Made by a program: the position numbers and the translations under genes. From NCBI RefSeq assembly GCF_016834655.1, contig NZ_JAENHP010000033.1, positions 1 through 64,000 on the forward strand: 64,000 nt of DNA. The letters are read 5' to 3'. The stretch comes from Paractinoplanes ovalisporus. GTDB taxonomy: Bacteria > Actinomycetota > Actinomycetes > Mycobacteriales > Micromonosporaceae. Shown here one piece after another: positions 1 through 64,000 of this stretch. A model generated the notes under the pieces. The model was not told the origin of the DNA. It worked only from the letters and a program-made list of their open reading frames with translations, and searched no databases. Every line of letters begins with the position of its first letter. Position 1 is the first letter of the stretch.

Positions 1-69
1 CGGCGTGTGGACACGCCGCACCCTGCAACCACCCGACCGGGCGGCTACGACGCCATGCCGATGTCCGGA

Positions 70-110
70 GACATACCTATTCCGATGACGCGAGACACCC
101 TATTCCGATG
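70..110. repeat. short direct repeat, possible mobile-element edge
   Basis: Two near-identical copies of a 17-18 bp unit ending CCTATTCCGATG lie at 70-87 and 94-110, followed by GTGCTGAGCCAGGACA. Similar clusters are common at the ends of actinobacterial insertion sequences, but no transposase reading frame is visible here, so this could equally be a promoter-type repeat. The rest of 1-470 is low-complexity GC-rich DNA in which I see no convincing gene on either strand. Confidence 0.3.
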
Positions 111-470
111 TGCTGAGCCAGGACACTACCGCGCCCACGAGGTGGGCGAAGTGTGTCCGCGTGACCCGCGGACCTTCTCACCTCGTCATGCCTGCTCAGG
201 GGGCCGAGCCCCCTGAAACCCCACGTTACGGTGGGTGCGCTGGGGCCTTCGCTTGCGCTCGGCGGGTGCGGGCCTGCTCGCGCTTCGCGCCTCGCTTTCC
301 GTACGGCCTGCGGCCGTTGGGTTCACCTGGGCGCGCTCTGCACCACGACGTTGCGGCTTTTTTGCGACCTCGGCCGCACGCTTCGGGGCTGCGCCCTGAG
401 AACGCGCGGTTGCTCGGGTCTTGGCTTGGGTCTCCCTTCGTAGGGCCTCTCTGCTCGGCGTCGTGGGGTG

Positions 471-1136
471 CTACTGGCCGCCGCAGCCTCCGCCTCCGCA
501 GGCTGCGCCTCCGCTGCAGCCGTAGCCGGCGTTGGCGTCGCCGGGTGGGGGGCCGAAGCGGGGGCGGTTGCGTAGCAGGCGGCCTGGGCCTCTGACGTGC
601 ATCAGGCAGAGGGCTCCGGGGAGGTCGTGGCAGACGCCGCGGCCGCCGCAGTCGGCCAAGTAGCGGTGGCCGCCCGGGATGGACAGTTGCTGGTCGATGC
701 GGAACAGCAGCGGTAGCGCGTCGGGGGCGCAATTCTCGTCCTCGCGGGCCAGGCGGAACGTCTCGGCCAAGGCGGACGGCGGGGCGGCGGGAGCGTCGGG
801 CAAGGGTAGAGGGTGGCCGAAGGCCTCGGTGCAGAACTGGGCGTAGTCGGTGGGCTGGGCGGCCAGTTCGCGCCACAGGGTGGCTGTTATCAGGGAAGGC
901 ATGGCGGTTCTGGCTCGGGGGTGGCGGGCCGCCAGGCGGAACCACTGGCGGGCGGCGGCCTCGGCCTCGTCCAGGCCTGATGTGGTCAAGGTGTCGTGCG
1001 TGGCGGCTACGCGTTGACGCACGGCGGCCGGGAAAAGGTAGGCGTCTATTGTGGCGAGCCGGCTTGCGGTGCGCCGCTTCTGGAGGAACTGCGGGCTCAT
1101 CGTGCGAGCCTGCGCGGCCGTGTAGGCAAGGGTCAT
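471..1136 (-). CDS. hypothetical protein with Gly/Cys-rich tail, possibly glycine-rich-domain (GRDP)-like
   Basis: A 221-residue protein. The segment WRELAAQPTDYAQFCTEAFG resembles the YxxFCxxxFG core of the glycine-rich domain protein family (PF07173-like), and the C-terminus is a Gly/Cys-rich tail (GCSGGAACGGGGCGG) that could bind metal or be disordered. An upstream GTG at 1244 is in frame, but the intervening codons have poor GC at the third position (AAA, CAA, AGA, GCA, CTT), unlike the body of the gene, so I prefer ATG at 1136, which also leaves a sensible 131 bp divergent promoter gap to the next gene. No signal peptide or membrane span. The function is unknown; the family assignment is tentative. 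Confidence 0.6.
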   Translation of the reverse strand: MTLAYTAAQARTMSPQFLQKRRTASRLATIDAYLFPAAVRQRVAATHDTLTTSGLDEAEAAARQWFRLAARHPRARTAMPSLITATLWRELAAQPTDYAQFCTEAFGHPLPLPDAPAAPPSALAETFRLAREDENCAPDALPLLFRIDQQLSIPGGHRYLADCGGRGVCHDLPGALCLMHVRGPGRLLRNRPRFGPPPGDANAGYGCSGGAACGGGGCGGQ

Positions 1137-1267
1137 CGGACGTTCGTTCCGAACCGGAGCCGGCTCCTGTCGGATCGAGGACGCAAGCCACTCCGCCTGT
1201 GCCGACGCTGCCAGTCTGCCTTGCACCACCACGAGTTTCAGCACCGACGTCAGGGGGTCGCGCGGTT

Positions 1268-1576
1268 ATGCCCGAGATCTCCCCGGACCTCTTCCGGCGC
1301 TGGTATCGCTCCTTCGAGGAGGACACCGACGACCAGGCGGTCTATCGGCCCGGCGACTATCCTTTCCCGCCCCGCCGGGCTCCGCGGCCCAGCCTCGAGT
1401 TCCGGCCCGGCGGCGGCTACCTCGAATACACCGCGGGACCGGCCGATCGGGCGGCACCCAGCCGGGGCAGCTGGGAGGCGGCGGCGGGCGACTCCGTGCG
1501 CGTGCGGGCCGGCGCCGGGACCCGGGTGCTGCACATCGTCGCGCACGACGCGCAGGTGCTGAAGATCCGTAAATAG
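1268..1576 (+). CDS. small conserved hypothetical protein
   Basis: A 102-residue protein beginning MPEISPDLFRRWYRSFEEDT, with a proline-rich segment (YPFPPRRAPRP) and a predicted beta-rich C-terminal half (SVRVRAGAGTRVLHIVAHDAQVLKIRK) suggesting a small beta-sandwich or lipocalin-like fold. No signal peptide. It ends 34 bp before the M43 metalloprotease gene on the same strand, so the two are probably co-transcribed and it may be an accessory or inhibitor for that protease; this is inference from position only. No weak or strong Shine-Dalgarno is obvious at the chosen ATG. Confidence 0.65.
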   Translation: MPEISPDLFRRWYRSFEEDTDDQAVYRPGDYPFPPRRAPRPSLEFRPGGGYLEYTAGPADRAAPSRGSWEAAAGDSVRVRAGAGTRVLHIVAHDAQVLKIRK

Positions 1577-1610
1577 CGAGATCCGAAATAGCGCTAGGAG
1601 ATGAGGCCCG

Positions 1611-2729
1611 ATGGACAATGCCGACATCGTCGAGACCCCGGCGCGGCGGCGCTGCGGCAGCGAGGACGTGCACCGCCGCCTGCTCAACGAGAGCCTGAAC
1701 TACCGGCTGAACCGGGCCGCCGTCGAGAACCTCGCCTTCGCCTTCGCCACCGGGGAGGAACAGCCCACCCGGGCCGAGACGCTGACCATCCCGGTGGTCG
1801 TCCACGTGGTCTGGTCGGCCGAGGAGCACAACCTCTCCGAGGAGCAGATCGACAGCCAGATCGCCGTGCTCAACGAGGACTTCCGCGCGGCCAACGCCGA
1901 CGTCAAGAACGTGCCCCCGGTGTGGCAGGGCCTGGTCGCCGACGCGCGGATCGAGTTCCGCCGGGCCACCGTCGACCCCGACGGCAACGCGACCACCGGT
2001 GTCGTCCGGCGGCAGACCAGCGAGCCGGCCTTCTCCGACAACGACGCCGTCAAGTCGGCGGCCCGGGGCGGCGCCGACCCGTGGCCGACCGACCGCTATC
2101 TGAACATCTGGGTGTGCCAGCTTTCCGGAGGTCTGCTCGGTTATGCCCAGTTCCCCGGCGGGCCGGCCGCCACCGACGGCGTGGTGATCACGCACACCGG
2201 TTTCGGCACCACGGGCACGGCGGCCGCGCCTTTCAACCTCGGGCGCACCACCACCCACGAGATCGGGCACTGGCTCAACCTCTTCCACATCGGCGGCGAC
2301 GACGGCACCGGTTGCAGCGGCACCGACTTCGTGTCGGACACCCCCAACCAGGCCGGCCAGAACTTCGGCACACCGGCCTTCCCCTCGGTCACCTGCAACA
2401 ACGGGCCGAACGGGGACATGTTCATGAACTACATGGACTACACCGACGACTCGGCGATGTGCATGTTCACCCACGGGCAGATGCTGCGGGTCGAGGCCTG
2501 CCTGGCCGGGCCCCGCCGAAACCTGCTGACGGCCGACCCCACCACACCCCCGACCGGCGGGCCGGGCGGCACGGCCGATCCCACCACGCCCGTGACCGGC
2601 GGGCCGGGCGGCACGGCCGACCCCACCACGCCCGCGACCGGCGGGCCGGGCGGAACGGCCGACCCCACCACACCCGCGACAAGCGGCACGGCGCCGGGCC
2701 CGAGCGAGCCGGCAGGCGCCGGCACCTGA
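1611..2729 (+). CDS. M43-type (pappalysin/cytophagalysin-like) zinc metalloprotease
   Basis: A 372-residue protein. The zinc site [11 protein letters not shown] (His216, Glu217, His220, His226) and a downstream Met-turn ([10 protein letters not shown]) are the hallmarks of metzincins of the pappalysin (M43) family; the N-terminal half ([29 protein letters not shown]) is also typical. AGGAG lies about 10 bp before the ATG. Unusually for this normally secreted family there is no signal peptide. The C-terminus carries 3.5 copies of a 14-residue Pro/Thr/Gly repeat (ADPTTPxTGGPGGT), probably a flexible linker or surface tail. It follows a 102-residue hypothetical gene by 34 bp. Protease identity is firm; substrate and location are unknown. 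Confidence 0.85.
2532..2690 (+). repeat. 42 bp in-frame tandem repeat in protease tail
   Basis: Three 42 bp units start at 2532, 2574 and 2616, with a partial fourth from 2658. They encode ADPTTPxTGGPGGT and differ only at a few bases, so the number of copies is probably variable between strains. Confidence 0.85.
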
Positions 2730-2887
2730 ACCGCCGGGGCGGCGACCGGCCGCGGGCACCACGCCCGCCTGCGGCCGGGCGCCGCTCCGGCTCGTCCCCC
2801 GGGCGAACGGCCGTTGGCCGGCGGCCGCCCGGGGCGACGGCGACGTGGGGCCGGGCGCACGGGACGCGCTCGGCCCCACCCCGTCGG

Positions 2888-3433
2888 TCAGCCGGTGGGC
2901 CCGGCGGCGGCCGGGGCCCCGGGATCGGGATCAGGATCGTTGCCCGGTTGGCCGGAGGGCCGGGACGGAGACGCCCAGCGGCCGCCGGGCGGGATCTCAC
3001 CCAGGTGTTCCAGTCGGGCGCGGATGCCGCCGTCGCTGCGCCCGAACTCGGCCATGAGGTCGCGCGGGCGGGCGCCGGCCCGGTAGCGCTCGATGAGGCG
3101 TTCGTCGTCGCCGGGGTTCCAGCGGACGCCCTGGTTGGGATGGCGGCGGCGGTCGGGTGGCGCCGGGGCCGGGAGCGGGGAGGGCCGGGGCTGGGTCATC
3201 GCGATCAGGCCGGCCAGGGTCGAGGTGAGGACGTCGGTCAGGGCGGGCAGGTCGGCCGGGGCGATGCCGCCGCTGATCTCGCTCACCACGTGACCGTCGC
3301 CGTCGCTGCTCACGATGCAGAGATCGATGCGGTGGTCGTCGGTGGGAAAGGCGGTGACCTGGTAGTCGATCTCGCCGAGGACGAGACGGCGGTCGAGGGT
3401 GATCGGGGACGACTGGAGGGCGGTGTCATTCAT
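2888..3433 (-). CDS. hypothetical protein with Myb/SANT-like helix-turn-helix
   Basis: A 181-residue protein. Residues 1-85 form an unassigned alpha/beta domain (LGEIDYQVTAFPTDDHRIDLCIVSSDGDG). After a Pro-rich linker, residues about 102-150 (RWNPGDDERLIERYRAGARP, then DLMAEFGRSDGGIRARLEHLG) match the Trp-containing trihelical pattern used by many bacterial proteins to recognise DNA, with the usual consensus W-x-x-E/D-D-x-x-L and a recognition helix GRSxGxIRxRL. The tail is a disordered Pro/Asp-rich stretch. The promoter looks leaderless: TACCGT sits 7 nt before the ATG. Probably a transcription-linked protein; target unknown. Confidence 0.65.
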   Translation of the reverse strand: MNDTALQSSPITLDRRLVLGEIDYQVTAFPTDDHRIDLCIVSSDGDGHVVSEISGGIAPADLPALTDVLTSTLAGLIAMTQPRPSPLPAPAPPDRRRHPNQGVRWNPGDDERLIERYRAGARPRDLMAEFGRSDGGIRARLEHLGEIPPGGRWASPSRPSGQPGNDPDPDPGAPAAAGPTG

Positions 3434-3488
3434 GGAGGGGACGGTAGGGCTACCCTCCGACAGTTTTCGGCGACGGTGGACGAGCTCC

Positions 3489-4118
3489 TCAGCCGAGGCG
3501 TGCGGCCAGGACCCGTACGCCCGGACCGTCGATCTCTCCGAGCACGGACGCCCGGCCCGTCATCGCCATCATCAGCGCTTCGGCCGGCCCGCTGAGCAGG
3601 GCGCCGTCGCCGAACGTCCAGTCCAGATCGGTGGCCTCCAGGCGCAGCCCGGCCAGCCGCCGGCGCGGAGTGAAACCGACCGCGCGCCCGCCGGTCAGGA
3701 AGTCGAGCGACATCCGCAGGTGGTCGAGCGGGAGGCCGTGCGGCAGGCCCAGGGGGCGGCGCATGTCCTGCCCGTGCACCTGGAGGTCGGTGAGCTGCCC
3801 GGGATAGCCGACAATGGGCGGCCGGAACGGGTTGCCGGCGTGGGCGCGCAGGCTCCCGGCCAGCTCGGCCACCGGCCGTTCGGCGATCGCCAGGGCGAGC
3901 CGCGCGTTGGCCCGGTGGATGCGGAGTCCACTGCGGAGAATCGCCGAGAACATCAGGCCGCCGGGCGCGTCGACGGCAGCCACCAGGTGACCGGCGACCG
4001 CCCGCACGCTCCACCCGTCGCACAGGCTGGGCGTGTCGAGCTGGGCCGGGCTCAGCGACTCGAGCAGGTCGGCGATGTGCCGCCGTTCACCGGCGATCGC
4101 GTTGCGTACAGGGTCCAT
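3489..4118 (-). CDS. maleylpyruvate isomerase family mycothiol-dependent protein
   Basis: A 209-residue DinB/MDMPI-fold protein. The N-terminal signature (LLESLSPAQLDTPSLCDGWS followed by VRAVAGHLV) is characteristic of the TIGR03083 actinobacterial family, with the metal-binding His in GHLV and a further HGQDMRRPLG motif (His at about 115). Known members are mycothiol-dependent thiol transferases or isomerases; most, like this one, have no assigned substrate. Sits alone between convergent or same-strand genes without an operon partner that points to a pathway. Confidence 0.8.
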   Translation of the reverse strand: MDPVRNAIAGERRHIADLLESLSPAQLDTPSLCDGWSVRAVAGHLVAAVDAPGGLMFSAILRSGLRIHRANARLALAIAERPVAELAGSLRAHAGNPFRPPIVGYPGQLTDLQVHGQDMRRPLGLPHGLPLDHLRMSLDFLTGGRAVGFTPRRRLAGLRLEATDLDWTFGDGALLSGPAEALMMAMTGRASVLGEIDGPGVRVLAARLG

Positions 4119-4143
4119 CGCCGGGTGATCCTACGGAAAGGGT

Positions 4144-4240
4144 TCAAACCCGGGCGAGCAGGCTCCGGTAGTGCGACGCAAAGCCGCGACGCAAGGGCCT
4201 CAGACCCGGGCGAGCCAGCTCCGGTAGTGCGACGCGAACG
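4144..4240. repeat. 56 bp-period duplication of a gene 3' end
   Basis: About 40 bp at 4144-4183 and 4200-4239 match at roughly 37 positions (CCCGGGCGAGC...CTCCGGTAGTGCGACGC). The right copy encodes the last dozen residues of the DUF402 protein (FASHYRSWLARV); the left copy lies after its stop in a different frame and would encode FASHYRSLLARV. This is a local duplication of a gene end. Confidence 0.8.
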
Positions 4241-4706
4241 GCTCCTCGTCGCGGAGGAGGGCGTCGCGCAGCTCGGCCGCCCCGCCGAGGGCGCCGTCGA
4301 CGACCTCGGGCGGATAGCCCAGCTCGACACGGTGCTCGGCGAACTCGTCCTCGTCCTCCACCTCGACCCGGCCGTCGGCCCGGTAGCGGACGAGGTCGAT
4401 GTCGAGGTCGACCACGGTGATCTCGGCCGGTCCGGTCCACCGCGCCGGCGTGATCACGTCGCAGTACAGCTCGCGGTCGGCCGGTTCGGCCAGGAACATC
4501 GCCATCCACCACTTGCCGGCGGTCACGAGGCGTACGGCGTCGACCTTGGTCTTTCCGGTCGGACGGGTGCCGTAGTGATAGCTGACGGTGGTGCCGCGCG
4601 GGGTGGCGAGCCAGGTGCCGTACGCGTCCTCGCCGAGCCGCCGCGCCGTCACCTGGCGATGCGGCCGGCCGTCGAACTTGCGCAGCACCAGATCAACCGC
4701 ATCCAC
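4200..4706 (-). CDS. DUF402 (FomD-like) domain protein
   Basis: A 168-residue protein with the DUF402 core: YHYGTRPTGKTKVDAVR, GKWWMAMFLAEP, YCDVITPARW, DLDIDLVRYRADGRVEVEDEDEF. The acidic cluster DLDID...EDEDE is the metal/nucleotide site in characterised relatives such as the phosphonate-pathway hydrolase FomD and the nucleoside diphosphatase family. Start is GTG. The role here is likely hydrolysis of an activated nucleotide or phosphate ester, but there is no phosphonate pathway nearby, so the substrate is open. Confidence 0.8.
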   Translation of the reverse strand: MDAVDLVLRKFDGRPHRQVTARRLGEDAYGTWLATPRGTTVSYHYGTRPTGKTKVDAVRLVTAGKWWMAMFLAEPADRELYCDVITPARWTGPAEITVVDLDIDLVRYRADGRVEVEDEDEFAEHRVELGYPPEVVDGALGGAAELRDALLRDEEPFASHYRSWLARV

Positions 4707-4812
4707 GCCGCGAGGTTACATCGATCTCCATCGGGGGATCTGCCCGGCCAGGCCGGGTCAGGTGCGCCCGCTGATTCGTTTCAGGCGCGGGGGAACGGGG
4801 GAGCCGGTGCAA

Positions 4813-5100
4813 GTGATCATCGATGGGCGGTTCGTGCTGGACGAGGCCGATCTGCATCGGCGCCTGGCCGGGGCGTTCGGCTACGGGCCGTCGTACCGGC
4901 CCGGTCTGGAGGAGCTGCGGGAGCGGCTGGCGGCCGGGGACCCGCGCCCGGTGCAGCTGACGCTGATCCACGCGGGGACGATCCGGATGGCGCTGGGCCG
5001 GGCCGCGTTCGAGGCGCTGGTGGCGGCGCTGGAGGAGATCGAGGCCGAGGACGAGGCGAAGAGCTGGGACCGCCGCCTGGTGCTGCGGGTCTTCGACTGA
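4813..5100 (+). CDS. barstar family ribonuclease-inhibitor-like protein
   Basis: A protein of about 95 residues (GTG at 4813; GTG at 4807 is the alternative, both close to a GGGGGAG ribosome site). The pattern VIIDGRFVLDEADLHRRLAG, then GYGPSYRPGLEELRERL, matches barstar: a first beta strand, the D-LH helix, then the YxxNLDAL-type helix that plugs the barnase active site. The C-terminal strand is RRLVLRVFD. No barnase-like RNase gene is visible next to it, so it is an orphan immunity-type protein. Family call is from pattern only; divergence at the G-N-L-D-A-L position (RPGLEEL) lowers certainty. Confidence 0.65.
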   Translation: MIIDGRFVLDEADLHRRLAGAFGYGPSYRPGLEELRERLAAGDPRPVQLTLIHAGTIRMALGRAAFEALVAALEEIEAEDEAKSWDRRLVLRVFD

Positions 5101-5272
5101 CAAGGGCACCCGGGCTGCAACCGTGCGTTCCTCAACCGGGGGCCGCGATCACCGATTCCTCATGGTGCCGGCGGGATGCCCCACCGGCGGGCGGGCCCCG
5201 GTCGGCATCCCCCCGGCGATCGGGCCCGCCCTGCTGACGGCACCACCAACGGACCTCGGGGAGGACGGGCGC

Positions 5273-6133
5273 ATGCCGTCGGAGCTGCACATCGGGATGG
5301 ACGACGAGAAGACCGTCATTTCCCCGTACGCCCTCAAGACGCGCGCCGGGCGGGTGACGCGGCACCGTTCCGGCTCCGTGACCGAGGTCGTCCCGGTGAC
5401 CCCGACCGGTGTGAGCCGTGAGGCCCGAGTGGCGTTCGCGGCCCGCCTCAGCCTTCCGTTGATCTTCGTCTCGGCCGTGCTCTTCGCGACCGGTGTGCCC
5501 TGGTGGCTGCCGTTCGCCGCCTCGGTCGCGGCCGTCACCACCGTCTGGCGCCACCAGGCCCGCGCCGCCCAGCACGCGATCTTCGAGCTGCCGACCGGCG
5601 AGGACGACCGGGTGCTGCGGACCGGCGAGGAGCGTGCCGTGTTCCAGCGCGCCGCCGGCGTGGCCCGTCGCATCCGGCGTACGTGGCCCGGCCTTCCCGG
5701 CATGATCGACCCCGACCTGGCCGACCGGTCGCTGACCGCTGCCCTCGACGACCTCGGCGGGCTGCTGGTCCGGCGGCAGGAGCTGCGCCGGCTGCGGGCC
5801 GGGCTTGACGCCGTACGCCATGAGGACGTCCCCGCCGACAGCCCGTCCGTGCTCGCCCTGGCGGCTCAGCGGGAGCACGCCGACCGGCTCTGGCACGAGT
5901 CCGGCGAGCAGGCCAATCGGATTCTGCGCAGCCTGGACCAGGCGGCGCTGGCGGGCGAGGCGTTCCTGCGCGAGCGCGAGATCGGTGAGACCGCCCGGCA
6001 GGCCGAGCTCGTGCTGGCCGGTCTGACCCGCGAGCCCGGCGCCCCGGCGGCCGACTCGGGCCCCGAGCTCGCCGACCGTACGGCCGCCGTGATCACTGCT
6101 TATCGGGAGCTGGCGGCAGCAGGTCAACGTTGA
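5273..6133 (+). CDS. hypothetical membrane protein
   Basis: A 286-residue protein. ATG at 5273 is preferred over the in-frame upstream ATG at 5123 because GGGGAGG sits just before it and the extra 50 residues look non-coding. One or two adjacent hydrophobic segments at about residues 58-93 (LIFVSAVLFATGVPWWLPFA) form a hairpin anchor; the rest is a long cytoplasmic, Arg/Glu/Ala-rich helical region likely to be coiled coil. No known domain recognised. Its 3' end overlaps the convergent flavoenzyme gene by 41 bp. Confidence 0.7.
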   Translation: MPSELHIGMDDEKTVISPYALKTRAGRVTRHRSGSVTEVVPVTPTGVSREARVAFAARLSLPLIFVSAVLFATGVPWWLPFAASVAAVTTVWRHQARAAQHAIFELPTGEDDRVLRTGEERAVFQRAAGVARRIRRTWPGLPGMIDPDLADRSLTAALDDLGGLLVRRQELRRLRAGLDAVRHEDVPADSPSVLALAAQREHADRLWHESGEQANRILRSLDQAALAGEAFLREREIGETARQAELVLAGLTREPGAPAADSGPELADRTAAVITAYRELAAAGQR

Positions 6134-6929
6134 TCATGGCGCCGGCCATCAGGCCCGCGGCGGCCGACGTGATCACCTGGGCCATCGGGTCGGCGACGTT
6201 ACCGGCCACCCAGACGCCGGGGACCTCGGTGCGCCCGGTCGGGTCGGTCGCGGGCACGTAGGTGCCGATACCCATCGGGTGCTCGACGGCCTCGAGCCCG
6301 AGCGAGCCGAGGAAGCCGGCGCGGGCCTCGACCCGGGTGGTGACCACCAGGAACTCCCGTTCGACCAGCGTGCCGTCGGTCATCCGGACGCCGTCCTTCT
6401 CCACCGCGGCGATCTCGGCCAGGGGCAGCAGGCGCACGTCGGGGCTCCACTGGCCCCACAGGCGCAGCTTCTCGTCGGTCATCTGCTCGCCCGGGGTGCC
6501 GATCACGCCGATGGCCCGGCCGCGCACCTCGTAGCCGTGGCAGTAGGGGCAGTGCAGCACCGTCGAGCCCCAGCCCTCGGCCAGCCCGGGCACCTCGGGC
6601 AGCCGGTCGACCAGGCCGGTGGTGACCAGCAGCCGCCGCGACCGGTGCACGGTGCCGTCGGCCAGCTTCACTTCGAAGCCCGGGACGGCCGAGACCACCT
6701 CGCCCTCGATCACCGTGCCGCCGTAGCGCTCGACCTCGGCCCGCCCGGCCGCGCGGAACTCCTCCGGGCTCATCCCGTCGCGGGTCAGGAAGTTGTGGAT
6801 GCCCTCGGCCGGGGCGTTGCGGCCCTGGCCGGAGTCGATCACCAGCACCGAGCGCAACGCCCGTCCCAGGGCCACCGCCCCGCTCAGCCCGGCCGGTCCG
6901 CCACCAATAACGATCACGTCGTAAGTCAT
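6093..6929 (-). CDS. NAD(P)/FAD-dependent oxidoreductase, thioredoxin reductase-like
   Basis: A 278-residue flavoprotein. The N-terminal dinucleotide fold VIVIGGGPAGLSGAVALGRA binds FAD; a CPYCHGYE segment (CxxC) marks the thioredoxin-reductase-like redox disulfide; IGVIGTPGEQ is the second (NADPH) fold; VWVAGNVADP is the C-terminal FAD-contact motif. ATG at 6929 is the first residue of the Rossmann fold; the long in-frame upstream extension is a shadow. Divergent from an XRE-cupin gene that probably regulates it. Likely reduces a small thiol or disulfide substrate; not the main thioredoxin reductase because no trxA follows. Confidence 0.88.
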   Translation of the reverse strand: MTYDVIVIGGGPAGLSGAVALGRALRSVLVIDSGQGRNAPAEGIHNFLTRDGMSPEEFRAAGRAEVERYGGTVIEGEVVSAVPGFEVKLADGTVHRSRRLLVTTGLVDRLPEVPGLAEGWGSTVLHCPYCHGYEVRGRAIGVIGTPGEQMTDEKLRLWGQWSPDVRLLPLAEIAAVEKDGVRMTDGTLVEREFLVVTTRVEARAGFLGSLGLEAVEHPMGIGTYVPATDPTGRTEVPGVWVAGNVADPMAQVITSAAAGLMAGAMINVDLLPPAPDKQ

Positions 6930-6969
6930 GTGCCCATGGTGGCCACGTCTCGCCGAGAGAGGAAACTTC

Positions 6970-6986
6970 TTTGCCATGACGGCAAA
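6970..6986. promoter_or_regulatory. inverted repeat over regulator start codon
   Basis: TTTGCC-ATGAC-GGCAAA is a perfect 6 bp inverted repeat spanning the ATG of the XRE-cupin gene; the flanks extend it imperfectly to 12 bp arms. In a 46 bp divergent gap it could serve as the operator for both genes. Confidence 0.45.
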
Positions 6987-7560
6987 AGACTTCCTCGCCG
7001 AGGTCGGGCCCCGACTGCGGGCGCTGCGGCGCGACGCGGGCATCACCCTGACCGCGCTGGCCGAGACGACCGGCATCTCGGTCAGCACCCTGTCGCGGCT
7101 CGAGTCCGGGCAGCGCAAGGCCACGCTCGAGCTGCTGATGCCGCTCGCCCAGGCCTACCGGGTGCCGCTCGACGAGCTGGTCGGCGCGCCCCAGACCGGC
7201 GATCCCCGGGTCTATGCCCGGCCGATCCAGCGGTTCGGCCAGACGATCCTGCCGCTCACCCGCAACCCGGGCGGCCCGCAGGCGTTCAAGCACGTCATCG
7301 CGGCCGGCGACCGCCAGACGCCCGACCCGAAGACACACGAGGGCTACGAGTGGCTCTACGTGCTCAGCGGGAAGCTGCGCCTGATCCTCGGCGAGCACGA
7401 CCTGGTGCTGCCGGCGGGCGAGGCGGCCGAGTTCGACACCCGGGTGCCGCACTGGTTCGGCAGCGCCGAGGGCCGGCCGGTCGAGTTTCTGTCGATCTTC
7501 GATGCCCAGGGCGCCCGCATCCATGTCCGGGCGCGGCCGAAGGGGCAATCATCCGTTTGA
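6976..7560 (+). CDS. XRE family transcriptional regulator with cupin domain
   Basis: A 194-residue regulator. Residues about 8-65 are a helix-turn-helix of the Xre/Cro type (LRALRRDAGITLTALAETTG, then SVSTLSRLESGQRKATLELL). Residues about 110-190 form a cupin beta barrel (HEGYEWLYVLSGKLRLILGE, then LPAGEAAEFDTRVPHWFG) that usually senses a small ligand or metal. Encoded 46 bp from the divergent flavoenzyme, whose expression it likely controls; the inverted repeat on its own start codon suggests autoregulation. Start chosen at MTAKDFL because upstream residues are not HTH-like. Confidence 0.88.
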   Translation: MTAKDFLAEVGPRLRALRRDAGITLTALAETTGISVSTLSRLESGQRKATLELLMPLAQAYRVPLDELVGAPQTGDPRVYARPIQRFGQTILPLTRNPGGPQAFKHVIAAGDRQTPDPKTHEGYEWLYVLSGKLRLILGEHDLVLPAGEAAEFDTRVPHWFGSAEGRPVEFLSIFDAQGARIHVRARPKGQSSV

Positions 7561-7642
7561 GTGACTCGACCGTCACGCTCCGGGGCACTACGTTGTCACT
7601 CGACAATGCATGGTCTCGGCCTGAGGGAGGCGGGTGGGAGCA

Positions 7643-8305
7643 TCATCCGCCCCGGCGCGCGGTCGACATCTGCCGGGGAACGGTGAGCTGAGGCTCTCGG
7701 ACGGCACCGAGCGCGTCGGTCATCAGTTCCTGCACGATCGCGGGTTCCGGCAGCAGCCACTGGGCCTGCTCGGGCGACACGGCCCAGCGCACCGGGCCTT
7801 CGGGCGTCCGGCTGGGCGCGGCCGGGATCCACGAGCCGCGGCCGTGCCGCACCACGTCGAGTCGATGATCCAGTTCGGACCGCAGCGGCCGGCCCGGTCC
7901 GACCAGGAACATCCAGCGCCCGGCGGCGGTGACGGCGACCGGTCCGCGGGCGTCGGCCCGGCGGTTGAGCCGCACGGCGCCGAGCACCCGCAGGCCGAGC
8001 GACGCCGGCACCTCGATCGCGTCGAAGCGGCGCCCGGTCACCAGCAGCACGCTGTGCGGATCGTGCCGCCACCACGCCTGCACCTGGGCGATCTCGGTGC
8101 TCGCCGTGTCCTCCCACGACTCGAGGGCGGGATGGCCGGCCATGATCGGGCAGCCCGGCCGTCCACAGTCGAACCGCTGACCGATCAGCCGGGCGCCCGG
8201 AGTGACCGCCCAGCCGTGTGCCGCATACCGGAGTGCGGCCCGGCGCAGACGGAGCCGATCAAGTGGCGCCGGCGGTCCGAACGGTCGATGGACGCTCCAC
8301 TGCAT
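7643..8305 (-). CDS. bifunctional DNA primase/polymerase (prim-pol) N-terminal-like protein
   Basis: A 220-residue protein. The segments LRYAAHGWAVTPGARLIGQR, CGRPGCPIMAGHPALESWED and VQAWWRHDPHSVLLVTGRRF match the N-terminal portion of actinobacterial prim-pol domain proteins (AEP superfamily), where the zinc-like CxxxxC and the W-W-R-x-x-P pattern recur. It is short and lacks an obvious helicase or catalytic DxD pair, so it may be a stand-alone, possibly inactive, relative rather than a working primase. Not linked to a phage or plasmid gene here. Confidence 0.65.
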   Translation of the reverse strand: MQWSVHRPFGPPAPLDRLRLRRAALRYAAHGWAVTPGARLIGQRFDCGRPGCPIMAGHPALESWEDTASTEIAQVQAWWRHDPHSVLLVTGRRFDAIEVPASLGLRVLGAVRLNRRADARGPVAVTAAGRWMFLVGPGRPLRSELDHRLDVVRHGRGSWIPAAPSRTPEGPVRWAVSPEQAQWLLPEPAIVQELMTDALGAVREPQLTVPRQMSTARRGG

Positions 8306-8402
8306 GGCTCGATAACCCCCGATCTAGGTGGTCCGGTGCTATATCAGCCAGGTACGCCGTATCCAAGCGCGACACACCTCGTTGGTTCCGGCAGATCCAC
8401 CC

Positions 8403-8417
8403 TTTGCAAGTTGCAAC
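8403..8417. promoter_or_regulatory. tandem TTGCAA motif upstream of regulator gene
   Basis: TTTGCAAGTTGCAAC contains two self-palindromic TTGCAA hexamers separated by one base, inside the 240 bp gap (8306-8545) between divergent genes and about 130 bp before the XRE-TPR start. A possible operator; nothing else recognisable lies in this gap. Confidence 0.3.
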
Positions 8418-8545
8418 AAAAACTACGAGCATCGGTGAGCAGGCGATCACACACGTTGTGCGACGTACGCGGACGTGCGCGTTCCAGACTGCAGATGACA
8501 CAAGAGCTCGCCGGCGGGGGTCGCCGGTGAGCTGGGGGAGGCACC

Positions 8546-9781
8546 GTGGACGAGCTGCCGATCGGCCGCCGCGTCGCCTATTGGCGCGGTCGACGCAAGA
8601 TGTCCCAGCAGGTCTTTGCCGACCGGCTGGGAAAGTCCAAGAGCTGGGTCGACAAGGTGGAGCGGGGGGTCCGCCGGCTCGACAAGTTCTCCGTCGTCTA
8701 CGAGATCGCCGACGTACTCCAGGTTGATGTCCAGCTGCTGCTGGGCAAGGACGTGGAGCGCCGGCCGGAAACGCAGAACTGCATCGACCAGGTCGAGGTC
8801 GAGGAGATTCGCGCCGCTCTGGAGCGTTATGACCAGATGAGCGCGTTCTTCCAGGCGGTGCCACACTCGCCGCCGCTCTCCGAGATGCAGAAGGCGGTCA
8901 GCCACGCCTGGCTGACCTATCAGCACGCCAAGTACGGCGTGCTGGCCCGCATGCTGCCCAAGCTGCTGCGGGACGCCCAGGCGGCGGACAGTGCGTACGC
9001 GGCCGGAACCGAGGCCAAGGACGCGGCGCACCTGCTCGGGCAGGTCTACCAGATCGCGTCGTCCGCCCTGCGCAAGGTCGGCGAGCACGAGCTGTCGTGG
9101 CTGGCGGCCGACCGCTCGATCGCCGTCTCGCAGCGGGCCGGCGACCAGCTGCTGGCCGGCCTGGCCAGCTACCGGGTGGGCAGCGCGCTGCTGGCACTGG
9201 GCCGGGTGCGGCCGTCGCTCGAGGTCAACGTCAACATCGCCAACCGGCTGGCGCCCAGCCCCATCACCGAGCGGGAGGTCCGGGGTCAGCGGCTGTCGGT
9301 GTACGGCATGCTGCTGCTGAACGGGGCGATGGCGGCGGCCCGGATCGGCGACAGCGCGACCGTGCGCGACCTGCTCTGCGGGGCCGAACAGGCCTCGCTC
9401 GAGCTCGGGGGCGACTTCAACCACTACTGGACCAGCTTCGGCCCGACCAACGTGCAGCTGCACCGCTGTGCCACGGCGGTCGAACTGGGCGACGGCCGCA
9501 CCGCGGTCGAGACGCACGAGAAGATCGACGTGATCGGCTTCAACGCGATGCTGCCGGAACGCCGGGCGCACCACTTCCTGGACATCGCCCGCGGCTACAC
9601 GCAGATCGGCAACGTCGACAAGGCGAGCGAGATGCTGCTCGAGGGCGACCGGCTCGCCCCGTCCGAGATCCGCTGCCGCCCGCTCGCGCACGAGGTTCTT
9701 TCCGACGTGCTCCGCCGGACGCGGGGCACTCCGCCGGCTCCCATCGCGGAGCTGGCCGAGCAGATGGGAGTCGGTGTATGA
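8546..9781 (+). CDS. XRE family regulator with C-terminal TPR-like repeats
   Basis: A 411-residue actinobacterial regulator. Residues about 6-65 are a helix-turn-helix (RVAYWRGRRKMSQQVFADRL, then GKSKSWVDKVERGVRRLDKF). The remaining 330 residues are all helical with TPR-like pairs (LGQVYQIASSALRKVGEHEL, GLASYRVGSALLALGRV, HHFLDIARGYTQIGNVDKA). This architecture is common in streptomycete and Micromonosporaceae regulators of development or secondary metabolism. It is followed 13 bp later by a flavoprotein gene that usually accompanies this class of regulator, suggesting a two-gene unit. Confidence 0.85.
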   Translation: MDELPIGRRVAYWRGRRKMSQQVFADRLGKSKSWVDKVERGVRRLDKFSVVYEIADVLQVDVQLLLGKDVERRPETQNCIDQVEVEEIRAALERYDQMSAFFQAVPHSPPLSEMQKAVSHAWLTYQHAKYGVLARMLPKLLRDAQAADSAYAAGTEAKDAAHLLGQVYQIASSALRKVGEHELSWLAADRSIAVSQRAGDQLLAGLASYRVGSALLALGRVRPSLEVNVNIANRLAPSPITEREVRGQRLSVYGMLLLNGAMAAARIGDSATVRDLLCGAEQASLELGGDFNHYWTSFGPTNVQLHRCATAVELGDGRTAVETHEKIDVIGFNAMLPERRAHHFLDIARGYTQIGNVDKASEMLLEGDRLAPSEIRCRPLAHEVLSDVLRRTRGTPPAPIAELAEQMGVGV

Positions 9782-9794
9782 GGTGGGTTAGCAC

Positions 9795-10379
9795 GTGACG
9801 ACTGGTAACCCCGCCCCCGGCGTGCTGTACGTCCTGGTCTGCGGTTCGCCCATGGCCCGTGACGTCGGCATTCTGGTCGGTCTGGCCCAGCAGGAAGGCT
9901 GGGAGGTCTGCGTGATCACGACCCCCGACGGGCGCAAGTTCGTCGACGTGGCCGCGCTCCAGGCCCAGACCGGACACCCCGTACGCACCTATTACAAGAG
10001 CCCCGGCGACCCCGACGTGCTGCCCGAGGCGGATGCGATGATCGTCGCGCCGGCCACGGTCAACACCGTCAACAAGTGGGCCGCCGGGATCACCGACACC
10101 CTCGTACTCGGCCTGCTGGTCGAGGGCTACGGCTACGGCGTTCCCACGGCCGTGGTCCCGTACACGAACAAGGTCATGGCCCTGCACCCCGCGCTGCACG
10201 AGAGCCTCGCCAAGCTCAAGGACTGGGGCGTGCACGTGCTCTACGGCGAGGACGTCTGCCGGCTGGGCGGGCCGGGACAGACCGACCGGTTTCGAGGCCA
10301 GTTCCCCTGGCGGCGCGCGCTCCAGGCGGTCAGCAACCCGGTCACGATGAGCAGCAGCGGCCAGGTGGAGCGGGCGTAG
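9795..10379 (+). CDS. flavoprotein (HFCD / phosphopantothenoylcysteine decarboxylase-like)
   Basis: A 194-residue single-domain flavoprotein. The Rossmann-like N-terminus (LYVLVCGSPMARDVGILVGL), the ADAMIVAPATVNTVNKWAAG signature (PxT-N-K/W) and PTAVVPYTNKVMALHP match the FMN-binding HFCD family, whose members decarboxylate Cys-containing substrates (PPC decarboxylase, EpiD, MrsD). GTG start. Directly downstream of the XRE-TPR regulator and probably co-transcribed. It is not a CoaBC because the synthetase half is missing; the substrate is unknown. Confidence 0.85.
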   Translation: MTTGNPAPGVLYVLVCGSPMARDVGILVGLAQQEGWEVCVITTPDGRKFVDVAALQAQTGHPVRTYYKSPGDPDVLPEADAMIVAPATVNTVNKWAAGITDTLVLGLLVEGYGYGVPTAVVPYTNKVMALHPALHESLAKLKDWGVHVLYGEDVCRLGGPGQTDRFRGQFPWRRALQAVSNPVTMSSSGQVERA

Positions 10380-10412
10380 GCCGGTCCCGCCGATTCCGCG
10401 GCCGAAGCCCGA

Positions 10413-10418
10413 TAGAGT
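10413..10418 (+). promoter_or_regulatory. -10 box of leaderless promoter
   Basis: TAGAGT (TANNNT) 8 nt before the GTG of the Nif3-like gene; with no ribosome-binding site between them, transcription likely starts at the GTG itself. Confidence 0.55.
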
Positions 10419-10426
10419 TGGCGGCC

Positions 10427-11287
10427 GTGACCGACACCGCTGCCGCACCGACCGTCCTCGACGTGGTGAACGCCCTCGACCGGCGGTACCCGCGCGCGTG
10501 GGCGGAGTCGTGGGACCGCGTCGGCATGGTGCTCGGTGACTTCGAGCATCAGGTCCGGCGCGTCCTCTGCGTCGTCGACTGCGTGCCCGAGACCGTCGAG
10601 CAGGCCCTCGACGAGCGGGCCGACCTGATCGTGGCGCACCACCCGCTGCTGCTCAAACCGGTGTCGTCGATCGCGCCCGACACCTACAAGGGCCGCATCA
10701 TCCACCGGCTCATCCGCAACGACGTCGCGCTCTACAGCGCCCACACGAACGCCGACGTGGCCAACCCCGGCGTCTCCGACGCGCTCGCGGCCCGGCTCGA
10801 CCTGCGTGATCTGCGTCCCCTCGTGCCGGCCACCGGCGCCGCCGAGGGCGCCGGCCGGGGCATCGGCCGCATCGGTGAGCTGGCCGAACCCATGGATCTG
10901 GCCGAGTTCACCGGCTTCGCCGCGATCCGGCTGCCCACGACGGCGGCCGGCGTGCGCGCGGCCGGAGACCCCGCGCGAGTGCTGCGCACGGTGGCGGTCT
11001 GCGGGGGCGCGGGCGACTCGTTCCTCGCCGATGCGACCCGGGCCGGCGTCGATGCGTACCTCTGCGCCGATCTCCGCCACCACCCGGCGAGCGAGCATCT
11101 GGCCGAGAGCGGACCCGCGCTGATCGACGTCGCGCACTGGGCGACCGAGCGCCCGTGGCTCGACGACGTCGCGGCCTGGCTGCGCGAGGAGTTCGACGCC
11201 GAGACCATCGTGTCCGATCTGGACACGGACCCCTGGACCGTGCACGCCAGGGACGACGTCCCCGAAAAGAAGGAGCCCCTGCCGTGA
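10427..11287 (+). CDS. Nif3-like dinuclear metal centre hexameric protein
   Basis: A 286-residue protein of the Nif3/YbgI family (often named GTP cyclohydrolase 1 type 2 homologue). Metal ligands are visible in DLIVAHHPLLLK (His pair), the following SAHTNADVA and the C-terminal LIDVAHWATE. GTG start; TAGAGT at 10413-10418 is 8 nt upstream, which implies a leaderless transcript. Its stop overlaps the next start (GTGA), so it opens a three-gene housekeeping operon with the zinc-ribbon and RNase H/phosphatase genes, an order conserved in actinobacteria. Biochemical role remains debated. Confidence 0.9.
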   Translation: MTDTAAAPTVLDVVNALDRRYPRAWAESWDRVGMVLGDFEHQVRRVLCVVDCVPETVEQALDERADLIVAHHPLLLKPVSSIAPDTYKGRIIHRLIRNDVALYSAHTNADVANPGVSDALAARLDLRDLRPLVPATGAAEGAGRGIGRIGELAEPMDLAEFTGFAAIRLPTTAAGVRAAGDPARVLRTVAVCGGAGDSFLADATRAGVDAYLCADLRHHPASEHLAESGPALIDVAHWATERPWLDDVAAWLREEFDAETIVSDLDTDPWTVHARDDVPEKKEPLP

Positions 11288-12018
11288 AGGCCTCGCCGGA
11301 CGCCCAGCGCCGTCTGCTCGACCTGCAAGCCGTCGACACCGCTCTGGCGCAGCTCGCGCACCGGCGCAAGTCGCTGCCCGAGCTCGCCGAGATCGACACC
11401 GTCGCGCGGGAGATCTCCGCGCTCGAGGACGAGCGCGCCCGGGCCCAGGTCGCCGTCGACGACCTCGAGCGCGACATCAGCCGCTTCGAGAAGGACATCG
11501 AGCAGGTCCGCATCCGCAAGGACCGCGACCAGGCCCGCCTCGACGCCGGCGGCGCGCTGCGCGAGATCGAGGGCCTGCAGCACGAGCTGGCCACCCTCAA
11601 CCGGCGGCAGTCCGAGCTGGAGGACGCCGAGCTCGAGCTGATGGAACAGAAGGAGAGCGCCGACGCCACCCTGGCCGAGGTGCAGCAGCGCATCAACGGG
11701 GCGGTCGAGCGGCGCAACGCGGCCGAGCAGCGGCGCGACGAGGCGTACGCCGACATCACCAAGGAACAGGAGTTCAAGACCTCCTCCCGGGGGCCGCTCG
11801 CCGCCGATCTGCCGGCCGAGCTGGTCACGCTCTACGACAAGATCCGGCTCGACTCGGGTCTGGGTGCGGCGCTGTTCCAGTCCGGGCGCTGCGGCGGGTG
11901 CCGCATCGAGCTCTACGGCGCCGACCTGGCCCGGGTGAAGTCGGCCGACCCCGACGAGGTGGTCCGCTGCGAGGAGTGCCGGCGGATCATGGTCCGTACG
12001 AAGGAATCAGGTCTGTGA
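11284..12018 (+). CDS. coiled-coil protein with C4 zinc ribbon
   Basis: A 244-residue protein. Residues about 15-180 are a long antiparallel coiled coil (ALEDERARAQVAVDDLERDI and similar heptads). The C-terminus carries a C4 zinc ribbon: CGGC about residue 203-206 and CEEC about 231-234. This is the widespread C4-type zinc-ribbon family (PF02591), sometimes proposed to act in nucleic-acid or translation-linked processes. GTG start overlaps the upstream stop and its own TGA overlaps the next GTG, so all three genes are translationally coupled. Confidence 0.88.
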   Translation: MKASPDAQRRLLDLQAVDTALAQLAHRRKSLPELAEIDTVAREISALEDERARAQVAVDDLERDISRFEKDIEQVRIRKDRDQARLDAGGALREIEGLQHELATLNRRQSELEDAELELMEQKESADATLAEVQQRINGAVERRNAAEQRRDEAYADITKEQEFKTSSRGPLAADLPAELVTLYDKIRLDSGLGAALFQSGRCGGCRIELYGADLARVKSADPDEVVRCEECRRIMVRTKESGL

Positions 12019-13109
12019 GGGTTGTTGTCGAGGCCGACGGCGGGTCGCGCGGCAACCCCGGGCCGGCCGGTTACGGCTCGGTGGTGCGCGACACCGACGG
12101 TCAGGTGCTGCTGGAACGCCAGGGCGCGCTCGGTGTCACCACCAACAACGTCGCCGAATACACCGGCCTGATCGAGGGGCTGAAGGCGGCCCACGAGCTC
12201 GGCGCCACCGAGGTCGACGTGCGGATGGACTCCAAGCTCGTGGTCGAGCAGATGTCCGGGCGCTGGCAGATCAAGAACGCCGGGCTGCGGCCGCTCGCCG
12301 CCGAGGCCGCCCAGTGGGTGGCGCGGATCGGCCGGGTGACCTTCGAGTGGATCCCGCGCGAGCGCAACAAGGCGGCCGACGCGCTGGCCAACCGGGCGAT
12401 GGACGAGGCCGCGGGCAAGCCGGTCCGCGACGTCGTCGAGCGCGAGGTCATCACGCCCGCTCCGAAGTCGTGGGCGCCGCCGTCGCTCGAGAACGCGACC
12501 CGCCTGATCCTCGTGCGGCACGGCGAGACCGCGTACACGCAGCAGGGTCGTTACTCCGGCCGCGGTGACGTGTCGCTCTCCGAGCAGGGCGAGGCCCAGG
12601 CGATGGCGGCCGGCGGGCGGGTGGCCGGCATCGCGCGCGACGTCACGGCCGTCGTGAGCTCGCCGCTGGGCCGCTGCGTGCGCACCGCCGAACACATCTC
12701 GGCCGAGGTGGGCGGCGTGCCGGTGACGGTGGTCGACGACCTGATCGAGGTCGATTTCGGGTTGTGGGAGGGCCTGACCTTCGCCGAGGTGCAGGAGCGG
12801 TGGCCGGGCGAGATGGAGGCGTGGCTCGCCTCGACGAGCGTGGCGCCTCCGGGGGGTGAATCCTTCCAGGCGGCGGCGAAGCGGGTGCGGGGGGCGATGG
12901 CGACGATCCTTTCCTCGTACGCGGGAGGGGTCGTGGTTGTGGTCTCGCACGTGTCGCCGATCAAGCTGATCCTGCGCGATGCGCTCGCCGCTTCCGACGC
13001 TTTCCTGCACCGGCTGTTCCTCGACGCGGCCGGCGTTTCCACGATGGACGTGTGGCCGGATGGGAACATAGCGGTGCGTTCCGTCAACGAGACGGCGCAT
13101 CTGCGCTGA
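12015..13109 (+). CDS. bifunctional RNase H / histidine phosphatase (acid phosphatase) fusion
   Basis: A 364-residue fusion. Residues 1-130 are a type I RNase HI domain with acidic residues in VEADGGSRGNPG, NVAEYTGLIEGL and VRMDSKLVVEQ and a C-terminal RNKAADALANRAMDEA. Residues about 160-360 are a histidine phosphatase with RHGETAYTQQGRYSGRGD (catalytic RHG) and VVVVSHVSPIK. The architecture equals mycobacterial Rv2228c, which cleaves RNA:DNA hybrids and has alpha-ribazole phosphatase activity for cobalamin synthesis. Last gene in the translationally coupled trio. Confidence 0.92.
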   Translation: MRVVVEADGGSRGNPGPAGYGSVVRDTDGQVLLERQGALGVTTNNVAEYTGLIEGLKAAHELGATEVDVRMDSKLVVEQMSGRWQIKNAGLRPLAAEAAQWVARIGRVTFEWIPRERNKAADALANRAMDEAAGKPVRDVVEREVITPAPKSWAPPSLENATRLILVRHGETAYTQQGRYSGRGDVSLSEQGEAQAMAAGGRVAGIARDVTAVVSSPLGRCVRTAEHISAEVGGVPVTVVDDLIEVDFGLWEGLTFAEVQERWPGEMEAWLASTSVAPPGGESFQAAAKRVRGAMATILSSYAGGVVVVVSHVSPIKLILRDALAASDAFLHRLFLDAAGVSTMDVWPDGNIAVRSVNETAHLR

Positions 13110-13152
13110 CCACTATTGCCCTCCGGGTTCGAGACGTTTAGCTTCCTCGATT

Positions 13153-13167
13153 AGGAAACTTTCTTCA
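13153..13167. promoter_or_regulatory. near-palindromic TTAGGAAACTTTCTT motif upstream of chitinase
   Basis: An imperfect palindrome 23 bp before the chitinase start. Motifs of this kind recur in front of secreted hydrolase genes of actinomycetes, so it may be an operator or part of the promoter for substrate-controlled expression. Based on recollection and symmetry only. Confidence 0.35.
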
Positions 13168-13189
13168 ACGTTTCGGCCCTGGAGGGCTT

Positions 13190-14473
13190 ATGCGCGTTTT
13201 CACCCGACGTCTCGTCGCCGCGGCGGCCGTCGCCGCGGTGGCGTCGACGTTCGCAGCGACACCCGCACAGGCAACCGGCATCAAGCCGTACGTCAAGGTC
13301 GGCTACTTCACCCAGTGGGGCATCTACGGCCGCGACTTCCAGCTCGCGAAGGTGCAGAAGTCGGGCGCCGCGTCCCGCCTCACCCACATCAACTACGCGT
13401 TCGGCCCGGTCACCGCGGACGGGCTCTGCGCCTCGGCCGACGCGTGGGCGGACTGGCAGACCCCGTTCTCGGCCGAGAACAGCGTCGACGGTGTCGCCGA
13501 CGTCGAGGGCCAGCCGATCTCCGGCAACCTCAACCAGATCAAGGAACTGAAGGCCAAGAACCCGAAGCTGCGGGTGCTGATCTCGCTCGGCGGGTGGACC
13601 GGCTCGAAGTACTTCTCGGACGCCGCGCTGACCGACGCGTCGCGCAAGAAGTTCGTGTCGTCCTGCGTCGACCTCTGGATCAAGGGCAACCTGCCCGGGC
13701 TGACCCCCGGTGTGGCCGCCGGCATCCTCGACGGCATCGACCTGGACTGGGAGTGGCCCGGTTCCTCGGGTGAGGTCGGCAACGTCATCCGGCCCGAGGA
13801 CAAGCAGAACTTCACGCTGCTGACCGAGGAGTTCCGTAAGCAGCTCGACTCCCTGTCGCGTACGACCAAGAAGCGCTACGACCTGACGGCCTTCCTGCCC
13901 GCCTCGCCGGTCAAGGTCGACGCCGGCTTCGAAGGCAAGATCTTCAAGTACCTCGACTTCGGCACCGTCCAGGGCTACGACTTCCACGGCTCGTGGGAGG
14001 CCCGCACCAACCAGCAGTCGGCGCTGTTCGTGCCGAAGGGCGCTCCCGACAACCCCGACTTCTCGTCCGAGGCCGCCATCAACAAGTGGCTCTCGGTCGG
14101 CGCGCCGCGCAAGAAGCTGGTGCTGGGCCTGCCCTACTACAGCCAGGGCTGGACGGGCATCACGGCCGGCGGCAACGGCCTGTTCGCGCCGGCCACCGGC
14201 CCGGCGCCGGGTGTCTTCGCCAACGGCACCGAGGACTACAAGACGGTCAAGAGCCTGCCCGGTTTCAAGGTCTACCGTGACCTGAAGGCCGGCCACTCGT
14301 GGCTGTTCGACGGCAAGACCTTCTGGACCTACGACGACCCGGCCATGATGCTCCAGAAGACCCTCTACATCCGGGCCAAGGGCCTGGGCGGCGCGATGAT
14401 GTGGTCGCTGGACGGCGACGACGCCAACGCGTCGCTGACCAAGGCCGTTTCGACCGGCCTCTGGACCCCCTGA
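13190..14473 (+). CDS. secreted GH18 chitinase
   Basis: A 427-residue secreted hydrolase. A signal peptide (MRVFTRRLVAAAAVAAVAST, cleavage near ATPAQA-TG) is followed by a GH18 barrel: GYFTQWGIYGRDFQ, LISLGGWTGS and the catalytic DGIDLDWEWP with Asp181, Asp184, Asp186 and the acid Glu188 (DxxDxDxE). There is no chitin-binding domain, so it probably acts on soluble or exposed chitin. LGLPYYSQGW and GGAMMWSLDGDD are typical C-terminal GH18 motifs. Transcribed alone and followed by a strong stem-loop. Confidence 0.93.
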   Translation: MRVFTRRLVAAAAVAAVASTFAATPAQATGIKPYVKVGYFTQWGIYGRDFQLAKVQKSGAASRLTHINYAFGPVTADGLCASADAWADWQTPFSAENSVDGVADVEGQPISGNLNQIKELKAKNPKLRVLISLGGWTGSKYFSDAALTDASRKKFVSSCVDLWIKGNLPGLTPGVAAGILDGIDLDWEWPGSSGEVGNVIRPEDKQNFTLLTEEFRKQLDSLSRTTKKRYDLTAFLPASPVKVDAGFEGKIFKYLDFGTVQGYDFHGSWEARTNQQSALFVPKGAPDNPDFSSEAAINKWLSVGAPRKKLVLGLPYYSQGWTGITAGGNGLFAPATGPAPGVFANGTEDYKTVKSLPGFKVYRDLKAGHSWLFDGKTFWTYDDPAMMLQKTLYIRAKGLGGAMMWSLDGDDANASLTKAVSTGLWTP

Positions 14474-14480
14474 GCCCTGC

Positions 14481-14514
14481 CTTCCCGTCTGCGCCGTTCG
14501 GCGCAGGCGGGAAG
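14481..14514 (+). terminator. stem-loop terminator after chitinase
   Basis: A 15 bp arm (CTTCCCGTCTGCGCC) pairs with its complement around a 4-5 nt loop with one G-U-type mismatch. It begins 8 bp after the chitinase stop and lacks a U-tract, the usual form in high-GC actinobacteria. Confidence 0.75.
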
Positions 14515-14560
14515 CCGCTCGGCGCACGATGATCGCTTGTAACGGGCGTGTGTCGTTAGC

Positions 14561-14586
14561 GTAACTGTGACCGTCTCCACAGTTAC
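14561..14586. promoter_or_regulatory. perfect 9 bp inverted repeat before the DUF3311 ribosome site
   Basis: GTAACTGTG and CACAGTTAC flank an 8 nt loop immediately upstream of GAGGAGG. It could be a repressor operator or, if transcribed, a hairpin that masks the ribosome-binding site of the transporter operon. Confidence 0.5.
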
Positions 14587-14601
14587 GAGGAGGTACGGCT
14601 G

Positions 14602-14829
14602 ATGGCGGAGCCCGAGACGCCGAAAGCAGTGCCCGTAGCCCGCAGCGACCGCAGCCCCTGGAACTGGCTGCTTCTGATCCCCATCGTGCTGCCGGTGCTG
14701 ACACCACTGTTCAATCACGACTCGCCCCGGTTGTGGGGTTTCCCGGCCTTCTACTGGCTGCAGTTCCTCTTCATCCTCGTCGGTGTGGCGACGACCTCGC
14801 TCGTCTACCAGATGACGAAGAAGCGGTGA
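14602..14829 (+). CDS. DUF3311 small membrane protein, symporter partner
   Basis: A 75-residue protein with two membrane spans (WLLLIPIVLPVLTPLF and FYWLQFLFILVGVATTSLVY) and a cytoplasmic TKKR end. DUF3311 proteins are nearly always encoded just before a sodium:solute symporter, as here (4 bp apart), and are thought to be a small accessory subunit, comparable to the YwcA/ActP pair. GAGGAGG lies 8 bp before the ATG. Confidence 0.88.
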   Translation: MAEPETPKAVPVARSDRSPWNWLLLIPIVLPVLTPLFNHDSPRLWGFPAFYWLQFLFILVGVATTSLVYQMTKKR

Positions 14830-14833
14830 CGCG

Positions 14834-16480
14834 ATGAGCGACCACATCACCGAGATCATCGTTTTCTCGTTCCTGTTCCTGCTGGTCAGCGGCATGGGCT
14901 TCGTCGCCGCGCGGTGGCGGCGCCCCGACAACATGGAACACCTCGACGAGTGGGGCCTGGGCGGGCGCAGCTTCGGCGGCTGGATCACCTGGTTCCTGGT
15001 CGGCGGTGACCTCTACACGGCGTACACGTTCGTCGCCGTGCCGGCCCTGATCTTCGGCGCGGGTGCGGCCGGGTTCTTCGCGGTCCCGTACACGATCGTG
15101 ATCTATCCGCTGTTCTTCCTGATCCTGATCCGGCTCTGGTCGGTGTCGCATCGGCACGGCTTCGTCACCCCGGCCGATTTCGTACGCACGAGGTTCGACT
15201 CGCCGACGCTGGCGCTGCTGGTGGCCATCACCGGCATCGTCGCGACCATGCCGTACATCGCCCTGCAACTGGTCGGCATCGAGGCCGTGCTCAAGACGAT
15301 GGGCGTGACCGGCGAGAGCGCGATCGCCCGGCACCTGCCGATCATCATCGCGTTCGCGATCCTGGCCGCGTACACGTATCAATCGGGTCTGCGCGCCCCG
15401 GCGCTGATCGCCTTCGTCAAGGACACGCTGATCTACATCGTGATCCTGGTCGCGGTCATCTATCTGCCGTACAAGCTGGGTGGCTGGGGCAGCATCTTCG
15501 ACGCCGCCGAGGCCAAGTTCACCGCGTCACCGGCGCCGAACGACGGCATCACGCTCAACGCCAACAACCAGATCCAGTACATCACCCTGGCCCTGGGTTC
15601 GGCGCTCGCGCTGTTCCTCTACCCGCACAGCATCACCGGCGTGCTGGCCAGCAAGAACCGCAACGTGATCAAGCGGAACATGTCGGCCCTGCCCGCCTAC
15701 AGCTTCCTGCTCGGCCTGCTCGCGCTGCTCGGTTACGCGGCCATCGCGTCCGGCGTGAAGCCGATCACCGACCCCGCCACCGGCAAGGTGGACAGCAACA
15801 CGGTCGTCCCGCTGCTGTTCGACATGCAGTTCCCGTCGTGGTTCGCGGGCGTCGCGTTCGCCGCCATCGGCATCGGCGCGCTGGTGCCGGCCGCGATCAT
15901 GTCGATCGCCGCGGCCAACCTGTTCACCCGCAACATCTACAAGGAGTACTTGCGCAAAGACGCGTCACCGGCCCAGGAGGCCCGCGTCTCCAAGGTCACC
16001 TCGCTGGTGGTCAAGGTCGGGGCGGTCGCCTGCATCGTCTTCCTCGACCCGCAGTTCTCCATCGACCTGCAGCTCATCGGCGGCATCATCATCCTGCAGA
16101 CCGCCCCGTCGGTGGCGCTCGGCCTGTTCACCCGCTGGCTGCACCGCGGCGGGCTGATCGCGGGCTGGGCCGTCGGCATGGGCCTGTCGATGTGGATGCT
16201 GTGGCAGATCCCGAACCCCGCCACCGGGCGGGCCCACTTCGGCGGTTCGGCGTTCCCGCTGTCCGACTTCGGGTTCGACACCCCGCGCACGATCTACGTC
16301 GGCTTCGTCACCGTGATCCTGAACCTGCTGGTGGCGGCGGTTGTCACGCTGGTCCTGCGGGCGATGAAGACCCCGGACGGCGTGGACGGCACCACCCAGG
16401 ACGACTACTTCGCCGACGAGGGTGACCCCCGCGTCGACAAGGACGTGGCCGCCGCGGTCGACCACAAGTCGTCCACCTGA
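14834..16480 (+). CDS. mctP: sodium:solute symporter family, monocarboxylate permease MctP-like
   Basis: A 548-residue transporter with about 13 membrane spans. Motifs such as GGRSFGGWITWFLVGGDLYT, RHGFVTPADFVRTRF and MPYIALQLVGIEAVLKTMGV are those of the SSS family near MctP (uptake of lactate, pyruvate, propionate, alanine). The C-terminal tail after the last span is acidic. Co-transcribed with the DUF3311 gene, with the operon possibly controlled by the inverted repeat upstream. Subfamily naming is by resemblance; substrate not proven. Confidence 0.85.
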   Translation: MSDHITEIIVFSFLFLLVSGMGFVAARWRRPDNMEHLDEWGLGGRSFGGWITWFLVGGDLYTAYTFVAVPALIFGAGAAGFFAVPYTIVIYPLFFLILIRLWSVSHRHGFVTPADFVRTRFDSPTLALLVAITGIVATMPYIALQLVGIEAVLKTMGVTGESAIARHLPIIIAFAILAAYTYQSGLRAPALIAFVKDTLIYIVILVAVIYLPYKLGGWGSIFDAAEAKFTASPAPNDGITLNANNQIQYITLALGSALALFLYPHSITGVLASKNRNVIKRNMSALPAYSFLLGLLALLGYAAIASGVKPITDPATGKVDSNTVVPLLFDMQFPSWFAGVAFAAIGIGALVPAAIMSIAAANLFTRNIYKEYLRKDASPAQEARVSKVTSLVVKVGAVACIVFLDPQFSIDLQLIGGIIILQTAPSVALGLFTRWLHRGGLIAGWAVGMGLSMWMLWQIPNPATGRAHFGGSAFPLSDFGFDTPRTIYVGFVTVILNLLVAAVVTLVLRAMKTPDGVDGTTQDDYFADEGDPRVDKDVAAAVDHKSST

Positions 16481-16500
16481 TCCTGGCCCGCTCCGGAAGG

Positions 16501-16529
16501 CGCCGCGTCCCATCGTCCGGGGCGCGGCG
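16501..16529 (+). terminator. stem-loop terminator after symporter gene
   Basis: CGCCGCGTCCC pairs with GGGGCGCGGCG (one mismatch) around a 7 nt loop, starting 20 bp after the symporter stop. No U-tract. Confidence 0.6.
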
Positions 16530-16571
16530 TCTTCGTGCTTACCGTGGCGCTCTTCGTGCTTTCATGGGCGC

Positions 16572-17147
16572 GTGGCTCGTGACTGGATCAAGTGGCATGA
16601 GGAGTACGAGGTTCCCGGGTCGTCGCTGGCCCGCCGGCTCGAGGTGGTGCGGGGTTATCTGCAGCCGCTGCTCGACCGTCCCCGCCGCGTGATCAGCATG
16701 TGCGCCGGCGACGGCCGCGACGTGCTGCCGCTGCTGCCCGAGGGGTCGACGGCGGTGCTGGTGGAGTGGGATCCGGTGCTGGCCGAACGGGCCCGCGGCT
16801 CCGCGCCCGAGGGGGTCACGGTGGTGACCGGCGACGCGGGTGTCACCGACCCCTACGCGCCGGCCGCACCGGCCGAGATCGTGCTGGCATGCGGCGTTTT
16901 CGGCAACATTCCGTACGCCGACACGCGCCGGACGATCCAGGCGATGCCCTCTTTGCTGGCCCCCGGCGGCACGGTCATCTGGACCCGGGCCGGCGATTCC
17001 CCCGTACGCGACGAGTTCGCGGCCAACGGTTTCGAGGAGCTGGCATACTGCGCCCCCACGGACGCCCGTTTCCGCGTCGGCATGCATCGCCTGACACGGC
17101 CGCCGTCGCCCTTTGTGCCGGGCGAGCGCCTGTTCACCTTCGTCTGA
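16572..17147 (+). CDS. class I SAM-dependent methyltransferase
   Basis: A 191-residue Rossmann methyltransferase. VISMCAGDGRDVLPLLPEG is the SAM-binding glycine motif I, VLVEWDPVLAERAR is the acidic ribose loop and EIVLACGVFGNIPYADTRRT is the motif IV-like region. GTG start (MARDWIKWHEEYEVPGSSLA) is chosen because the family typically begins with WHxxYxxPGSxLxxRL; the 50 in-frame upstream residues overlap the transporter terminator. The substrate is unknown. Confidence 0.83.
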   Translation: MARDWIKWHEEYEVPGSSLARRLEVVRGYLQPLLDRPRRVISMCAGDGRDVLPLLPEGSTAVLVEWDPVLAERARGSAPEGVTVVTGDAGVTDPYAPAAPAEIVLACGVFGNIPYADTRRTIQAMPSLLAPGGTVIWTRAGDSPVRDEFAANGFEELAYCAPTDARFRVGMHRLTRPPSPFVPGERLFTFV

Positions 17148-17168
17148 GCGGGGTTTCGCCGCCTTCGC

Positions 17169-17570
17169 CTATGCAGAGGCTTCGCCTTCGTCCAGGTAGA
17201 GGCAGAACGGGTGGCCGGCCGGATCGAGCATCACCCGTACGGTGGCCTGGGGCTGAAAATCCGCCTCGGTGGCCCCCACACTCACGGCGTGGGCCACGGC
17301 TTCTTCGAGGTCGTCCACCTCGATCTCGAGGTGCATCGACATCTGCGGCTGCCCCGCTTGGGCCGGCCAGACCGGCCGCACATACTTCTCCTCGGTCTGG
17401 AACCCGAGGTTGTACCCCGCATTCTCCGACGGCGCCACGGCCCCGCCGAGCCCGTTGTCGGCCGGATAAAAAGTCCACCCCAGAAGCCGCGAATAAAAGC
17501 GTCCCAGCTCCATCCCGTCCGGCGCGTCGAGCGTCACACCCCACCACTGCTTACGCTTACGAAGCGCCAC
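17169..17570 (-). CDS. VOC family (glyoxalase-like) protein
   Basis: A 133-residue single-domain VOC protein: WWGVTLDAPDGMELGRFYSR at the N-terminus and HLEIEVDDLEEAVAHAVSVG, then MLDPAGHPFCLYLDE, at the C-terminus, matching the split beta-alpha-beta-beta-beta module of glyoxalase-like dioxygenase-fold proteins. GTG start. The family covers antibiotic-binding, glyoxalase and dioxygenase roles, so no substrate can be named. Convergent with the methyltransferase gene. Confidence 0.83.
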   Translation of the reverse strand: MALRKRKQWWGVTLDAPDGMELGRFYSRLLGWTFYPADNGLGGAVAPSENAGYNLGFQTEEKYVRPVWPAQAGQPQMSMHLEIEVDDLEEAVAHAVSVGATEADFQPQATVRVMLDPAGHPFCLYLDEGEASA

Positions 17571-17724
17571 TTTCCCGCCCCCGTTCCCGAAGCCTCCAGA
17601 TCATCCCCATTCAACCCACTTCCCCACCCGAAAGCGACCCCTTGGGCCGAGTTGTTCATCTCTCGCCACGCCAAGATCAAATGTCATGCGAAATATGAGG
17701 GCCGTGCGGCGCAAGATGTCTTCT

Positions 17725-17734
17725 GTGGACAGTC
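17725..17734 (+). promoter_or_regulatory. GTGGACAGTC decamer upstream of nuclease-like gene
   Basis: Exact match to the two decamers in the divergent promoter of the type VII-like locus (24881 and 24904), located about 98 bp before the PD-(D/E)XK gene. It might mark co-regulation; a single decamer may also be chance. Confidence 0.3.
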
Positions 17735-17831
17735 GGTTGAATTCTCGTGACCGATCGGCGCCCTCTTCGATCCGATCGCGAACCCGATAGCGGCGTAGCC
17801 TGCGTGCACGTTTCGTTACTAGGGGTGACTG

Positions 17832-19181
17832 ATGAGCGAAGACACCTGGCTCGCGGCACGACTTATTCCCACATCGGGCATCAACGGCGCCGAGGAACAG
17901 GAGCGACGAGCCACCTCGGCGCTTCTCGCGGTGATGTGCGCGGTGCGGGAATTCGGCCGGGCGTTGACCCAGCCGCTGGGTGCGCCGGCCGGAAATGTCC
18001 AGGCCTACATCGAAGTGCCGTTCAAGCTCGGTGACGGGAAAGCCTTCCCGGACGGGTTGATCCGGGTATCCCGCGGGCAGCGTGAATGGACCGCGCTCGT
18101 GGAGGTCAAGACGGGCGGCAACGAGCTCAGGACCGAACAGCTCGAGAACTATCTCGACATCGCTCGCGAGCAAGGATTCGACGCTCTCATCACCATCTCC
18201 AACCAGATTCCGCCGGTGCCTGGGCAGCATCCCACCGCTGTGGACAAGCGTCGGCTCAAGAAAGTGGCACTTCACCATCTGCCGTGGTCCGAGGTGCTCA
18301 CGACGGCGGTCATGCAGAAGGAGTACCGGGGCGTCGCGGATCCGGATCAGGCCTGGGTGCTGGGGGAGCTGATCCGATATCTGGAGCATCCGAAATCGGG
18401 AGCCCTCGAGTTCAGCGACATGGGTCCGAACTGGGTGACGCTGCGCGAGTCGGTCGGCGCCGGAACGCTTCGTGCGACCGACGCGGCGGCGGCCGACGTG
18501 GTCGGGCGATTTGACGCGCTGGTGCGGTTCGCCGGGCTGAAACTCGGACGGCGGCTCGGCACGGAAATCGTTCCGGCACTCAGCCGGCGCGAACTGGCGG
18601 AACCAGCCGTCCGGACGCAGGCGCTCGTGGCCCAACTGACCTCGAACGGCACCATGATGGCGGGTCTGCGGATCCCGGGAGCGGTCGGCGCCCTTTTCAT
18701 CACGGCCGATGTGCGGGCCGCCCGCATCACGTGCCACGTCGATGTCGATGCCCCACGGGAGGGGCGGCCGACCACACGGGTGAACTGGCTGGTACGGCAG
18801 CTCAAGCAGGCCCCCGAGAACGTGCGGCTGGAGTCGTTCGCCGCGTACTCGCGAGGTCCGGGCAACGCCGAGCTGCTGAAAGCCGTACGGGAAAATCCGG
18901 GACTTCTGATCGGTGACCCGTCGAAGGAGCTGAAAGCGTTCCGCGTGGCGGCCAACTCGACGGCGGGAACCAAACGCGGGACGGGACGCGGGGCCTTCAT
19001 CGACTCGGTTCTGACCGCCGTGGACGATTTCTACGAGCAGGTGCTGCAGAACCTCAAGCCGTGGATGCAAGCGCCGCCGCGACTTCGGTCGCCGGAGGAG
19101 GTGGTGGCGGAACCAGTGCCGCCGTCGCTGATTTCGACGGCCATCTCGTCGCAGGACGGGCCGGAGGCGGGCGCGCCGTAG
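17832..19181 (+). CDS. PD-(D/E)XK nuclease-fold protein, possible stress or defence function
   Basis: A 449-residue protein. Around residues 61-125 it shows a restriction-endonuclease-like core: a conserved Glu near 61, FPDG (Asp74), LVEVKTGG (Glu91-x-Lys93) and a following helix TEQLENYLDIAREQGFDALITISNQ. The rest (about 300 residues) is an unassigned alpha/beta region with TADVRAARITCHVDVDAPRE and basic patches. Relatives are often labelled stress response protein. GC at third positions is lower than in the housekeeping genes nearby, hinting at transfer. Stand-alone nuclease genes of this type are frequent in defence islands; no methylase accompanies it. Confidence 0.68.
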   Translation: MSEDTWLAARLIPTSGINGAEEQERRATSALLAVMCAVREFGRALTQPLGAPAGNVQAYIEVPFKLGDGKAFPDGLIRVSRGQREWTALVEVKTGGNELRTEQLENYLDIAREQGFDALITISNQIPPVPGQHPTAVDKRRLKKVALHHLPWSEVLTTAVMQKEYRGVADPDQAWVLGELIRYLEHPKSGALEFSDMGPNWVTLRESVGAGTLRATDAAAADVVGRFDALVRFAGLKLGRRLGTEIVPALSRRELAEPAVRTQALVAQLTSNGTMMAGLRIPGAVGALFITADVRAARITCHVDVDAPREGRPTTRVNWLVRQLKQAPENVRLESFAAYSRGPGNAELLKAVRENPGLLIGDPSKELKAFRVAANSTAGTKRGTGRGAFIDSVLTAVDDFYEQVLQNLKPWMQAPPRLRSPEEVVAEPVPPSLISTAISSQDGPEAGAP

Positions 19182-19208
19182 GCGGGGGCTTCGCTTACTG
19201 TCAGGAAT

Positions 19209-20354
19209 GTGATCAGTACCGAGGTGTTCGGGCTGCGGCGGGCCCGGGTGGCGACGTCGGCGGTTTTCGCGGCCCATGGGGCCGTGACGGGGACGTTCGC
19301 GGCCAGGGTGCCGTGGATTGCCGACCATGTGGGGGTCGGGCCCGGCGGGCTCGGGATCGCCCTGCTCATGCCGGGTGTCGGCGCGCTGCTGGCGATGCCG
19401 TTGTCGGGGCGGCTCGTGCACCGGCTCGATCTGCGGACGCTGGTGCGGGTGCTGATGCTGGCCTGGGTCGCCGCGCTCATGCTGCCGTCGCTGCCCGCCC
19501 AGCTGTGGCTGCTCTGCCTGGCGCTCGTCGTCTACGGCGCGGCCGCGGGGCTCGCCGACGTGGCCATGAACGCGCACGCCGTGCTGGTCGAGGAACGGTA
19601 CGGGCGGTCCGTCATGTCCGGCTTCCACGGCTGGTGGAGCGTCGGCGGGCTGGGCGGCTCGGCCGTCGCCGTCTTCGCCGCGCGGGCCGGACTGGGTGCG
19701 CCGGCGCACTTCGCGATCGCCGTCGGAGTGCTGGCCGTCGTCGTGCTGGTCGCCTCGCTCGGGATCATGCCGCACCGGCCCGCGCCCAACCTCGAGGAAC
19801 CGCCCGCGTTCGCCCTGCCCAGCAAGGCCGTGCTGCCGATCGGCCTGATCGGGCTGTGCGCGGTCTTCGCCGAGGGCGCGAGCCTCGACTGGGCCGCCGT
19901 CTATGTCCGTGACCTGCTGCACCACCCCGCCGCGACCGCCGCCGCCACCGTGTCGATCTTCTCGGTATGCATGGCCGTCGCGCGGTTCGGCGGGGACTGG
20001 GTCGTACGCAAACTCGGGCCGGTCACCACGGTCCGCATCAGCGGCGCCTTCGCGACGGCCGGCGCGCTCATGGTGGTGCTGCTCGATCAGGTCGCGCTCG
20101 TCATCACCGGGTTCGGGCTGCTCGGCATCGGTATCGCGGTGGTGGTGCCGCTCGTGTTCGCGGCCGCCGGGCGCAGCAGCGAACACCCGGGACGCAGCAT
20201 CGCCGGGGTGGCCGGAATCGCGTACGGAAGCGGTCTGATCGCCCCCGGAATCATCGGCGGAATCGCCCACCTGTCGTCGCTGACGGTATCGTTCGCCGTC
20301 ATTGTCGGGCTGATGGTCATCATGACGCTCAGCGCTTCGGTGCTACGCCGCTAA
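19209..20354 (+). CDS. MFS transporter
   Basis: A 381-residue major facilitator with about 12 membrane spans. RVPWIADHVGVGPGGLGIAL, SGRLVHRLDLRTLVRV (motif A-like) and the central VMSGFHGWWSVGGLGGSAVA segment are typical of the YbjJ/fucose-permease-like branch. GTG start (ATG two bases earlier is immediately followed by a stop). Probably a small-molecule exporter or sugar permease; not in an evident operon, though its 3' end overlaps the convergent kinase gene by 4 bp. Confidence 0.85.
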   Translation: MISTEVFGLRRARVATSAVFAAHGAVTGTFAARVPWIADHVGVGPGGLGIALLMPGVGALLAMPLSGRLVHRLDLRTLVRVLMLAWVAALMLPSLPAQLWLLCLALVVYGAAAGLADVAMNAHAVLVEERYGRSVMSGFHGWWSVGGLGGSAVAVFAARAGLGAPAHFAIAVGVLAVVVLVASLGIMPHRPAPNLEEPPAFALPSKAVLPIGLIGLCAVFAEGASLDWAAVYVRDLLHHPAATAAATVSIFSVCMAVARFGGDWVVRKLGPVTTVRISGAFATAGALMVVLLDQVALVITGFGLLGIGIAVVVPLVFAAAGRSSEHPGRSIAGVAGIAYGSGLIAPGIIGGIAHLSSLTVSFAVIVGLMVIMTLSASVLRR

Positions 20355-21241
20355 TCGAGCAGTGGCTCCAGCATGCGGGCCACGTCGAGCGCACGGGAAC
20401 GGGCCTGCCCCGAAGCCTCGACCGTCCACAATTCGGAGAGCACACCCATGACGAAGCCCCAAGCGACGACCCTTTCCCTTTCCTCGTACGCGGTGAGCAT
20501 GTCGATGCGTTCCGGCACCCGCGCGAGCAGTTCCGGGTCGCGTCGTTCCGGTTCCGGGTTGTAGAGCATCGCCCCACCGTCGTATCCCGGGTCGCCCACC
20601 CATCCGTGCGGGTCGATCGCCACCCAGTCCCCGTCGTGACCGCGCAACACATTGCCGTGGTGCAGATCCCCGTGCAGAACCGTTTCGCGCGGCGCGCTGT
20701 CACACAGATCGTCGAAGAGTTCGGCCGCCCGGTCCACCATCCGCCGCGGAATGGGCCCCTCGACGTAACGCTCGAAACCCCCGCGGAGCTTGCGCAGGTG
20801 CGGCAGGTTGCGGTTCTCCGCCCGTACGCGGTGAAGGCGGTGACCCACGTCGACCAAAGCGGCCTCGTCGGCGACCGTCAACGGTGTTCCCGGGTCGGCG
20901 CGCTCGATGAGAAGGGCACCCTTCGCGGCGTTCTCGGCCAGAAGCCGTACGGCGCCGTCACCGTCGAAAACCCGCAGCGCTTCCGCTTCGCTGTCGAGGT
21001 GCCCATCCGGTACGCCGAGCTTCAGAACCGCTTTCGTGCCGTCGTCCCGAACCGCCGCCGCGACCCAGTGGAACGTCATCGGAAAGGGCTCCAGAACCCG
21101 TACGCCCCAATCGGCTGCCACCTCGCCGACCAGCGTGGGCAGGTCGGAAAGCCACCGCTGCCCGTCCGCCCCCCAGTTCTCGACGATGTTGCGCGTCAAT
21201 GTCCCGGTCGCGGCGAAAGGAGGGCGGAAGGCAGCTGTCAC
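20351..21241 (-). CDS. APH(6)/hydroxyurea-type antibiotic kinase family protein
   Basis: A 296-residue phosphotransferase. Signature: MTFHWVAAAVRDDGTKAVLK (N-lobe lysine), VLHGDLHHGNVLR (catalytic loop HGDxHxxN), AIDPHGWVGDPGYDGGAMLY (metal-binding DPxGWxGDxxYD). This is the aminoglycoside/hydroxyurea resistance kinase family (PF04655), which includes streptomycin 6-phosphotransferases APH(6). In soil actinobacteria such genes usually protect against self-made or environmental antibiotics, but many are uncharacterised. GTG start at 21241. Substrate not established. Confidence 0.83.
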   Translation of the reverse strand: MTAAFRPPFAATGTLTRNIVENWGADGQRWLSDLPTLVGEVAADWGVRVLEPFPMTFHWVAAAVRDDGTKAVLKLGVPDGHLDSEAEALRVFDGDGAVRLLAENAAKGALLIERADPGTPLTVADEAALVDVGHRLHRVRAENRNLPHLRKLRGGFERYVEGPIPRRMVDRAAELFDDLCDSAPRETVLHGDLHHGNVLRGHDGDWVAIDPHGWVGDPGYDGGAMLYNPEPERRDPELLARVPERIDMLTAYEERERVVAWGFVMGVLSELWTVEASGQARSRALDVARMLEPLLD

Positions 21242-21273
21242 GCGTCGAACGTAGCGCCCTCCCACAAGATCGT

Positions 21274-22860
21274 TCACGGCTCCGCAAACGCCTCGGCGCT
21301 GTTCGGCGTGTTCCAGTCCGAGACCGGGGCGAATCCCAGCATCCGGCCGTTCACGTCCAGCCAGCCCACGCCGATCACATGCAGCTTCCCCGGCGCGACG
21401 GAGAATTGCGCCTTCATGGCGGTCTCGACCATGGGTAGTTCGAAGGCGAGGCCGTTCTCGTCCGGCCTTGACGAGCTGAATGTCCCGCCCGGCTCCACGA
21501 ATGTGCCGTTCCAGGCGACAGCGGTGTCGCCGAGATTGCAGCAGTCGCTGGACCCGAGGCTGTACAGCGATTTCTCGCCGGCCGCCTCGGGAATCCGATA
21601 CACCGCGGCCAGCTTGGACTGCGGCTCCGGTTCCTTGTCCAGAACCAGCACTACATTGTCGTACGCGTTGCGGACGTCGAGCCGGGCGCCGGTCCGGTTG
21701 GTCAGCGAGGGGCGGAGATAGATCCGGACCCATGGGTTGTCGGCGTCGACGTTGACGGACGAGTAGTAGTGCTCGACCTTCACCGTCACCGGCCCGGCGG
21801 CCCACGCCCGCAGCGACTGCTCGCGGCTGTGCGTGGCGGGCGGCCGGCTGGTCGGCGGGGCCTGGGTCGCCTGCGAATCGCGCGACCCCCGGACGATCAG
21901 CGGAACGGCCATGGCGATGCCGAGAGCCACCAGCGCGAGCAGCATCCCGGTGGCCCGCCGGGCGGAGATCGGGGCGGCCGGATCGCGTACGACCGGAGCC
22001 GGTGCGGCCCGCCTCGCGTTCCGGATCGCCTCGTACCACTGGTCGGCGGTCGGCCTCGGACGCCGGGGACCCACCCCGGCCGCGAGGAGCCGTTCCAACT
22101 GGGGCAGCCGCGGCGCGTCGTCCGGCAGCAGCACCTTGCCGCGGGCCTGGTCGACGGAGACGGTGGCGCCGTAGAACACGCGGTAGTAGAAGACGGCCAG
22201 CGCGTACCGGTCACTGTCGACGTCCGGCAGGTCACCCGGCGCCAGCAGCGGGTCACGCCAGTTGTCGTTGCGTGCGGTCACCGCGTGCGGGTTGGGGCGG
22301 CCGGCCGGGCGGGCGTTGTCGCAGTCGATGAGATAGATCCGCGGCGGTCCCCACACCGTCCACAGCACGTTCTTCTCGCTGATGTCGCCATAGACCATGT
22401 CGTGGTCGTCGAGAAACGCGAGCAGGGCGGCCAGGTCGCGCACCAGCCGCAGCCGCCGCGGGCGGTTGGGCAGGGTCAGGCCGAGCCGCTCGGCCGCCGT
22501 GGCGTGGACCAGGTGCTGCAGTTCGACGGTGTGCCGCTTGCCCAGCATGTCGGCCCAGAACTCGTCCGGCGCGGGCGACATGAGAAAACCGGTCGTACGC
22601 CGGAAGGTGTGGACCCGCCGCAGGGGCCAGGCGCAACGGGCGTCGAGCCAGTCGCGGGCGTCGTCCGGCAGCGCCCGCCGCCAGGCGATCAGCTCGTCCA
22701 GGTTGGACGAGTCGTCGATCGGTTCGAGGTATTCCTTGTAGTAGGTCGATCCGTCGACGACCCGGACGGTGCCCTTGCCGCCGGGGCTGCCGACCTGCGG
22801 GCCGGGCGGGGGGAGGTGCCTGCGGTCGAGTGGTTCGTCCGGTCCGGTCCAGTCGGTCAC
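21274..22860 (-). CDS. membrane-anchored protein kinase of TerY-P-type triad
   Basis: A 528-residue protein. Residues about 28-285 form a eukaryotic-like kinase domain: Lys42 in YYKEYL, catalytic loop VYGDISEKNVL (Asp159, Asn164), and IDCDNA replacing DFG (Asp179). Residues 305-323 are one transmembrane helix (GMLLALVALGIAMAVPLIV) followed by a Ser/Pro linker and an extracytoplasmic beta-rich domain with an adjacent Cys pair (SSDCCNLGD), a likely sensor. Start GTG overlaps the phosphatase stop by 4 bp, so it is translated after the phosphatase. In the described ter-linked triads the kinase works with the VWA and PP2C proteins; here it faces a type VII-like operon. Confidence 0.82.
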   Translation of the reverse strand: MTDWTGPDEPLDRRHLPPPGPQVGSPGGKGTVRVVDGSTYYKEYLEPIDDSSNLDELIAWRRALPDDARDWLDARCAWPLRRVHTFRRTTGFLMSPAPDEFWADMLGKRHTVELQHLVHATAAERLGLTLPNRPRRLRLVRDLAALLAFLDDHDMVYGDISEKNVLWTVWGPPRIYLIDCDNARPAGRPNPHAVTARNDNWRDPLLAPGDLPDVDSDRYALAVFYYRVFYGATVSVDQARGKVLLPDDAPRLPQLERLLAAGVGPRRPRPTADQWYEAIRNARRAAPAPVVRDPAAPISARRATGMLLALVALGIAMAVPLIVRGSRDSQATQAPPTSRPPATHSREQSLRAWAAGPVTVKVEHYYSSVNVDADNPWVRIYLRPSLTNRTGARLDVRNAYDNVVLVLDKEPEPQSKLAAVYRIPEAAGEKSLYSLGSSDCCNLGDTAVAWNGTFVEPGGTFSSSRPDENGLAFELPMVETAMKAQFSVAPGKLHVIGVGWLDVNGRMLGFAPVSDWNTPNSAEAFAEP

Positions 22861-23807
22861 CAGTCGACCGCCGTGGGCTTGAACCACACGCCCACCGCCG
22901 TACGGTCGTCGCTTTCGCCACGGCGCTGGAAAGAGACGTCGTGCAGGAAGCCGGCGACCGTGGGCACGCCGGCCCAGCATCGGGTCAGGTGGGCCGACAC
23001 CTCGGCTGACGCCATCGCCCCGGACAGGCCGTCGGTCACCACCACCAGGGCCGACCCCGGCCGTAGCCTGCCGCTGAACTTCCGGACGGCGTTCTCGGAG
23101 CCGGGCAGCGAATCGGTGCGATCGTAGGGACCGTCGGGGTCGCTGCCATTCGGTTCGAAACCGCCCTCCGTGAGGCGGTAGATCCGGCCGTCGCCGACCT
23201 GGAGACCGGTGAAGGAGCCGTCGGAACAGACCCACGCCATAGCCAACGTGGTGGCGAGCGACTGTTCGTCCCAGCCGCCGCGCACGAAGCTGCCGGCTCT
23301 CGCCGACATTGCCGCACTGACCCCGCGGCACAGGTCGGCCGCGTCCATGCCCCGGTTGTTGTCCACCGCCTCCATGCCCAGCCGGCAGGCCTCGACCGCG
23401 GCGATCCGGGCGCCGACCGCCGAGTACCGAGCGCTGGAACTGCCGACCCCGTCGGCGACCGTGACCACCACACAGTCCTGGGCCCGGCCCAGGGCGTAGC
23501 TGTCCTCCCGGGTGCCGCCGTGGCTGGCGTGCTTGCGCCCGCAGACCGAGGCGGCGCGTACGGTGAGCGGGCCGTGGGTGCCGCCGTCGGCGCTGATCTG
23601 CGACTGGGTCGTCCACGACGTCACGCTCAGGGATGCGTCCTCGCGGGCCGGGGTGATGGGCTCTCCCAGGACGACCGGCAGCGGGCGCCCGAACTCGCTC
23701 ACCGGGCCGGGGGCCGCTCGTTGACCGCCCTCGTGGGCCTGCGTGCCGGTCACGCCCGGGCCGTCCGGGTCGCCCAGGCCCAGCCGGTGGAGCGAACGCC
23801 GGATCAT
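22857..23807 (-). CDS. PP2C family protein serine/threonine phosphatase
   Basis: A 316-residue phosphatase. Metal-binding motifs appear in order: TREDSYALGRAQ (Asp), VVTVADGVGSSSA (DG), GLQVGDGRIYRL, ALVVVTDGLSGAM and ESDDRTAVGVWF (DD). The first about 70 residues, Gly/Pro-rich, are probably disordered. ATG at 23807 follows GCGGAGG; a GTG at 23828 is a less likely alternative. Middle gene of the VWA-phosphatase-kinase cluster, 28 bp after the VWA gene and overlapping the kinase gene. It should dephosphorylate what the kinase phosphorylates. Confidence 0.85.
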   Translation of the reverse strand: MIRRSLHRLGLGDPDGPGVTGTQAHEGGQRAAPGPVSEFGRPLPVVLGEPITPAREDASLSVTSWTTQSQISADGGTHGPLTVRAASVCGRKHASHGGTREDSYALGRAQDCVVVTVADGVGSSSARYSAVGARIAAVEACRLGMEAVDNNRGMDAADLCRGVSAAMSARAGSFVRGGWDEQSLATTLAMAWVCSDGSFTGLQVGDGRIYRLTEGGFEPNGSDPDGPYDRTDSLPGSENAVRKFSGRLRPGSALVVVTDGLSGAMASAEVSAHLTRCWAGVPTVAGFLHDVSFQRRGESDDRTAVGVWFKPTAVDW

Positions 23808-23835
23808 CCCCGCCTCCGCGAATGACACGACGAGT

Positions 23836-24858
23836 TCATCGCGGGATCCGCACCTCTCGCCAGCCCGTCGGCTCCGACCGGGTGAAGTCCTGCCATCCCT
23901 CCGGCGCCGAGGACGGTCTTTCGAAGATGTCATCGCTGTCGGGCCGGCCGGCCGCCACCGACGTGGTCAGCGAGTTGAGCACGAAATCCATGAAGGTGTC
24001 GAACTTGGCTGCCGGCGTGCCCTCCGATGGCAGGAAGGCACCATCAAGGCCGACCTCCTGGATGGTGGCGGCCGTAACCTCGCCGAACCCGAAGGCCAGC
24101 ATGTGCGGCGCGCCGTGGAAGGCGACCCGGTCGGTGAGTCGCTGCAGCGGTCGTCGCCAGTCGTTGCGCCGGTTGTGCTGACCGTCGCTGAGGAAGAAGA
24201 CCACCGGTCGGTACGGGCGCCGTCCCTCCAGATAGAGCTGGTAGAGGTCGGCTGCGATGGTGTGGCGGAGCAGTTCGAAGGCGGGAGCGTAGTCGGTGCC
24301 GTCGCCCTCGGCGCGAAGGCTCGGAAGGGTGATCCGGGTGATGTCGGTCAGAGGGGTGTGCACGGCCGCCGTCTCGTCGAAGACGACCACGGACAGGTGG
24401 CACACCTCGGACCAGCTGGGTTCCCGCAGCATCTTTTCGCGCAGCTGGAGCATTTCCTGATTGACCTGGGCGATCGACGTCCCGGACATCGACGCCGAGA
24501 TGTCCACGGCCAGATAGCAGGGCAGCACCCGATAGGCCGACTGGGGGAGCGGCGTGGCCGGCTTCGCCCGGGAACGGAGATACGCCACCAGTTGGGACCG
24601 GCCGAGTAACCCCGAAGCGGAGGACTCCCGCGTCTCCACGAGAAGGCGCGCGCCGGAAGGGACCCGTCCGTGGCCGAAGGAACGACCCTGATCGAGAATG
24701 GAGCCGTCCTCCTTCCGGATGGTCACATCGTGGTCCGGCGGCAGTTCCAACACCCTGCTGATCTTTTTCCGGAGTCTCCAGACAGCGATGTTGTCGGCCA
24801 GAGAAACGCGGGCGAATCTGCCTTCCGGGCCGAGGACGAGCACGTGAATCTGAGCCAT
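23836..24858 (-). CDS. TerY-like VWA protein with N-terminal ubiquitin-like (YukD-like) domain
   Basis: A 340-residue protein. Residues 1-78 read as a beta-grasp ubiquitin-like fold (MAQIHVLVLGPEGRFARVSL, DNIAVWRLRKKISRVLELPP, ILDQGRSFGHGRVPSGARLL), the type seen in YukD and at the N-terminus of EccD in type VII secretion. Residues about 110-300 are a TerY-class von Willebrand A domain with MIDAS DISASMS (Asp119, Ser121, Ser123), a threonine in EGDGTDYAP and FLSDGQHN. First gene of the leftward operon. The domain join of a secretion-type ubiquitin-like fold with TerY is inferred from pattern; it ties this triad to the divergent WXG100/EccC operon. Confidence 0.8.
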   Translation of the reverse strand: MAQIHVLVLGPEGRFARVSLADNIAVWRLRKKISRVLELPPDHDVTIRKEDGSILDQGRSFGHGRVPSGARLLVETRESSASGLLGRSQLVAYLRSRAKPATPLPQSAYRVLPCYLAVDISASMSGTSIAQVNQEMLQLREKMLREPSWSEVCHLSVVVFDETAAVHTPLTDITRITLPSLRAEGDGTDYAPAFELLRHTIAADLYQLYLEGRRPYRPVVFFLSDGQHNRRNDWRRPLQRLTDRVAFHGAPHMLAFGFGEVTAATIQEVGLDGAFLPSEGTPAAKFDTFMDFVLNSLTTSVAAGRPDSDDIFERPSSAPEGWQDFTRSEPTGWREVRIPR

Positions 24859-24880
24859 GGCGCCTTCTTGATCGGCCGTT

Positions 24881-24913
24881 GTGGACAGTCTTTCCGGGTA
24901 GCGGTGGACAGTC
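24881..24913. promoter_or_regulatory. paired GTGGACAGTC direct repeats in divergent promoter
   Basis: The exact decamer occurs at 24881-24890 and 24904-24913, centre spacing 23 bp (about two helical turns), in the 165 bp gap between the divergent VWA and WXG100 operons. It is a good candidate binding site for a shared activator or repressor. Confidence 0.5.
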
Positions 24914-25023
24914 GAACTATGGCCGGTCCGAGGGCGAAAGAGAAGTCTTCTGAATTTCGCATTGTTTTGCTAACGTCCCAGCTCAGGCGGCAGCTGTGGC
25001 GCGCCGTATCCGAAAGGATCCTC

Positions 25024-25311
25024 ATGTCTGAGTATTCTGTTTCGCCCGAGGCCATCCGGGGCGTCGCGGCCCAGGTCTCGGCCGGCGCTTCCGAGATCGA
25101 TTCCCAGCGTGCGGTGCTGCTCGGCCAGATCCAGGGCCTCGGTGACACCTGGCAGGGAGCCGCTTCGTCGGCACTTCAGTCGCTGTACGCACAATGGGAC
25201 GCCAACGTCCGTTCCCTGCACGACACGCTGGCTCAGATCGGCCAGACCATGCAGGCCGCCGCAGCCAGTTACGAGGGCACCGAATCGGCCGTTCAGCGTT
25301 CGCTCGGATGA
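25024..25311 (+). CDS. WXG100 family type VII secretion protein (EsxA/B-like)
   Basis: A 95-residue helical hairpin protein. The WxG turn is WQG at residues 43-45, flanked by two helices, and the C-terminus has a YxxxE signal (Tyr83-Glu87, YEGTE) used for type VII export. Length is that expected for the family. Its TGA overlaps the next ATG (ATGA), so it is translationally coupled to the second small protein, with which it likely dimerises. Confidence 0.92.
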   Translation: MSEYSVSPEAIRGVAAQVSAGASEIDSQRAVLLGQIQGLGDTWQGAASSALQSLYAQWDANVRSLHDTLAQIGQTMQAAAASYEGTESAVQRSLG

Positions 25312-25607
25312 GCGATTTCTCGGTCGATCCAGCCGCCCTGCAGAATGCATCCACGGCGTTTTCCCGAGCGGGTTCGGAAGTGGCTCATCAGGTGGCCGCG
25401 CTCTCCCTCGGCGCCCGTTCTCCGGAATCGCCGGAAGTCAGTGGGGGCGCCGAACACGCACAGTCCTATGGCGACACCCTGAATTCGGCCGTCGACGTTC
25501 TGAAACAGCTCGAGGCCGCTCTCGAGGGCCTGTCGACGCGGCTCTCCGTCGCCGGGCGCCTCTATGCCGAGACGGAGTCCGCGAGCACGGTACGACTGGA
25601 ATCGTAG
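25308..25607 (+). CDS. WXG100-like ESX partner protein
   Basis: A 99-residue helical protein (MSDFSVDPAALQNASTAFSR) of the actinobacterial type VII-target class (DUF2580-like). It lacks a WxG turn; a Ser/Pro/Gly loop (RSPESPEVSGGAEH, about residues 37-50) occupies the hairpin. The C-terminus again carries YxxxE (Tyr86-Glu90, YAETE). Coupled by a 4 bp overlap to the upstream WXG100 gene, it is the natural heterodimer partner. Confidence 0.85.
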   Translation: MSDFSVDPAALQNASTAFSRAGSEVAHQVAALSLGARSPESPEVSGGAEHAQSYGDTLNSAVDVLKQLEAALEGLSTRLSVAGRLYAETESASTVRLES

Positions 25608-25614
25608 GAACCGC

Positions 25615-26586
25615 ATGACGGATGTGATCGGCGACGAACCGCAGACCTTCGGCGTGCCCGGCTTCCCGGCGTTCGACGCGAACGAGTTGCGGGCGGCCGC
25701 GGGCGCCTGGTCGGCCGTCGCCGCCGGCCTGCGCCAGACCGCCGACGCCGTGCAGCTCCAGGTCAACGTCCTGAGCGACGCCTGGACCGGTGTCGCGCAG
25801 CAGGCGTTCGCCACGGAATGGTCGACCGTGGCGGGCGGGATCCAGGAGCTCGCCACCGAGATGGACGGCGTCGCCGCCGGTCTGCGCCGGAACGCGGACG
25901 AACTCGAGCAGCTCAAGGCCGACTACGACCGGTTGATGATCGAGCTCGGCATCTCGGTCGCCGTCGGTGTCGGGCTGATGTTCTTCACCTTCGGCGGCAG
26001 CGCGCTGCTGTCCGCCGCGAACGCGGGGCGCCTGGTCACGCGCGCGTTCACCATCGTCAAGCTCGCGCAGGCCGTCAGCCGGTTCGCCTTCGTCGCGGCC
26101 GGTGGTTCCCTGCGGGCGATCGCCTCCCGGTTCGCGGTCAGCGCGGCCTTCACAGTGGGCACTCCGGTGGCCGGCAACCTCATCGAGGACCCGCACGCCA
26201 ACCCGCTCCGCGGTATCGACCCGGTGGACGCCACCCTGGTCTCGGTGATCGGTGTCTTCCTGCCGTTCCACAAGGTGGGGAGCACCTCCGTGTTCCGCGG
26301 CGCCGCCAACAGCGTCACCACCGACGGGCTGGTCCAGCTCTATCGCACGCACCGGCTCGACCCCGGCGGCCTCCTCTTCTCCGGCCTCTCGGGCGGCGCC
26401 ATGGCCAAGGTGCCGAAACCGATCGGCAAGGAGGACATCGGTTACTCGACGGGCGGAGCGGAACTGTCCGATCTCACCGAGCCGGCCGCCCGTCGCCGGT
26501 TCGCGTCGGAACCTGAACCGGGCGATGACGGGTCGGAACCGGCGGACGAGAGCGGTACGACCGGCGAGAGCATCAGCCGAGCCTGA
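25615..26586 (+). CDS. WXG-domain membrane protein of type VII-like locus
   Basis: A 323-residue protein. Residues about 20-112 are a long WXG100-like helical pair with turn WTG at 57-59 (LSDAWTGVAQQAFATEWSTV). Residues about 118-190 contain hydrophobic segments (ISVAVGVGLMFFTFGGSALL) that may insert in the membrane, resembling the N-terminal half of CpnT/LXG-type substrates. The C-terminus is short and acidic and shows no toxin domain, so it could be a translocon-associated or carrier protein rather than an effector. 7 bp after the previous gene; its stop overlaps the eccC start by 1 base. Confidence 0.75.
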   Translation: MTDVIGDEPQTFGVPGFPAFDANELRAAAGAWSAVAAGLRQTADAVQLQVNVLSDAWTGVAQQAFATEWSTVAGGIQELATEMDGVAAGLRRNADELEQLKADYDRLMIELGISVAVGVGLMFFTFGGSALLSAANAGRLVTRAFTIVKLAQAVSRFAFVAAGGSLRAIASRFAVSAAFTVGTPVAGNLIEDPHANPLRGIDPVDATLVSVIGVFLPFHKVGSTSVFRGAANSVTTDGLVQLYRTHRLDPGGLLFSGLSGGAMAKVPKPIGKEDIGYSTGGAELSDLTEPAARRRFASEPEPGDDGSEPADESGTTGESISRA

Positions 26587-29500
26587 TGACCGATCTGGAA
26601 CCCGTTCACCGGCGGGCTCGACGGCTCGGAGCGCTGCCCGAGGTGACCGCCTTCGAGGTGCCCGCCCCGCCCACGGTGGAGCAGCCTCGGCCGCCGCAGG
26701 CCGCCCTGGTGTTCCTGCCGGTGCTGACCACGGGGACCATCCTGATCTTCGGAATCCTCTCCGGCCGTCCTCAGATGATCGTGCTCGGCGTGCTGGTCAC
26801 CCTCGGGGCCATGGCCACCCCGCTGATCATGTATCGCGGCAGCAGCCGGTCCGCCGCCCGCCGCAACATGGCCCGCGCCGAGCGCTACACCGCCATGCTC
26901 GACGCCGTCGACTGCGAGGTGCGGGCCGCGCAGGGCCAGATCCGGGCGGCCCTGGAGTTCAGCCATCCCACGGCCGGCCGGATGACGGACTGGATCGGGG
27001 ACGGGCGGCTCTGGGAACGGCGGCTCACCGACGACGACTTCCTCGATGTGGCGGTCGGCGTGGCGGACGTTCCGTCCGGGGTCACGGTGGCCGTCGGCAA
27101 GGTGACCGCGCTCGACGCCGACATCATGGGCGACCTGCAGGAGCGCGCGGCCAAGACCGGAAAAGCCGCCCGCACCGTACGGGATGCGCCTTTCGCCGTG
27201 TCGTTGACGAACCATCCGGTGCTCGGCATCGAAGGGCCGCGCGACGCCGCGGCCGGCCTCGCCCGGTCGATTCTGCTGGAAGCCCTCGTCTGCTGCGGAC
27301 CCGACGAGCTCTCCCTGCTGGTCGCCGCGCCGCCGGAGCTCGAGCACGAGTGGGACTGGACCATCACGTTGCCGCACATGGCACACCAGGCCGATCCCGG
27401 GGGAGGGCGGCCGAGGATCGCCACCGACGCCAAGACCCTCGCGGCGTCGCTGGCCCGCCTCGTCGAGCCGCGCGCGCAGTTGCTCGACGAGATCGACTGG
27501 TCGACCGTCCGGGCCGGTCTCGCCCACGTGGTCGTCGTGCTCGACGGTTACCGTCCGCTCTCCGACCTGCACGGGGTTCCCCAGCTGCGGGACGTCCTGG
27601 CCGGCGCCGGAAAGCTCGGGCTCACCGTGCTGACCGTCGCCGCGGCGGCGCGGGACAGCCCGGCCGAGGCGTCGGCGGTGCTGGTGGTCGACGGCCGGGG
27701 GCAGGGGGTGCTGCAGCCCGTACGCAGTACGGCGTCACGCACGCGGTTCGCGGCGGTCGGGGCCGACTGCGGGACGGCGCAGCGGGTGTCCGAAATCATC
27801 AGCCGGCGGAGGCTGGTGAGTGACCTGTCGTTCGCCGGTGATCCGGCCGGCGACATGCTGCTCGACCTGCTCGGCCAGCGGCCGGTCCGCCCTCGGTGGG
27901 GTCGCCGGGACCCGGCGGCCTTCCTCACGGCCACGGTCGGTGTCGAGGCCGACGGCCGACCGTTCACCCTCGACCTCAAGGAGAGCGCGGCCGGCGGTGA
28001 CGGGCCGCACGGGCTGCTGGTCGGTGCCACCGGCTCGGGCAAGAGCGAACTGCTGCGCTCACTGATCACCTCGCTGGCGCTGACCCATCGCCCGGACGAA
28101 CTGCAGATCGCCTTCGTGGACTTCAAGGGTGGCGCCGCGTTCGAGTTGCTGGCCGAGCTGCCGCACGCGGCCGGGCTGATCACCAACATCCTCGACGACC
28201 CCACCCTGATCGCGCGGATGCGCAGCTCACTGAGCGGCGAACTGCTGGCCCGGCAACGTCTGCTGGCCGGCCACGGGCGTGACCTGCAGAGCATCGGGGA
28301 CTACCGGGAGTTGCGCGACCGCGATCCGAGCCTGCCCGCGATGCCCTACCTTCTGCTGGTCATCGACGAGTTCGCCGAGCTGCTGGAGACGGATCCGGGC
28401 TTTCTCGACCTGTTGCTGTCGGTCGGGCGCCAAGGCCGCAGCCTCGGCGTACATCTGCTGCTGGCCGGCCAACGGCTCGAAGCCGGGCGCATCCGCGGCC
28501 TCGAGAGCTACCTGAGCTACCGGATCGCGTTGCGCACCTTCACCCCGGAGGAGAGCATCGCGACGATCGGGTCCAAGGTGGCGGCCGAGCTGCCGCCGCT
28601 GCCGGGACACGGCTTCCACCGCGCGGCCGGCACCCTGCGGCGGTTCAAAGGTTCGCGGGTGTCGTTCGCCGCCGACCTCGGCCTGGTGGTGGAGCGGCTG
28701 CGTGACGTGCCGCCGGTGCCGCCGCTCTGGCTGCCGCCGTTGCCCGACCCGGGCCGGGCCGAAATCCTTGCCCTCGACGATCCGCGGCTCGACCACCCGG
28801 CCGTTCCGGTGGGCGACGGCCTCCCTTTCGTGGTGGGGCTGCTCGACGACCCCTCCCGGCGCCGGCAGGACCCGGTCGTCGTCGACGTCGCCCAGCGCGG
28901 CGGCCACCTCGCCGTGGTGGGTGCGCCGCAGACCGGCAAGAGCTCGGCCATGGCGACCGAACTCGTGCAGGCGGCCCGCCGCTTCCCGGCGTTCCTGCTG
29001 CGGTTCTACGTCCTGGACTTCGGCGGCGGCCGGCTGGCGGCCGCCGCAGGCCTGCCGAACGTCGGCGCCTACGCCACCCCGCAGGAGCCACAGCGGGTCG
29101 GCCGGATCCTCGCCGAGATCTCGACGCTGCTCGACGACCGGGCGGTGCGGTTCCGCCGGGACCACGTGACCGGCATGCCCGCGCAACGCCGGCTGGCCGA
29201 ACAGACGGCCGACGAGGAGACGCAGGCCCACACCGTGCTGATGATCGACAACTATGCCGCGTTCAAGGAGCGGTACCCCGGCCACGAAGCGGTGATCGAG
29301 CGGCTGCTGATCGAGGGTGCCAGCTTCGGGCTGCACCTGCATCTGACCACCGCCCGGTGGACCGACGTCAGCACCCGCAAGCTGGAACAGATCGGCGTAC
29401 GGTTCGAACTGCGCCTGAACGAGGCCACCGACTCCATGCTCGGCCGGGCGCGCGGGGCCGCCCTGACCTCAGCCGGCCCCGGGCGGGCGCTGGGCTCCGA

Positions 29501-30347
29501 CGGCCGGCAGCTGCAGATCGCCGCGCCCTGCCTCGGCGCCGAGTCACCGTCGCCCGGCGACCTGGCCGACGTCGTCGCGGCGATCACCGACGCGTCCTCC
29601 ACGGAACCGGCACAGTCCCTGCGCCTGCTCGACGACCTGACAGCGGACGAATTCCGCGCTGCTGGGGAGACGGTCGCGGCCGGCGGCATCCTGGTCGGTG
29701 TCCACGAGTCCGGCTTCCGGCCGGTCCCGTTCCGGCCCGGTCGCGATGGGCACCTGCTCATCTACGGTGACGCCGAGTCCGGCCGTACGGCGACCCTGGC
29801 CCGGATGCTCGCCGGCGCCGACGCCTACGTGGTGGATTTCCGGGGCCGGCTGTCCGGCGCCTGCGGTACGGCCCGGTCGATCGGCGAGCTCACCGAGATG
29901 GTCGGCGTGCTGCACGGGCTTTTAGCGGCGCGCATGGCCGACGGACTCCGGACGGGCGACCGGCCGCTGCTGGTGGTGGTCGACGACTACGAACTCGTGC
30001 AGGCAATGAGCCCGCCCGGCCTGCCCGGCACACTGGCCGACCTCTCGGCTTATGCCTTGGCCGCGGAGCAGGTGGGAGCCGCGTTCGTGGTGAACCAGAC
30101 CGCCACCAACGCGCTGAGCCGGATCCACGACCCGCTGATCAGGCGGATGCTGGAGGCGTCGGCCTGGCGGCTGCACTTCTCGGTCGCCGCGCGCACCGAG
30201 CCGTTGCCCGGTAACCTCCGCGGTCGCCCGCTCGCGCCCGGCGTCGCCCAGCTGATCCGGCCCGGCCGCCCCGACGCGCTGATCGGGACCCTGGGCCCTC
30301 CGTCACCCGACGAGCCCACGGATCCGCCGGGCGAGGGCGGCCTGTGA
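26586..30347 (+). CDS. eccC: EccC-type FtsK/SpoIIIE ATPase of type VII secretion
   Basis: A 1253-residue ATPase. Two membrane spans at about 38-80 (AALVFLPVLTTGTILIFGIL, MIVLGVLVTLGAMATPLIMY) precede three FtsK/SpoIIIE modules. Module 1 has canonical Walker A GATGSGKSE (480 on) and Walker B LLLVIDEFAEL; module 2 has GAPQTGKSS (779 on) with TVLMIDNYAAF; module 3 has a degenerate GDAESGRTA (1061 on), Arg replacing the Walker lysine, with LLVVVDDYELV. This matches mycobacterial EccCa+EccCb joined in one chain. It powers export of the WXG100 proteins. Last gene of the rightward operon; its final 45 bp overlap a broken HIT gene on the other strand. Confidence 0.92.
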   Translation: MTDLEPVHRRARRLGALPEVTAFEVPAPPTVEQPRPPQAALVFLPVLTTGTILIFGILSGRPQMIVLGVLVTLGAMATPLIMYRGSSRSAARRNMARAERYTAMLDAVDCEVRAAQGQIRAALEFSHPTAGRMTDWIGDGRLWERRLTDDDFLDVAVGVADVPSGVTVAVGKVTALDADIMGDLQERAAKTGKAARTVRDAPFAVSLTNHPVLGIEGPRDAAAGLARSILLEALVCCGPDELSLLVAAPPELEHEWDWTITLPHMAHQADPGGGRPRIATDAKTLAASLARLVEPRAQLLDEIDWSTVRAGLAHVVVVLDGYRPLSDLHGVPQLRDVLAGAGKLGLTVLTVAAAARDSPAEASAVLVVDGRGQGVLQPVRSTASRTRFAAVGADCGTAQRVSEIISRRRLVSDLSFAGDPAGDMLLDLLGQRPVRPRWGRRDPAAFLTATVGVEADGRPFTLDLKESAAGGDGPHGLLVGATGSGKSELLRSLITSLALTHRPDELQIAFVDFKGGAAFELLAELPHAAGLITNILDDPTLIARMRSSLSGELLARQRLLAGHGRDLQSIGDYRELRDRDPSLPAMPYLLLVIDEFAELLETDPGFLDLLLSVGRQGRSLGVHLLLAGQRLEAGRIRGLESYLSYRIALRTFTPEESIATIGSKVAAELPPLPGHGFHRAAGTLRRFKGSRVSFAADLGLVVERLRDVPPVPPLWLPPLPDPGRAEILALDDPRLDHPAVPVGDGLPFVVGLLDDPSRRRQDPVVVDVAQRGGHLAVVGAPQTGKSSAMATELVQAARRFPAFLLRFYVLDFGGGRLAAAAGLPNVGAYATPQEPQRVGRILAEISTLLDDRAVRFRRDHVTGMPAQRRLAEQTADEETQAHTVLMIDNYAAFKERYPGHEAVIERLLIEGASFGLHLHLTTARWTDVSTRKLEQIGVRFELRLNEATDSMLGRARGAALTSAGPGRALGSDGRQLQIAAPCLGAESPSPGDLADVVAAITDASSTEPAQSLRLLDDLTADEFRAAGETVAAGGILVGVHESGFRPVPFRPGRDGHLLIYGDAESGRTATLARMLAGADAYVVDFRGRLSGACGTARSIGELTEMVGVLHGLLAARMADGLRTGDRPLLVVVDDYELVQAMSPPGLPGTLADLSAYALAAEQVGAAFVVNQTATNALSRIHDPLIRRMLEASAWRLHFSVAARTEPLPGNLRGRPLAPGVAQLIRPGRPDALIGTLGPPSPDEPTDPPGEGGL

Positions 30348-30495
30348 TTCGTCGGTGACCTCGAGGACGCCGTTCTCGGCCATCAGGGCGTGGAACGACG
30401 TGATGCGGGTAGTCGGGATGCCCGTCGACGGTGGCGCACACAAAACAGGGCCCCTCGGAGACCCGCCGTGCGTACTGCTCGAAGTCGAACTCCAC
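30303..30495 (-). pseudogene. HIT family hydrolase gene, internally deleted and frameshifted
   Basis: From GTG 30495 the frame gives VEFDFEQYARRVSEGPCFVC and DGHPDYPHHVV, the classic N-terminus of actinobacterial HIT proteins. Just after HH, near 30400, homology jumps in another frame to FHALMAENGVLEV and QAALARRIRGLVG then TGA, the classic C-terminus. About 120 residues, including the whole HxHxHxx catalytic region, are missing, and the join shifts frame. It lies 14 bp after the small membrane protein gene and overlaps the eccC end, so a deletion of roughly 350 bp has destroyed the gene. Confidence 0.8.
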
Positions 30496-30509
30496 GCTTC
30501 TCCCCGGGG

Positions 30510-30719
30510 TCAGCGCCGGCGCAGGGCGAGCGCCGTTGCCAGGTAGGTGGCCGAGAGCACCGCCGCTCCTGTGCCGAGCACGATGCTGAGCCACCCGCCG
30601 TCGCCGGCCCCGAGCACGATGAACTGTGCGACGGCCAGGAAGCCCCAGAATGCCCCGAGAACGAACCCCTGCTTGGCCGAGCCCGCCATGTGCCACCAGG
30701 GCCGCCGGGATTCCGTCAT
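30510..30719 (-). CDS. small two-span membrane protein
   Basis: A 69-residue protein (MTESRRPWWHMAGSAKQGFV) with hydrophobic segments FVLGAFWGFLAVAQFIVLGA and WLSIVLGTGAAVLSATYLAT, ending in a basic LRRR. Start set at the second Met because upstream residues (MRYRDRFCASASAYRP) are not conserved-looking. Sits just upstream of the broken HIT gene on the same strand. No function can be assigned. Confidence 0.6.
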   Translation of the reverse strand: MTESRRPWWHMAGSAKQGFVLGAFWGFLAVAQFIVLGAGDGGWLSIVLGTGAAVLSATYLATALALRRR

Positions 30720-30817
30720 GGAACCAGTCTGCCCGCGACGGTGACACGCACCCATCGGGCGATAAGCGGAGGCCGATGCGCAGAACCTGTCCCGATAACG
30801 CACCCGGCCGGGAGCGG

Positions 30818-31342
30818 TCAGGTCGGCTTGCGGCGGTCGGCCATCTGGAGGGCGAACTGACCAGCGAACTCGACCGCGGCCATGCGGACGGCCAGGGCGC
30901 GTGTCGGGTGGGCGTGGCCGTTCCGGGTGAGGCGGGTCAGCCAGCGCTTCTCCAGCTTGCGCCGGCCGACGATGGCGGCGGCCGAGAGGGCGATGACGAC
31001 CGCGCCGGTCAGAGCCTTGCGCTTGTCGATCGAGACCTCGGCCTCGGGCTGTTCCTCCTGGGGGGAGGCCGCTTCGGGTGAAGTGCCGTCGAGGTCGGGG
31101 GCCGCGATGCCGAGCGAGTGTTCGGCGCTGGGGGCCACCAGGCGCAGCGAGACCGGGGACTCGGCGGACCGGTCGGCCGGCGGCGACACGATGTAACCGA
31201 TCGCGGCGACGGTGACGACCGAACCGGCCCGGGCCAGCCGTCGCCGGACCGGGGAGAGCTCACCGGCGGCGATCCAGGTGCCGCTCAGGGCCGCCTGGAG
31301 AGCAGCCATGGCCAGAGCGCGCGGGTAAGAAACGGAAGCCAT
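30818..31342 (-). CDS. hypothetical membrane protein, paralogue of next gene
   Basis: A 174-residue protein with two hydrophobic segments: RRRLARAGSVVTVAAIGYIV near residue 45 and ALTGAVVIALSAAAIVG near 115, separated by an acidic/Pro linker, then RRKLEKRWLTRLTRNGHAHP and RALAVRMAAVEFAGQFALQM. The same layout and the KRWLxxLTRxGHxHPxRxLAxR motif occur in the adjacent upstream gene, so the two arose by tandem duplication. Start at ATG 31342 (a GTG precedes it directly). Function unknown. Confidence 0.68.
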   Translation of the reverse strand: MASVSYPRALAMAALQAALSGTWIAAGELSPVRRRLARAGSVVTVAAIGYIVSPPADRSAESPVSLRLVAPSAEHSLGIAAPDLDGTSPEAASPQEEQPEAEVSIDKRKALTGAVVIALSAAAIVGRRKLEKRWLTRLTRNGHAHPTRALAVRMAAVEFAGQFALQMADRRKPT

Positions 31343-31373
31343 CACCCGACGGTATCGCCGCGGGGCAACAAGA

Positions 31374-31859
31374 TCAGGCAGCGCGACGGGCGGCGGCCGG
31401 CGTGATCCAGTGCCGGGTGGCGAACTGGGCGGCCACGCTACCGGCGAAGTCGGTGGCCGCCGCGCGCAGGGCGAGACCGCGTACGGGATGGGGGTGGCCT
31501 TTGCGGGTCAGGGTGTCCAGCCAGCGTTTCTCGAGCCGGCGCTGAACGACGATCGCGGTCACGACCAGGGCCGTCGCGGTGGCGCCGAAGACGGCCCGCT
31601 GCCGGTCGACCGGCCCGCCATCCACCGGTGCTGAGGCGGGCGGCGGGCCGGAGGAGGGCGACGGACCGGAGGAGAGAGCGGCCCGGTAGGCGCCGCCCGA
31701 CGAGGCGATGCTGGCGGTGGCCGCCGCGGCGATCATGGCGGCTCGGACCGTGCGGCGCTGGGCGGGAGGCAGTTCGAGGGTGGCCACCCACGCGCCGCTC
31801 ATGACCGCACGCTGGGCGGCCCGGCCGAAGATGCGCGCGTACGTCGCCGCAGTCACCAC
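31374..31859 (-). CDS. hypothetical membrane protein, tandem paralogue
   Basis: A 161-residue protein with hydrophobic segments AAMIAAAATASIASSGGAY and AVFGATATALVVTAIVV, a Ser/Pro linker and the motif RRLEKRWLDTLTRKGHPHPV. It shares layout and motif with the downstream gene (31 bp away) and was probably its duplicate. GTG start (two GTG codons in a row). Not recognised beyond this family relation. Confidence 0.65.
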   Translation of the reverse strand: MVTAATYARIFGRAAQRAVMSGAWVATLELPPAQRRTVRAAMIAAAATASIASSGGAYRAALSSGPSPSSGPPPASAPVDGGPVDRQRAVFGATATALVVTAIVVQRRLEKRWLDTLTRKGHPHPVRGLALRAAATDFAGSVAAQFATRHWITPAAARRAA

Positions 31860-31887
31860 CCGACCGTAACCCCGCCCGGCAACCCCG

Positions 31888-32850
31888 TCAGACGGCTCGG
31901 GCGATGCAGATACGGGCGCTCAGACGCGGCCCGGCCTCATAGAACATGTACTGCGTCCCGCCGTCGGTGCCGAACGAGGGCGCCGCCGCGCGGCCGTTGT
32001 CCGAGGCCACGGGGGAGTAGAAGACGCCCAGATGGTTCTCGCGGTCGAACGACGGGCCGACCTCGGTGATCCGCATCTTGCCGTCGTTGCCGTGGTACGC
32101 GACGTAGACCGTGCCGTTGCGGAACACCAGCGACGCGCCCGAGATGTCGGTCAGGCCGTCCGGCTCGGGGTTCACCAGCGGCGACTGGGCGAACTGCCAG
32201 CCGTCCCAGCCGTTCGGCGACCAGCCGTGATAGATGCGTCGCTTGCCGGCGAGCACGCCCATGTAGACCATCGTGTACTTGTTGCCGCGCCCGGGGATCA
32301 CGTGCTCGAACACCCGCGCGTACGAGGTCTCGGTGAGCCCGGGCACCAGCCGCGTGCTCAAGATCGGGGTCTCGTCCCGGAAGGTCAGCCCGTCCGACGA
32401 GCGCGCCACCCGGGTCGTGGTGTTCTCGCCGTGGAAGTAGAGGAAGAACTGCCGGGTGGCCGCGTCCCAGGTCACGTGCGGGGACGACACGTGCGAGACG
32501 GTGGTGCTGGGCAGCACGTTGTCGATCACGGGGTTGTTCGAGTATTCGGAGAACGGCCCGTCGAGCGAGTTGGCCCCGGCGACGCAGATGCCGCCCGGCT
32601 TCTCGTGCGGCGCGTAGTACAGGTAGTAACGGCTGCGGGCGCCGCTGACCTTGTCGTAGACGCCGCGGATGCACGGGAAGATGAACTCCCCGGTCGGGTT
32701 GTAGCTCAGCGGCAGTTTGAGCGCGTCACGCAGATAGCGGTAGGTGGGCATGCCGGCCGGTCCGGCCGCCTGGGCCGCGGTGGGGACAGCGCCAAGGCCG
32801 GCAAATCCCGCCAAACCGGCGGCGCCTCGGAGCAGTGAACGTCGATCCAT
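31888..32850 (-). CDS. Tat-exported five-bladed beta-propeller glycoside hydrolase-like protein (GH43-type)
   Basis: A 320-residue secreted protein. The N-terminus MDRRSLLRGAAGLAGFAGLG is a Tat signal with twin Arg, cleaved near AQAA-GP. The mature part has propeller-type repeats: EFIFPCIRGVYDKVSG, YYLYYAPHEKPGG, HVSSPHVTWDAATRQFFLYF, GWSPNGWDGWQFAQSPL, FRNGTVYVAYHGNDGK. This is the pattern of GH43-like and other five-bladed glycosidases. Divergent from a LacI regulator and a sugar ABC transporter operon, so it probably trims an extracellular glycan whose products enter through that transporter. Catalytic residues not assigned. Confidence 0.72.
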   Translation of the reverse strand: MDRRSLLRGAAGLAGFAGLGAVPTAAQAAGPAGMPTYRYLRDALKLPLSYNPTGEFIFPCIRGVYDKVSGARSRYYLYYAPHEKPGGICVAGANSLDGPFSEYSNNPVIDNVLPSTTVSHVSSPHVTWDAATRQFFLYFHGENTTTRVARSSDGLTFRDETPILSTRLVPGLTETSYARVFEHVIPGRGNKYTMVYMGVLAGKRRIYHGWSPNGWDGWQFAQSPLVNPEPDGLTDISGASLVFRNGTVYVAYHGNDGKMRITEVGPSFDRENHLGVFYSPVASDNGRAAAPSFGTDGGTQYMFYEAGPRLSARICIARAV

Positions 32851-32926
32851 GGGGATGGCCTCCAAACGACGAAGCAGCGGGGGATGCCGTGAAGTTTCAC
32901 TACCGTTAACAACACCGGTCAAGGCG

Positions 32927-32940
32927 CTAATAGGTATTAG
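32927..32940. promoter_or_regulatory. LacI-type operator 1
   Basis: CTAATAGGTATTAG is a perfect 6+2+6 palindrome 77 bp before the propeller gene and 95 bp before the LacI gene. Its half sites match operator 2, as expected for a LacI-family repressor controlling both directions. Confidence 0.65.
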
Positions 32941-32996
32941 TGCAGGCATTTCCTTGACGACCGCGGCGCGGGTGGCCGACGATCGGTCCACGTTTG

Positions 32997-33010
32997 TTAA
33001 TGCGTATTAG
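32997..33010. promoter_or_regulatory. LacI-type operator 2
   Basis: TTAATGCGTATTAG, 25 bp before the LacI gene start, resembles operator 1 with a CG-like centre typical of LacI family sites. The centre-to-centre distance is 70 bp, suitable for DNA looping by a tetramer. Confidence 0.65.
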
Positions 33011-33034
33011 CGGCGTAACAGAGGAGACTCCGAC

Positions 33035-34054
33035 GTGCCATCCAGCAACAGACGGGTGACGCAGCAGGACATCGCCCGCATGACCGGCGTCAGCCAGACG
33101 ACCGTGTCGATCGTGCTCAACGAGCGGGACGACGCCGCCGTCCGCATCGCCCCCGAGACCCGGGAGAGGGTGCTCGCGGCCATCCGCCGTACGGGCTATG
33201 TGGCCGACCCGATCGCCCGCCGCCTGGCCGCCCAGCGCAACCGCTTCCTCGGCGTCTTCACCTACGAGCCGGTGTTCCCGGCCGGCCTCGGCGACTTCTA
33301 CCACCCGTTCCTCGTCGGCATCGAGGAGTGCGCCGAACGCATCGGCTGTGATCTGCTGCTGTTCACCAGCGCGCCGGTCATCGACGGCCGCCGGCGCATC
33401 TTCTCGCAGGACAACCGGCTGCGGCTGGCCGACGGCTGTGTGCTGCTCGGCCGCTGGCTCGACCCCGAGGAACTGGCCCGGCTGATCGCGGAGGGTCAGC
33501 CGTTCGTCAGCGTCGGCCGCCGCGACGACGCCGGGGGCCCGGTTCCCTACGTCGGCGCCGACTACCCGACGGCCACCGCGGCCCAGGTCCGGCGGGCCGC
33601 CGAGCTCGGTCACCGGACGATCGCGTACGTCGGGGAAGGCAGTGGCCCCGAGTCGCACGCCGACCGTTTCCGCGGCTTCACCACAGCAACCCAGGAGGCT
33701 GGCATCACCGGCTTGCACTTCAAAATGGACAAACTGGTCCTCGGCCGAGCGTTGAAAGCCGGTTGTACGGCGATCTTCGTGGAGGAGTTCGCCGACGGCG
33801 CCGCGCTCGCCGACGAGGCCACGGAACGGGGTCTCCGCGTACCGGAGGATCTGTCGTTCGTGGCTCTCGGTGACCCGACCCGCCCGGCCAGCACCGATCT
33901 CGACTTCAGTGGTTACCGCATTCCCCGGCGTGAGATGGGCTGGCAGGCGGTCGAGGTGCTCTCGGCGATCCTCGACGGCACCGCCGGCGAGACCCAGCGG
34001 CTGCTCTCCTGCGAACCCGTGACCGGCGCGACGCTGGCGGTGGCCCGTGCGTGA
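33035..34054 (+). CDS. LacI family transcriptional regulator
   Basis: A 339-residue regulator. The headpiece VTQQDIARMTGVSQTTVSIV, then LNERDDAAVRIAPETRERVL, is a textbook LacI helix-turn-helix with hinge; residues about 62-335 form a periplasmic-binding-like sugar-sensing domain (LGVFTYEPVFPAGLGDFYHP). GTG start preceded by GAGGAG. It lies between the divergent propeller gene and the FAD oxidoreductase/ABC operon and should repress both until a sugar is present. Confidence 0.9.
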   Translation: MPSSNRRVTQQDIARMTGVSQTTVSIVLNERDDAAVRIAPETRERVLAAIRRTGYVADPIARRLAAQRNRFLGVFTYEPVFPAGLGDFYHPFLVGIEECAERIGCDLLLFTSAPVIDGRRRIFSQDNRLRLADGCVLLGRWLDPEELARLIAEGQPFVSVGRRDDAGGPVPYVGADYPTATAAQVRRAAELGHRTIAYVGEGSGPESHADRFRGFTTATQEAGITGLHFKMDKLVLGRALKAGCTAIFVEEFADGAALADEATERGLRVPEDLSFVALGDPTRPASTDLDFSGYRIPRREMGWQAVEVLSAILDGTAGETQRLLSCEPVTGATLAVARA

Positions 34055-34055
34055 G

Positions 34056-35645
34056 ATGCACACCGACGTCCTCGTCATCGGCGGCGGCCTGGGCGGAGTC
34101 GCGGCGGCCCTGGCCGCGCTCCGAGCCGGCCGGAGGGTGCTGCTCACCGAGGAGTACGCCTGGCTCGGCGGCCAGCTGACCAGCCAGGCCGTCCCGCCCG
34201 ACGAGCACAGCTGGGTCGAGCGGTTCGGCGTCACCGCGAGTTACCGGGCGCTGCGCGACGGCATCCGGGCCCACTACCGCGCCCACTATCCGCTCACCGA
34301 CCGCGCCCGCCGCACCCGCGACCTCAACCCCGGGGCCGGGCACGTCAGCCGGCTCTGCCACGAGCCGCGGGTCGCCGTGGCGGTGATCGACGCGATGCTC
34401 GCCCCCTACCGAGGGTCGGGCCGGCTGACCGTGCTGCAACCTGCCGTGCCGGTGTCCGCTGAAACCGACGGTGACCGGGTCACGTCCGTCACGGTCCGCC
34501 ATCACGGCGAGCAGTACGTGCTGTCCGCGCCCTACATCCTCGACGCCACCGAAACCGGCGACCTGCTGCCGATGACCGGCACCGAATATGTGACCGGCGC
34601 CGAGTCACAGGCCGAGACCGGCGAGCCCAGCGCCCCCGAGACCGGCGACCCGGCCAACATGCAGGCGCTGTCGGTGTGTTTCGCCGTGGACCACGTCGAC
34701 GGCGATCACACCATCGACAAGCCTTCGGCGTACGGCTTCTGGCGCGATTACCAACCGGAGTTCTGGGGTGCGCGGATGCTGTCGTGGCAGACCCCCAACC
34801 CCCGTACGCTGGAAATCTCCACCCGCTCGTTCACGCCGAACCCGGACGACGACCCGTGGCTCGTCGACGCCGACCAGCGCGTCAACCCGGGCGACGGCAA
34901 CCTGTGGACGTTCCGCCGCATCGCCGCGCGCCGCAACTTCACCGACGGCTTCTACCCCAGCGACATCTGCCTCGTGAACTGGCCGATGATCGACTATTTC
35001 GAGCAGCCGTACGTGGATGTGCCCGACCCCGCGCAGGTCGAGGCGAAGGCCCGCGAGCTGTCTTTCTCCGTTCTCTACTGGCTGCAGACCGAGGCGCCAC
35101 GCCCGGACGGGGGAACGGGCTGGCCGGGGCTGCGACTGCGCGGCGACGTGACCGGCAGTGCGGACGGCCTGGCGATGGCCCCGTACGTGCGGGAAGGTCG
35201 TCGGATCCGCGGCGAGTGCACCGTCGTCGAACAGGACCTGAGTCTGCAGGTCAGAGGCGACAAGGGCGCGGTTCCGTACTCCGATTCGATCGGTGTCGGT
35301 ATGTATCGCATCGATCTGCACCCCTCCACCGGCGGCGACAACTACATCGACGTCGCCAGTTGCCCGTTCGAGATCCCGCTCGGGGCCCTGATCCCGCAGC
35401 GCGTCGAGAACCTGCTCCCCGCCGGCAAGAACATCGCCACCACCCACATCACCAACGGCTCGTACCGGCTGCATCCGGTCGAGTGGAACGCGGGCGAGGT
35501 GGCCGGCGCGCTGGCCGCGTTCTGCCTCGACCGCTCCGTCTCGCCGCGGGCCGTGCGCAACACCCCCGATCTGCTCACCGAGTTCCAGAACCACCTGAGC
35601 TCCGACGGCGTCGAGCTGCGCTGGCCCGACATCAGCGGTTACTGA
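34056..35645 (+). CDS. FAD-dependent oxidoreductase
   Basis: A 529-residue flavoenzyme. The N-terminal DVLVIGGGLGGVAAALAALR binds FAD; WLGGQLTSQAVPPDEHSWVE and ILDATETGDLLPMTGTEYVT place it in the PF12831 family (FAD-dependent oxidoreductases of carbohydrate or glycan operons); LLPAGKNIATTHITNGSYRL, then HPVEWNAGEVAGALAAF, is the C-terminal FAD contact. ATG 34056 is chosen; GTG 34047, overlapping the LacI gene end, is the alternative. It sits between the LacI gene and the ABC transporter genes, so it likely oxidises the imported sugar or derivative. Confidence 0.82.
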   Translation: MHTDVLVIGGGLGGVAAALAALRAGRRVLLTEEYAWLGGQLTSQAVPPDEHSWVERFGVTASYRALRDGIRAHYRAHYPLTDRARRTRDLNPGAGHVSRLCHEPRVAVAVIDAMLAPYRGSGRLTVLQPAVPVSAETDGDRVTSVTVRHHGEQYVLSAPYILDATETGDLLPMTGTEYVTGAESQAETGEPSAPETGDPANMQALSVCFAVDHVDGDHTIDKPSAYGFWRDYQPEFWGARMLSWQTPNPRTLEISTRSFTPNPDDDPWLVDADQRVNPGDGNLWTFRRIAARRNFTDGFYPSDICLVNWPMIDYFEQPYVDVPDPAQVEAKARELSFSVLYWLQTEAPRPDGGTGWPGLRLRGDVTGSADGLAMAPYVREGRRIRGECTVVEQDLSLQVRGDKGAVPYSDSIGVGMYRIDLHPSTGGDNYIDVASCPFEIPLGALIPQRVENLLPAGKNIATTHITNGSYRLHPVEWNAGEVAGALAAFCLDRSVSPRAVRNTPDLLTEFQNHLSSDGVELRWPDISGY

Positions 35646-35660
35646 GATTTGGAGATCCCC

Positions 35661-36902
35661 ATGAGACGTCTTCTCTCCGGTATAGCCACGGTTGCCCTGC
35701 TCGGCTCGCTCACCGCCTGCGGTGGCGGTGACGACGCCGGCTCCGACGGCCCGATCACGCTGCGCATGACCACGTGGTCGTCCAACCCGGCCCACGTGCA
35801 GCTGTTCGACTCGATCGCGGCCGAATACAAGACGACCCACCCCGACGTGACCGTCAAGTTCGACGCGTTGCCGATCGACAACTACACGACCACGGTCACC
35901 ACCCAGATCGCCGGTGGGAACGCGCCCGACATCGCGTGGATCCTCGAGGGTTCGGCGCCCGACTTCGTGGCCTCGGGCGCGCTGACCTCGCTCGACGACA
36001 GCATCGAGAACGCCGGGGACCTGGCGCCGGCGGCCACCGCCCTGTGGAAGCAGGACGGCAAGTTGATGGCGTATCCGTTCTCGACCTCGCCTTTCGGGGT
36101 CTTCGTCAATACCGACCTGTTCAAGAAGGCCGGTGTTTCCCTGCCCTCTTCCTCTTGGTCGTGGGAACAGGCCGCAGCCGCCGCGTCTGATGTTGCCGAA
36201 AAAACCGGCAAACAGGGTCTGGTGATTCGCGACTTCGACTACAAGGACTGGACGAACCTGGCGACCGTGTTCCGCGGCTGGGACGCCGAGGCCTGGAGTG
36301 CCGACGGGAAGACCTGCGGCTTCGACCAGCCGCCGATGGTCGACGCGATGACGTTCCTGCACAAGGCGATCTTCACCGACAAGGCGATGCCCGCGCCCGG
36401 TGTGGCCGCGGACTTCTTCGCCGGTGAATCGGCCATGACAATCGCCCAGATCTCGCGGACGTCGCTGCTCAAAGAGGGCGGTTTCGGCTGGACCCTCGTC
36501 CCGCTTCCGGCCGGCCCGGCCGGCGAATATTCGGTGATCGGCCAGGGCGGCCTCGGCGTGCTGAAGAAAGGCAAGAACGCGTCGGCCGCGGCCGAATTCG
36601 TCAAGTTCTTCACCAGCCCCGCCAACTCCGCGAAGCTGGCCCAGTTCTTCCCGCCGCCCCGGCAGTCGCAGCTCAACGCCGAGACCCTGGCCAAGGCCAA
36701 CCCGCTGCTGAAGCCGGAACAGCTGCAGAACGTCGTGATCGACGGCATCGCCGACGGTGTCGTCAAGCCCAGCCACACCGGAAGCGCGGAGATCAATCAG
36801 GCCGTACGGTCGTCGCTTGATCCGCTGTGGAAGCCCGGCGCCGACGTTCCGGGCGTGCTCAAGGGCGTGTGCGCGGCCATCAACCCGCTGCTCGCCAAAT
36901 GA
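35661..36902 (+). CDS. ABC transporter sugar-binding lipoprotein
   Basis: A 413-residue extracellular solute-binding protein (family 1). The lipobox LTAC at residues 17-20 (MRRLLSGIATVALLGSLTAC) puts a lipid on Cys20. TLRMTTWSSNPAHVQLFDSI and IAGGNAPDIAWILEGSAPDF are typical of carbohydrate-binding members. GGAGA precedes the ATG. Its stop overlaps the permease start (ATGA). First transporter gene of the sugar operon. Confidence 0.9.
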   Translation: MRRLLSGIATVALLGSLTACGGGDDAGSDGPITLRMTTWSSNPAHVQLFDSIAAEYKTTHPDVTVKFDALPIDNYTTTVTTQIAGGNAPDIAWILEGSAPDFVASGALTSLDDSIENAGDLAPAATALWKQDGKLMAYPFSTSPFGVFVNTDLFKKAGVSLPSSSWSWEQAAAAASDVAEKTGKQGLVIRDFDYKDWTNLATVFRGWDAEAWSADGKTCGFDQPPMVDAMTFLHKAIFTDKAMPAPGVAADFFAGESAMTIAQISRTSLLKEGGFGWTLVPLPAGPAGEYSVIGQGGLGVLKKGKNASAAAEFVKFFTSPANSAKLAQFFPPPRQSQLNAETLAKANPLLKPEQLQNVVIDGIADGVVKPSHTGSAEINQAVRSSLDPLWKPGADVPGVLKGVCAAINPLLAK

Positions 36903-37813
36903 CCGTTGGCTCCTCGTTGACGCGCCGCCGCTACTGGACCACGCGGCGGCGTGATCAACTGACCGCGTACGTCTTCATCACGCCCGCCCTGCTCGGCGCG
37001 CTCGCCTTCGTGTTCCTGCCGTTGGTCCTGGTCGTCTGGTACAGCCTGCACGAATGGAACGTGCTGGCCGACACGTTCAATTTCGTGGGCGCCGAGAACT
37101 ACCGGAAACTGGCCGACGACCCGAATGTGCCGGCCGTGCTCCGCGCGACGGCGTTCTTCTCGATCGGCCTGGTCGTCCTCAACCTGGCCCTGGCCCTGCT
37201 GCTCGCCGTTCTGCTCAACCAGAAACTGCGCGGCACCACGGTCTTCCGCGTGCTGTTCTTCTCGCCGGTCGTGGTTTCCCTGCTCGCGTGGACCATCGTG
37301 TGGGGTTTCCTGCTGCAGGACAACGGCGGCCTCAACGGAATGCTGGACGCGGTGGGAATCGACGGCCCCAACTGGCTGCGCTCCGGCGGAACGGCCATGG
37401 TGTCGGTCGTCATCGTGCAGGTCTTCAAAAACGTCGGCCTGAACATGGTGCTTTTCCTGGCCGCGCTGCAGGGCGTTCCCGTTTCGCTGCACGAGGCCGC
37501 CCGCACCGACGGCGCCGGCCCGTGGCGGGTGTTCCGCAGCATCACGCTGCCGCTGATCAGCCCGACCATTCTGCTCACGTCGATCATCACCGTGGTCGGA
37601 TCGTTGCAGGTGTTCGCCCAGATCAGCGTCCTCACTCAGGGCGGCCCCGGCAATTCCACGACGGTTCTCGTCTATTACCTCTACCAGCAGGCGTTCCAGT
37701 TCCACGCGTTCGGCTACGGCGCCACACTTTCGGTGCTGCTCTTCGGAATCGTGCTGGCCCTGACCGTTCTGCAGTGGCAGATGCGCAAGAGGTGGGTCTT
37801 CCATGAGCAATAA
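36899..37813 (+). CDS. carbohydrate ABC transporter permease, MalF/UgpA type
   Basis: A 304-residue permease with six membrane spans (TAYVFITPALLGALAFVFLP at the start). The EAA loop is HEAARTDGAGPWRVFRSITLPLIS (about 200-225). ATG overlaps the stop of the binding protein gene and its own end overlaps the second permease. No ATPase gene follows; as in other actinobacteria a shared ATPase of MsiK type encoded elsewhere probably energises it. Confidence 0.92.
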   Translation: MTVGSSLTRRRYWTTRRRDQLTAYVFITPALLGALAFVFLPLVLVVWYSLHEWNVLADTFNFVGAENYRKLADDPNVPAVLRATAFFSIGLVVLNLALALLLAVLLNQKLRGTTVFRVLFFSPVVVSLLAWTIVWGFLLQDNGGLNGMLDAVGIDGPNWLRSGGTAMVSVVIVQVFKNVGLNMVLFLAALQGVPVSLHEAARTDGAGPWRVFRSITLPLISPTILLTSIITVVGSLQVFAQISVLTQGGPGNSTTVLVYYLYQQAFQFHAFGYGATLSVLLFGIVLALTVLQWQMRKRWVFHEQ

Positions 37814-38627
37814 GACCAAGCTTTTCCTGTACGGCGTCCTGCTCGTCCTCTGCATACCTTTCGTGTTCCCGACCTGGTGGATGATCACGAGCTCGTTCAA
37901 GCCGAACTCCGAGATCTTCTCCCCGTCCCTGCTGCCGTCGAGCTGGAGTTTCGAGCCCTGGCGCCAGGTCTTCACGATGCAGCCGTTCGCCCAGCAGTAC
38001 TGGAACAGCGCGTACATCGCGGTGGTCGTCACGGTCGGCACGCTGGTGGTTGCCTCGATGGCCGGCTACGCCTTCGCCCGCATCCGTTTCCGCGGCCAGA
38101 ACTTCCTGTTCCTGCTGGTCCTGACCGGTCTGCTGATCCCCAGCGAGGTGACGATCGTCCCGCTGTTCCGCATCTTCAACAGCCTGGGCCTGGTCGACAC
38201 CCACTGGCCGCTGATCCTGGTCCCCATGCTGGGCCCGCCGAGCGTGCTGGCCACGTTCATCATGCGCCAGTTCTTCATCACCCTGCCCGGCGAACTGGAG
38301 GAGGCAGCCCGGATGGACGGCCTGGGTCGCCCCGCCATTTTCCGGCGCATAGCCCTGCCGCTGGCCCGCCCGGCCCTGGGCGCGGTGGCCATCTTCACGT
38401 TCCTGCACAGCTGGAATCTCTACCTGGAGCCGGTCGTCTACATCTCGTCCCAGACGAAATACACGTTGCCGCAGGCGCTGACCCAGTTCACCGACGCCTA
38501 CCAGGGCCAGCTCTGGAACGTGCAGCTCTCGGCCGCGTCGATGACAGCCATCCCGGTGCTGATCGTCTTCGTGATAGCCCAGCGCCAGTTCATCGAGGGC
38601 CTGGCCCACACCGGCCTGAAAGGCTAA
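37803..38627 (+). CDS. carbohydrate ABC transporter permease, MalG/UgpE type
   Basis: A 274-residue permease with six spans. WWMITSSFKPNSEIFSPSLL and the EAA loop LEEAARMDGLGRPAIFRRIA, then LPLARPALG, are characteristic of the MalG-like partner subunit. Translationally coupled to the first permease (11 bp overlap). Ends 4 bp before the convergent alarmone-synthetase-like gene. Confidence 0.92.
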   Translation: MSNKTKLFLYGVLLVLCIPFVFPTWWMITSSFKPNSEIFSPSLLPSSWSFEPWRQVFTMQPFAQQYWNSAYIAVVVTVGTLVVASMAGYAFARIRFRGQNFLFLLVLTGLLIPSEVTIVPLFRIFNSLGLVDTHWPLILVPMLGPPSVLATFIMRQFFITLPGELEEAARMDGLGRPAIFRRIALPLARPALGAVAIFTFLHSWNLYLEPVVYISSQTKYTLPQALTQFTDAYQGQLWNVQLSAASMTAIPVLIVFVIAQRQFIEGLAHTGLKG

Positions 38628-38631
38628 GGGT

Positions 38632-39702
38632 TTACGGATGTTCTCCGGCGCGGCGGGCCGCCAAAAGGGCCCGATCCGGTGACATATCAAAATCGATCAT
38701 GTAACCGAGGGCGACTTCCCCGTCAACGGCCGGATTTTCGAGGTGCATCATGTTGACGAGGAAGGTCTCCAGGGAAACCGGCGTCCGCGGTGTTCCCAGG
38801 TCACGGACCACCTCCAGGAGGATCCTGTCGTTGGCATACTTCTTGATCAGGGTGTCCAGATCGGCCACCGTCGTCATTCCCAGAATGCGGAGCATGGCCA
38901 GGATGTTCGACTTGTCGAAGTCGTCCTTCGTCCCTTCAGATCGGAGGGTCTGCCCGACGGCGTCGATCGCGCGCCGCAGGCGGGCAGTGCTCGGGCTGCG
39001 CTCGAGATACTCGTCCAGCGAGGCCAGATCCAGCTCGATGCTGTAGTCCCCGCTGTCCAGTGCGGAGCCGTACGCCTGGCTGACGCGATCCCGGTCGCTC
39101 CGGAATTGGGAGAACTGACTGTCGGCGATCTCGAACAGGGCGCTCAGCCGGCCCAGCCCTCGCTTCAGCTCCCGGGGAACGTCTTCCTGACTCTTGTACT
39201 CGAGCTTGTGGTTGACCGCGGCCCAAGCATGCTGCAGGGCCGTCCTGACCTGGATCTCCGCCTTGAAATCGGCGTAGCGCGCCCATTCTGGCAGATCTGC
39301 TCTCGGGCTCGCGATGCTGACGATGAAATGACGAGACAGGTAGCCGAACCGATCCGGGTCGAGCAGAGCGCTCTTGTCGACCGAGTTCTCCTCGTCGACC
39401 TCGAACTCCCGGCGTATCAGGGCCTCGACCTCGTCCCCGTCCTCGAGGTAGTAGGTAATGATCCGGACGCCGGTCAGGTCAGTCATCTCTTTGAGCGGGT
39501 CGGCGTACTTGTTCGCCTTCAGCTCCAGCTTCCTTTCGAAGCTGCTGACGTCCTTCGCCCGGCTCTCGATCTGAATGATGTCGATGTGGTTTTGAGCGAG
39601 GAGATCCTTCAAAAGACGCTCGAGGCGCGCCGCGAAGTCCGCGAAGAGGGGCCTGATCTGGACGAATCTCCCCACGATCTCCGAGGTGGCGTGCGTTTCC
39701 AA
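38632..39702 (-). CDS. RelA/SpoT-domain (p)ppGpp synthetase-like protein
   Basis: A 356-residue protein. Residues about 45-175 form the RelA/SpoT nucleotidyltransferase: IESRAKDVSSFERKLELK, EMTDLTGVRIITYYLEDGDE, GYLSRHFIVSI and EIQVRTALQHAWAAVNHKLE. There is no HD hydrolase and no TGS/ACT region, so it belongs with small alarmone synthetases, though a 180-residue helical C-terminal extension makes it longer. A rare TTG start is supported by GGAGG 8 bp upstream. Lower GC than neighbours suggests recent acquisition. It could be a stress enzyme or a toxic synthetase. Confidence 0.82.
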   Translation of the reverse strand: METHATSEIVGRFVQIRPLFADFAARLERLLKDLLAQNHIDIIQIESRAKDVSSFERKLELKANKYADPLKEMTDLTGVRIITYYLEDGDEVEALIRREFEVDEENSVDKSALLDPDRFGYLSRHFIVSIASPRADLPEWARYADFKAEIQVRTALQHAWAAVNHKLEYKSQEDVPRELKRGLGRLSALFEIADSQFSQFRSDRDRVSQAYGSALDSGDYSIELDLASLDEYLERSPSTARLRRAIDAVGQTLRSEGTKDDFDKSNILAMLRILGMTTVADLDTLIKKYANDRILLEVVRDLGTPRTPVSLETFLVNMMHLENPAVDGEVALGYMIDFDMSPDRALLAARRAGEHP

Positions 39703-39992
39703 GCCTGTCCTCCAGCCCCTCGATCAAGCAGTCGCCGCAGCCGTCAGAGCCCACGTCCCGCGGCGACCGCCGTACCTGCTGTCCAATGGAGAACGCAGCA
39801 TAGCGCCCGGCTGTCGCCCAGCCTCGCTGAGACAGCGCGTGCCCTACCAGGAGGGACGCTCTACCTTCGTCACTCGGCCGCGGGCCGGCTGACCGTTTCG
39901 CCAGTTCCCCGGCAGCGTTTCCGGCAAAGGCGATATTCCGTGGTTCGAAGACAACTTTGACCTTGTCGAATACCGATGCTTGACTGAGGTGT

Positions 39993-40436
39993 ATGGCGGA
40001 TTGGCTACCGATTGCCGGAACGCTACTAGGTGCGGTCGTAGGCTCCACGTCCACCCTGTTGTCCCAGCGATTGGCGTTTGGCCGGGACCGCGCGGCCAAA
40101 CTCACCGACCTCCGGCGAGAGGCCGTCACCCGATTCCTCTCCGAGATCCACAAACATCAGCGGGAGCTGTATTCCCTGCACGAGCGCTACCCGGACGCGG
40201 CCACGCGCGAGGGTGCGATCAAGCGGGTATCCCCGATCGAAGCCCAGGTAGCCCTCGACAACGTCCGGTTCCTGGCCACCGCCGAGGTCGTCGCGCAGGC
40301 GGAGTCCCTGTGGCTCCACGTCCGTGAATCGAACTTCGCCCGAGGTAATGCCAAAAGTCGAATACGCTGGCGGCGGGTCTATTGGGAAATGCGCAAAGAC
40401 CTGGTATTCAGCTTTCGCGCTTCCCTCGAAACTTGA
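39993..40436 (+). CDS. hypothetical membrane-anchored protein
   Basis: A 147-residue protein: an N-terminal hydrophobic segment (ADWLPIAGTLLGAVVGSTST, about residues 2-22) followed by a basic helical region (RLAFGRDRAAKLTDLRREAV) likely to be coiled coil and cytoplasmic. This layout occurs in many small actinobacterial proteins, including KilB-like plasmid proteins. It is divergent from the alarmone-synthetase-like gene with a 290 bp gap (39703-39992) in which I see nothing else. Reads toward the rnpB end. Function unknown. Confidence 0.6.
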   Translation: MADWLPIAGTLLGAVVGSTSTLLSQRLAFGRDRAAKLTDLRREAVTRFLSEIHKHQRELYSLHERYPDAATREGAIKRVSPIEAQVALDNVRFLATAEVVAQAESLWLHVRESNFARGNAKSRIRWRRVYWEMRKDLVFSFRASLET

Positions 40437-40452
40437 CGCTCTTGTTAGTAGC

Positions 40453-40868
40453 GCGACGGACGAGTCGGCCTGTACGCCGGATTCTGTCCGGGCGAGTTGC
40501 CTCGCCGTGGGCGGTCATCCATCTCGGCCGGCCGTTGCCGGCTCGGCTCTTGCGGCCTACCCGCAGGCTCGGGCGAGCAGCCCTCGAACGCCTGCGCTGG
40601 CCACCGCCTTGCGGCCGTGGCCTTTCTTGGCCTTGCTCCGGGTGGGGTTTACCTAGCCACCCCGGTCACCCGGGGTGCTGGTGAGCTCTTACCTCACCGT
40701 TTCACCCTTACCAGCCCCAAGGGGCCGGCGGTCTGTTCTCTGTGGCACTGTCCCGCGGGTCGCCCCGGGTTGCCGTTAACAACCACCCTGCTCTGCGGAG
40801 TCCGGACGTTCCTCGGCGACCTCCCCGGAAGGAGGCCGACGCGACCGCCTGGCTGACTCGTCCGTCGC
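40453..40868 (-). ncRNA. rnpB: RNase P RNA (bacterial type A)
   Basis: The catalytic RNA of ribonuclease P. The two ends form a perfect 14 bp P1 helix (GCGACGGACGAGTC at the 5' end, its complement at the 3' end). The conserved cores are visible on the minus strand: GAGGAACGTCCGGACTCC near the 5' end with the CRI region, and GGACAGAATCCGGCGTACAG near the 3' end. Length about 416 nt fits actinobacteria. It processes tRNA precursors. Exact termini are set by P1 and may differ by a few bases. Confidence 0.96.
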
Positions 40869-40905
40869 CCGGCCATTCTAACGAGGTCGTAGATTCGACC
40901 TCACC

Positions 40906-41670
40906 ATGGATCTCACCCACGTGCTTCTGCTGCTGGTGGCCGGGCTCGCCGCGGGGGCCGTCAACGCGATCGCCGGCGGTGGGTCACTGATCACGTTTCC
41001 GAGCCTGATCGCCACCGGGTTGCCCTCGGTGGCGGCCAACGTCACCAATTCCATCTCGGTGTTTCCCGGGTACGTCTCCAGCGTCGCCGGCAGCCGAGCG
41101 GACCTCGCGGGCCAGCGCCGCCGGGTCGTCCGGACCCTGCCCGTGTGTGTGCTCGGCACGGCCGCCGGGTGTGCCCTGCTGCTGCTCACGCCCGCCCGCG
41201 CGTTCGAACTGATCGTGCCCTTCCTGGTGCTCGGCGCCGCCGCCACGCTGGCGTTCCAGCAGCGCCTGCGCGGCCTGGTCGGCCATCCCCGCGCCATGTC
41301 GCCGCGCCGAGCGGCGCTGTCGCTGCAGGCCGTAGTCTTCGTCGGCGCGATCTACGGCGGCTACTTCGGGGCGGCCCTGGGCGTCATGTACGTGGCCGCG
41401 CTCGCCCTGATCCTCGACGAGCCCCTGAACCGCATCAACGCCCTCAAGAACGTCCTGTCCGCCACCGTCGGCCTCGTCACGCTGCTGGTCTTCGCGTTCT
41501 TCGCCCCGGTCAACTGGGCGGCCGTCGCCGTCCTCGCACCGGCCACGGTCGTCGGCGGCTACGCGGGCGCCAAGCTGGCCCAGCGCCTGCCGGCCTCGGT
41601 GCTGCGGGCCTTGATCGTCGCTTTCGGCACCGCGATCGGTTTGCTGCTCCTCTATCGCGCGCTGAGCTGA
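40906..41670 (+). CDS. sulfite exporter TauE/SafE family permease
   Basis: A 254-residue membrane protein with about eight spans and two TauE/SafE halves: AVNAIAGGGSLITFPSLIATGLPSVAANVTN gives the first conserved GGGS motif and VFVGAIYGGYFGAALGVMYV the second. Family members export or import sulfite, sulfoacetate or other small anions. ATG is 37 bp from the rnpB 5' end on the opposite strand, so the two transcription units are divergent and share a promoter region. Confidence 0.88.
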   Translation: MDLTHVLLLLVAGLAAGAVNAIAGGGSLITFPSLIATGLPSVAANVTNSISVFPGYVSSVAGSRADLAGQRRRVVRTLPVCVLGTAAGCALLLLTPARAFELIVPFLVLGAAATLAFQQRLRGLVGHPRAMSPRRAALSLQAVVFVGAIYGGYFGAALGVMYVAALALILDEPLNRINALKNVLSATVGLVTLLVFAFFAPVNWAAVAVLAPATVVGGYAGAKLAQRLPASVLRALIVAFGTAIGLLLLYRALS

Positions 41671-41700
41671 TCATCCCCAACCAGTTCCGTCCGTACGGCC

Positions 41701-41870
41701 TTATACGTGTCTCGCCACCCCCATCCCTCCGGGGGCGGCGCTGTGCGGTCCCGCGGCCCAACCTCTCCCATCACCGCGTGGTTCAGCGGTATGCGTGCCC
41801 GCCGTCCTCACCCCTCCCGCTAGGGCTTGGTGGAGCGGTATACATGTCCCGCCACCCCCACCCCCTCCCA
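41701..41870. repeat. degenerate direct repeats in gene-free stretch
   Basis: Three related stretches with a TATRCRTG core, CCGCC and a C-rich run (41701-41730, 41789-41819, 41837-41870) fill most of the gap 41671-41995. I see no reading frame with coding character there. Confidence 0.55.
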
Positions 41871-41917
41871 CCAGGGTGTGGTGGGGAGCCTAACCGCGTG
41901 TGGGGTGGGTGACGGAG

Positions 41918-41943
41918 TTATCCACATTGCTGGGTTGTCCACA
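41918..41943 (+). promoter_or_regulatory. pair of DnaA-box-like nonamers
   Basis: TTATCCACA at 41918-41926 and TTGTCCACA at 41935-41943, same strand, 17 bp apart. Both fit DnaA box consensus. They lie about 60 bp before the AAA kinase gene and are not in an origin context, so this may be DnaA-linked regulation, DnaA titration, or chance. Confidence 0.4.
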
Positions 41944-41995
41944 GCGGCGGGAAAACGGGCGGCCGGGCCGAGGGCGGTTTCGCTAACCTCCGCGC

Positions 41996-42580
41996 ATGAC
42001 TGGAAACGCGCCGACCCTGCTGTTTGTCATCGGGCCACCCGCCGTGGGCAAGATGACCGTGGGCAACGCCATCGCGGCGCGCACCGGGTTCCGCGTCTTC
42101 CACAACCATCTGACCATCGAGCCGGTGCTGCGGTTCTTTGAATTCGGCACGCCCCCGTTCCAGCGGCTCGTCGAGAGCTTCCGTCAGGGCGTGCTCTCGG
42201 AGGTGGCCGCCAGTGATCTGCCGGGGCTCATTTTCACGTTCGTGTGGGCCTTCGACCACCCCGGTGACGCGGCGGCCGTCGCCGCGTACGCCGAACCGTT
42301 CGTGAAGCGCGGCGGCCGGGTGCTGTTCCTCGAACTGGAGGCCTCGCAGGAGGAAAGGCTGAAGCGCAACGTCGGCGAGGACAGGCTGGCCGAGAAGGCG
42401 TCGAAGCGTGACCTCGACCGTTCGCGGCTGCTCCTGATCGAGGCCGACGGCCAGTACAAGATGAACTCGACGACGGAGTTCGAGGGCCGCGCCGACTATC
42501 TGCGCGTGGACAACACGGACCTGACGCCCGACGAGGTAGCCGAGCTGGCCGTCGCGACGCTCAGACTCGCGGAGGCGTGA
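41996..42580 (+). CDS. AAA/shikimate-kinase-like P-loop kinase
   Basis: A 194-residue P-loop protein. Walker A GPPAVGKMTVG at about residues 13-23; a RVFHNHLTIEPVLRFF segment and GGRVLFLELEASQEERLKRN follow the pattern of small nucleoside or metabolite kinases (AAA_33-like). KASKRDLDRSRLLLIEADGQ is a lid-like basic region. Likely phosphorylates a small molecule or nucleotide; substrate unknown. Confidence 0.82.
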   Translation: MTGNAPTLLFVIGPPAVGKMTVGNAIAARTGFRVFHNHLTIEPVLRFFEFGTPPFQRLVESFRQGVLSEVAASDLPGLIFTFVWAFDHPGDAAAVAAYAEPFVKRGGRVLFLELEASQEERLKRNVGEDRLAEKASKRDLDRSRLLLIEADGQYKMNSTTEFEGRADYLRVDNTDLTPDEVAELAVATLRLAEA

Positions 42581-42650
42581 GCCCGCAAGCCTCGTCCCGC
42601 CAGAGCGGTGCGATCCGTGGCGGCCGGCGGAGGGGAGCGGTCCGGGAGGG

Positions 42651-43154
42651 TCAGGCTGGGCGGAAGGAGTGCTCGGCGAAGCTGAAGCCGCCCCGTTCGT
42701 CGGCGGTCAGGAGCTTTCGGTGTACGTGCTGGGGTGCCCGTCGCAGATGCTGGCGGAAGCCGCGGGCCCGCAGGTGGAAGCCGAAGTTGTGGCCCTCGAC
42801 GTGCCAGGAGGGTTCCGGGTGGTCGTCGGCCGGGTCCAGGCGGTGGATGTCGGCGATCTCGAGCTGTTCGTAGAGCGGCCCGAACTCGCCGGACACGCCC
42901 CAGGCGCCCTCGAAGACGAGGGTGGCGGGGGCGATCCAGAAGGTGAGGTGGTGGCCGGGCTCGACGGGGTCGACCCAGCGCACGATGTAGTCGAGGTCGA
43001 TCATCAGCCGTACCTGGGGGAGCGCGCCGTCGTCGCTGTGCTCGGCGAGGCTCAGGCCGTGGATCCGGCAGTCGTGCCACCCCATTTCGGGGTAGTCCGC
43101 GTCGGTCCAGGTCGCCTTCGTGAGTTCGAGCGGCGGGTGTACGGCTGCGGTCAT
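42651..43154 (-). CDS. hypothetical protein
   Basis: A 167-residue beta-rich protein beginning MTAAVHPPLELTKATWTDAD and containing MGWHDCRIHGLSLAE, LMIDLDYIVRWVDP and FWIAPATLVFEGAWGVSGEF. ATG at 43154 is preferred to 43193 because TACTGT lies a few bases before it, giving a leaderless start, and the family-like sequence starts there. No domain recognised; the compact Trp/His-rich pattern is seen in uncharacterised actinobacterial proteins. Confidence 0.65.
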   Translation of the reverse strand: MTAAVHPPLELTKATWTDADYPEMGWHDCRIHGLSLAEHSDDGALPQVRLMIDLDYIVRWVDPVEPGHHLTFWIAPATLVFEGAWGVSGEFGPLYEQLEIADIHRLDPADDHPEPSWHVEGHNFGFHLRARGFRQHLRRAPQHVHRKLLTADERGGFSFAEHSFRPA

Positions 43155-43230
43155 CGGCACAGTATCGGGTCCCGTGCCGAACAAATGCGACATTTCGTCC
43201 GTTCGGCGGGTTGACTTTCGCGGGGTGTCG

Positions 43231-43776
43231 TCAGGTGGCGATCTTGGTCAGGAAGCGGAAGAAGTGCGGGTCGAAGCGGGCCGGGTCGGCGGCCTCCAGG
43301 GCGGAGCGGGTCCACCACCGGACGCCGTGGAACTCGCCCTCGTCGACCACCAGTGCCTGGTCGCGGTCGCAGGGGAGCAGGTACCAGAGGCTCACGTCGG
43401 TGTGCCCGGAATCGATTCCGACGGTGCGGGTCACGGTGAGGAACACCGGTTCCGGCGAGACTTTCGATCCGTCCAGCCCGAGCTCCTCGCCGATCTCGCG
43501 GGCGGCCGCCACCCCGGGCTCCTCACCCGGCTCGACATGCCCGCCCGGCGGCAGCCACAGGCCGGCGTTCACGTGGTCCACCAACAGGATCGCGCCGTCG
43601 GTCGGGTCGATCGGCACCACGTACGCCACCAGGTGCTGGTCGGGGGTGGCCGGCTTGACCCGCCGGTACACGTCGTCGGTGCGCGCGAGCCAGTCGAGCA
43701 CGTGCTCCCGGTGCTCGGCCTCGAGATCGTCGCCGGCTCGCAGACCGGACACCAGCGAATGAACAGCGGCAAGCAT
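43231..43776 (-). CDS. NUDIX hydrolase
   Basis: A 181-residue Nudix protein. The Nudix box GGHVEPGEEPGVAAAREIGE, then ELGL (about residues 75-98), fits GX5EX7REUXEEXGU and binds the metal. HLVAYVVPIDPTDGAILLVD and GLWLPP precede it as usual. Hydrolyses a nucleoside diphosphate-linked substrate; specificity cannot be read from sequence. No operon partner. Confidence 0.9.
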   Translation of the reverse strand: MLAAVHSLVSGLRAGDDLEAEHREHVLDWLARTDDVYRRVKPATPDQHLVAYVVPIDPTDGAILLVDHVNAGLWLPPGGHVEPGEEPGVAAAREIGEELGLDGSKVSPEPVFLTVTRTVGIDSGHTDVSLWYLLPCDRDQALVVDEGEFHGVRWWTRSALEAADPARFDPHFFRFLTKIAT

Positions 43777-43818
43777 CCGAGCATGATCCCACTCACCGGC
43801 CCCAACCCGGCACCGTGA

Positions 43819-44958
43819 CTACGGAAAGCCGGCGACGGCTTCGGCCTGAGTTGTGGCGGTCGCGCAGGCCGTGATCCGGGCCGCCCACTCCCGGACGAGA
43901 TCCCGCAGCTCCGCCGGCTCGTCGATGACGAACGGCAAGCCCACCCCGGCCAGCACGCCGGGCAGCCAGTCGAGCCGCTCGGCCCGGAGCCGCACGATCA
44001 CCCAGCCATGGGAGCCGGAAGAACGCGCGGCGGTGAGCGCGGCGGAGGAGGGCGCGGTGGAGGAGGACGCGACTGTGGGCGCGGTGGAGGAGGGCGCGGT
44101 GGAGGGGGCGGAAGGCGCAGTGGAGGTGGGCGCGGCGACGGGCCCGGCAGAGGAAGGCGTGGCGGAAGAGCCGGTGGAGGGCTCGACGGTGACGAGTCCG
44201 CGGGGGAACCGGGTGCGCACGTCGTCGGCTTCGCCTCGTACGCGGAGCACGACGCTGTGCCGCCACGGTGTGCCGGCCAAGCCGGTCAGCACGACCTCGA
44301 CGGGGTCGAACGAAGGCGGCGTCTCGAACGTGCCGGCCGCCGGGCGTACCCAGCCGATCCGGTCGAGGCGGAAGGTGCGGACCTCGCCCGAGACCGAATC
44401 CGCGCCGGTCACGTACCAGCGTCGGGAATGCGCGACGATCCCGTACGGATGGAGGGTGCGCTCGCGGCCGGAATAGCTGATCACCACCGGGTGGCGCTGC
44501 CGGGCCGCGGTGGCCAGTTGCAGGAGCACGGCCGCTTCGGGAGTGGCCGCCGACGACGCCGGTGAGGTGAAGTGCAGGGTCTCCGCCAGCGCCTCGAACC
44601 GGGCCGCCGCGGCCTTGGGCAGCACCCGTCGCACCTTGCCGGCCGCACTCTCGACCGCCTCGTCCGAGGTGGGCAGCAGTCCGGCCCGGCGCCCGGCGAC
44701 CAGGCCGAGCAGGATGGCCATCGCCTCTTCGTCGGTCAGCATCAGCGGCGGCATCCGGAAGCCGGGCGCCAACCGGTAACCCCCGTAGCGCCCCCGCACC
44801 GACCCGACCGGGATGTCGAGGTCGATCAGGTGCTCGGCATAGCGCCTCACGGTCCGCTCGTCGACGCCCAGCCGTGCCGCCAGCTCGCCGACGGTGTGGG
44901 TGCCGCCGCCCTGCAGGATCTCCAGCAGCGCGAGCACGCGCGCGGTCGGCCGGCTCAT
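43819..44958 (-). CDS. YafY/PafC-type transcriptional regulator with WYL domain
   Basis: A 379-residue regulator: N-terminal winged HTH (LALLEILQGGGTHTVGELAA, then RLGVDERTVRRYAEHL), a WYL region (about 150-215; HPYGIVAHSRRWYVTGAD with RLDRIGWV) and a C-terminal WCX region. An odd Ser/Thr/Ala/Pro-rich insert of about 60 residues (SSTAPSAPSTAPSSTAPTVA) splits the C-terminal WCX part. Divergent from a VOC gene with a palindromic operator between, a common regulator-target pair. Ligand likely a nucleic acid or small metabolite. Confidence 0.87.
   Translation of the reverse strand: MSRPTARVLALLEILQGGGTHTVGELAARLGVDERTVRRYAEHLIDLDIPVGSVRGRYGGYRLAPGFRMPPLMLTDEEAMAILLGLVAGRRAGLLPTSDEAVESAAGKVRRVLPKAAAARFEALAETLHFTSPASSAATPEAAVLLQLATAARQRHPVVISYSGRERTLHPYGIVAHSRRWYVTGADSVSGEVRTFRLDRIGWVRPAAGTFETPPSFDPVEVVLTGLAGTPWRHSVVLRVRGEADDVRTRFPRGLVTVEPSTGSSATPSSAGPVAAPTSTAPSAPSTAPSSTAPTVASSSTAPSSAALTAARSSGSHGWVIVRLRAERLDWLPGVLAGVGLPFVIDEPAELRDLVREWAARITACATATTQAEAVAGFP
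44040..44195. repeat. low-complexity repeat in regulator gene
   Basis: Imperfect GCGGTGGAGGAGGGC-like repeats encode the Ser/Ala/Pro-rich insert of the WYL regulator. Interrupts an otherwise normal domain, so probably grew by slippage. Confidence 0.6.
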
Positions 44959-44993
44959 CGAAGGCTGATGGAAAAGGGCCTCATGAAGGTGAA

Positions 44994-45020
44994 GATACCG
45001 GGCGGATCCTGTCCGGTATC
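44994..45020. promoter_or_regulatory. 27 bp palindromic operator between WYL regulator and VOC gene
   Basis: GATACCGG and CCGGTATC are perfect 8 bp arms around an 11 bp spacer, centred 31 bp before the VOC start and 50 bp before the regulator start. Geometry fits the operators of YafY-type regulators. Confidence 0.65.
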
Positions 45021-45038
45021 AGTCGTAGCGTCGACCCC

Positions 45039-45425
45039 ATGAACTTCGCATCCGTACGCATCATCACCGCCGACGTCGACCGCCTGGTCGCCTTCTACGA
45101 GCGGGTCACCGGCGTCACCGCCCGCCGCCCCGCGCCCGTCTTCGCCGAGCTGGTCCTGCCCGGTGCCACCCTCGCGATCGGCGCCACGGTCACGGCCCCC
45201 GTCGAGCCCGGCCGGCCGGGCTCGGCGATCATCGAGTTCCGCGTCGACGACGTGGACGCCGAGTACGCGCGCCTGCAGGACCAGCAGGTTCTGGACGACG
45301 TCGTGCAGAAGCCCACCACCATGCCGTGGGGCAACCGCTCCCTGCTGTTCCGTGACCCCGACGGCACCCTGGTGAACCTGTTCACCCCGGTCACCGCCGA
45401 AGCCGCCGCGCGCCAGAAGCCGTAA
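45039..45425 (+). CDS. VOC family protein
   Basis: A 128-residue single VOC domain: FASVRIITADVDRLVAFYER, TGVTARRPAPVFAELVLPGA, and SLLFRDPDGTLVNLFTPVT with typical DPDG turn. TAGCGT 8 nt upstream indicates a leaderless promoter. Divergent from and probably controlled by the WYL regulator; such VOC proteins are usually glyoxalase-like or antibiotic-binding. Substrate unknown. Confidence 0.87.
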   Translation: MNFASVRIITADVDRLVAFYERVTGVTARRPAPVFAELVLPGATLAIGATVTAPVEPGRPGSAIIEFRVDDVDAEYARLQDQQVLDDVVQKPTTMPWGNRSLLFRDPDGTLVNLFTPVTAEAAARQKP

Positions 45426-45450
45426 GGGCCAAGCGCCGGGCGGAAGGCGG

Positions 45451-45530
45451 GCCGAGCGCGGCGACAAAGGCCAAGCGCCAGCGCCGAGCGCGGCGACAAA
45501 GGCCAAGCGCCAAGCGCCAAGCGCCAAGCG
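45451..45530. repeat. nested minisatellite downstream of VOC gene
   Basis: A 30 bp unit (starting GCCGAGCGCGGCGACAAAGG) repeats exactly at 45451 and 45483; then CCAAGCG is repeated four times exactly (45503-45530). Non-coding, between convergent genes. Confidence 0.85.
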
Positions 45531-45560
45531 CCGGGCGACTGAAAGAAGACGCCGCGGAGA

Positions 45561-46475
45561 TCAGACCAGATCGGCCGGGTTCGTGTTGGCGCCGCACAAC
45601 AGCACGACCACCCGCTCACCCGGCGCCGGCACATAGGCGCCCGACGTCAGAGCCGCGTACGCCGCCGCCGTCCCGTGCTCGACGGCCAGACGGTAGTCGT
45701 CCCACAGGCGGCGGCGCGCGTCCACGATCGCGTCGTCGCCGACCAGCACCGTCGGGGTCTCCGCGGCCACCGCCATCTCGTACGCGATCTGGCCCACCCG
45801 CCGCGCGCCCAGCGAGTCGGCCGCCGCCCCGGACACCGGGACGTCGACCGGCGCCCCGGCCTGGATCGCGCTGTGCAGGGCCGAGGCCGTCTCGGGCTCG
45901 ACCGACACCACGCGCGCCGCCGGGTGCAGGGCCGCGATCACCCCGGCGATCAGGCCACCGCCGCCGACCGCCACCAGCACGGTGTCGAAGCCGGACGGGA
46001 TCTGGGCGACCAGTTCCAGGCCGAGCGTCCCGTTGCCGGCGACCATGTTCGGGTCGTCGTAGGCGTGGCAGAACAGCGCGCCGGTCGACGAGGCGTGCAC
46101 CACCGCCGCCGCGTACGCCTCGGCGTACTCGCGACCGACCTGCACCACCTTGGCGCCCAGCTTGCCGAGCTTGGCCACCTTCACCGCGGGCGCCGTCTCG
46201 GGCACGAAGACCTCGGCCGTTACGCCCAGCTCGCGCGCGGCGTGCGCGGCGGCCAGGCCCGCGTTCCCGCCCGAGGCGGCGACGATGCCCGCCGCGGGCA
46301 GGTCACCGGCGGCCAGGATCTGGTTGAACATGCCGCGGGTCTTGAACGATCCGGCGTGCTGCGTGTGCTCGAGCTTGAACCAGACCCCGTCGTCGCCCCG
46401 CATGACGGGGGTGTGCCGGATCCGGCCTTCGAGACGGGAGAGCGCCGCCCGTACGTCATCAATCTGAACAGTCAT
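45561..46475 (-). CDS. threonine/serine dehydratase-like PLP enzyme
   Basis: A 304-residue fold type II PLP enzyme: AGSFKTRGMFNQILAAGDLP (PLP lysine in SFKTRG), IVAASGGNAGLAAAHAAREL, VAVGGGGLIAGVIAAL (phosphate-binding glycine loop) and VVLLCGANTNP. Length fits the short catabolic serine/threonine dehydratase class with no ACT domain. Encoded 11 bp after a GAPDH-like gene in the same direction, so the two form an operon controlled from the palindromic promoter upstream of it. Confidence 0.85.
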   Translation of the reverse strand: MTVQIDDVRAALSRLEGRIRHTPVMRGDDGVWFKLEHTQHAGSFKTRGMFNQILAAGDLPAAGIVAASGGNAGLAAAHAARELGVTAEVFVPETAPAVKVAKLGKLGAKVVQVGREYAEAYAAAVVHASSTGALFCHAYDDPNMVAGNGTLGLELVAQIPSGFDTVLVAVGGGGLIAGVIAALHPAARVVSVEPETASALHSAIQAGAPVDVPVSGAAADSLGARRVGQIAYEMAVAAETPTVLVGDDAIVDARRRLWDDYRLAVEHGTAAAYAALTSGAYVPAPGERVVVLLCGANTNPADLV

Positions 46476-46486
46476 CAGGAAAAACT

Positions 46487-47545
46487 CTAGGCGATGCTCC
46501 AGGACACCTGCCGCGACGTCACGGGCGTACGTTCACCCACCAGACGCGCGATGTCGAGTAATCGGTTCGAGAAGCCCCACTCGTTGTCGAACCAGCCGCG
46601 CACCTTGACCCCGCCGTCGGCCGTGGTCTGGGTGCCGGACGGGTCGAACAGGCACGACGCCGGGTTGTTCTTCACGTCGATCGAGACCGTCGGGTCGGGG
46701 TCGTAGGCCAGCACCCGGCGCAGCGGACCGGCGGCCGCCTCGGCCATGGCCCGGTTGACCTCCTCGACGCTGACCGGCCGGTCGGTCTGCCCGGAGAGCT
46801 CGGCCAGCGAGCCGATCGGGGTGGGAACGCAGTAGTAGCTGTAGCGCATCTCGCCGATCTCGGGCAGCGCCACCCGCACGAGGTCACCGACCACATAGTT
46901 GTGCGGGATGATGCTCTCGCCGGTGGCCCGGCCCAGCCGCGGGTCGTCGCGGGAGGTGCCGCTGAACGTGTCCTGCGGTTTCTGCCAGCCCTGGGTGGCC
47001 AGCACGACCGACGTGTTCACGCCCCGCAGGCCGAACCGGTCGAGCAGCACCTTGGCCATCACGGTGAGAGCGTTCACGCCGCACGAGCCGGGGGAGACCA
47101 CGTCGTGGTGGTCGGGGTCGTAGGTCGTGTGGTTCGCGCCGTAGACCAGGAACGCGTCGGGGTCGTCGGCCGAGGCGCTGATCACGACCTTGCGGGCGCC
47201 GCCGTGGGTGATGTGGGTGCGGGCCGTCGTGCCGGCCCGGAACCGCCCGGTGGCCTCGATGACGACGTCGACCCCGGCGTCGGCCCACGGAATGCGTTCG
47301 GGCCGTTCATGGTGGAACGCGCGGATCGCATGGTCATTCACGACCAGGTGGTCGGCGCGGGCGGTCACGGTGCCCGGAAATGCGCCCCGAATGCTGTCGC
47401 GGCGCAGCCCGTAGGCCATTTTCTCGGTGGAGGCAAGGTCGTTTACCGCGGCAATGGATATTCCCGGATCTGACGTTGCGGCGACTATCCGCGCGACACT
47501 GCGGCCGATCCGCCCGAATCCGTTGATGCCGATCGTGACACTCAT
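46487..47545 (-). CDS. divergent GAPDH-type dehydrogenase
   Basis: A 352-residue protein. The NAD fold SVTIGINGFGRIGRSVARIV and IEATGRF are those of glyceraldehyde-3-phosphate dehydrogenase, and a catalytic Cys (Cys155 in SPGSCGVNAL) is kept. But TTN after the Cys is GVN and the expected catalytic His in the TTVHSYTATQK motif is missing (NTSVVLATQGWQK). WFDNEWGFSNRLLDIARLVG is intact. It may be an erythrose-4-phosphate or other aldehyde dehydrogenase, an inhibitor-resistant paralogue, or a non-catalytic protein. Co-transcribed with the PLP enzyme. Confidence 0.8.
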   Translation of the reverse strand: MSVTIGINGFGRIGRSVARIVAATSDPGISIAAVNDLASTEKMAYGLRRDSIRGAFPGTVTARADHLVVNDHAIRAFHHERPERIPWADAGVDVVIEATGRFRAGTTARTHITHGGARKVVISASADDPDAFLVYGANHTTYDPDHHDVVSPGSCGVNALTVMAKVLLDRFGLRGVNTSVVLATQGWQKPQDTFSGTSRDDPRLGRATGESIIPHNYVVGDLVRVALPEIGEMRYSYYCVPTPIGSLAELSGQTDRPVSVEEVNRAMAEAAAGPLRRVLAYDPDPTVSIDVKNNPASCLFDPSGTQTTADGGVKVRGWFDNEWGFSNRLLDIARLVGERTPVTSRQVSWSIA

Positions 47546-47616
47546 GGGAAGGCTCTCCTCGGCCGCTTTTGATGGTGCTGTCGTTCGCGCCGCCGGCGAT
47601 ACCACCGCGCGTCACG

Positions 47617-47652
47617 CCCTCGACACTATGAGTCGTGCAACTTGCACGTCAA
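47617..47652 (-). promoter_or_regulatory. promoter with 15 bp palindrome in its spacer
   Basis: On the minus strand TTGACG (-35) and CATAGT (-10) are 16 bp apart; the perfect palindrome CGTGCAA-C-TTGCACG (47634-47648) fills the spacer, a classic repressor operator position. It should drive the GAPDH-like/PLP operon about 75 bp downstream. The rest of the gene-free stretch 47546-47872 shows nothing else convincing. Confidence 0.5.
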
Positions 47653-47872
47653 CGCACGGCGTGTCACACCACATCGTTGATCCACACCGGACGCCGGCAT
47701 CCATCGCCGTCGTCGTGCCCATCGACCTGCCGTTCCTTCCGATAGGGACGTTCCGGCCGTCTGCGCCTTTCGGATGAGCGTTGCGCATTCCGGCCAGTCG
47801 ATGTTCTTGCGAGACAATTCAGCTGCCGAGAATTTCAACCCGGACAGCTCCCCCACGGTATTCCGGAATCGA

Positions 47873-48304
47873 TCAGCGGGTGGCGGCAATCACCCTTGTG
47901 AGTGCCGCGTGCAACGACTCCAGTTCCTCGATAGGCATGCCCAATCGGGCCACGATCGCGGGCGGGATCTTCTCGGCCTCGGCGCGCAGGGCCCGGCCGC
48001 GGGCGGTGAGGGTCACGGCCAGGCTGCGCTCGTCGGCCGGGTCGCGCTGCCGGTCCACGTATCCGATGGTCTCGAGCCTCTTGAGCAGCGGCGAGAGCGT
48101 GCCCGGGTCGAGCTGGAGCAGCCGGCTGAGGTCGCGCACCGAGAGCGGGGCGTTCTGCCAGAGGGCGAGCATCACCAGGTATTGCGGGTGGGTGAGGCCC
48201 ATCGGCTCGAGCAGCGGACGGTAGAGCGCCACCACGCTGCGCGAGGCCACCGACAGGGCGAAACACACCTGCCGTTCCAGTTCGAGGGGGTCATCGTCCG
48301 CCAC
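47873..48304 (-). CDS. MarR family regulator, OhrR-like
   Basis: A 143-residue MarR protein. LERQVCFALSVASRSVVALY carries the redox Cys (Cys14) of OhrR-type peroxide sensors, followed by MGLTHPQYLVMLALWQ and the winged HTH LSRLLQLDPGTLSPLLKRLE. GTG start overlaps the end of the upstream MFS gene by 14 bp, so the two are one operon. No ohr gene is seen nearby, so it may sense another oxidant or drug and control the exporter. Confidence 0.85.
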   Translation of the reverse strand: MADDDPLELERQVCFALSVASRSVVALYRPLLEPMGLTHPQYLVMLALWQNAPLSVRDLSRLLQLDPGTLSPLLKRLETIGYVDRQRDPADERSLAVTLTARGRALRAEAEKIPPAIVARLGMPIEELESLHAALTRVIAATR

Positions 48305-49517
48305 GCCGCAAGCCTAGCGACGCCACCCCGGCCAGGAGCGTCAGCAGGATGCCGGTGAACCAGAGGATCGAGGTGGTCGACGGCACGTAGCGGCTGGCGA
48401 TGCCGAGACCCAGCACCGGGACGACCAGCCCCGAGTAGGCGATCAGGAACAGCCCGGCCAGGCTCTCGCCGCGCTTGGCGGTGGGAGCGTTCGCCGCGAT
48501 CGTGCCGACGGCCGACTTGAACAGGATGCCGGCGCCGACCCCGGCGATCGCGCCGCCGATCAGGAAGGTCGCCAGCGAGGCCGTCTCCATGCCGGTGGTC
48601 AGCACGACCAGACCCGCGGCCTGGGCGATCAGCCCGCCCCGGAACCGGGTGGCGGGGGTGAGCCGGCCGCTTACGGCCTGGGCGGCCGCGCCCGCGCCGA
48701 AGACCACGAACACGGTCACGCCGGCCAGCAGCCGGCTCGGGTGGTGCAGCGCGCCGGCCACGAAGCTGGGGGCGAGCGAGGTGAACAGGCCGAACACGGC
48801 GAACGCGGCGAACGAGGAGACGACCGCCACGACGACGGCGGTGCGGTCCGGGCCGGCGATCCGCACACCCTGCGGCCGGTAACGCGGACGGACGGCAGGC
48901 GCGTCCACCGTCTCGGGAGCGGCGGCGACGGCGACCACGCTGAGTGCCAGCAGGACCAGGAAGACCACGTACGGCGTACGCAGCGGAGTCGTCACGAACT
49001 GCGCCAGGGCGCCCGCCACCAGGGTCCCCGCGCCGAGCCCGCCCAGGTTGGCCGCCGACGACACGACCTCGAAGCGCGTGGCGCCGGCCCCGGGACGGTG
49101 GGCCCGGTGCAGCTCGAGCAGGTAGGCGGTGGCGGTCGCGGTCAGCATGCCCACGCCCAGGCCGGTGAGGAACCGGGCCACGATCAGCCCGGGCAGCGCC
49201 GTCCACGTGAGGAAGAGCACGCCCGCCAGGATCTCCAGGCCGAGCGACGCCTGCAGGACGCGGCGGCGGCCGGTCCAGTCCGAGATGTGCCCGGCCAGCA
49301 GCAGGCTGACGATCACGCCGACCGCGTAGACCGCGAACACGACCGTCACCGTGAACGCCGAGAAGCCGTCCGCGCGCTGATAGAGCGGGTAGAGCGGGGT
49401 GGGCGCGGTGGAGAACGCGAGCGCGACGAGGTAGACGGCGGCGATCAGCCAGAAGCCGCGGCCGTGACGCTGCGAGGCCGGCGGCGCGGACTGCGGCCGC
49501 ACCAGAACATCAGTCAT
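48291..49517 (-). CDS. MFS exporter
   Basis: A 408-residue transporter with 12 membrane spans. AGHISDWTGRRRVLQASLGL is motif A (GHxSDxxGRRR) and LIVARFLTGLGVGMLTATAT follows the DHA1-like drug-exporter pattern. ATG (MTDVLVRPQS) is chosen over an upstream in-frame MVMM because the divergent promoter occupies that part. Operon with the OhrR-like gene and divergent from a LysR gene. Probably an efflux pump. Confidence 0.87.
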   Translation of the reverse strand: MTDVLVRPQSAPPASQRHGRGFWLIAAVYLVALAFSTAPTPLYPLYQRADGFSAFTVTVVFAVYAVGVIVSLLLAGHISDWTGRRRVLQASLGLEILAGVLFLTWTALPGLIVARFLTGLGVGMLTATATAYLLELHRAHRPGAGATRFEVVSSAANLGGLGAGTLVAGALAQFVTTPLRTPYVVFLVLLALSVVAVAAAPETVDAPAVRPRYRPQGVRIAGPDRTAVVVAVVSSFAAFAVFGLFTSLAPSFVAGALHHPSRLLAGVTVFVVFGAGAAAQAVSGRLTPATRFRGGLIAQAAGLVVLTTGMETASLATFLIGGAIAGVGAGILFKSAVGTIAANAPTAKRGESLAGLFLIAYSGLVVPVLGLGIASRYVPSTTSILWFTGILLTLLAGVASLGLRRGGR

Positions 49518-49542
49518 GACCTCACACTGCGTCGCCACAAGC

Positions 49543-49583
49543 ATCATCACCAACGATGATTACTGCTGACTATCATCACCAAC
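49543..49583. promoter_or_regulatory. LysR-type binding region between MFS and LysR genes
   Basis: ATCATCACCAAC occurs exactly at 49543-49554 and 49572-49583, and ATCAT-N8-ATGAT (49543-49560) forms a dyad. Two such boxes in a 67 bp divergent gap are typical for a LysR regulator that activates the opposite gene. Confidence 0.55.
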
Positions 49584-49584
49584 T

Positions 49585-50475
49585 GTGCTGGAGCTGCGTC
49601 ACTTCGAATACTTCGTCGCCGTCGCCGAGGAGCGGAACTTCACCCGCGCCGCGGCCCGCCTGCACGTCGTCCAGTCCGGCGTGAGCGCGGTGATCAAATC
49701 GCTGGAGCACGAGATGGGCACGCGGCTGCTCGAGCGCACGTCGAAACGGGTCGAACTGACCGACGCCGGCGAGGCGCTGCTTCCGCGGGCCCGGGCGGCC
49801 ATCGACGCCGTACGGGAGGCTCGTGACGCCGTCGACGAGGTGCGCGGCGGCCTGCGCGGCACGGTCCGGATCGGCACCCTCATCTCGGTCCCGCTGATCG
49901 ACGTGCCGTCGCTGCTCGGCGCGTTCCACCGGGTGCACCCGAACGTCGGGCTCCGGCTCAGCGTCTCGCCCCGCGGCTCGGTCGGGCTGCTCGACGCGCT
50001 GGCCGACGGCTCGCTCGACGTGGCGTTCGTCTCGGCGCCCGGCCGTCCGCCCGCGGGCATCCGCGTCCGCCAGATCGAGTCGCGCCGGCTCGACCTGGTG
50101 CTGCCCGCGGGGCACCGGCTGGCCGGCGCGGCCGAGGTGCGGATCGCCGACCTGGCCGGGGAGGCGTTCGTCGACTTCCCGCTCGGTTTCGGCAACCGGA
50201 CGGTCGTCGACCGGGCGTTCGCCGCGGCCGGGGTGCAGCGCCACGTGGCGATCGAGGTGACCGACATCGCGGGCGGCGCCGGCTTCGTACGGGAAGGGCT
50301 GGGGGTGGCCATTCTGCCGACGTTCGTGGTGCCCGACGACCGGACGGGACTGGTGCTCAAGAAGGTGGTGGGCGCCGACCTGGACTGGCCGCTCGGCGTC
50401 GCCGTCTCGGCGGTGCGGCGGCCCAGCGCGGCGGCCCGGGCCCTGCTGGCGCTGATCGACGAGAAGGTCGGTTAG
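49585..50475 (+). CDS. LysR family transcriptional regulator
   Basis: A 296-residue regulator: N-terminal HTH LRHFEYFVAVAEERNFTRAA and LHVVQSGVSAVIKSLEHEMG, then a periplasmic-binding-like effector domain (VRIGTLISVPLIDVPSLLGA, FVSAPGRPPAGIRVRQIESR). GTG start. Divergent from the MFS/OhrR operon, which it probably controls. The effector is unknown. Confidence 0.9.
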   Translation: MLELRHFEYFVAVAEERNFTRAAARLHVVQSGVSAVIKSLEHEMGTRLLERTSKRVELTDAGEALLPRARAAIDAVREARDAVDEVRGGLRGTVRIGTLISVPLIDVPSLLGAFHRVHPNVGLRLSVSPRGSVGLLDALADGSLDVAFVSAPGRPPAGIRVRQIESRRLDLVLPAGHRLAGAAEVRIADLAGEAFVDFPLGFGNRTVVDRAFAAAGVQRHVAIEVTDIAGGAGFVREGLGVAILPTFVVPDDRTGLVLKKVVGADLDWPLGVAVSAVRRPSAAARALLALIDEKVG

Positions 50476-50544
50476 CCCGAAACGCTCTCATGATTGCCCT
50501 TCGTCCGTAAAACTTTCACATAACGGACCTGAGGGGGAGCGGCG

Positions 50545-51675
50545 GTGGCAGAGCAACAACCGGCCGAGTCGGTGCTGCAGTTCCGGCGGTTCGCGCTGGC
50601 GGTCTGCCTGATCGGCATGCTCGTCCAGCTCGGGCTGACCGCTTACTACCTGGGCATGGGACACAAGGCCCAGCCCCACCACGTGCCGGTCGGGCTGGTG
50701 TCGCCCGCCGCCGAGCGCGGCCAGGTGGCCGGGCTGCTCACCGAGCGGGGCTACTTCAAGGTCACCGACTACGCCACGGCCGACGACCTCGAGATCGCGA
50801 TCAAACGGCGCGACGTGTACGGCGGGGTCGACATCACCGGCACGCGGCCCCACCTGTACGTGGCGTCGGCCGCCGGTCCCGCCGCGGCCTCGCTGCTGCG
50901 CACCACGTTCACCTCGGTCGTGCAGCAGCAGACGGCGGCCGAGCTCCAGCGCCTGGCCGACCAGGGTGACCGCATCGCCGTCTCGCGCGCCCAGCAGCTC
51001 AACTCGCCACCGCCGATCACCGACGTGGTGCCGCTGCCCGACGACGACGTCAACGGCGTCTCGCTCGGCTTCCTCACCCAGGCGCTCGCCCTGGGCGGCA
51101 CCATCGCGTCGATGGGCCTGGGCCGCCTGATCCCCCGTACGCGCAGATCCTGGCGCCGTGGCATCGCCCACGTCAGCATCCTGGCCGTCTATGCGCTCGG
51201 ATCGGCCGCGGCCGTGCTCTGGTCGATGGGCTGGTTCGGCGTGGGGGTCACCGCCGACCGCAGCGAGATGCTCGGCATCTTCTCGTTGATCTCGCTGGCC
51301 ATCACCGCCTCCACGGCCGGCGCGGTGGCGATCTTCGGCCCTGTCGGCGCCCTGCTCGGCGCCCTCTACTTCACGGTCGGCACGGTGATCTCGGGCGCCA
51401 GCATCCTGCCCGAGTTCCTGCCCGCGTTCGGCCGCCACCTCGGGGCCAACCTGCCGACCGGCGCCGGCGTGCAGGCCGTGCGCGACAACCTGTACTTCCC
51501 GGCCGCCGACATCCAGGGCCACCTGATCGTGCTCGCCCTCTACGCCGGCATCGGCGCGCTGGTCGTGCTCGTCACCAACATGCTGCCCAACCGGCGGAAC
51601 CAGACGTCCGAGGTCGACCTCGACCTGGCCCACCGGCTCGAGGGCTCGGAACGACGCGAGCCCGTGAAACTCTGA
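50545..51675 (+). CDS. ABC-2-like/DUF3533 membrane protein
   Basis: A 376-residue membrane protein. One N-terminal span (FALAVCLIGMLVQLGLTAYY), a long extracytoplasmic region (about 45-170) and five C-terminal spans (HVSILAVYALGSAAAVLWSM, ISLAITASTAGAVAIFGPVG) match the YhgE/Pip-like and DUF3533 families, relatives of ABC-2 permeases. GAGGGGGAG precedes the GTG start. Role perhaps in export or surface attachment; no ATPase is adjacent. Confidence 0.75.
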   Translation: MAEQQPAESVLQFRRFALAVCLIGMLVQLGLTAYYLGMGHKAQPHHVPVGLVSPAAERGQVAGLLTERGYFKVTDYATADDLEIAIKRRDVYGGVDITGTRPHLYVASAAGPAAASLLRTTFTSVVQQQTAAELQRLADQGDRIAVSRAQQLNSPPPITDVVPLPDDDVNGVSLGFLTQALALGGTIASMGLGRLIPRTRRSWRRGIAHVSILAVYALGSAAAVLWSMGWFGVGVTADRSEMLGIFSLISLAITASTAGAVAIFGPVGALLGALYFTVGTVISGASILPEFLPAFGRHLGANLPTGAGVQAVRDNLYFPAADIQGHLIVLALYAGIGALVVLVTNMLPNRRNQTSEVDLDLAHRLEGSERREPVKL

Positions 51676-51708
51676 GATCGCGGGCCCGACCTGCCGATCA
51701 CCAGGGAC

Positions 51709-52311
51709 ATGCCCGTACGCACCCGAGTCACCGTCCCCCTCCGCTACGCCGACGGTTACGCCACGACCGCCCAGATGGTCACGTTCGACGGCCTGTCCGA
51801 CGGCAAGGAGCACCTGGCGCTCGCGCTCGGCACGCCCGGCGAGTTCCCCCTCGTACGTCTGCATTCCGAATGCCTGACCGGCGAGGTGTTCGGCTCGCAG
51901 CGCTGCGACTGCGGCCCGCAGCTGCGCGAATCCGTCGAGCGGATCGCCGAGCGCGGGGGCTACCTGCTCTATCTGCGCCAGGAGGGCCGGGGCATCGGGC
52001 TCTACAACAAGCTCGACACGTACACCCTGCAGGACGCCGGGCTCGACACCTACCAGGCCAACCGCGCACTCGGGCACGGCGACGACCAGCGCGACTATGC
52101 CGCCGCCGCGCAGATGCTCACGGCCCTCGGGGCCACCACCGTCGACCTGCTGACCAACAATCCGGACAAGGTCGCCCAACTGCGCAAGAACCAGATTTCC
52201 GTACGGGAGGTCGTGCGCACCGGCGTGCACGCGTCCCCGGCCAACCGGCGTTACCTGGAGGCCAAGGTCGCCCACACCGGGCACACGATCGCCCTGGATG
52301 CCGTGCGTTGA
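51709..52311 (+). CDS. ribA: GTP cyclohydrolase II
   Basis: A 200-residue GTP cyclohydrolase II. Zinc ligands Cys in LHSECLTGEVFGSQRCDCG, the active-site RQEGRGIGLYNKL and the terminal NNPDKVAQLRKN are all present, so it should open the GTP ring for riboflavin synthesis. It stands alone, without a DHBP synthase domain or other rib genes, so it may be a second copy or serve another pathway that begins with this ring opening. Confidence 0.88.
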   Translation: MPVRTRVTVPLRYADGYATTAQMVTFDGLSDGKEHLALALGTPGEFPLVRLHSECLTGEVFGSQRCDCGPQLRESVERIAERGGYLLYLRQEGRGIGLYNKLDTYTLQDAGLDTYQANRALGHGDDQRDYAAAAQMLTALGATTVDLLTNNPDKVAQLRKNQISVREVVRTGVHASPANRRYLEAKVAHTGHTIALDAVR

Positions 52312-52360
52312 ATCACGCCCGCGCGGCTCAGGTTTCCGCGCGGGTGCCGAACAGGAGTTC

Positions 52361-52960
52361 GTGGGGATTGAGCGGATCAACTCGCGGATCGCGGACATCC
52401 AGAGCCGCATGATCGCGATGCAGACGCAACAGGCGGGCCGGAACGTGCAGGCCCAGTCGGCCAAGTCCGCGACGGGGGCCGAGGGCGGGTCCTTCGCCAG
52501 CGCCCTCGAGAGCGCGGTGGCCCAGACCGGCGCCGGCAAGACCTACACCCTCAACAGCAAGGGCATTCCGACCGAGCTGGCCGCCTACGGCAACGGCAAG
52601 ATCCCGGCCAATGCGCTCGAGCAGGTCGGCAACACCCGGCACAAGCTCTGGGCGCCGGCCGCCGAGTCGCTCAACCGGATGATCAACGACGCCAAGCGGG
52701 AAGGCGTCACCATCGGCATCACCGACTCCTACCGTCCGTACGAGGAACAGGTTGATCTCGCCCGCCGCAAGGGGCTCTATTCCCAGGGCGGGCTGGCGGC
52801 CAAGCCCGGAACCAGCGAACACGGCTGGGGCATGGCCACCGACCTCGACCTGAACTCGAAGGCGCAGGCGTGGATCCGCGCCAACGGCGAGAAGTACGGC
52901 TTCTCCGAGAACGTGCCGCGCGAGCCGTGGCACTGGGAGTACAAGCCGCCGACCGCCTGA
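52361..52960 (+). CDS. M15 family D-alanyl-D-alanine carboxypeptidase (VanY-like)
   Basis: A 199-residue protein. DSYRPYEEQVDLARRKG, GTSEHGWGMATDLDL (metal-binding His and Asp) and PREPWHWEYKPP (catalytic Glu and His) match M15 carboxypeptidases that trim peptidoglycan stem peptides. The N-terminus (IERINSRIADIQSRMIAMQ) is a helical, non-cleaved segment: there is no signal peptide. Start GTG 52361 follows an AGGAG. This architecture is seen in actinobacterial wall-remodelling or flagella-linked proteins. Export route unclear. Confidence 0.78.
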   Translation: MGIERINSRIADIQSRMIAMQTQQAGRNVQAQSAKSATGAEGGSFASALESAVAQTGAGKTYTLNSKGIPTELAAYGNGKIPANALEQVGNTRHKLWAPAAESLNRMINDAKREGVTIGITDSYRPYEEQVDLARRKGLYSQGGLAAKPGTSEHGWGMATDLDLNSKAQAWIRANGEKYGFSENVPREPWHWEYKPPTA

Positions 52961-52987
52961 GGTTCCGCGCACGGTGTTGATCGTTTC

Positions 52988-53039
52988 CGCACGCGGGCGT
53001 TGATGCTGACGTTTTACGCGCGGGCGTTGATGCTGATGT

Positions 53040-53058
<19 letters not shown>
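52988..53058. repeat. tandem copies of a methyltransferase gene end
   Basis: A 26 bp unit (CGCGCGGGCGTTGATGCTGA) occurs at about 52990 and 53017, with the third, diverged copy at 53043 being the real end of the convergent methyltransferase gene. Same duplication style as at 4144-4240 and 59023-59212. Confidence 0.75.
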
Positions 53059-54972
<1,914 letters not shown>

Positions 54973-55016
54973 CTTCCGCGGCGCCTTTCGTGGCCTGACT
55001 CCCGTCGCGGCATCCT

Positions 55017-55055
55017 GTGGAAGCCCGGCTCCCCATGGTGGAACCGGGCTTCCAC
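55017..55055 (+). terminator. stem-loop terminator after asd
   Basis: GTGGAAGCCCGG and CCGGGCTTCCAC form a perfect 12 bp stem around a 15 nt loop, 45 bp after the asd stop. No U-tract. Confidence 0.75.
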
Positions 55056-55129
55056 GGTCACCGCCTGGTCGACACCCGTGGCCGCCTGGGAACGGTCGTC
55101 GCCGTGCGGGTAGCGGACACTTCTGGCTG

Positions 55130-55312
55130 CGCCTCGTTCCCGCCACGGCTTGGCCTTGTTCCCGCGCCATGGCTTGGGCCTTGTTCCCACCGCGGCTTGG
55201 GCCTCGTTCCCGGCACGACTTGGGCCCCGTTCCCGCTCCACGGCTTGGGCCTCGTTCCCACCGCGTCCTGCGCCTCTCTCCCGCCTCGGCCCGCGGCTTG
55301 TTCCCGCCACGG
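55130..55312. repeat. 23-25 bp minisatellite, about eight copies
   Basis: A CTTGGGCCTYGTTCCC-type unit recurs with GTTCCC at 55136, 55158, 55183, 55206, 55229, 55254, a diverged one near 55276, and 55300. It fills most of the gene-free stretch 54973-55457; no reading frame there looks real. Confidence 0.85.
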
Positions 55313-55332
55313 TTACGAAACCGCGTTAGCTC

Positions 55333-55367
55333 AAAACCGCCCTGGTCACACGGCCGGGGCGGTTTTT
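55333..55367. terminator. intrinsic terminator with A- and T-tracts
   Basis: AAAACCGCCCTGG pairs with CCGGGGCGGTTTTT around an 8 nt loop. It has both an upstream A-run and a downstream T-run, so it works in either direction. Unusual U-tract for this GC-rich genome. Confidence 0.85.
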
Positions 55368-55457
55368 GTTGTCCTTGCCTCACCCTCCAATGTGGAAATC
55401 TAGGACATTTTGCCCGAATCGGTGGCGGATGGTCGGTTTGAGGTGCAGAGTGATTGC

Positions 55458-55661
55458 ATGAGCGACAGTGGGCCCGGCGGAGGCTACTTCTGGTGCCTTC
55501 GCCACCATCGGGTCGAGAGCGGCGACGACGTGTGTCCCGCTCAATATCGACTCGGCCCCTACGCCACGGCCGACGAAGCTGAGCGAGCGCTCGAGACTGT
55601 CGAGAAGCGCAACGCCGAGTGGGACGCCGAGGATGCCCGCTGGACCGGGGAGGCCGGCTGA
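55458..55661 (+). CDS. small conserved hypothetical protein
   Basis: A 67-residue protein: GGGYFWCLRHHRVESGDDVC, then RLGPYATADEAERALETVEK. The pattern YFWCxxHHxVE...C...RLGPYxTxxEA is a small family common in actinobacteria upstream of various genes; the two Cys and two His could bind metal. ATG at 55458 is chosen because the upstream in-frame residues are poor. It ends 133 bp before the histone-like gene. Confidence 0.72.
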   Translation: MSDSGPGGGYFWCLRHHRVESGDDVCPAQYRLGPYATADEAERALETVEKRNAEWDAEDARWTGEAG

Positions 55662-55794
55662 CGCCGGTGCCGGCCCCCGAGACCATGCCGCACCACTGAT
55701 CGCCCTCATCGATCGTTGCAGTCTCCGGGCGGGGACAAGCCCGCAGACGTACGCGCATCACTCGCGCAGTCATTCGCAAGGAGGAACACCCCAG

Positions 55795-58700
55795 ATGGCC
55801 GTTGCCAAAAAGGCCCCCGATTCTGCTTCCAGAGCGGACAAAAACCGTATTTCGCGTACGTCGGCGCGCGAGCCCACGGCCGCCGCGTCGCGATCCGCGG
55901 GGTCTCGTTCGGGTGCTGTTCGTTCTGGGACGGTGGCCGCTCGAAGCGCGACGGCGGCCAAGGGTGTGACCGCGTCTGGTAAGTCCGTTACCGCGCGGGG
56001 TACGACGGCCGCCGCCAAGTCTGTTGGCGGCGCGAAGAGTGTTGGCGCTGCGAAGTCGGCCGCCGCGAAGCCGGGATCCGCGAAGACGGCGGCGGCCAAG
56101 ATCGGTGCTACGAAGGTGGCTGTTGCTAAGGCGAGCGCCGCTAAGACCGCAACCACCAAGGCGGCCGCTGCGAAGTCGGGGGCCGCGAAGACGGCGGCGG
56201 CCAAGATCGGCGCTACGAAGGTGGCTGTTGCTAAGGCGAGCGCCGCCAAGACCGCAACCACCAAGGCGACCGCTGCGAAGTCGGCCACTGCGAAGTCGGG
56301 GCCCGCGAAGACGGCAGCGGCGAAGGCCGGTGCTGCGAAGACGGCCGCCGCGACGGCAACCACCAAAGCGGCCGCCGCGAAGTCGGCCGCTGTGAAGACT
56401 GCAGCCACCAAAGCGGCCGCTGCGAAAACGGGCGCTGCGAAAACGGGCGCTGCGAACACTGGCGCTGTGAAGTCCGCTGGCACCAAGACTGCTGCCGCGG
56501 CGGGGGCGGGCAAGATTGCCGGCTCGAAGGCGGCTTCCGCGTCCAAGCCGGCGGTGGGTAAGGCGATTGCGCCCAAGCAGCGGACGGCGGGCACCGCCGC
56601 ACGCGGCGGCGCCGCGAAGCTGGCCACGACCAAGGCCTCTGCGACTGGGACTTCCGCGGCCAAGGCGGCGGGGACCAAGGCGCCGGCGGGCCGGGCGAGC
56701 GCGGGTAAGACGAGTGCTGGCAAGGGATCCGCGACCGCGACGGCACGTGCCGGGGGCAAGTCGGGAAGCTCCACGAGCGCGCCTTCGTCCACGATGGGCC
56801 GACTGGGTGGCGCGGCGGGAACCGACGCGACGGCCCGGACCGCTGCGGTTCGGGGGAGTGCGACGGCGCGGGCCGCTGCGGTTCGGGGGAGTGCGACGGC
56901 GCGGACCGCGGATGCGACTGCTGAGGGCGCTGGTGGTGTGACGGCGGCGAAAGCGGCCCGGGCCAATGGCGCGACCTCGCGGGCGGGTTCGGGGGCCAGG
57001 AAGAGCACCGCTTCGGCTGCGGCCGCGGTGAAGGCGGCCTCGGCCGCCAAGAAGGCGACCACCGCCGCCCGGACGGCGGCGGGGGCGGCAACCGGGGTGG
57101 CCAGGGTTCCGGCCAGCCGCGGTGCGACCAAGACGGCGGCTATCAAGGCTGGGGCGATGACAACAGCGAGCAAGACGACCGCGGCCAAGGCCGCCAAGAA
57201 GACGGCGGCGGCCAAGACCACTACGGCGACCCGGAAGACCACGGCCGCGGCCAGCAGCGCCACGGCTTCTCGTAAGGCGACGACCGTGTCGGCGACCGGC
57301 AGCGCTTCGGGCGCGAAGAAGGCCGCCGGTGGCGCCGGGGGCCGGAAGGTGGCCGCGGCGGCCAGCGGGTCGGGAACGCGGAAGGTGACCGCGGCGGCGG
57401 GCGGTTCCGGCACGCGGAAGGTGACTGCAGCGGCCGGCGGCTCGGGTGCGCGGAAGGTGACTGCGGCGGCGGGCGGTTCCGGCACGCGGAAGGTGACGGC
57501 TGCGGCTGGGAGTGCTTCGGGGGCGCGGAAGGTGACTGCCGCGGCTGGTAGTGCTTCTGGTGCGCGGAAGGTGACCGCGGCGGCTGACAGCACGACGGCT
57601 GCTCGGAAGACGACCACGGCGGCGGCCAAGAAGGCGGCGGGTGGCGGCACTGCGGCTGCGCGGAAGGCTACGGCGGCTGCGGAAAGTGCTACGGCGGCCC
57701 GGAAGACGACGACGGCGACGGCGGCCAAGAGCACGACTGCGGCCAAGAGCGCCACCGCGGCCAAGAGCACAGCGGCGGCCAAGAAGACTGCGGCCAAGGC
57801 GACTACGCGGCCGGCCACCAAGTCGTCGGCCAAGAACGGGCCTGCTACCAAGGCTTCGGCCACGAGCGCCGCCGCGGGAACGGCGGCGGCCAAGAAGGCG
57901 GGTGCCGGCAAGGCTTCGGCCAAGACCACTACGGCCAAGGCGGCCAAGGCGGTTACCGCGGCCAAGGCGGCTACCGCGGCGGCCCGGACCGCTACGGCGT
58001 CGGCCAACAAGGCTGCGGCCGGCACGGCCCGTGCGGGTTACAACCGCAGCACCACCGCTTCGGCCAACCGGGCCGCGGCCGGCGCCGCCAAGAGTGGCAC
58101 CAACCGCGCCACGGCCTCGGCCGATCGCAGCTCGGCGGCTTCGGCCAACCGGGCGGCGGCCGCTGCGGCCAAGGCGGGCGCCAAGTCGACGGCGGCCGCG
58201 AAGAAGGCGACCGCGGCCCGGAAGGCGGCCGCTACGAAGTCGACGGCCCCGAAGTCGGCTGCCACGAAGTCGACGGCCGCGAAGCCCACGGCGACGAAGG
58301 CGGCGAAGTCGACGGCTGCGAAGAGCACGGCGACGAAGGCAGCGAAGTCGACCGCCGCGAAGAGCACGGCCGCGAAGGCAACGAAGTCGACCGCGGCGAA
58401 GAGCACGGCGACGAAGGCGGCGACCAAGAAGGCGGCGCCGGCCAAGAAGGCTGCGACGGCGAAGAAGGCCGCCCCGGCCAAGACCGCCGCCAAGAAGGCA
58501 GCGCCCGCGAAGACCGCGGCGAAGAAGGCCCCGGCCAAGACCGCGACCAAGAGCGCGGCCAGGCCGGCGACCAAGGCCGTCGCCAAGAAAGCGCCGGCCC
58601 GGAAGGCGACCACCGCCAAGGCCGCCCCCGCGAAGAAGACGACGGCGCCGCGTTCGCTCGGGCGTACGGCTGTGGAGGGCACCACCAGGACCGCGAGCGG

Positions 58701-59022
58701 AGCCGGCAGCCGGTCGGCCGTCGCGAAGGTGGCCGGTCTGAGCCCGGTGGCCTCGCGGGGCGGCAACAAGCCCGCGGCCACGCCGACGGCCAAGCGGAGC
58801 ACAACGAACGAGGCGGGCGCGACCCGGGGCCGGGCCACCCGGTCGGCGAACACGCCGCGGGCGGCGGCGACCACCAAGAACTCGTCGACCAACCGGGCCC
58901 GGGTCAGCAAGGCGGCCTCGGCCGCGGCGGCTCGCCAGGCCGCGCTGGGCAACACCCCGGCCGCGGACATGATGGACGCGCCGGTCACGACCGCTCGCAA
59001 GGCGGCCGCGCGCCGGCGCTGA
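55795..59022 (+). CDS. very long Lys/Ala-rich histone H1-like protein
   Basis: A 1075-residue low-complexity protein. It starts MAVAKKAPDSASRADKNRIS and then is dominated by AAAKK/AKTAAAK repeats rich in Ala, Lys, Thr and Ser, similar to the tails of AlgP, HU-type Hup proteins and eukaryotic H1. Blocks include KTAAAKIGATKVAVAKASAA repeated near residue 95 and 130, ARKVTAAAGGSG repeated about seven times near 520-600, and KSTATKAAKSTAAK near 840. The basic charge is spread over the whole chain, so it should coat or condense DNA. AAGGAGG precedes the ATG. No globular domain. Copy numbers are likely variable. Confidence 0.8.
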   Translation: MAVAKKAPDSASRADKNRISRTSAREPTAAASRSAGSRSGAVRSGTVAARSATAAKGVTASGKSVTARGTTAAAKSVGGAKSVGAAKSAAAKPGSAKTAAAKIGATKVAVAKASAAKTATTKAAAAKSGAAKTAAAKIGATKVAVAKASAAKTATTKATAAKSATAKSGPAKTAAAKAGAAKTAAATATTKAAAAKSAAVKTAATKAAAAKTGAAKTGAANTGAVKSAGTKTAAAAGAGKIAGSKAASASKPAVGKAIAPKQRTAGTAARGGAAKLATTKASATGTSAAKAAGTKAPAGRASAGKTSAGKGSATATARAGGKSGSSTSAPSSTMGRLGGAAGTDATARTAAVRGSATARAAAVRGSATARTADATAEGAGGVTAAKAARANGATSRAGSGARKSTASAAAAVKAASAAKKATTAARTAAGAATGVARVPASRGATKTAAIKAGAMTTASKTTAAKAAKKTAAAKTTTATRKTTAAASSATASRKATTVSATGSASGAKKAAGGAGGRKVAAAASGSGTRKVTAAAGGSGTRKVTAAAGGSGARKVTAAAGGSGTRKVTAAAGSASGARKVTAAAGSASGARKVTAAADSTTAARKTTTAAAKKAAGGGTAAARKATAAAESATAARKTTTATAAKSTTAAKSATAAKSTAAAKKTAAKATTRPATKSSAKNGPATKASATSAAAGTAAAKKAGAGKASAKTTTAKAAKAVTAAKAATAAARTATASANKAAAGTARAGYNRSTTASANRAAAGAAKSGTNRATASADRSSAASANRAAAAAAKAGAKSTAAAKKATAARKAAATKSTAPKSAATKSTAAKPTATKAAKSTAAKSTATKAAKSTAAKSTAAKATKSTAAKSTATKAATKKAAPAKKAATAKKAAPAKTAAKKAAPAKTAAKKAPAKTATKSAARPATKAVAKKAPARKATTAKAAPAKKTTAPRSLGRTAVEGTTRTASGAGSRSAVAKVAGLSPVASRGGNKPAATPTAKRSTTNEAGATRGRATRSANTPRAAATTKNSSTNRARVSKAASAAAARQAALGNTPAADMMDAPVTTARKAAARRR
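56080..56270 (+). repeat. 90+ bp repeat within histone-like gene
   Basis: The DNA around 56085 and 56187 encoding SAKTAAAKIGATKVAVAKAS is nearly identical, a recent duplication inside the gene. Confidence 0.6.
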
Positions 59023-59212
59023 ACGACCGCGATGCCGACCGCGACCGCCCGCCAGGTGGCCGCGCGGCGACTTTGTACGGCCGCTCGCGAGGTGGCCGCA
59101 CGGTGCTGAACGACCGTGGTGTCGACTGCGGCTGCCCGGGAGGTGGTCGCAACCGGCGCTGAATGACCGCGATGCTGGTCGCGAACGGCCCAAGGTGGCC
59201 GCGCGGTGGAGC
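59023..59212. repeat. degenerate copies of the histone-like gene end
   Basis: After the stop, sequence related to GACCGCTCGCAAGGCGGCCG and to GGCGCTGAACGACCGCGATG recurs about four times in diverged form. These look like duplicated and decaying copies of the last 50 bp of the gene. Confidence 0.65.
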
Positions 59213-59220
59213 TGGACGAC

Positions 59221-59266
59221 CGTACGAACGAGGGCCGCGCCGACGGGCGTGGCCCTTGTTCGTACG
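59221..59266 (+). terminator. 16 bp stem-loop terminator
   Basis: CGTACGAACGAGGGCC pairs with GGCCCTTGTTCGTACG (one mismatch) around a 14 nt loop. It lies just before the RNB gene start and ends the histone-like transcription unit. Confidence 0.75.
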
Positions 59267-59287
59267 GGAAGCTGGTAGGAATGATCC

Positions 59288-60703
59288 GTGCCGATCAGAC
59301 GGGTGTGGGCGCCGCGCATTGACTTCGACTCGCTGCGTGGCGAGCTCAGGCTGCCCGGTGAGTTTCCGGCCGATGCCCTGGCCGAAGCCGAAGCCGCCGC
59401 CTCGGGGCCGCCCCCGCCGGGCGCCGACCGCACCGACGTGCCGTTCGTGACGCTCGACCCGGCCACGTCCAAGGATCTCGACCAGGCCATGCATCTGAGC
59501 CGGCGGCCCGGCGGTGGCTACCGCGTGCTCTACGCGATCGCCGACGTGGCCTCCTACGTACGGCCGGGTGGGCCCCTCGAGGCCGAGACCTGGGTGCGCG
59601 GTCAGACGATCTATCTGCCGGACGGGCGGATCCCGCTGCACCCGCCGGTGCTCAGTGAGGACGCGGTCAGCCTCTTCCCCGACGTCGACCGGGCCGCCGT
59701 GGTGTGGACGATCGACCTCGACGCCGACGGCGCGACCACCTCGGTCGCCCTGGAACGGGCGGTGGTCCGCAGCCGGGCCAAGCTCAACTACGAGGCCGTG
59801 CAGCAGCAGGTCGACGCGGGTGAGGCGCCGGAACCGCTGGCGCTGCTGACCGAACTGGGCACGCTGCTGGCGGCGCGGGCCTCCGAGCGGGGCGCGGTCA
59901 ACCTGCCGCTGCCCGAGCAGGAGGTCGAACCGCACGACGGCGGCTGGCGGCTGGTGCTGCGGGCGCCGCTGCCGGTCGAGGAGCACAACGCGCAGATCTC
60001 CCTGCTCACCGGCATGGCGGCGGCCGATCTGATGCTGCGCGGCGGGGTCGGACTGCTGCGCACGATGCCGCCGCCGAAGCCCGAGGCGGTCATGAAGCTG
60101 CAGGCCGCGGCGAAGTCGCTGGGTGTGTTGTGGCCGGCCGGGGCCCAGGTCGGCACCGTGGTCGCGTCGGTCGATCCGGCCAGTCCGCGCGGGGCGGCGT
60201 TCCTCGACCAGGCCGCCGATCTGCTGCGGGGTGCGGCCTACACGCCGTTCGACGGAACGCCGCCCGAGCAGACCGGGCACGGTGGTGTCGGAGCGCCGTA
60301 CGCGCATGTCACCGCCCCGCTGCGGAGGCTGGCCGACCGGTACGCCACCGAGGTGTGCCTGGCGGTCGCGGCCGGCGCGACGATCCCGGAGTGGGCGCGG
60401 GCGGCGCTGCCCCGGCTGCCCAAGGCGATGTCGGAGTCGGACCGGCTCGCCGGCGCGGCCAACCGGGGCGCGATCGACCTGGCCGAGGCCGTGCTGCTGG
60501 AACACCGGGTCGGCGAGCTGTTCGAGGCGGGCGTGGTCGACCTGGACAACCCGTCGAAGGGCCGGCCGCCGGGCGGCACGGTCGCGATCGACGAGCCGGC
60601 CGTGCGCGCCCGCTGCCTGGGGGCGCTGTCTCTCGGCGTACGGATCCAGGCCCGTCTCACCGTGGCCGACCCGGTCACGCGGAAGGTGCAGTTCGAGGTA
60701 TGA
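59288..60703 (+). CDS. RNB-domain exoribonuclease (RNase II/R family) without flanking OB domains
   Basis: A 471-residue protein. It contains the RNB catalytic core: VTLDPATSKDLDQAMHLSRR (acidic metal ligands), YAIADVASYVRPGGPLEAET and APYAHVTAPLRRLADRYATE. The N-terminal cold-shock and C-terminal S1 domains of RNase II/R are absent. GTG start with TAGGAAT close upstream suggests a leaderless or weakly translated mRNA. Its last 29 bp overlap a convergent MarR gene. It likely degrades RNA 3' to 5'. Confidence 0.9.
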   Translation: MPIRRVWAPRIDFDSLRGELRLPGEFPADALAEAEAAASGPPPPGADRTDVPFVTLDPATSKDLDQAMHLSRRPGGGYRVLYAIADVASYVRPGGPLEAETWVRGQTIYLPDGRIPLHPPVLSEDAVSLFPDVDRAAVVWTIDLDADGATTSVALERAVVRSRAKLNYEAVQQQVDAGEAPEPLALLTELGTLLAARASERGAVNLPLPEQEVEPHDGGWRLVLRAPLPVEEHNAQISLLTGMAAADLMLRGGVGLLRTMPPPKPEAVMKLQAAAKSLGVLWPAGAQVGTVVASVDPASPRGAAFLDQAADLLRGAAYTPFDGTPPEQTGHGGVGAPYAHVTAPLRRLADRYATEVCLAVAAGATIPEWARAALPRLPKAMSESDRLAGAANRGAIDLAEAVLLEHRVGELFEAGVVDLDNPSKGRPPGGTVAIDEPAVRARCLGALSLGVRIQARLTVADPVTRKVQFEV

Positions 60704-61097
60704 GCCGCTGGGCCAGGACGGTCAGCGCCCGGCGGTCGTCCTCGGAGAGGCCCGCGGCGAACGATTCGATGCGCTCGGCGAACTCGGCCGCCCCCTGACG
60801 GGCCAGCCGTAGCCCGTCCTCGGTGATCGACACGAGGACCACGCGGCGGTCGGAGGCGCTGGGCGTGCGGGTGACCAGGCCGCGGCGCTCGGCCCGGTCG
60901 ACCAGGCCGCTGATCGACGACTTGTCGAGCCCGAGGTGACGGCCCAGGTCCTGCATGGTCGGCTGGTGGTCGCGCAGCACCCCGAGCAGCCGGGTCTGGA
61001 TCAGCGACAGGTCGTGCCGCCCGGCGATCTCGGCCAGCGCGTTCTGCACGAGGAACGACAGCTGGGCGAGCGCATCGACAAAATTTTCATCGGCCAC
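60675..61097 (-). CDS. MarR family regulator
   Basis: A 140-residue regulator. LSLIQTRLLGVLRDHQPTMQ and LGRHLGLDKSSISGLVDRAE, then RRGLVTRTPSASDRRVVLVS, is a standard MarR winged helix. GTG start. Divergent from an MDR oxidoreductase across a 77 bp gap that contains palindromic operators, so it should repress that enzyme. Its 3' end overlaps the RNB gene. Confidence 0.88.
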   Translation of the reverse strand: MADENFVDALAQLSFLVQNALAEIAGRHDLSLIQTRLLGVLRDHQPTMQDLGRHLGLDKSSISGLVDRAERRGLVTRTPSASDRRVVLVSITEDGLRLARQGAAEFAERIESFAAGLSEDDRRALTVLAQRLIPRTAPSA

Positions 61098-61121
61098 GGG
61101 GGGATCCTATCCGAGAAGGTA

Positions 61122-61151
61122 CGTGGTACAAACTAATTAGTACGTGCCACG
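61122..61151. promoter_or_regulatory. MarR-type operator
   Basis: ACTAATTAGT (61132-61141) is a perfect 10 bp palindrome inside a wider dyad CGTGG-N20-CCACG, and ACAAACTAA/ACGAACTAA repeats flank it. It is 34 bp from the oxidoreductase start and 35 bp from the MarR start. Confidence 0.65.
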
Positions 61152-61174
61152 AACTAAACCTCGGGGAGGATGTC

Positions 61175-62092
61175 ATGAAGATCCACGCAGCGGTCGTGAG
61201 CTCGTTCGACCGCCCACCCGCGTACGAACCGTTCGACCTGCCCGACTTCGAGGGCGGCGACGACTTGGCGGTGGCCGACGTGCTGGCCGTCGGGCTGCAC
61301 CCGCGGGTGCGCAGCGGAGCGTCGGGCCGCCACTACACGAGCACCGGGAAGCTGCCGATGGTGCCGGGCGTCGACGGTGTCGGCCGGCTGGCGGACGGCC
61401 GTACGGTCTACTTCGTCGCCGACGACGACCTGACCGGCCCGATGGCGACCCGCACGGTGATCGACACCCGCCGCAGCGTCGACCTGCCCGCGGGCGCCGA
61501 CCCCGTGATGATCGCGGCCGCCATGAACCCGGCCATGTCGTCCTGGGTCGCCCTGCGCCGCCGGGTGCCGCTGCGGGCCGGCCAGTCGGTGCTGGTGCTG
61601 GGCGCGGGCGGCAACGCGGGGGGCATGGCGATGCGGGTCGCGTCGCTGCTCGGCGCCGGTCGGGTCGTCGGCGCGGCCCGCCGCCCGTCCGGTCCCGACG
61701 TCGTCGCCCTGTCCGATGTGGCCTCCGTGGCCGCCGAGGCCGATGTGGTGCTCGACTACCTGTGGGGCGCCCCCGCCGCCGAGGCGATGATGGCGATCCT
61801 GCGGGCCCGCCCCGACCGCGGCCGCGAACTCAACTGGATCCAGATCGGCTCGGTCGCGGGCCCGACGATCGAGCTGCCCTCGGTGGCGTTGCGCTCGGCC
61901 AACTTCCGCCTGCTGGGCAACGGCCAGGGCGCGGTGTCGGCGCGGGCCTACCTAGCCGAACTGCCCTCCCTGATCGACGAGATCACGGCCGGCCGGCTGT
62001 CGCTGAAGACCCGGACCGTCCCGCTGGCCGACGTCGAGGCGGCCTGGACCACCCCGGAGCAGCCCGGCGTGCGCACCGTCCTCGTGCCTTAG
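61175..62092 (+). CDS. MDR family zinc-independent quinone oxidoreductase-like protein
   Basis: A 305-residue medium-chain dehydrogenase. KLPMVPGVDGVGRLADGRTV is the GroES-like part; SVLVLGAGGNAGGMAMRVAS is the nucleotide-binding fold. The zinc-binding Cys residues of alcohol dehydrogenases are absent, so it belongs with quinone or enoyl reductases. GGGGAGGA precedes the ATG. Divergent from and likely repressed by the MarR gene; its substrate may be a toxic quinone or carbonyl. Confidence 0.85.
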   Translation: MKIHAAVVSSFDRPPAYEPFDLPDFEGGDDLAVADVLAVGLHPRVRSGASGRHYTSTGKLPMVPGVDGVGRLADGRTVYFVADDDLTGPMATRTVIDTRRSVDLPAGADPVMIAAAMNPAMSSWVALRRRVPLRAGQSVLVLGAGGNAGGMAMRVASLLGAGRVVGAARRPSGPDVVALSDVASVAAEADVVLDYLWGAPAAEAMMAILRARPDRGRELNWIQIGSVAGPTIELPSVALRSANFRLLGNGQGAVSARAYLAELPSLIDEITAGRLSLKTRTVPLADVEAAWTTPEQPGVRTVLVP

Positions 62093-63264
62093 TTGCGGGG
62101 ATGACCCATGGTCACGTGGCTGGGGCCGTTCAACGCCGACGAGACCAGGTCGGCGAGGTCCCAGACGGCCTGGTCGTCGTTCTGGGAGGCGGTCCAGGCC
62201 AGGGCGTTGACGACGTCGGTCCAGACCCGGCCCTCGAGGGTGACCGGTGCCGGCCCGGTGGCCTTCGCCGCGGCCTCGATCGGGCCGATGGCGTCCATGC
62301 GCCCCGGGCCCACCTTCATCACCTCGCGCCACTGGGCCGGGGTGAGGGTGGCCCGGTAGTCGCGGTTGTCGTCCAGGCCCAGGTCGTCCGGGGTCCTGGC
62401 GGGAATCGTGAACTCGCACCACGGCGACCAGCCGCCGGCCCCGATCGACGGGGGTGTGCCCCGAACCCGCCAGCGGTAGGACTCGCCGTGCTTCAGCCGG
62501 CCGTGCCGGAAGAGCTCCAGGGTGGCCTTGAGCGGGTCGCCGGAGTCGCCGGGCAGTTGCAGGTCCTCGGCGGTGCGGCCGTAGACGCCGGTGATCTGGA
62601 AGGTCGACTGGATGGACCGGAGCCCGTCCGTCTGAGTGAACGAGGCCGACAGCGTGGGACGGACGGTGTCCAGCACGGGTCGTTCCGAGCCGGCCACGCA
62701 GATCCGGCCGTCGGTGCTCAGCCCGGTCGGCAGGGCCGCACCGGCGTAGCGGGGGTCGTTTGGGTCGGCCGACGGCGCGTCGTGGAGCCGGTCGAATCCG
62801 GCCGTCTCGTCTCCGCATATGCCGTAGGTCAGGGTGGGTCGCTCGGCGATCAGGGACTGGCAGGCGGCGAGCGGCAACGGCGCCGTCACAGGCCAGGGCG
62901 AGGGCCCGGACGGCGGGGGATGGGGGAGCGCGGTGAGGGCGTCGAATCGGCGCGGCGCCGGCTCGTCGGGGCGCGTCACGACCACGGTGAGAATGCACAG
63001 CACCACAACAACGCCGGCCCAGACCGCCATACGAACAAGCGCCCGCGACGGATCTGACGTCGGCGGCCCGGACAGCGGCGACGGCGAAATGGGCAGCGCC
63101 GACGGCTCGGACAGCGGCGGCGACGTGGGCAGCGGCGACGGCTCGGGAAGCCTGGTGGGCGGATCGGCTGGGTGACGCCGGCGGCGTGCGGTGAGGCTGC
63201 CGGCCACCACGGCCCCAGCCACGGCGGCCAGAATCACCCAGCCCGTACGGCGCGACGAAGCCAC
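62089..63264 (-). CDS. hypothetical membrane protein
   Basis: A 391-residue protein. Two membrane spans (WVILAAVAGAVVAGSLT and VRMAVWAGVVVVLCILTVVV) flank a Pro/Ser-rich stretch of repeats (PLSEPSALPISPSPLSGPPT). The 280-residue C-terminal part, with four Cys (LAACQSL, YGICGDE, GRICVAG, SPWCEFT) likely paired as disulfides, is extracytoplasmic. GTG start. Convergent with the oxidoreductase gene (4 bp overlap). No known domain recognised. Confidence 0.7.
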   Translation of the reverse strand: MASSRRTGWVILAAVAGAVVAGSLTARRRRHPADPPTRLPEPSPLPTSPPLSEPSALPISPSPLSGPPTSDPSRALVRMAVWAGVVVVLCILTVVVTRPDEPAPRRFDALTALPHPPPSGPSPWPVTAPLPLAACQSLIAERPTLTYGICGDETAGFDRLHDAPSADPNDPRYAGAALPTGLSTDGRICVAGSERPVLDTVRPTLSASFTQTDGLRSIQSTFQITGVYGRTAEDLQLPGDSGDPLKATLELFRHGRLKHGESYRWRVRGTPPSIGAGGWSPWCEFTIPARTPDDLGLDDNRDYRATLTPAQWREVMKVGPGRMDAIGPIEAAAKATGPAPVTLEGRVWTDVVNALAWTASQNDDQAVWDLADLVSSALNGPSHVTMGHPRN

Positions 63265-63455
63265 ACCAGTCTCATCGACCGCGTACGGCCGGTTCTGAGT
63301 CCGGGGTTTTCGAGCGCAACCACTTACGCACGCCGCCCGGGTGGGTTTCGCGTTCTGGACGCGTCAGCGGCCAGCGAAGCCCGCCCGGGTCCCCGCGGGA
63401 GCGACGGTCCGTCACCCACCACCCCGCGAGGACATCCGGCTCTTGATCTTGATCT

Positions 63456-64000
63456 TTAGAACGTATGCTCCGCGGCCGGGAACTCGCCGCCCCGGACTTC
63501 CGCCGCGAACTGCTGAGTCGCCTGCGACAACATCCCCGCCAGATCGGCGTACTGCTTCACGAAGCGCGGCGTCCGTCCGGTCCGCAGCCCCGCCATGTCC
63601 TGCCAGACGAGCACCTGCGCGTCGGTGTCGGGACCGGCGCCGATGCCCACCGTCGGGATCTCGAGCTCCTTGGTGATCGTCTTGGCAACCTCGCCCGGCA
63701 CCATCTCGAGCACCACCGCGAACGCGCCCGCGTCGGCGACCGCACGGGCATCGGACACGACCTGGGCGCCCTCGTTCTCGCGGCCCTGGACGCGGTAGCC
63801 GCCGATGGTGTGCTCGCTCTGCGGTGTGAAGCCGACGTGGCCCATGACCGGGATGCCGGCCCCGACCAGCGCCTCGATCTGGGCGGCGACGCGACGGCCG
63901 CCCTCGAGCTTCACGGCGTGGGCGCCGCCCTCCTTCATGAACCGGACGGCCGTGCGCAGCGCCTGGGTCGGGCCTTCCTCATAGCTGCCGAAGGGCAGGT
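63456..64000 (-). CDS. panB: 3-methyl-2-oxobutanoate hydroxymethyltransferase (3' part)
   Basis: The C-terminal part of ketopantoate hydroxymethyltransferase, the first step of pantothenate synthesis. [53 protein letters not shown] and [20 protein letters not shown] are its signatures. The gene runs off the right edge, so its N-terminal portion is outside the window. About 190 bp separate it from the upstream-strand membrane protein gene, with no other feature seen. Confidence 0.95.

What the first reader, a model, noticed from the sequence alone, without database searches (positions are those of the whole stretch)
21274..30347. Type VII-like export module face to face with a TerY-type VWA/phosphatase/kinase triad
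Seen: leftward VWA, PP2C and membrane kinase genes overlap or nearly touch; rightward two WXG100-type genes, a WXG-domain membrane protein and eccC are all coupled by overlaps; both operons share one 165 bp promoter. Known: TerY-P triads were described around tellurite/ter stress systems, and EccC with WXG100 defines type VII secretion. Inference: phosphorylation of the ATPase, substrates or a translocon part gates export. Missing EccB/D/E and mycosin suggests either a minimal system or use of another translocon.
Basis: partly seen in the sequence, partly recalled or inferred. Interest (0 to 1): 0.82.

Follow-up and report, generated by a model that had tools for sequence, protein, structure and literature searches.

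The report
Kinase-linked type VII secretion module
A bacterium that is probably a soil actinomycete carries a compact protein-export machine built together with a kinase, a phosphatase and a scaffold protein, and sister copies of the module carry toxin-like cargo, so it is probably a switchable weapon or stress-response exporter of a kind so far described in other bacteria.

Summary
Window 21274-30347 encodes a VWA/PP2C/membrane-kinase triad divergent (165 bp) from a WXG100 protein, a WXG-less partner, a WXG-domain protein and an EccC-type ATPase. The pairing is real: of 67 genus genomes three, this one included, carry this EccC type, and a fourth lies in another family. All four have a complete triad, in three gene orders. 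By the same profiles none of 32 other EccC loci has a triad member and none of 40 TerY-like VWA stretches has EccC or WXG. Two things change the reading. The WXG-domain protein is probably cargo, not translocon: counterparts carry extra C-terminal domains (in one, a WHH/colicin-type nuclease) followed by immunity-type genes; the window copy lacks both. And the VWA protein begins with a ubiquitin-like fold, the kind of domain that contacts the ATPase in other type VII systems. The whole resembles T7SSc (WXG100, Ub-like, ATPase, kinase, vWA, phosphatase), published only from Bacillota; TerY-P triads beside WXG100/FtsK genes are published from Proteobacteria. I call it a T7SSc-like variant, probably actinomycete, with Ub-like and vWA fused. 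Phospho-gated export is inferred.

The parts
21274..22860 (-). Membrane Ser/Thr-type kinase (TscD/TerY-P kinase-like), 528 aa; kinase domain, one predicted TM (about residues 305-323), about 200 aa beyond it
   Evidence: No Pfam hit; weak LanL/LanKC/MAD6 hits, E 1.9e-5 to 8.7e-4. GDxxxxN and DxD motifs aligned in 4 of 4 clade loci, the Lys of YYKEY in 3 of 4 (G307 has a VAK close by); TM by hydropathy. 53% identical in G449.
22857..23828 (-). PP2C/PPM phosphatase (start uncertain: GTG 23828 or ATG 23807)
   Evidence: PF13672 82.8 bits, cut-off 24, on 22860-23729; RED, ADG, GDG, TDG, DD motifs in the window copy; 55% in G449
23836..24858 (-). VWA protein with N-terminal ubiquitin-like domain (residues about 1-85) and TerY-like VWA (about 108-305)
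   Evidence: VWA_2 30.2 bits, cut-off 27; DxSxS...T...D MIDAS; Ub-like fold; 59% over residues 1-323 in G449
24604..24858 (-). Coding stretch of the ubiquitin-like domain (residues 1-85; residues 1-100 were folded)
   Evidence: Model pLDDT 74.8; Foldseek best E 1.1e-4, prob 1.00
24859..25023 (.). 165-bp divergent intergenic region
   Evidence: Read directly; alignable with the G449 gap, e.g. shared GCTARCGTCC
25024..25311 (+). WXG1: WXG100 protein, WQG motif, C-terminal YxxxE (YEGTE)
   Evidence: PF06013 70.6 bits; TIGR03930 66.7 bits, cut-off 44.85; motifs; 79% in G449
25308..25607 (+). WXG2: WXG100/EspC-like small partner without WxG, YxxxE (YAETE)
   Evidence: Below cut-offs; 58% in G449; motif
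25615..26586 (+). WXG-domain protein (WXG100_2), 323 aa, hydrophobic segments; corresponds to the N-terminal carrier part of longer WXG proteins in two sister loci, without their C-terminal parts
   Evidence: PF25547 45.8 bits; 43.5% over residues 1-272 to a 481-aa G449 protein, 26% to a 440-aa G009 protein with WHH/colicin DNase
26586..30347 (+). EccC-type FtsK/SpoIIIE ATPase (EccCa+EccCb), 1253 aa, no FHA domain among its hits
   Evidence: clade with G449, G307 and G009 at SH-aLRT 100

Best explanation
A compact, kinase-controlled type VII secretion module, T7SSc-like, in what is probably an actinomycete. Shown: conserved gene content, co-inheritance, kept active-site motifs, and a predicted ubiquitin-like start of the VWA protein. 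Inferred: EccC is the export motor; WXG1 with WXG2 (each with a C-terminal YxxxE) and the WXG-domain protein are exported. The kinase reads an envelope cue through its part beyond the membrane helix, and the phosphatase resets it. The VWA protein is the adaptor, its ubiquitin-like domain docking on EccC as EccD-type domains do, so the phospho-switch acts on the motor. In sister loci the WXG-domain protein carries a C-terminal toxin-like part with an immunity-type gene beside it; the window copy carries only the carrier part.
For: Full module in G449, per-gene identity 43-79%, flanks unrelated. EccC clade of 4 with SH-aLRT 100. Complete triad in 4 of 4 clade loci, triad-profile hits in 0 of 32 other EccC loci, EccC or WXG in 0 of 40 TerY-like VWA stretches. 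Triad co-directional with EccC in G307 (2 bp from kinase stop to EccC start) and in G009. WXG protein with nuclease domain plus SUKH-1 gene in G009; longer WXG protein plus pentapeptide-repeat gene in G449. Ub-like fold. Nearly the component list of published T7SSc (PMC11217815, parts read).
Against: No experiment. The triads fall in two groups (window+G449; G009+G307) with long branches, so the coupling may be old or may have arisen twice; in G009 and G307 the VWA protein has no Ub-like part. Sequence relation of the Ub-like part to EccD/YukD is only suggestive (hhalign prob 9-31%, P 0.0035 to 0.0005; 0.3% against a single standalone YukD), and Pfam gave no YukD hit. Only two longer WXG proteins were seen; the G449 tail matches no known family, and NCBIfam recognised neither the G009 tail nor its SUKH gene. 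No EspG-like gene at the locus. WXG1 and WXG2 of G009 lack the C-terminal YxxxD/E, and its WXG1 lacks WxG.
Confidence: 0.6

Rival explanations
1. The WXG/EccC operon feeds cargo to the genome's ordinary T7SSa core (EccB, EccD, mycosin encoded elsewhere), with the triad regulating that shared machine.
For: One EccB over cut-off at C11; EccC, EccD and mycosin over cut-off at C44; a WXG100 pair at C59.
Against: The window EccC lies far from the canonical EccC, and published T7SSc has no further T7SSa or T7SSb orthologues either (PMC11217815). EccE was not sought.
Confidence: 0.2
2. The triad is a phage- or stress-sensing defence switch (as TerY-P triads elsewhere), and the export module is its effector arm that releases toxin or disrupts the envelope on infection.
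For: TerY-P-like modules are reported as antiphage systems, and TerY-like VWA genes flank WXG100/EssC genes in CoCoNuTs (PMC11090510, passages and section 10); a kinase-dependent T7SS response to phage in Enterococcus is described in PMC11217815. In PADLOC the EccC hits mad8 at 122 bits and SspH at 72, as an FtsK-type ATPase may.
Against: No PADLOC hit for VWA or PP2C at E 0.01; the kinase has only PD-T4-6, E 0.0016. The kinase has a membrane helix, not the zinc ribbon or OB-fold of those triads.
Confidence: 0.25
3. The window copy is disarmed: with no toxin domain or immunity gene it is a decaying or domesticated remnant that no longer acts on competitors.
For: The window WXG-domain protein stops at 323 aa and EccC follows with a one-base overlap, whereas G449 and G009 have 481 and 440 aa and an extra gene in between.
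Against: All frames are open and active-site motifs kept across 9 kb, unlike decay; the 50-aa tail could have a role.
Confidence: 0.3
4. Chance neighbours: two unrelated operons that happen to be divergent.
For: Each part is met on its own: TerY-like VWA matches in 19 of 60 relatives (E 1e-3) and 26 of 394 class genomes (E 1e-15); an EccC-type match in 67 of 67 genus genomes.
Against: 4 of 4 against 0 of 32 loci, three gene orders; 1.7e-5 by simple count, not corrected for shared descent.
Confidence: 0.03

Closest known systems
T7SSc (TscA-TscG), Garrett, Higginson and Palmer 2024, PMC11217815
   Same: FHA-less EccC/EssC-type ATPase, WXG100, Ub-like domain, membrane kinase, vWA, PPM phosphatase; toxin and immunity genes at some loci; no EccB or mycosin
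   Different: Probably an actinomycete, not Bacillota; Ub-like domain fused to the vWA protein; a second small WXG-less partner; no gene left in the module for an EspG-like TscG; placement beside TscC sequences not tested
TerY-P triad (Anantharaman et al. 2012, not held; described in PMC11090510 and PMC4978471, passages read)
   Same: TerY-like VWA, PP2C and kinase genes together; such triads near WXG100 and FtsK/EssC genes are published in CoCoNuT III-A operons and in H. pylori and relatives
   Different: Window kinase ends in a membrane helix and outer part rather than a zinc ribbon or OB-fold; no McrBC/CoCoNuT family among the ten window proteins scanned (the rest of the window was not scanned); the window ATPase has predicted N-terminal membrane segments, the CoCoNuT one lacks them
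T7SSa (ESX/Ecc)
   Same: EccC with EccCa and EccCb parts; WXG100 protein with YxxxE
   Different: No EccB, EccD or mycosin among the module's genes; EccC in a separate deep clade
WXG/LXG polymorphic toxins of T7SS
   Same: Sister-locus WXG-domain protein with C-terminal nuclease domain and adjacent SUKH-1 gene
   Different: Window copy lacks toxin domain and immunity gene

Membership tests
T7SSc | FtsK/EccC-type ATPase without FHA domain | tested here: met
   EccCa/EccCb over cut-off, no FHA family among hits
T7SSc | ATPase groups with TscC sequences in a tree | not testable with these tools
   No T7SSc locus could be fetched; the only Bacillota EssC held (L122, Blautia) has FHA-type neighbours by eye and no triad-profile hit
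T7SSc | Single WXG100 (TscA) at the cluster | tested here: inconclusive
   One clear WXG100 plus one sub-threshold WXG-less partner
T7SSc | Discrete ubiquitin-like protein TscB | tested here: not met
   No spare gene in the tightly packed module; a Ub-like fold is present as the N-terminus of the VWA protein. A genome-wide YukD search was not done
T7SSc | Membrane kinase TscD with kept active site | tested here: met
   Motifs and one TM
T7SSc | vWA protein TscE and PPM phosphatase TscF | tested here: met
   motifs
T7SSc | EspG-like TscG at the locus | tested here: not met
   No unassigned gene in the module; of the window genes listed by my script only module genes and one 40% hit outside it match 59.7 kb of G449. 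TscG has no sequence signature, so a copy elsewhere is not excluded
T7SSc | Found in Bacillota | tested here: inconclusive
70% GC, T7SSa genes EccB, EccD and mycosin and 18 of 18 plasmid records at E 1e-60 from Streptomyces or Nonomuraea point to Actinomycetota
TerY-P triad | TerY-like VWA with MIDAS, PP2C and kinase as neighbours | tested here: met
   same three families in 35 of 40 TerY-like VWA stretches
TerY-P triad | Kinase fused to zinc ribbon (or OB-fold) | tested here: not met
   Window kinase: TM and outer part instead
T7SSa | EccB, EccD, EccE, mycosin with EccC | tested here: not met
   None among the module's genes. The one EccB is on C11; an EccD and a mycosin were seen on C44 (not searched genome-wide); EccE not sought
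WXG polymorphic toxin | Variable C-terminal toxin domain and adjacent immunity gene | tested here: not met
   Absent in the window; WHH/colicin-DNase with SUKH-1 in G009; unknown tail with pentapeptide-repeat gene in G449
YukD/EccD ubiquitin-like domain | YukD-family sequence | tested here: inconclusive
   No Pfam YukD hit; weak profile match to an EccD set; Ub-like fold

The most novel reading that the evidence does not exclude
TerY-P triads and the T7SSc regulatory genes are one and the same switch. In this lineage the switch has fused its vWA adaptor to the ubiquitin-like part that normally docks on the export ATPase, giving a direct physical link from kinase to secretion motor in a polymorphic-toxin exporter.
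Probability: 0.4. Interest if true: 0.8.

Novelty: new variant of a known kind. Interest (0 to 1): 0.6.

Why it matters
How bacteria decide when to fire type VII systems is open. Here a kinase, phosphatase and scaffold are co-inherited with one EccC clade, and a domain fusion says where the switch should touch the machine, so gating becomes a simple binding and deletion test. It also joins two literatures: the T7SSc paper holds the word TerY 0 times, while papers on TerY-P describe the WXG/FtsK link separately.

Tried and rejected
Searches with the VWA protein (60 genomes, 35 of them congeners; 394 of the class) gave only VWA-domain matches and first suggested that the pairing was unique. They missed G009, which was with no match, and G449 was not in that sample. 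Searching the 67 genus genomes from the EccC side overturned that. A genome-contig scan with EccC gave one distant Blautia EssC; no triad profile hit there, though one ORF looks VWA-like by eye, and two other EccC loci (L108, L169) have a CoxE-type VWA that the triad profiles do not see. Class searches with the single EccC at E 1e-180 and with the WXG-domain protein gave no further module; the latter gave six places in family f33, where tblastn found no EccC or triad member. Plasmids: the five EccC records opened have no triad hit; VWA records were not opened. The family of G307 (35 genomes with itself, E 1e-170) and the phylum (251 genomes, E 1e-185) added none. In some searches only the two best candidates per genome were scored, so members may be missed. 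Of the places 20 were fetched and 19 analysed. Viral contigs: four weak loci, not analysed. VIA-align lists many ubiquitin-like folds at Z 6.7-8.3 and no row named YukD or EccD. The outer part of the kinase gave a poor model (pLDDT 47) and was not searched. Trees of kinase, PP2C and VWA have long branches, so single or double origin of the coupling is left open.
Full report
What is there. The window is G000:C26:1-64000 of an unnamed 11.4-Mb, 62-contig genome; C26 is 96,866 bp long. GC is 70%. That it is an actinomycete is inferred: it has EccB, EccD and mycosin genes, and all 18 plasmid records with an EccC match at E 1e-60 are Streptomyces or Nonomuraea. The seven genes of the finding are real; coordinates are in the parts list. 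Families: PP2C_2 82.8 bits; VWA_2 30.2; WXG100 70.6 for WXG1; WXG100_2 45.8 for the 323-aa protein; FtsK/SpoIIIE 193.8 for the ATPase; EccCa 516.3 and EccCb 421.6 bits. The kinase has no Pfam hit, but GDxxxxN and DxD motifs align in all four clade loci and the Lys in three; it has one strong hydrophobic stretch followed by about 200 residues.

Is the pairing more than chance? Searching the 67 genomes of the genus with the window EccC gave one 72% full-length match (G449) and one 39% full-length match (G009); the next best reach 365 bits and most cover only the first half at 35-41%. G449 carries the whole module in the same divergent layout: WXG1 79%, WXG2 58%, WXG-domain 43.5% over 272 residues, EccC 71%, VWA 59%, PP2C 55%, kinase 53%. 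Of the window genes listed by my gene script (WXG1 and WXG2 are not in that list), only module genes matched 59.7 kb of G449, plus one 40% hit of a gene near window position 7000, so the module sits in different surroundings. G009 carries WXG1, WXG2, WXG-domain protein, a SUKH gene, EccC, then VWA, PP2C and kinase in one direction. A profile of these three EccCs over 394 genomes of the class found, in another family (G307), a contig with VWA, PP2C, kinase and then EccC, cut by the contig end. The 34 other genomes of that family and 251 of the phylum gave no further case at the cut-offs used; searches scored only two candidates per genome.

Tree and co-occurrence. In a 36-row EccC tree (quick method; window row cut to its first 700 residues, G307 partial) the window, G449, G307 and G009 form one clade, SH-aLRT 100, long stem. 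Profiles of the triad families, EccC and WXG were run over the 36 EccC loci and over 40 stretches around TerY-like VWA genes, chosen from 58 non-own places. Complete triad: 4 of 4 clade loci. Any triad-profile hit: 0 of 32 other EccC loci, three of them on short contigs (L220, L222, L223); two of the 32 have a VWA of another type (CoxE, L108 and L169). EccC or WXG: 0 of the 40 VWA stretches, 35 of which have a complete triad (by tblastn also none). The profiles were trained on rows that include the four loci. A plain count gives 1.7e-5, not corrected for shared descent. The triads of the four loci split into window+G449 and G009+G307, with long branches, so either the coupling is old or it arose twice.

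Cargo. The window's WXG-domain protein ends at 323 aa and EccC starts at its last base. In G449 its counterpart has 481 aa with an unassigned tail (no Pfam or NCBIfam family; best PDB match E 0.22), followed by a pentapeptide-repeat gene. In G009 it has 440 aa with WHH nuclease (66.6 bits) and colicin-DNase (56.2 bits) matches, followed by a SUKH-1 gene (75.2 bits); NCBIfam sees neither. That is the build of polymorphic toxins with immunity genes. So this protein is most likely an exported carrier, and the window copy has no toxin domain. Both window small proteins carry YxxxE near the C-terminus, the general type VII signal (recalled); those of G009 do not.

The ubiquitin-like start. Residues 1-100 of the VWA protein, folded alone, gave pLDDT 74.8 with a beta-grasp order of elements. 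The Foldseek matches listed are ubiquitin, SUMO, ISG15, UBX and similar chains or complexes that hold one (best E 1.1e-4, probability 1.00, TM about 0.5). VIA-align best Z is 8.3, which alone may mean only a common arrangement. Sequence relation to EccD/YukD domains is suggestive only. [quoted passage not shown] The module has no EccD or separate YukD gene, so the fusion could supply that contact.

Comparison. PMC11217815 (abstract, part 1 of the results, substrate section, discussion and found passages) defines T7SSc: WXG100, Ub-like, FHA-less ATPase, membrane kinase, vWA, PPM phosphatase and an EspG-like protein, with toxin and immunity genes at some loci. Its abstract states that the new subtypes other than T7SSd are found only in Bacillota. 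The window has six of the seven component types, the Ub-like one fused to vWA, and no EspG-like gene. PMC11090510 (passages, section 10) and PMC4978471 (passages) describe TerY-P triads or TerY-like VWA genes beside WXG100 and FtsK/EssC genes in CoCoNuT III-A operons and in H. pylori and relatives, citing Anantharaman 2012, which is not held. So the coupling is known. The likely actinomycete form, the Ub-like/vWA fusion and the clade association are what I did not find in print (searches; open-licence papers only, listings and the passages named).

How it works, marked. Shown: gene content, co-inheritance, motifs. Predicted: the fold. Inferred: kinase senses outside, phosphatase resets, VWA adaptor docks on EccC, export of WXG proteins follows. 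The genome also has EccB (C11), EccC, EccD and mycosin (C44) and a WXG100 pair (C59), so a shared translocon remains possible. I file it as T7SSc-like, not as a member: a separate Ub-like gene and an EspG-like gene are not in the module, and TscC sequences could not be put in the tree.

Noticed in passing
L108 (G000:C11) 9165-14679; L169 (G035) 6620-12014: Another VWA-EccC neighbourhood: an AAA (AAA_5 family) gene, a CoxE-type VWA gene and an EccC-like ATPase in a row, kept in a congener at 82, 79 and 52% identity.
   Followed up: partly
L209 (G227) 6427-13134: EccC followed by a standalone YukD protein (PF08817, 34.2 bits, cut-off 27), with WXG-like genes and a 508-aa protein on the other strand; no triad hit.
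   Followed up: partly
L170-L175: A small gene directly before a WXG100_2-like protein, resembling the WXG2/WXG-domain pair, in family f33 genomes without EccC or triad hits nearby: orphan carrier pairs.
   Followed up: partly
L086 (G218) 3723-10210: A VWA-PP2C-kinase triad beside an ATPase gene and a helicase-like gene that resemble defence genes (labels recalled, not tested).
   Followed up: no
24859-25023: The divergent gap shares short blocks with that of G449 (for example GCTARCGTCC), a likely common promoter region.
   Followed up: partly
20351-21199: APH(6)-like phosphotransferase gene downstream of the kinase: over the Pfam cut-off (APH_6_hur 107.3 of 27), under the NCBIfam one (108.7 of 325); no match in the G449 stretch.
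   Followed up: no
G000 C11:253007, C44:543-550 kb, C59:157.9-158.5 kb: Ordinary T7SSa genes (EccB; EccC, EccD, mycosin; WXG100 pair) are scattered over three contigs in this genome.
   Followed up: partly
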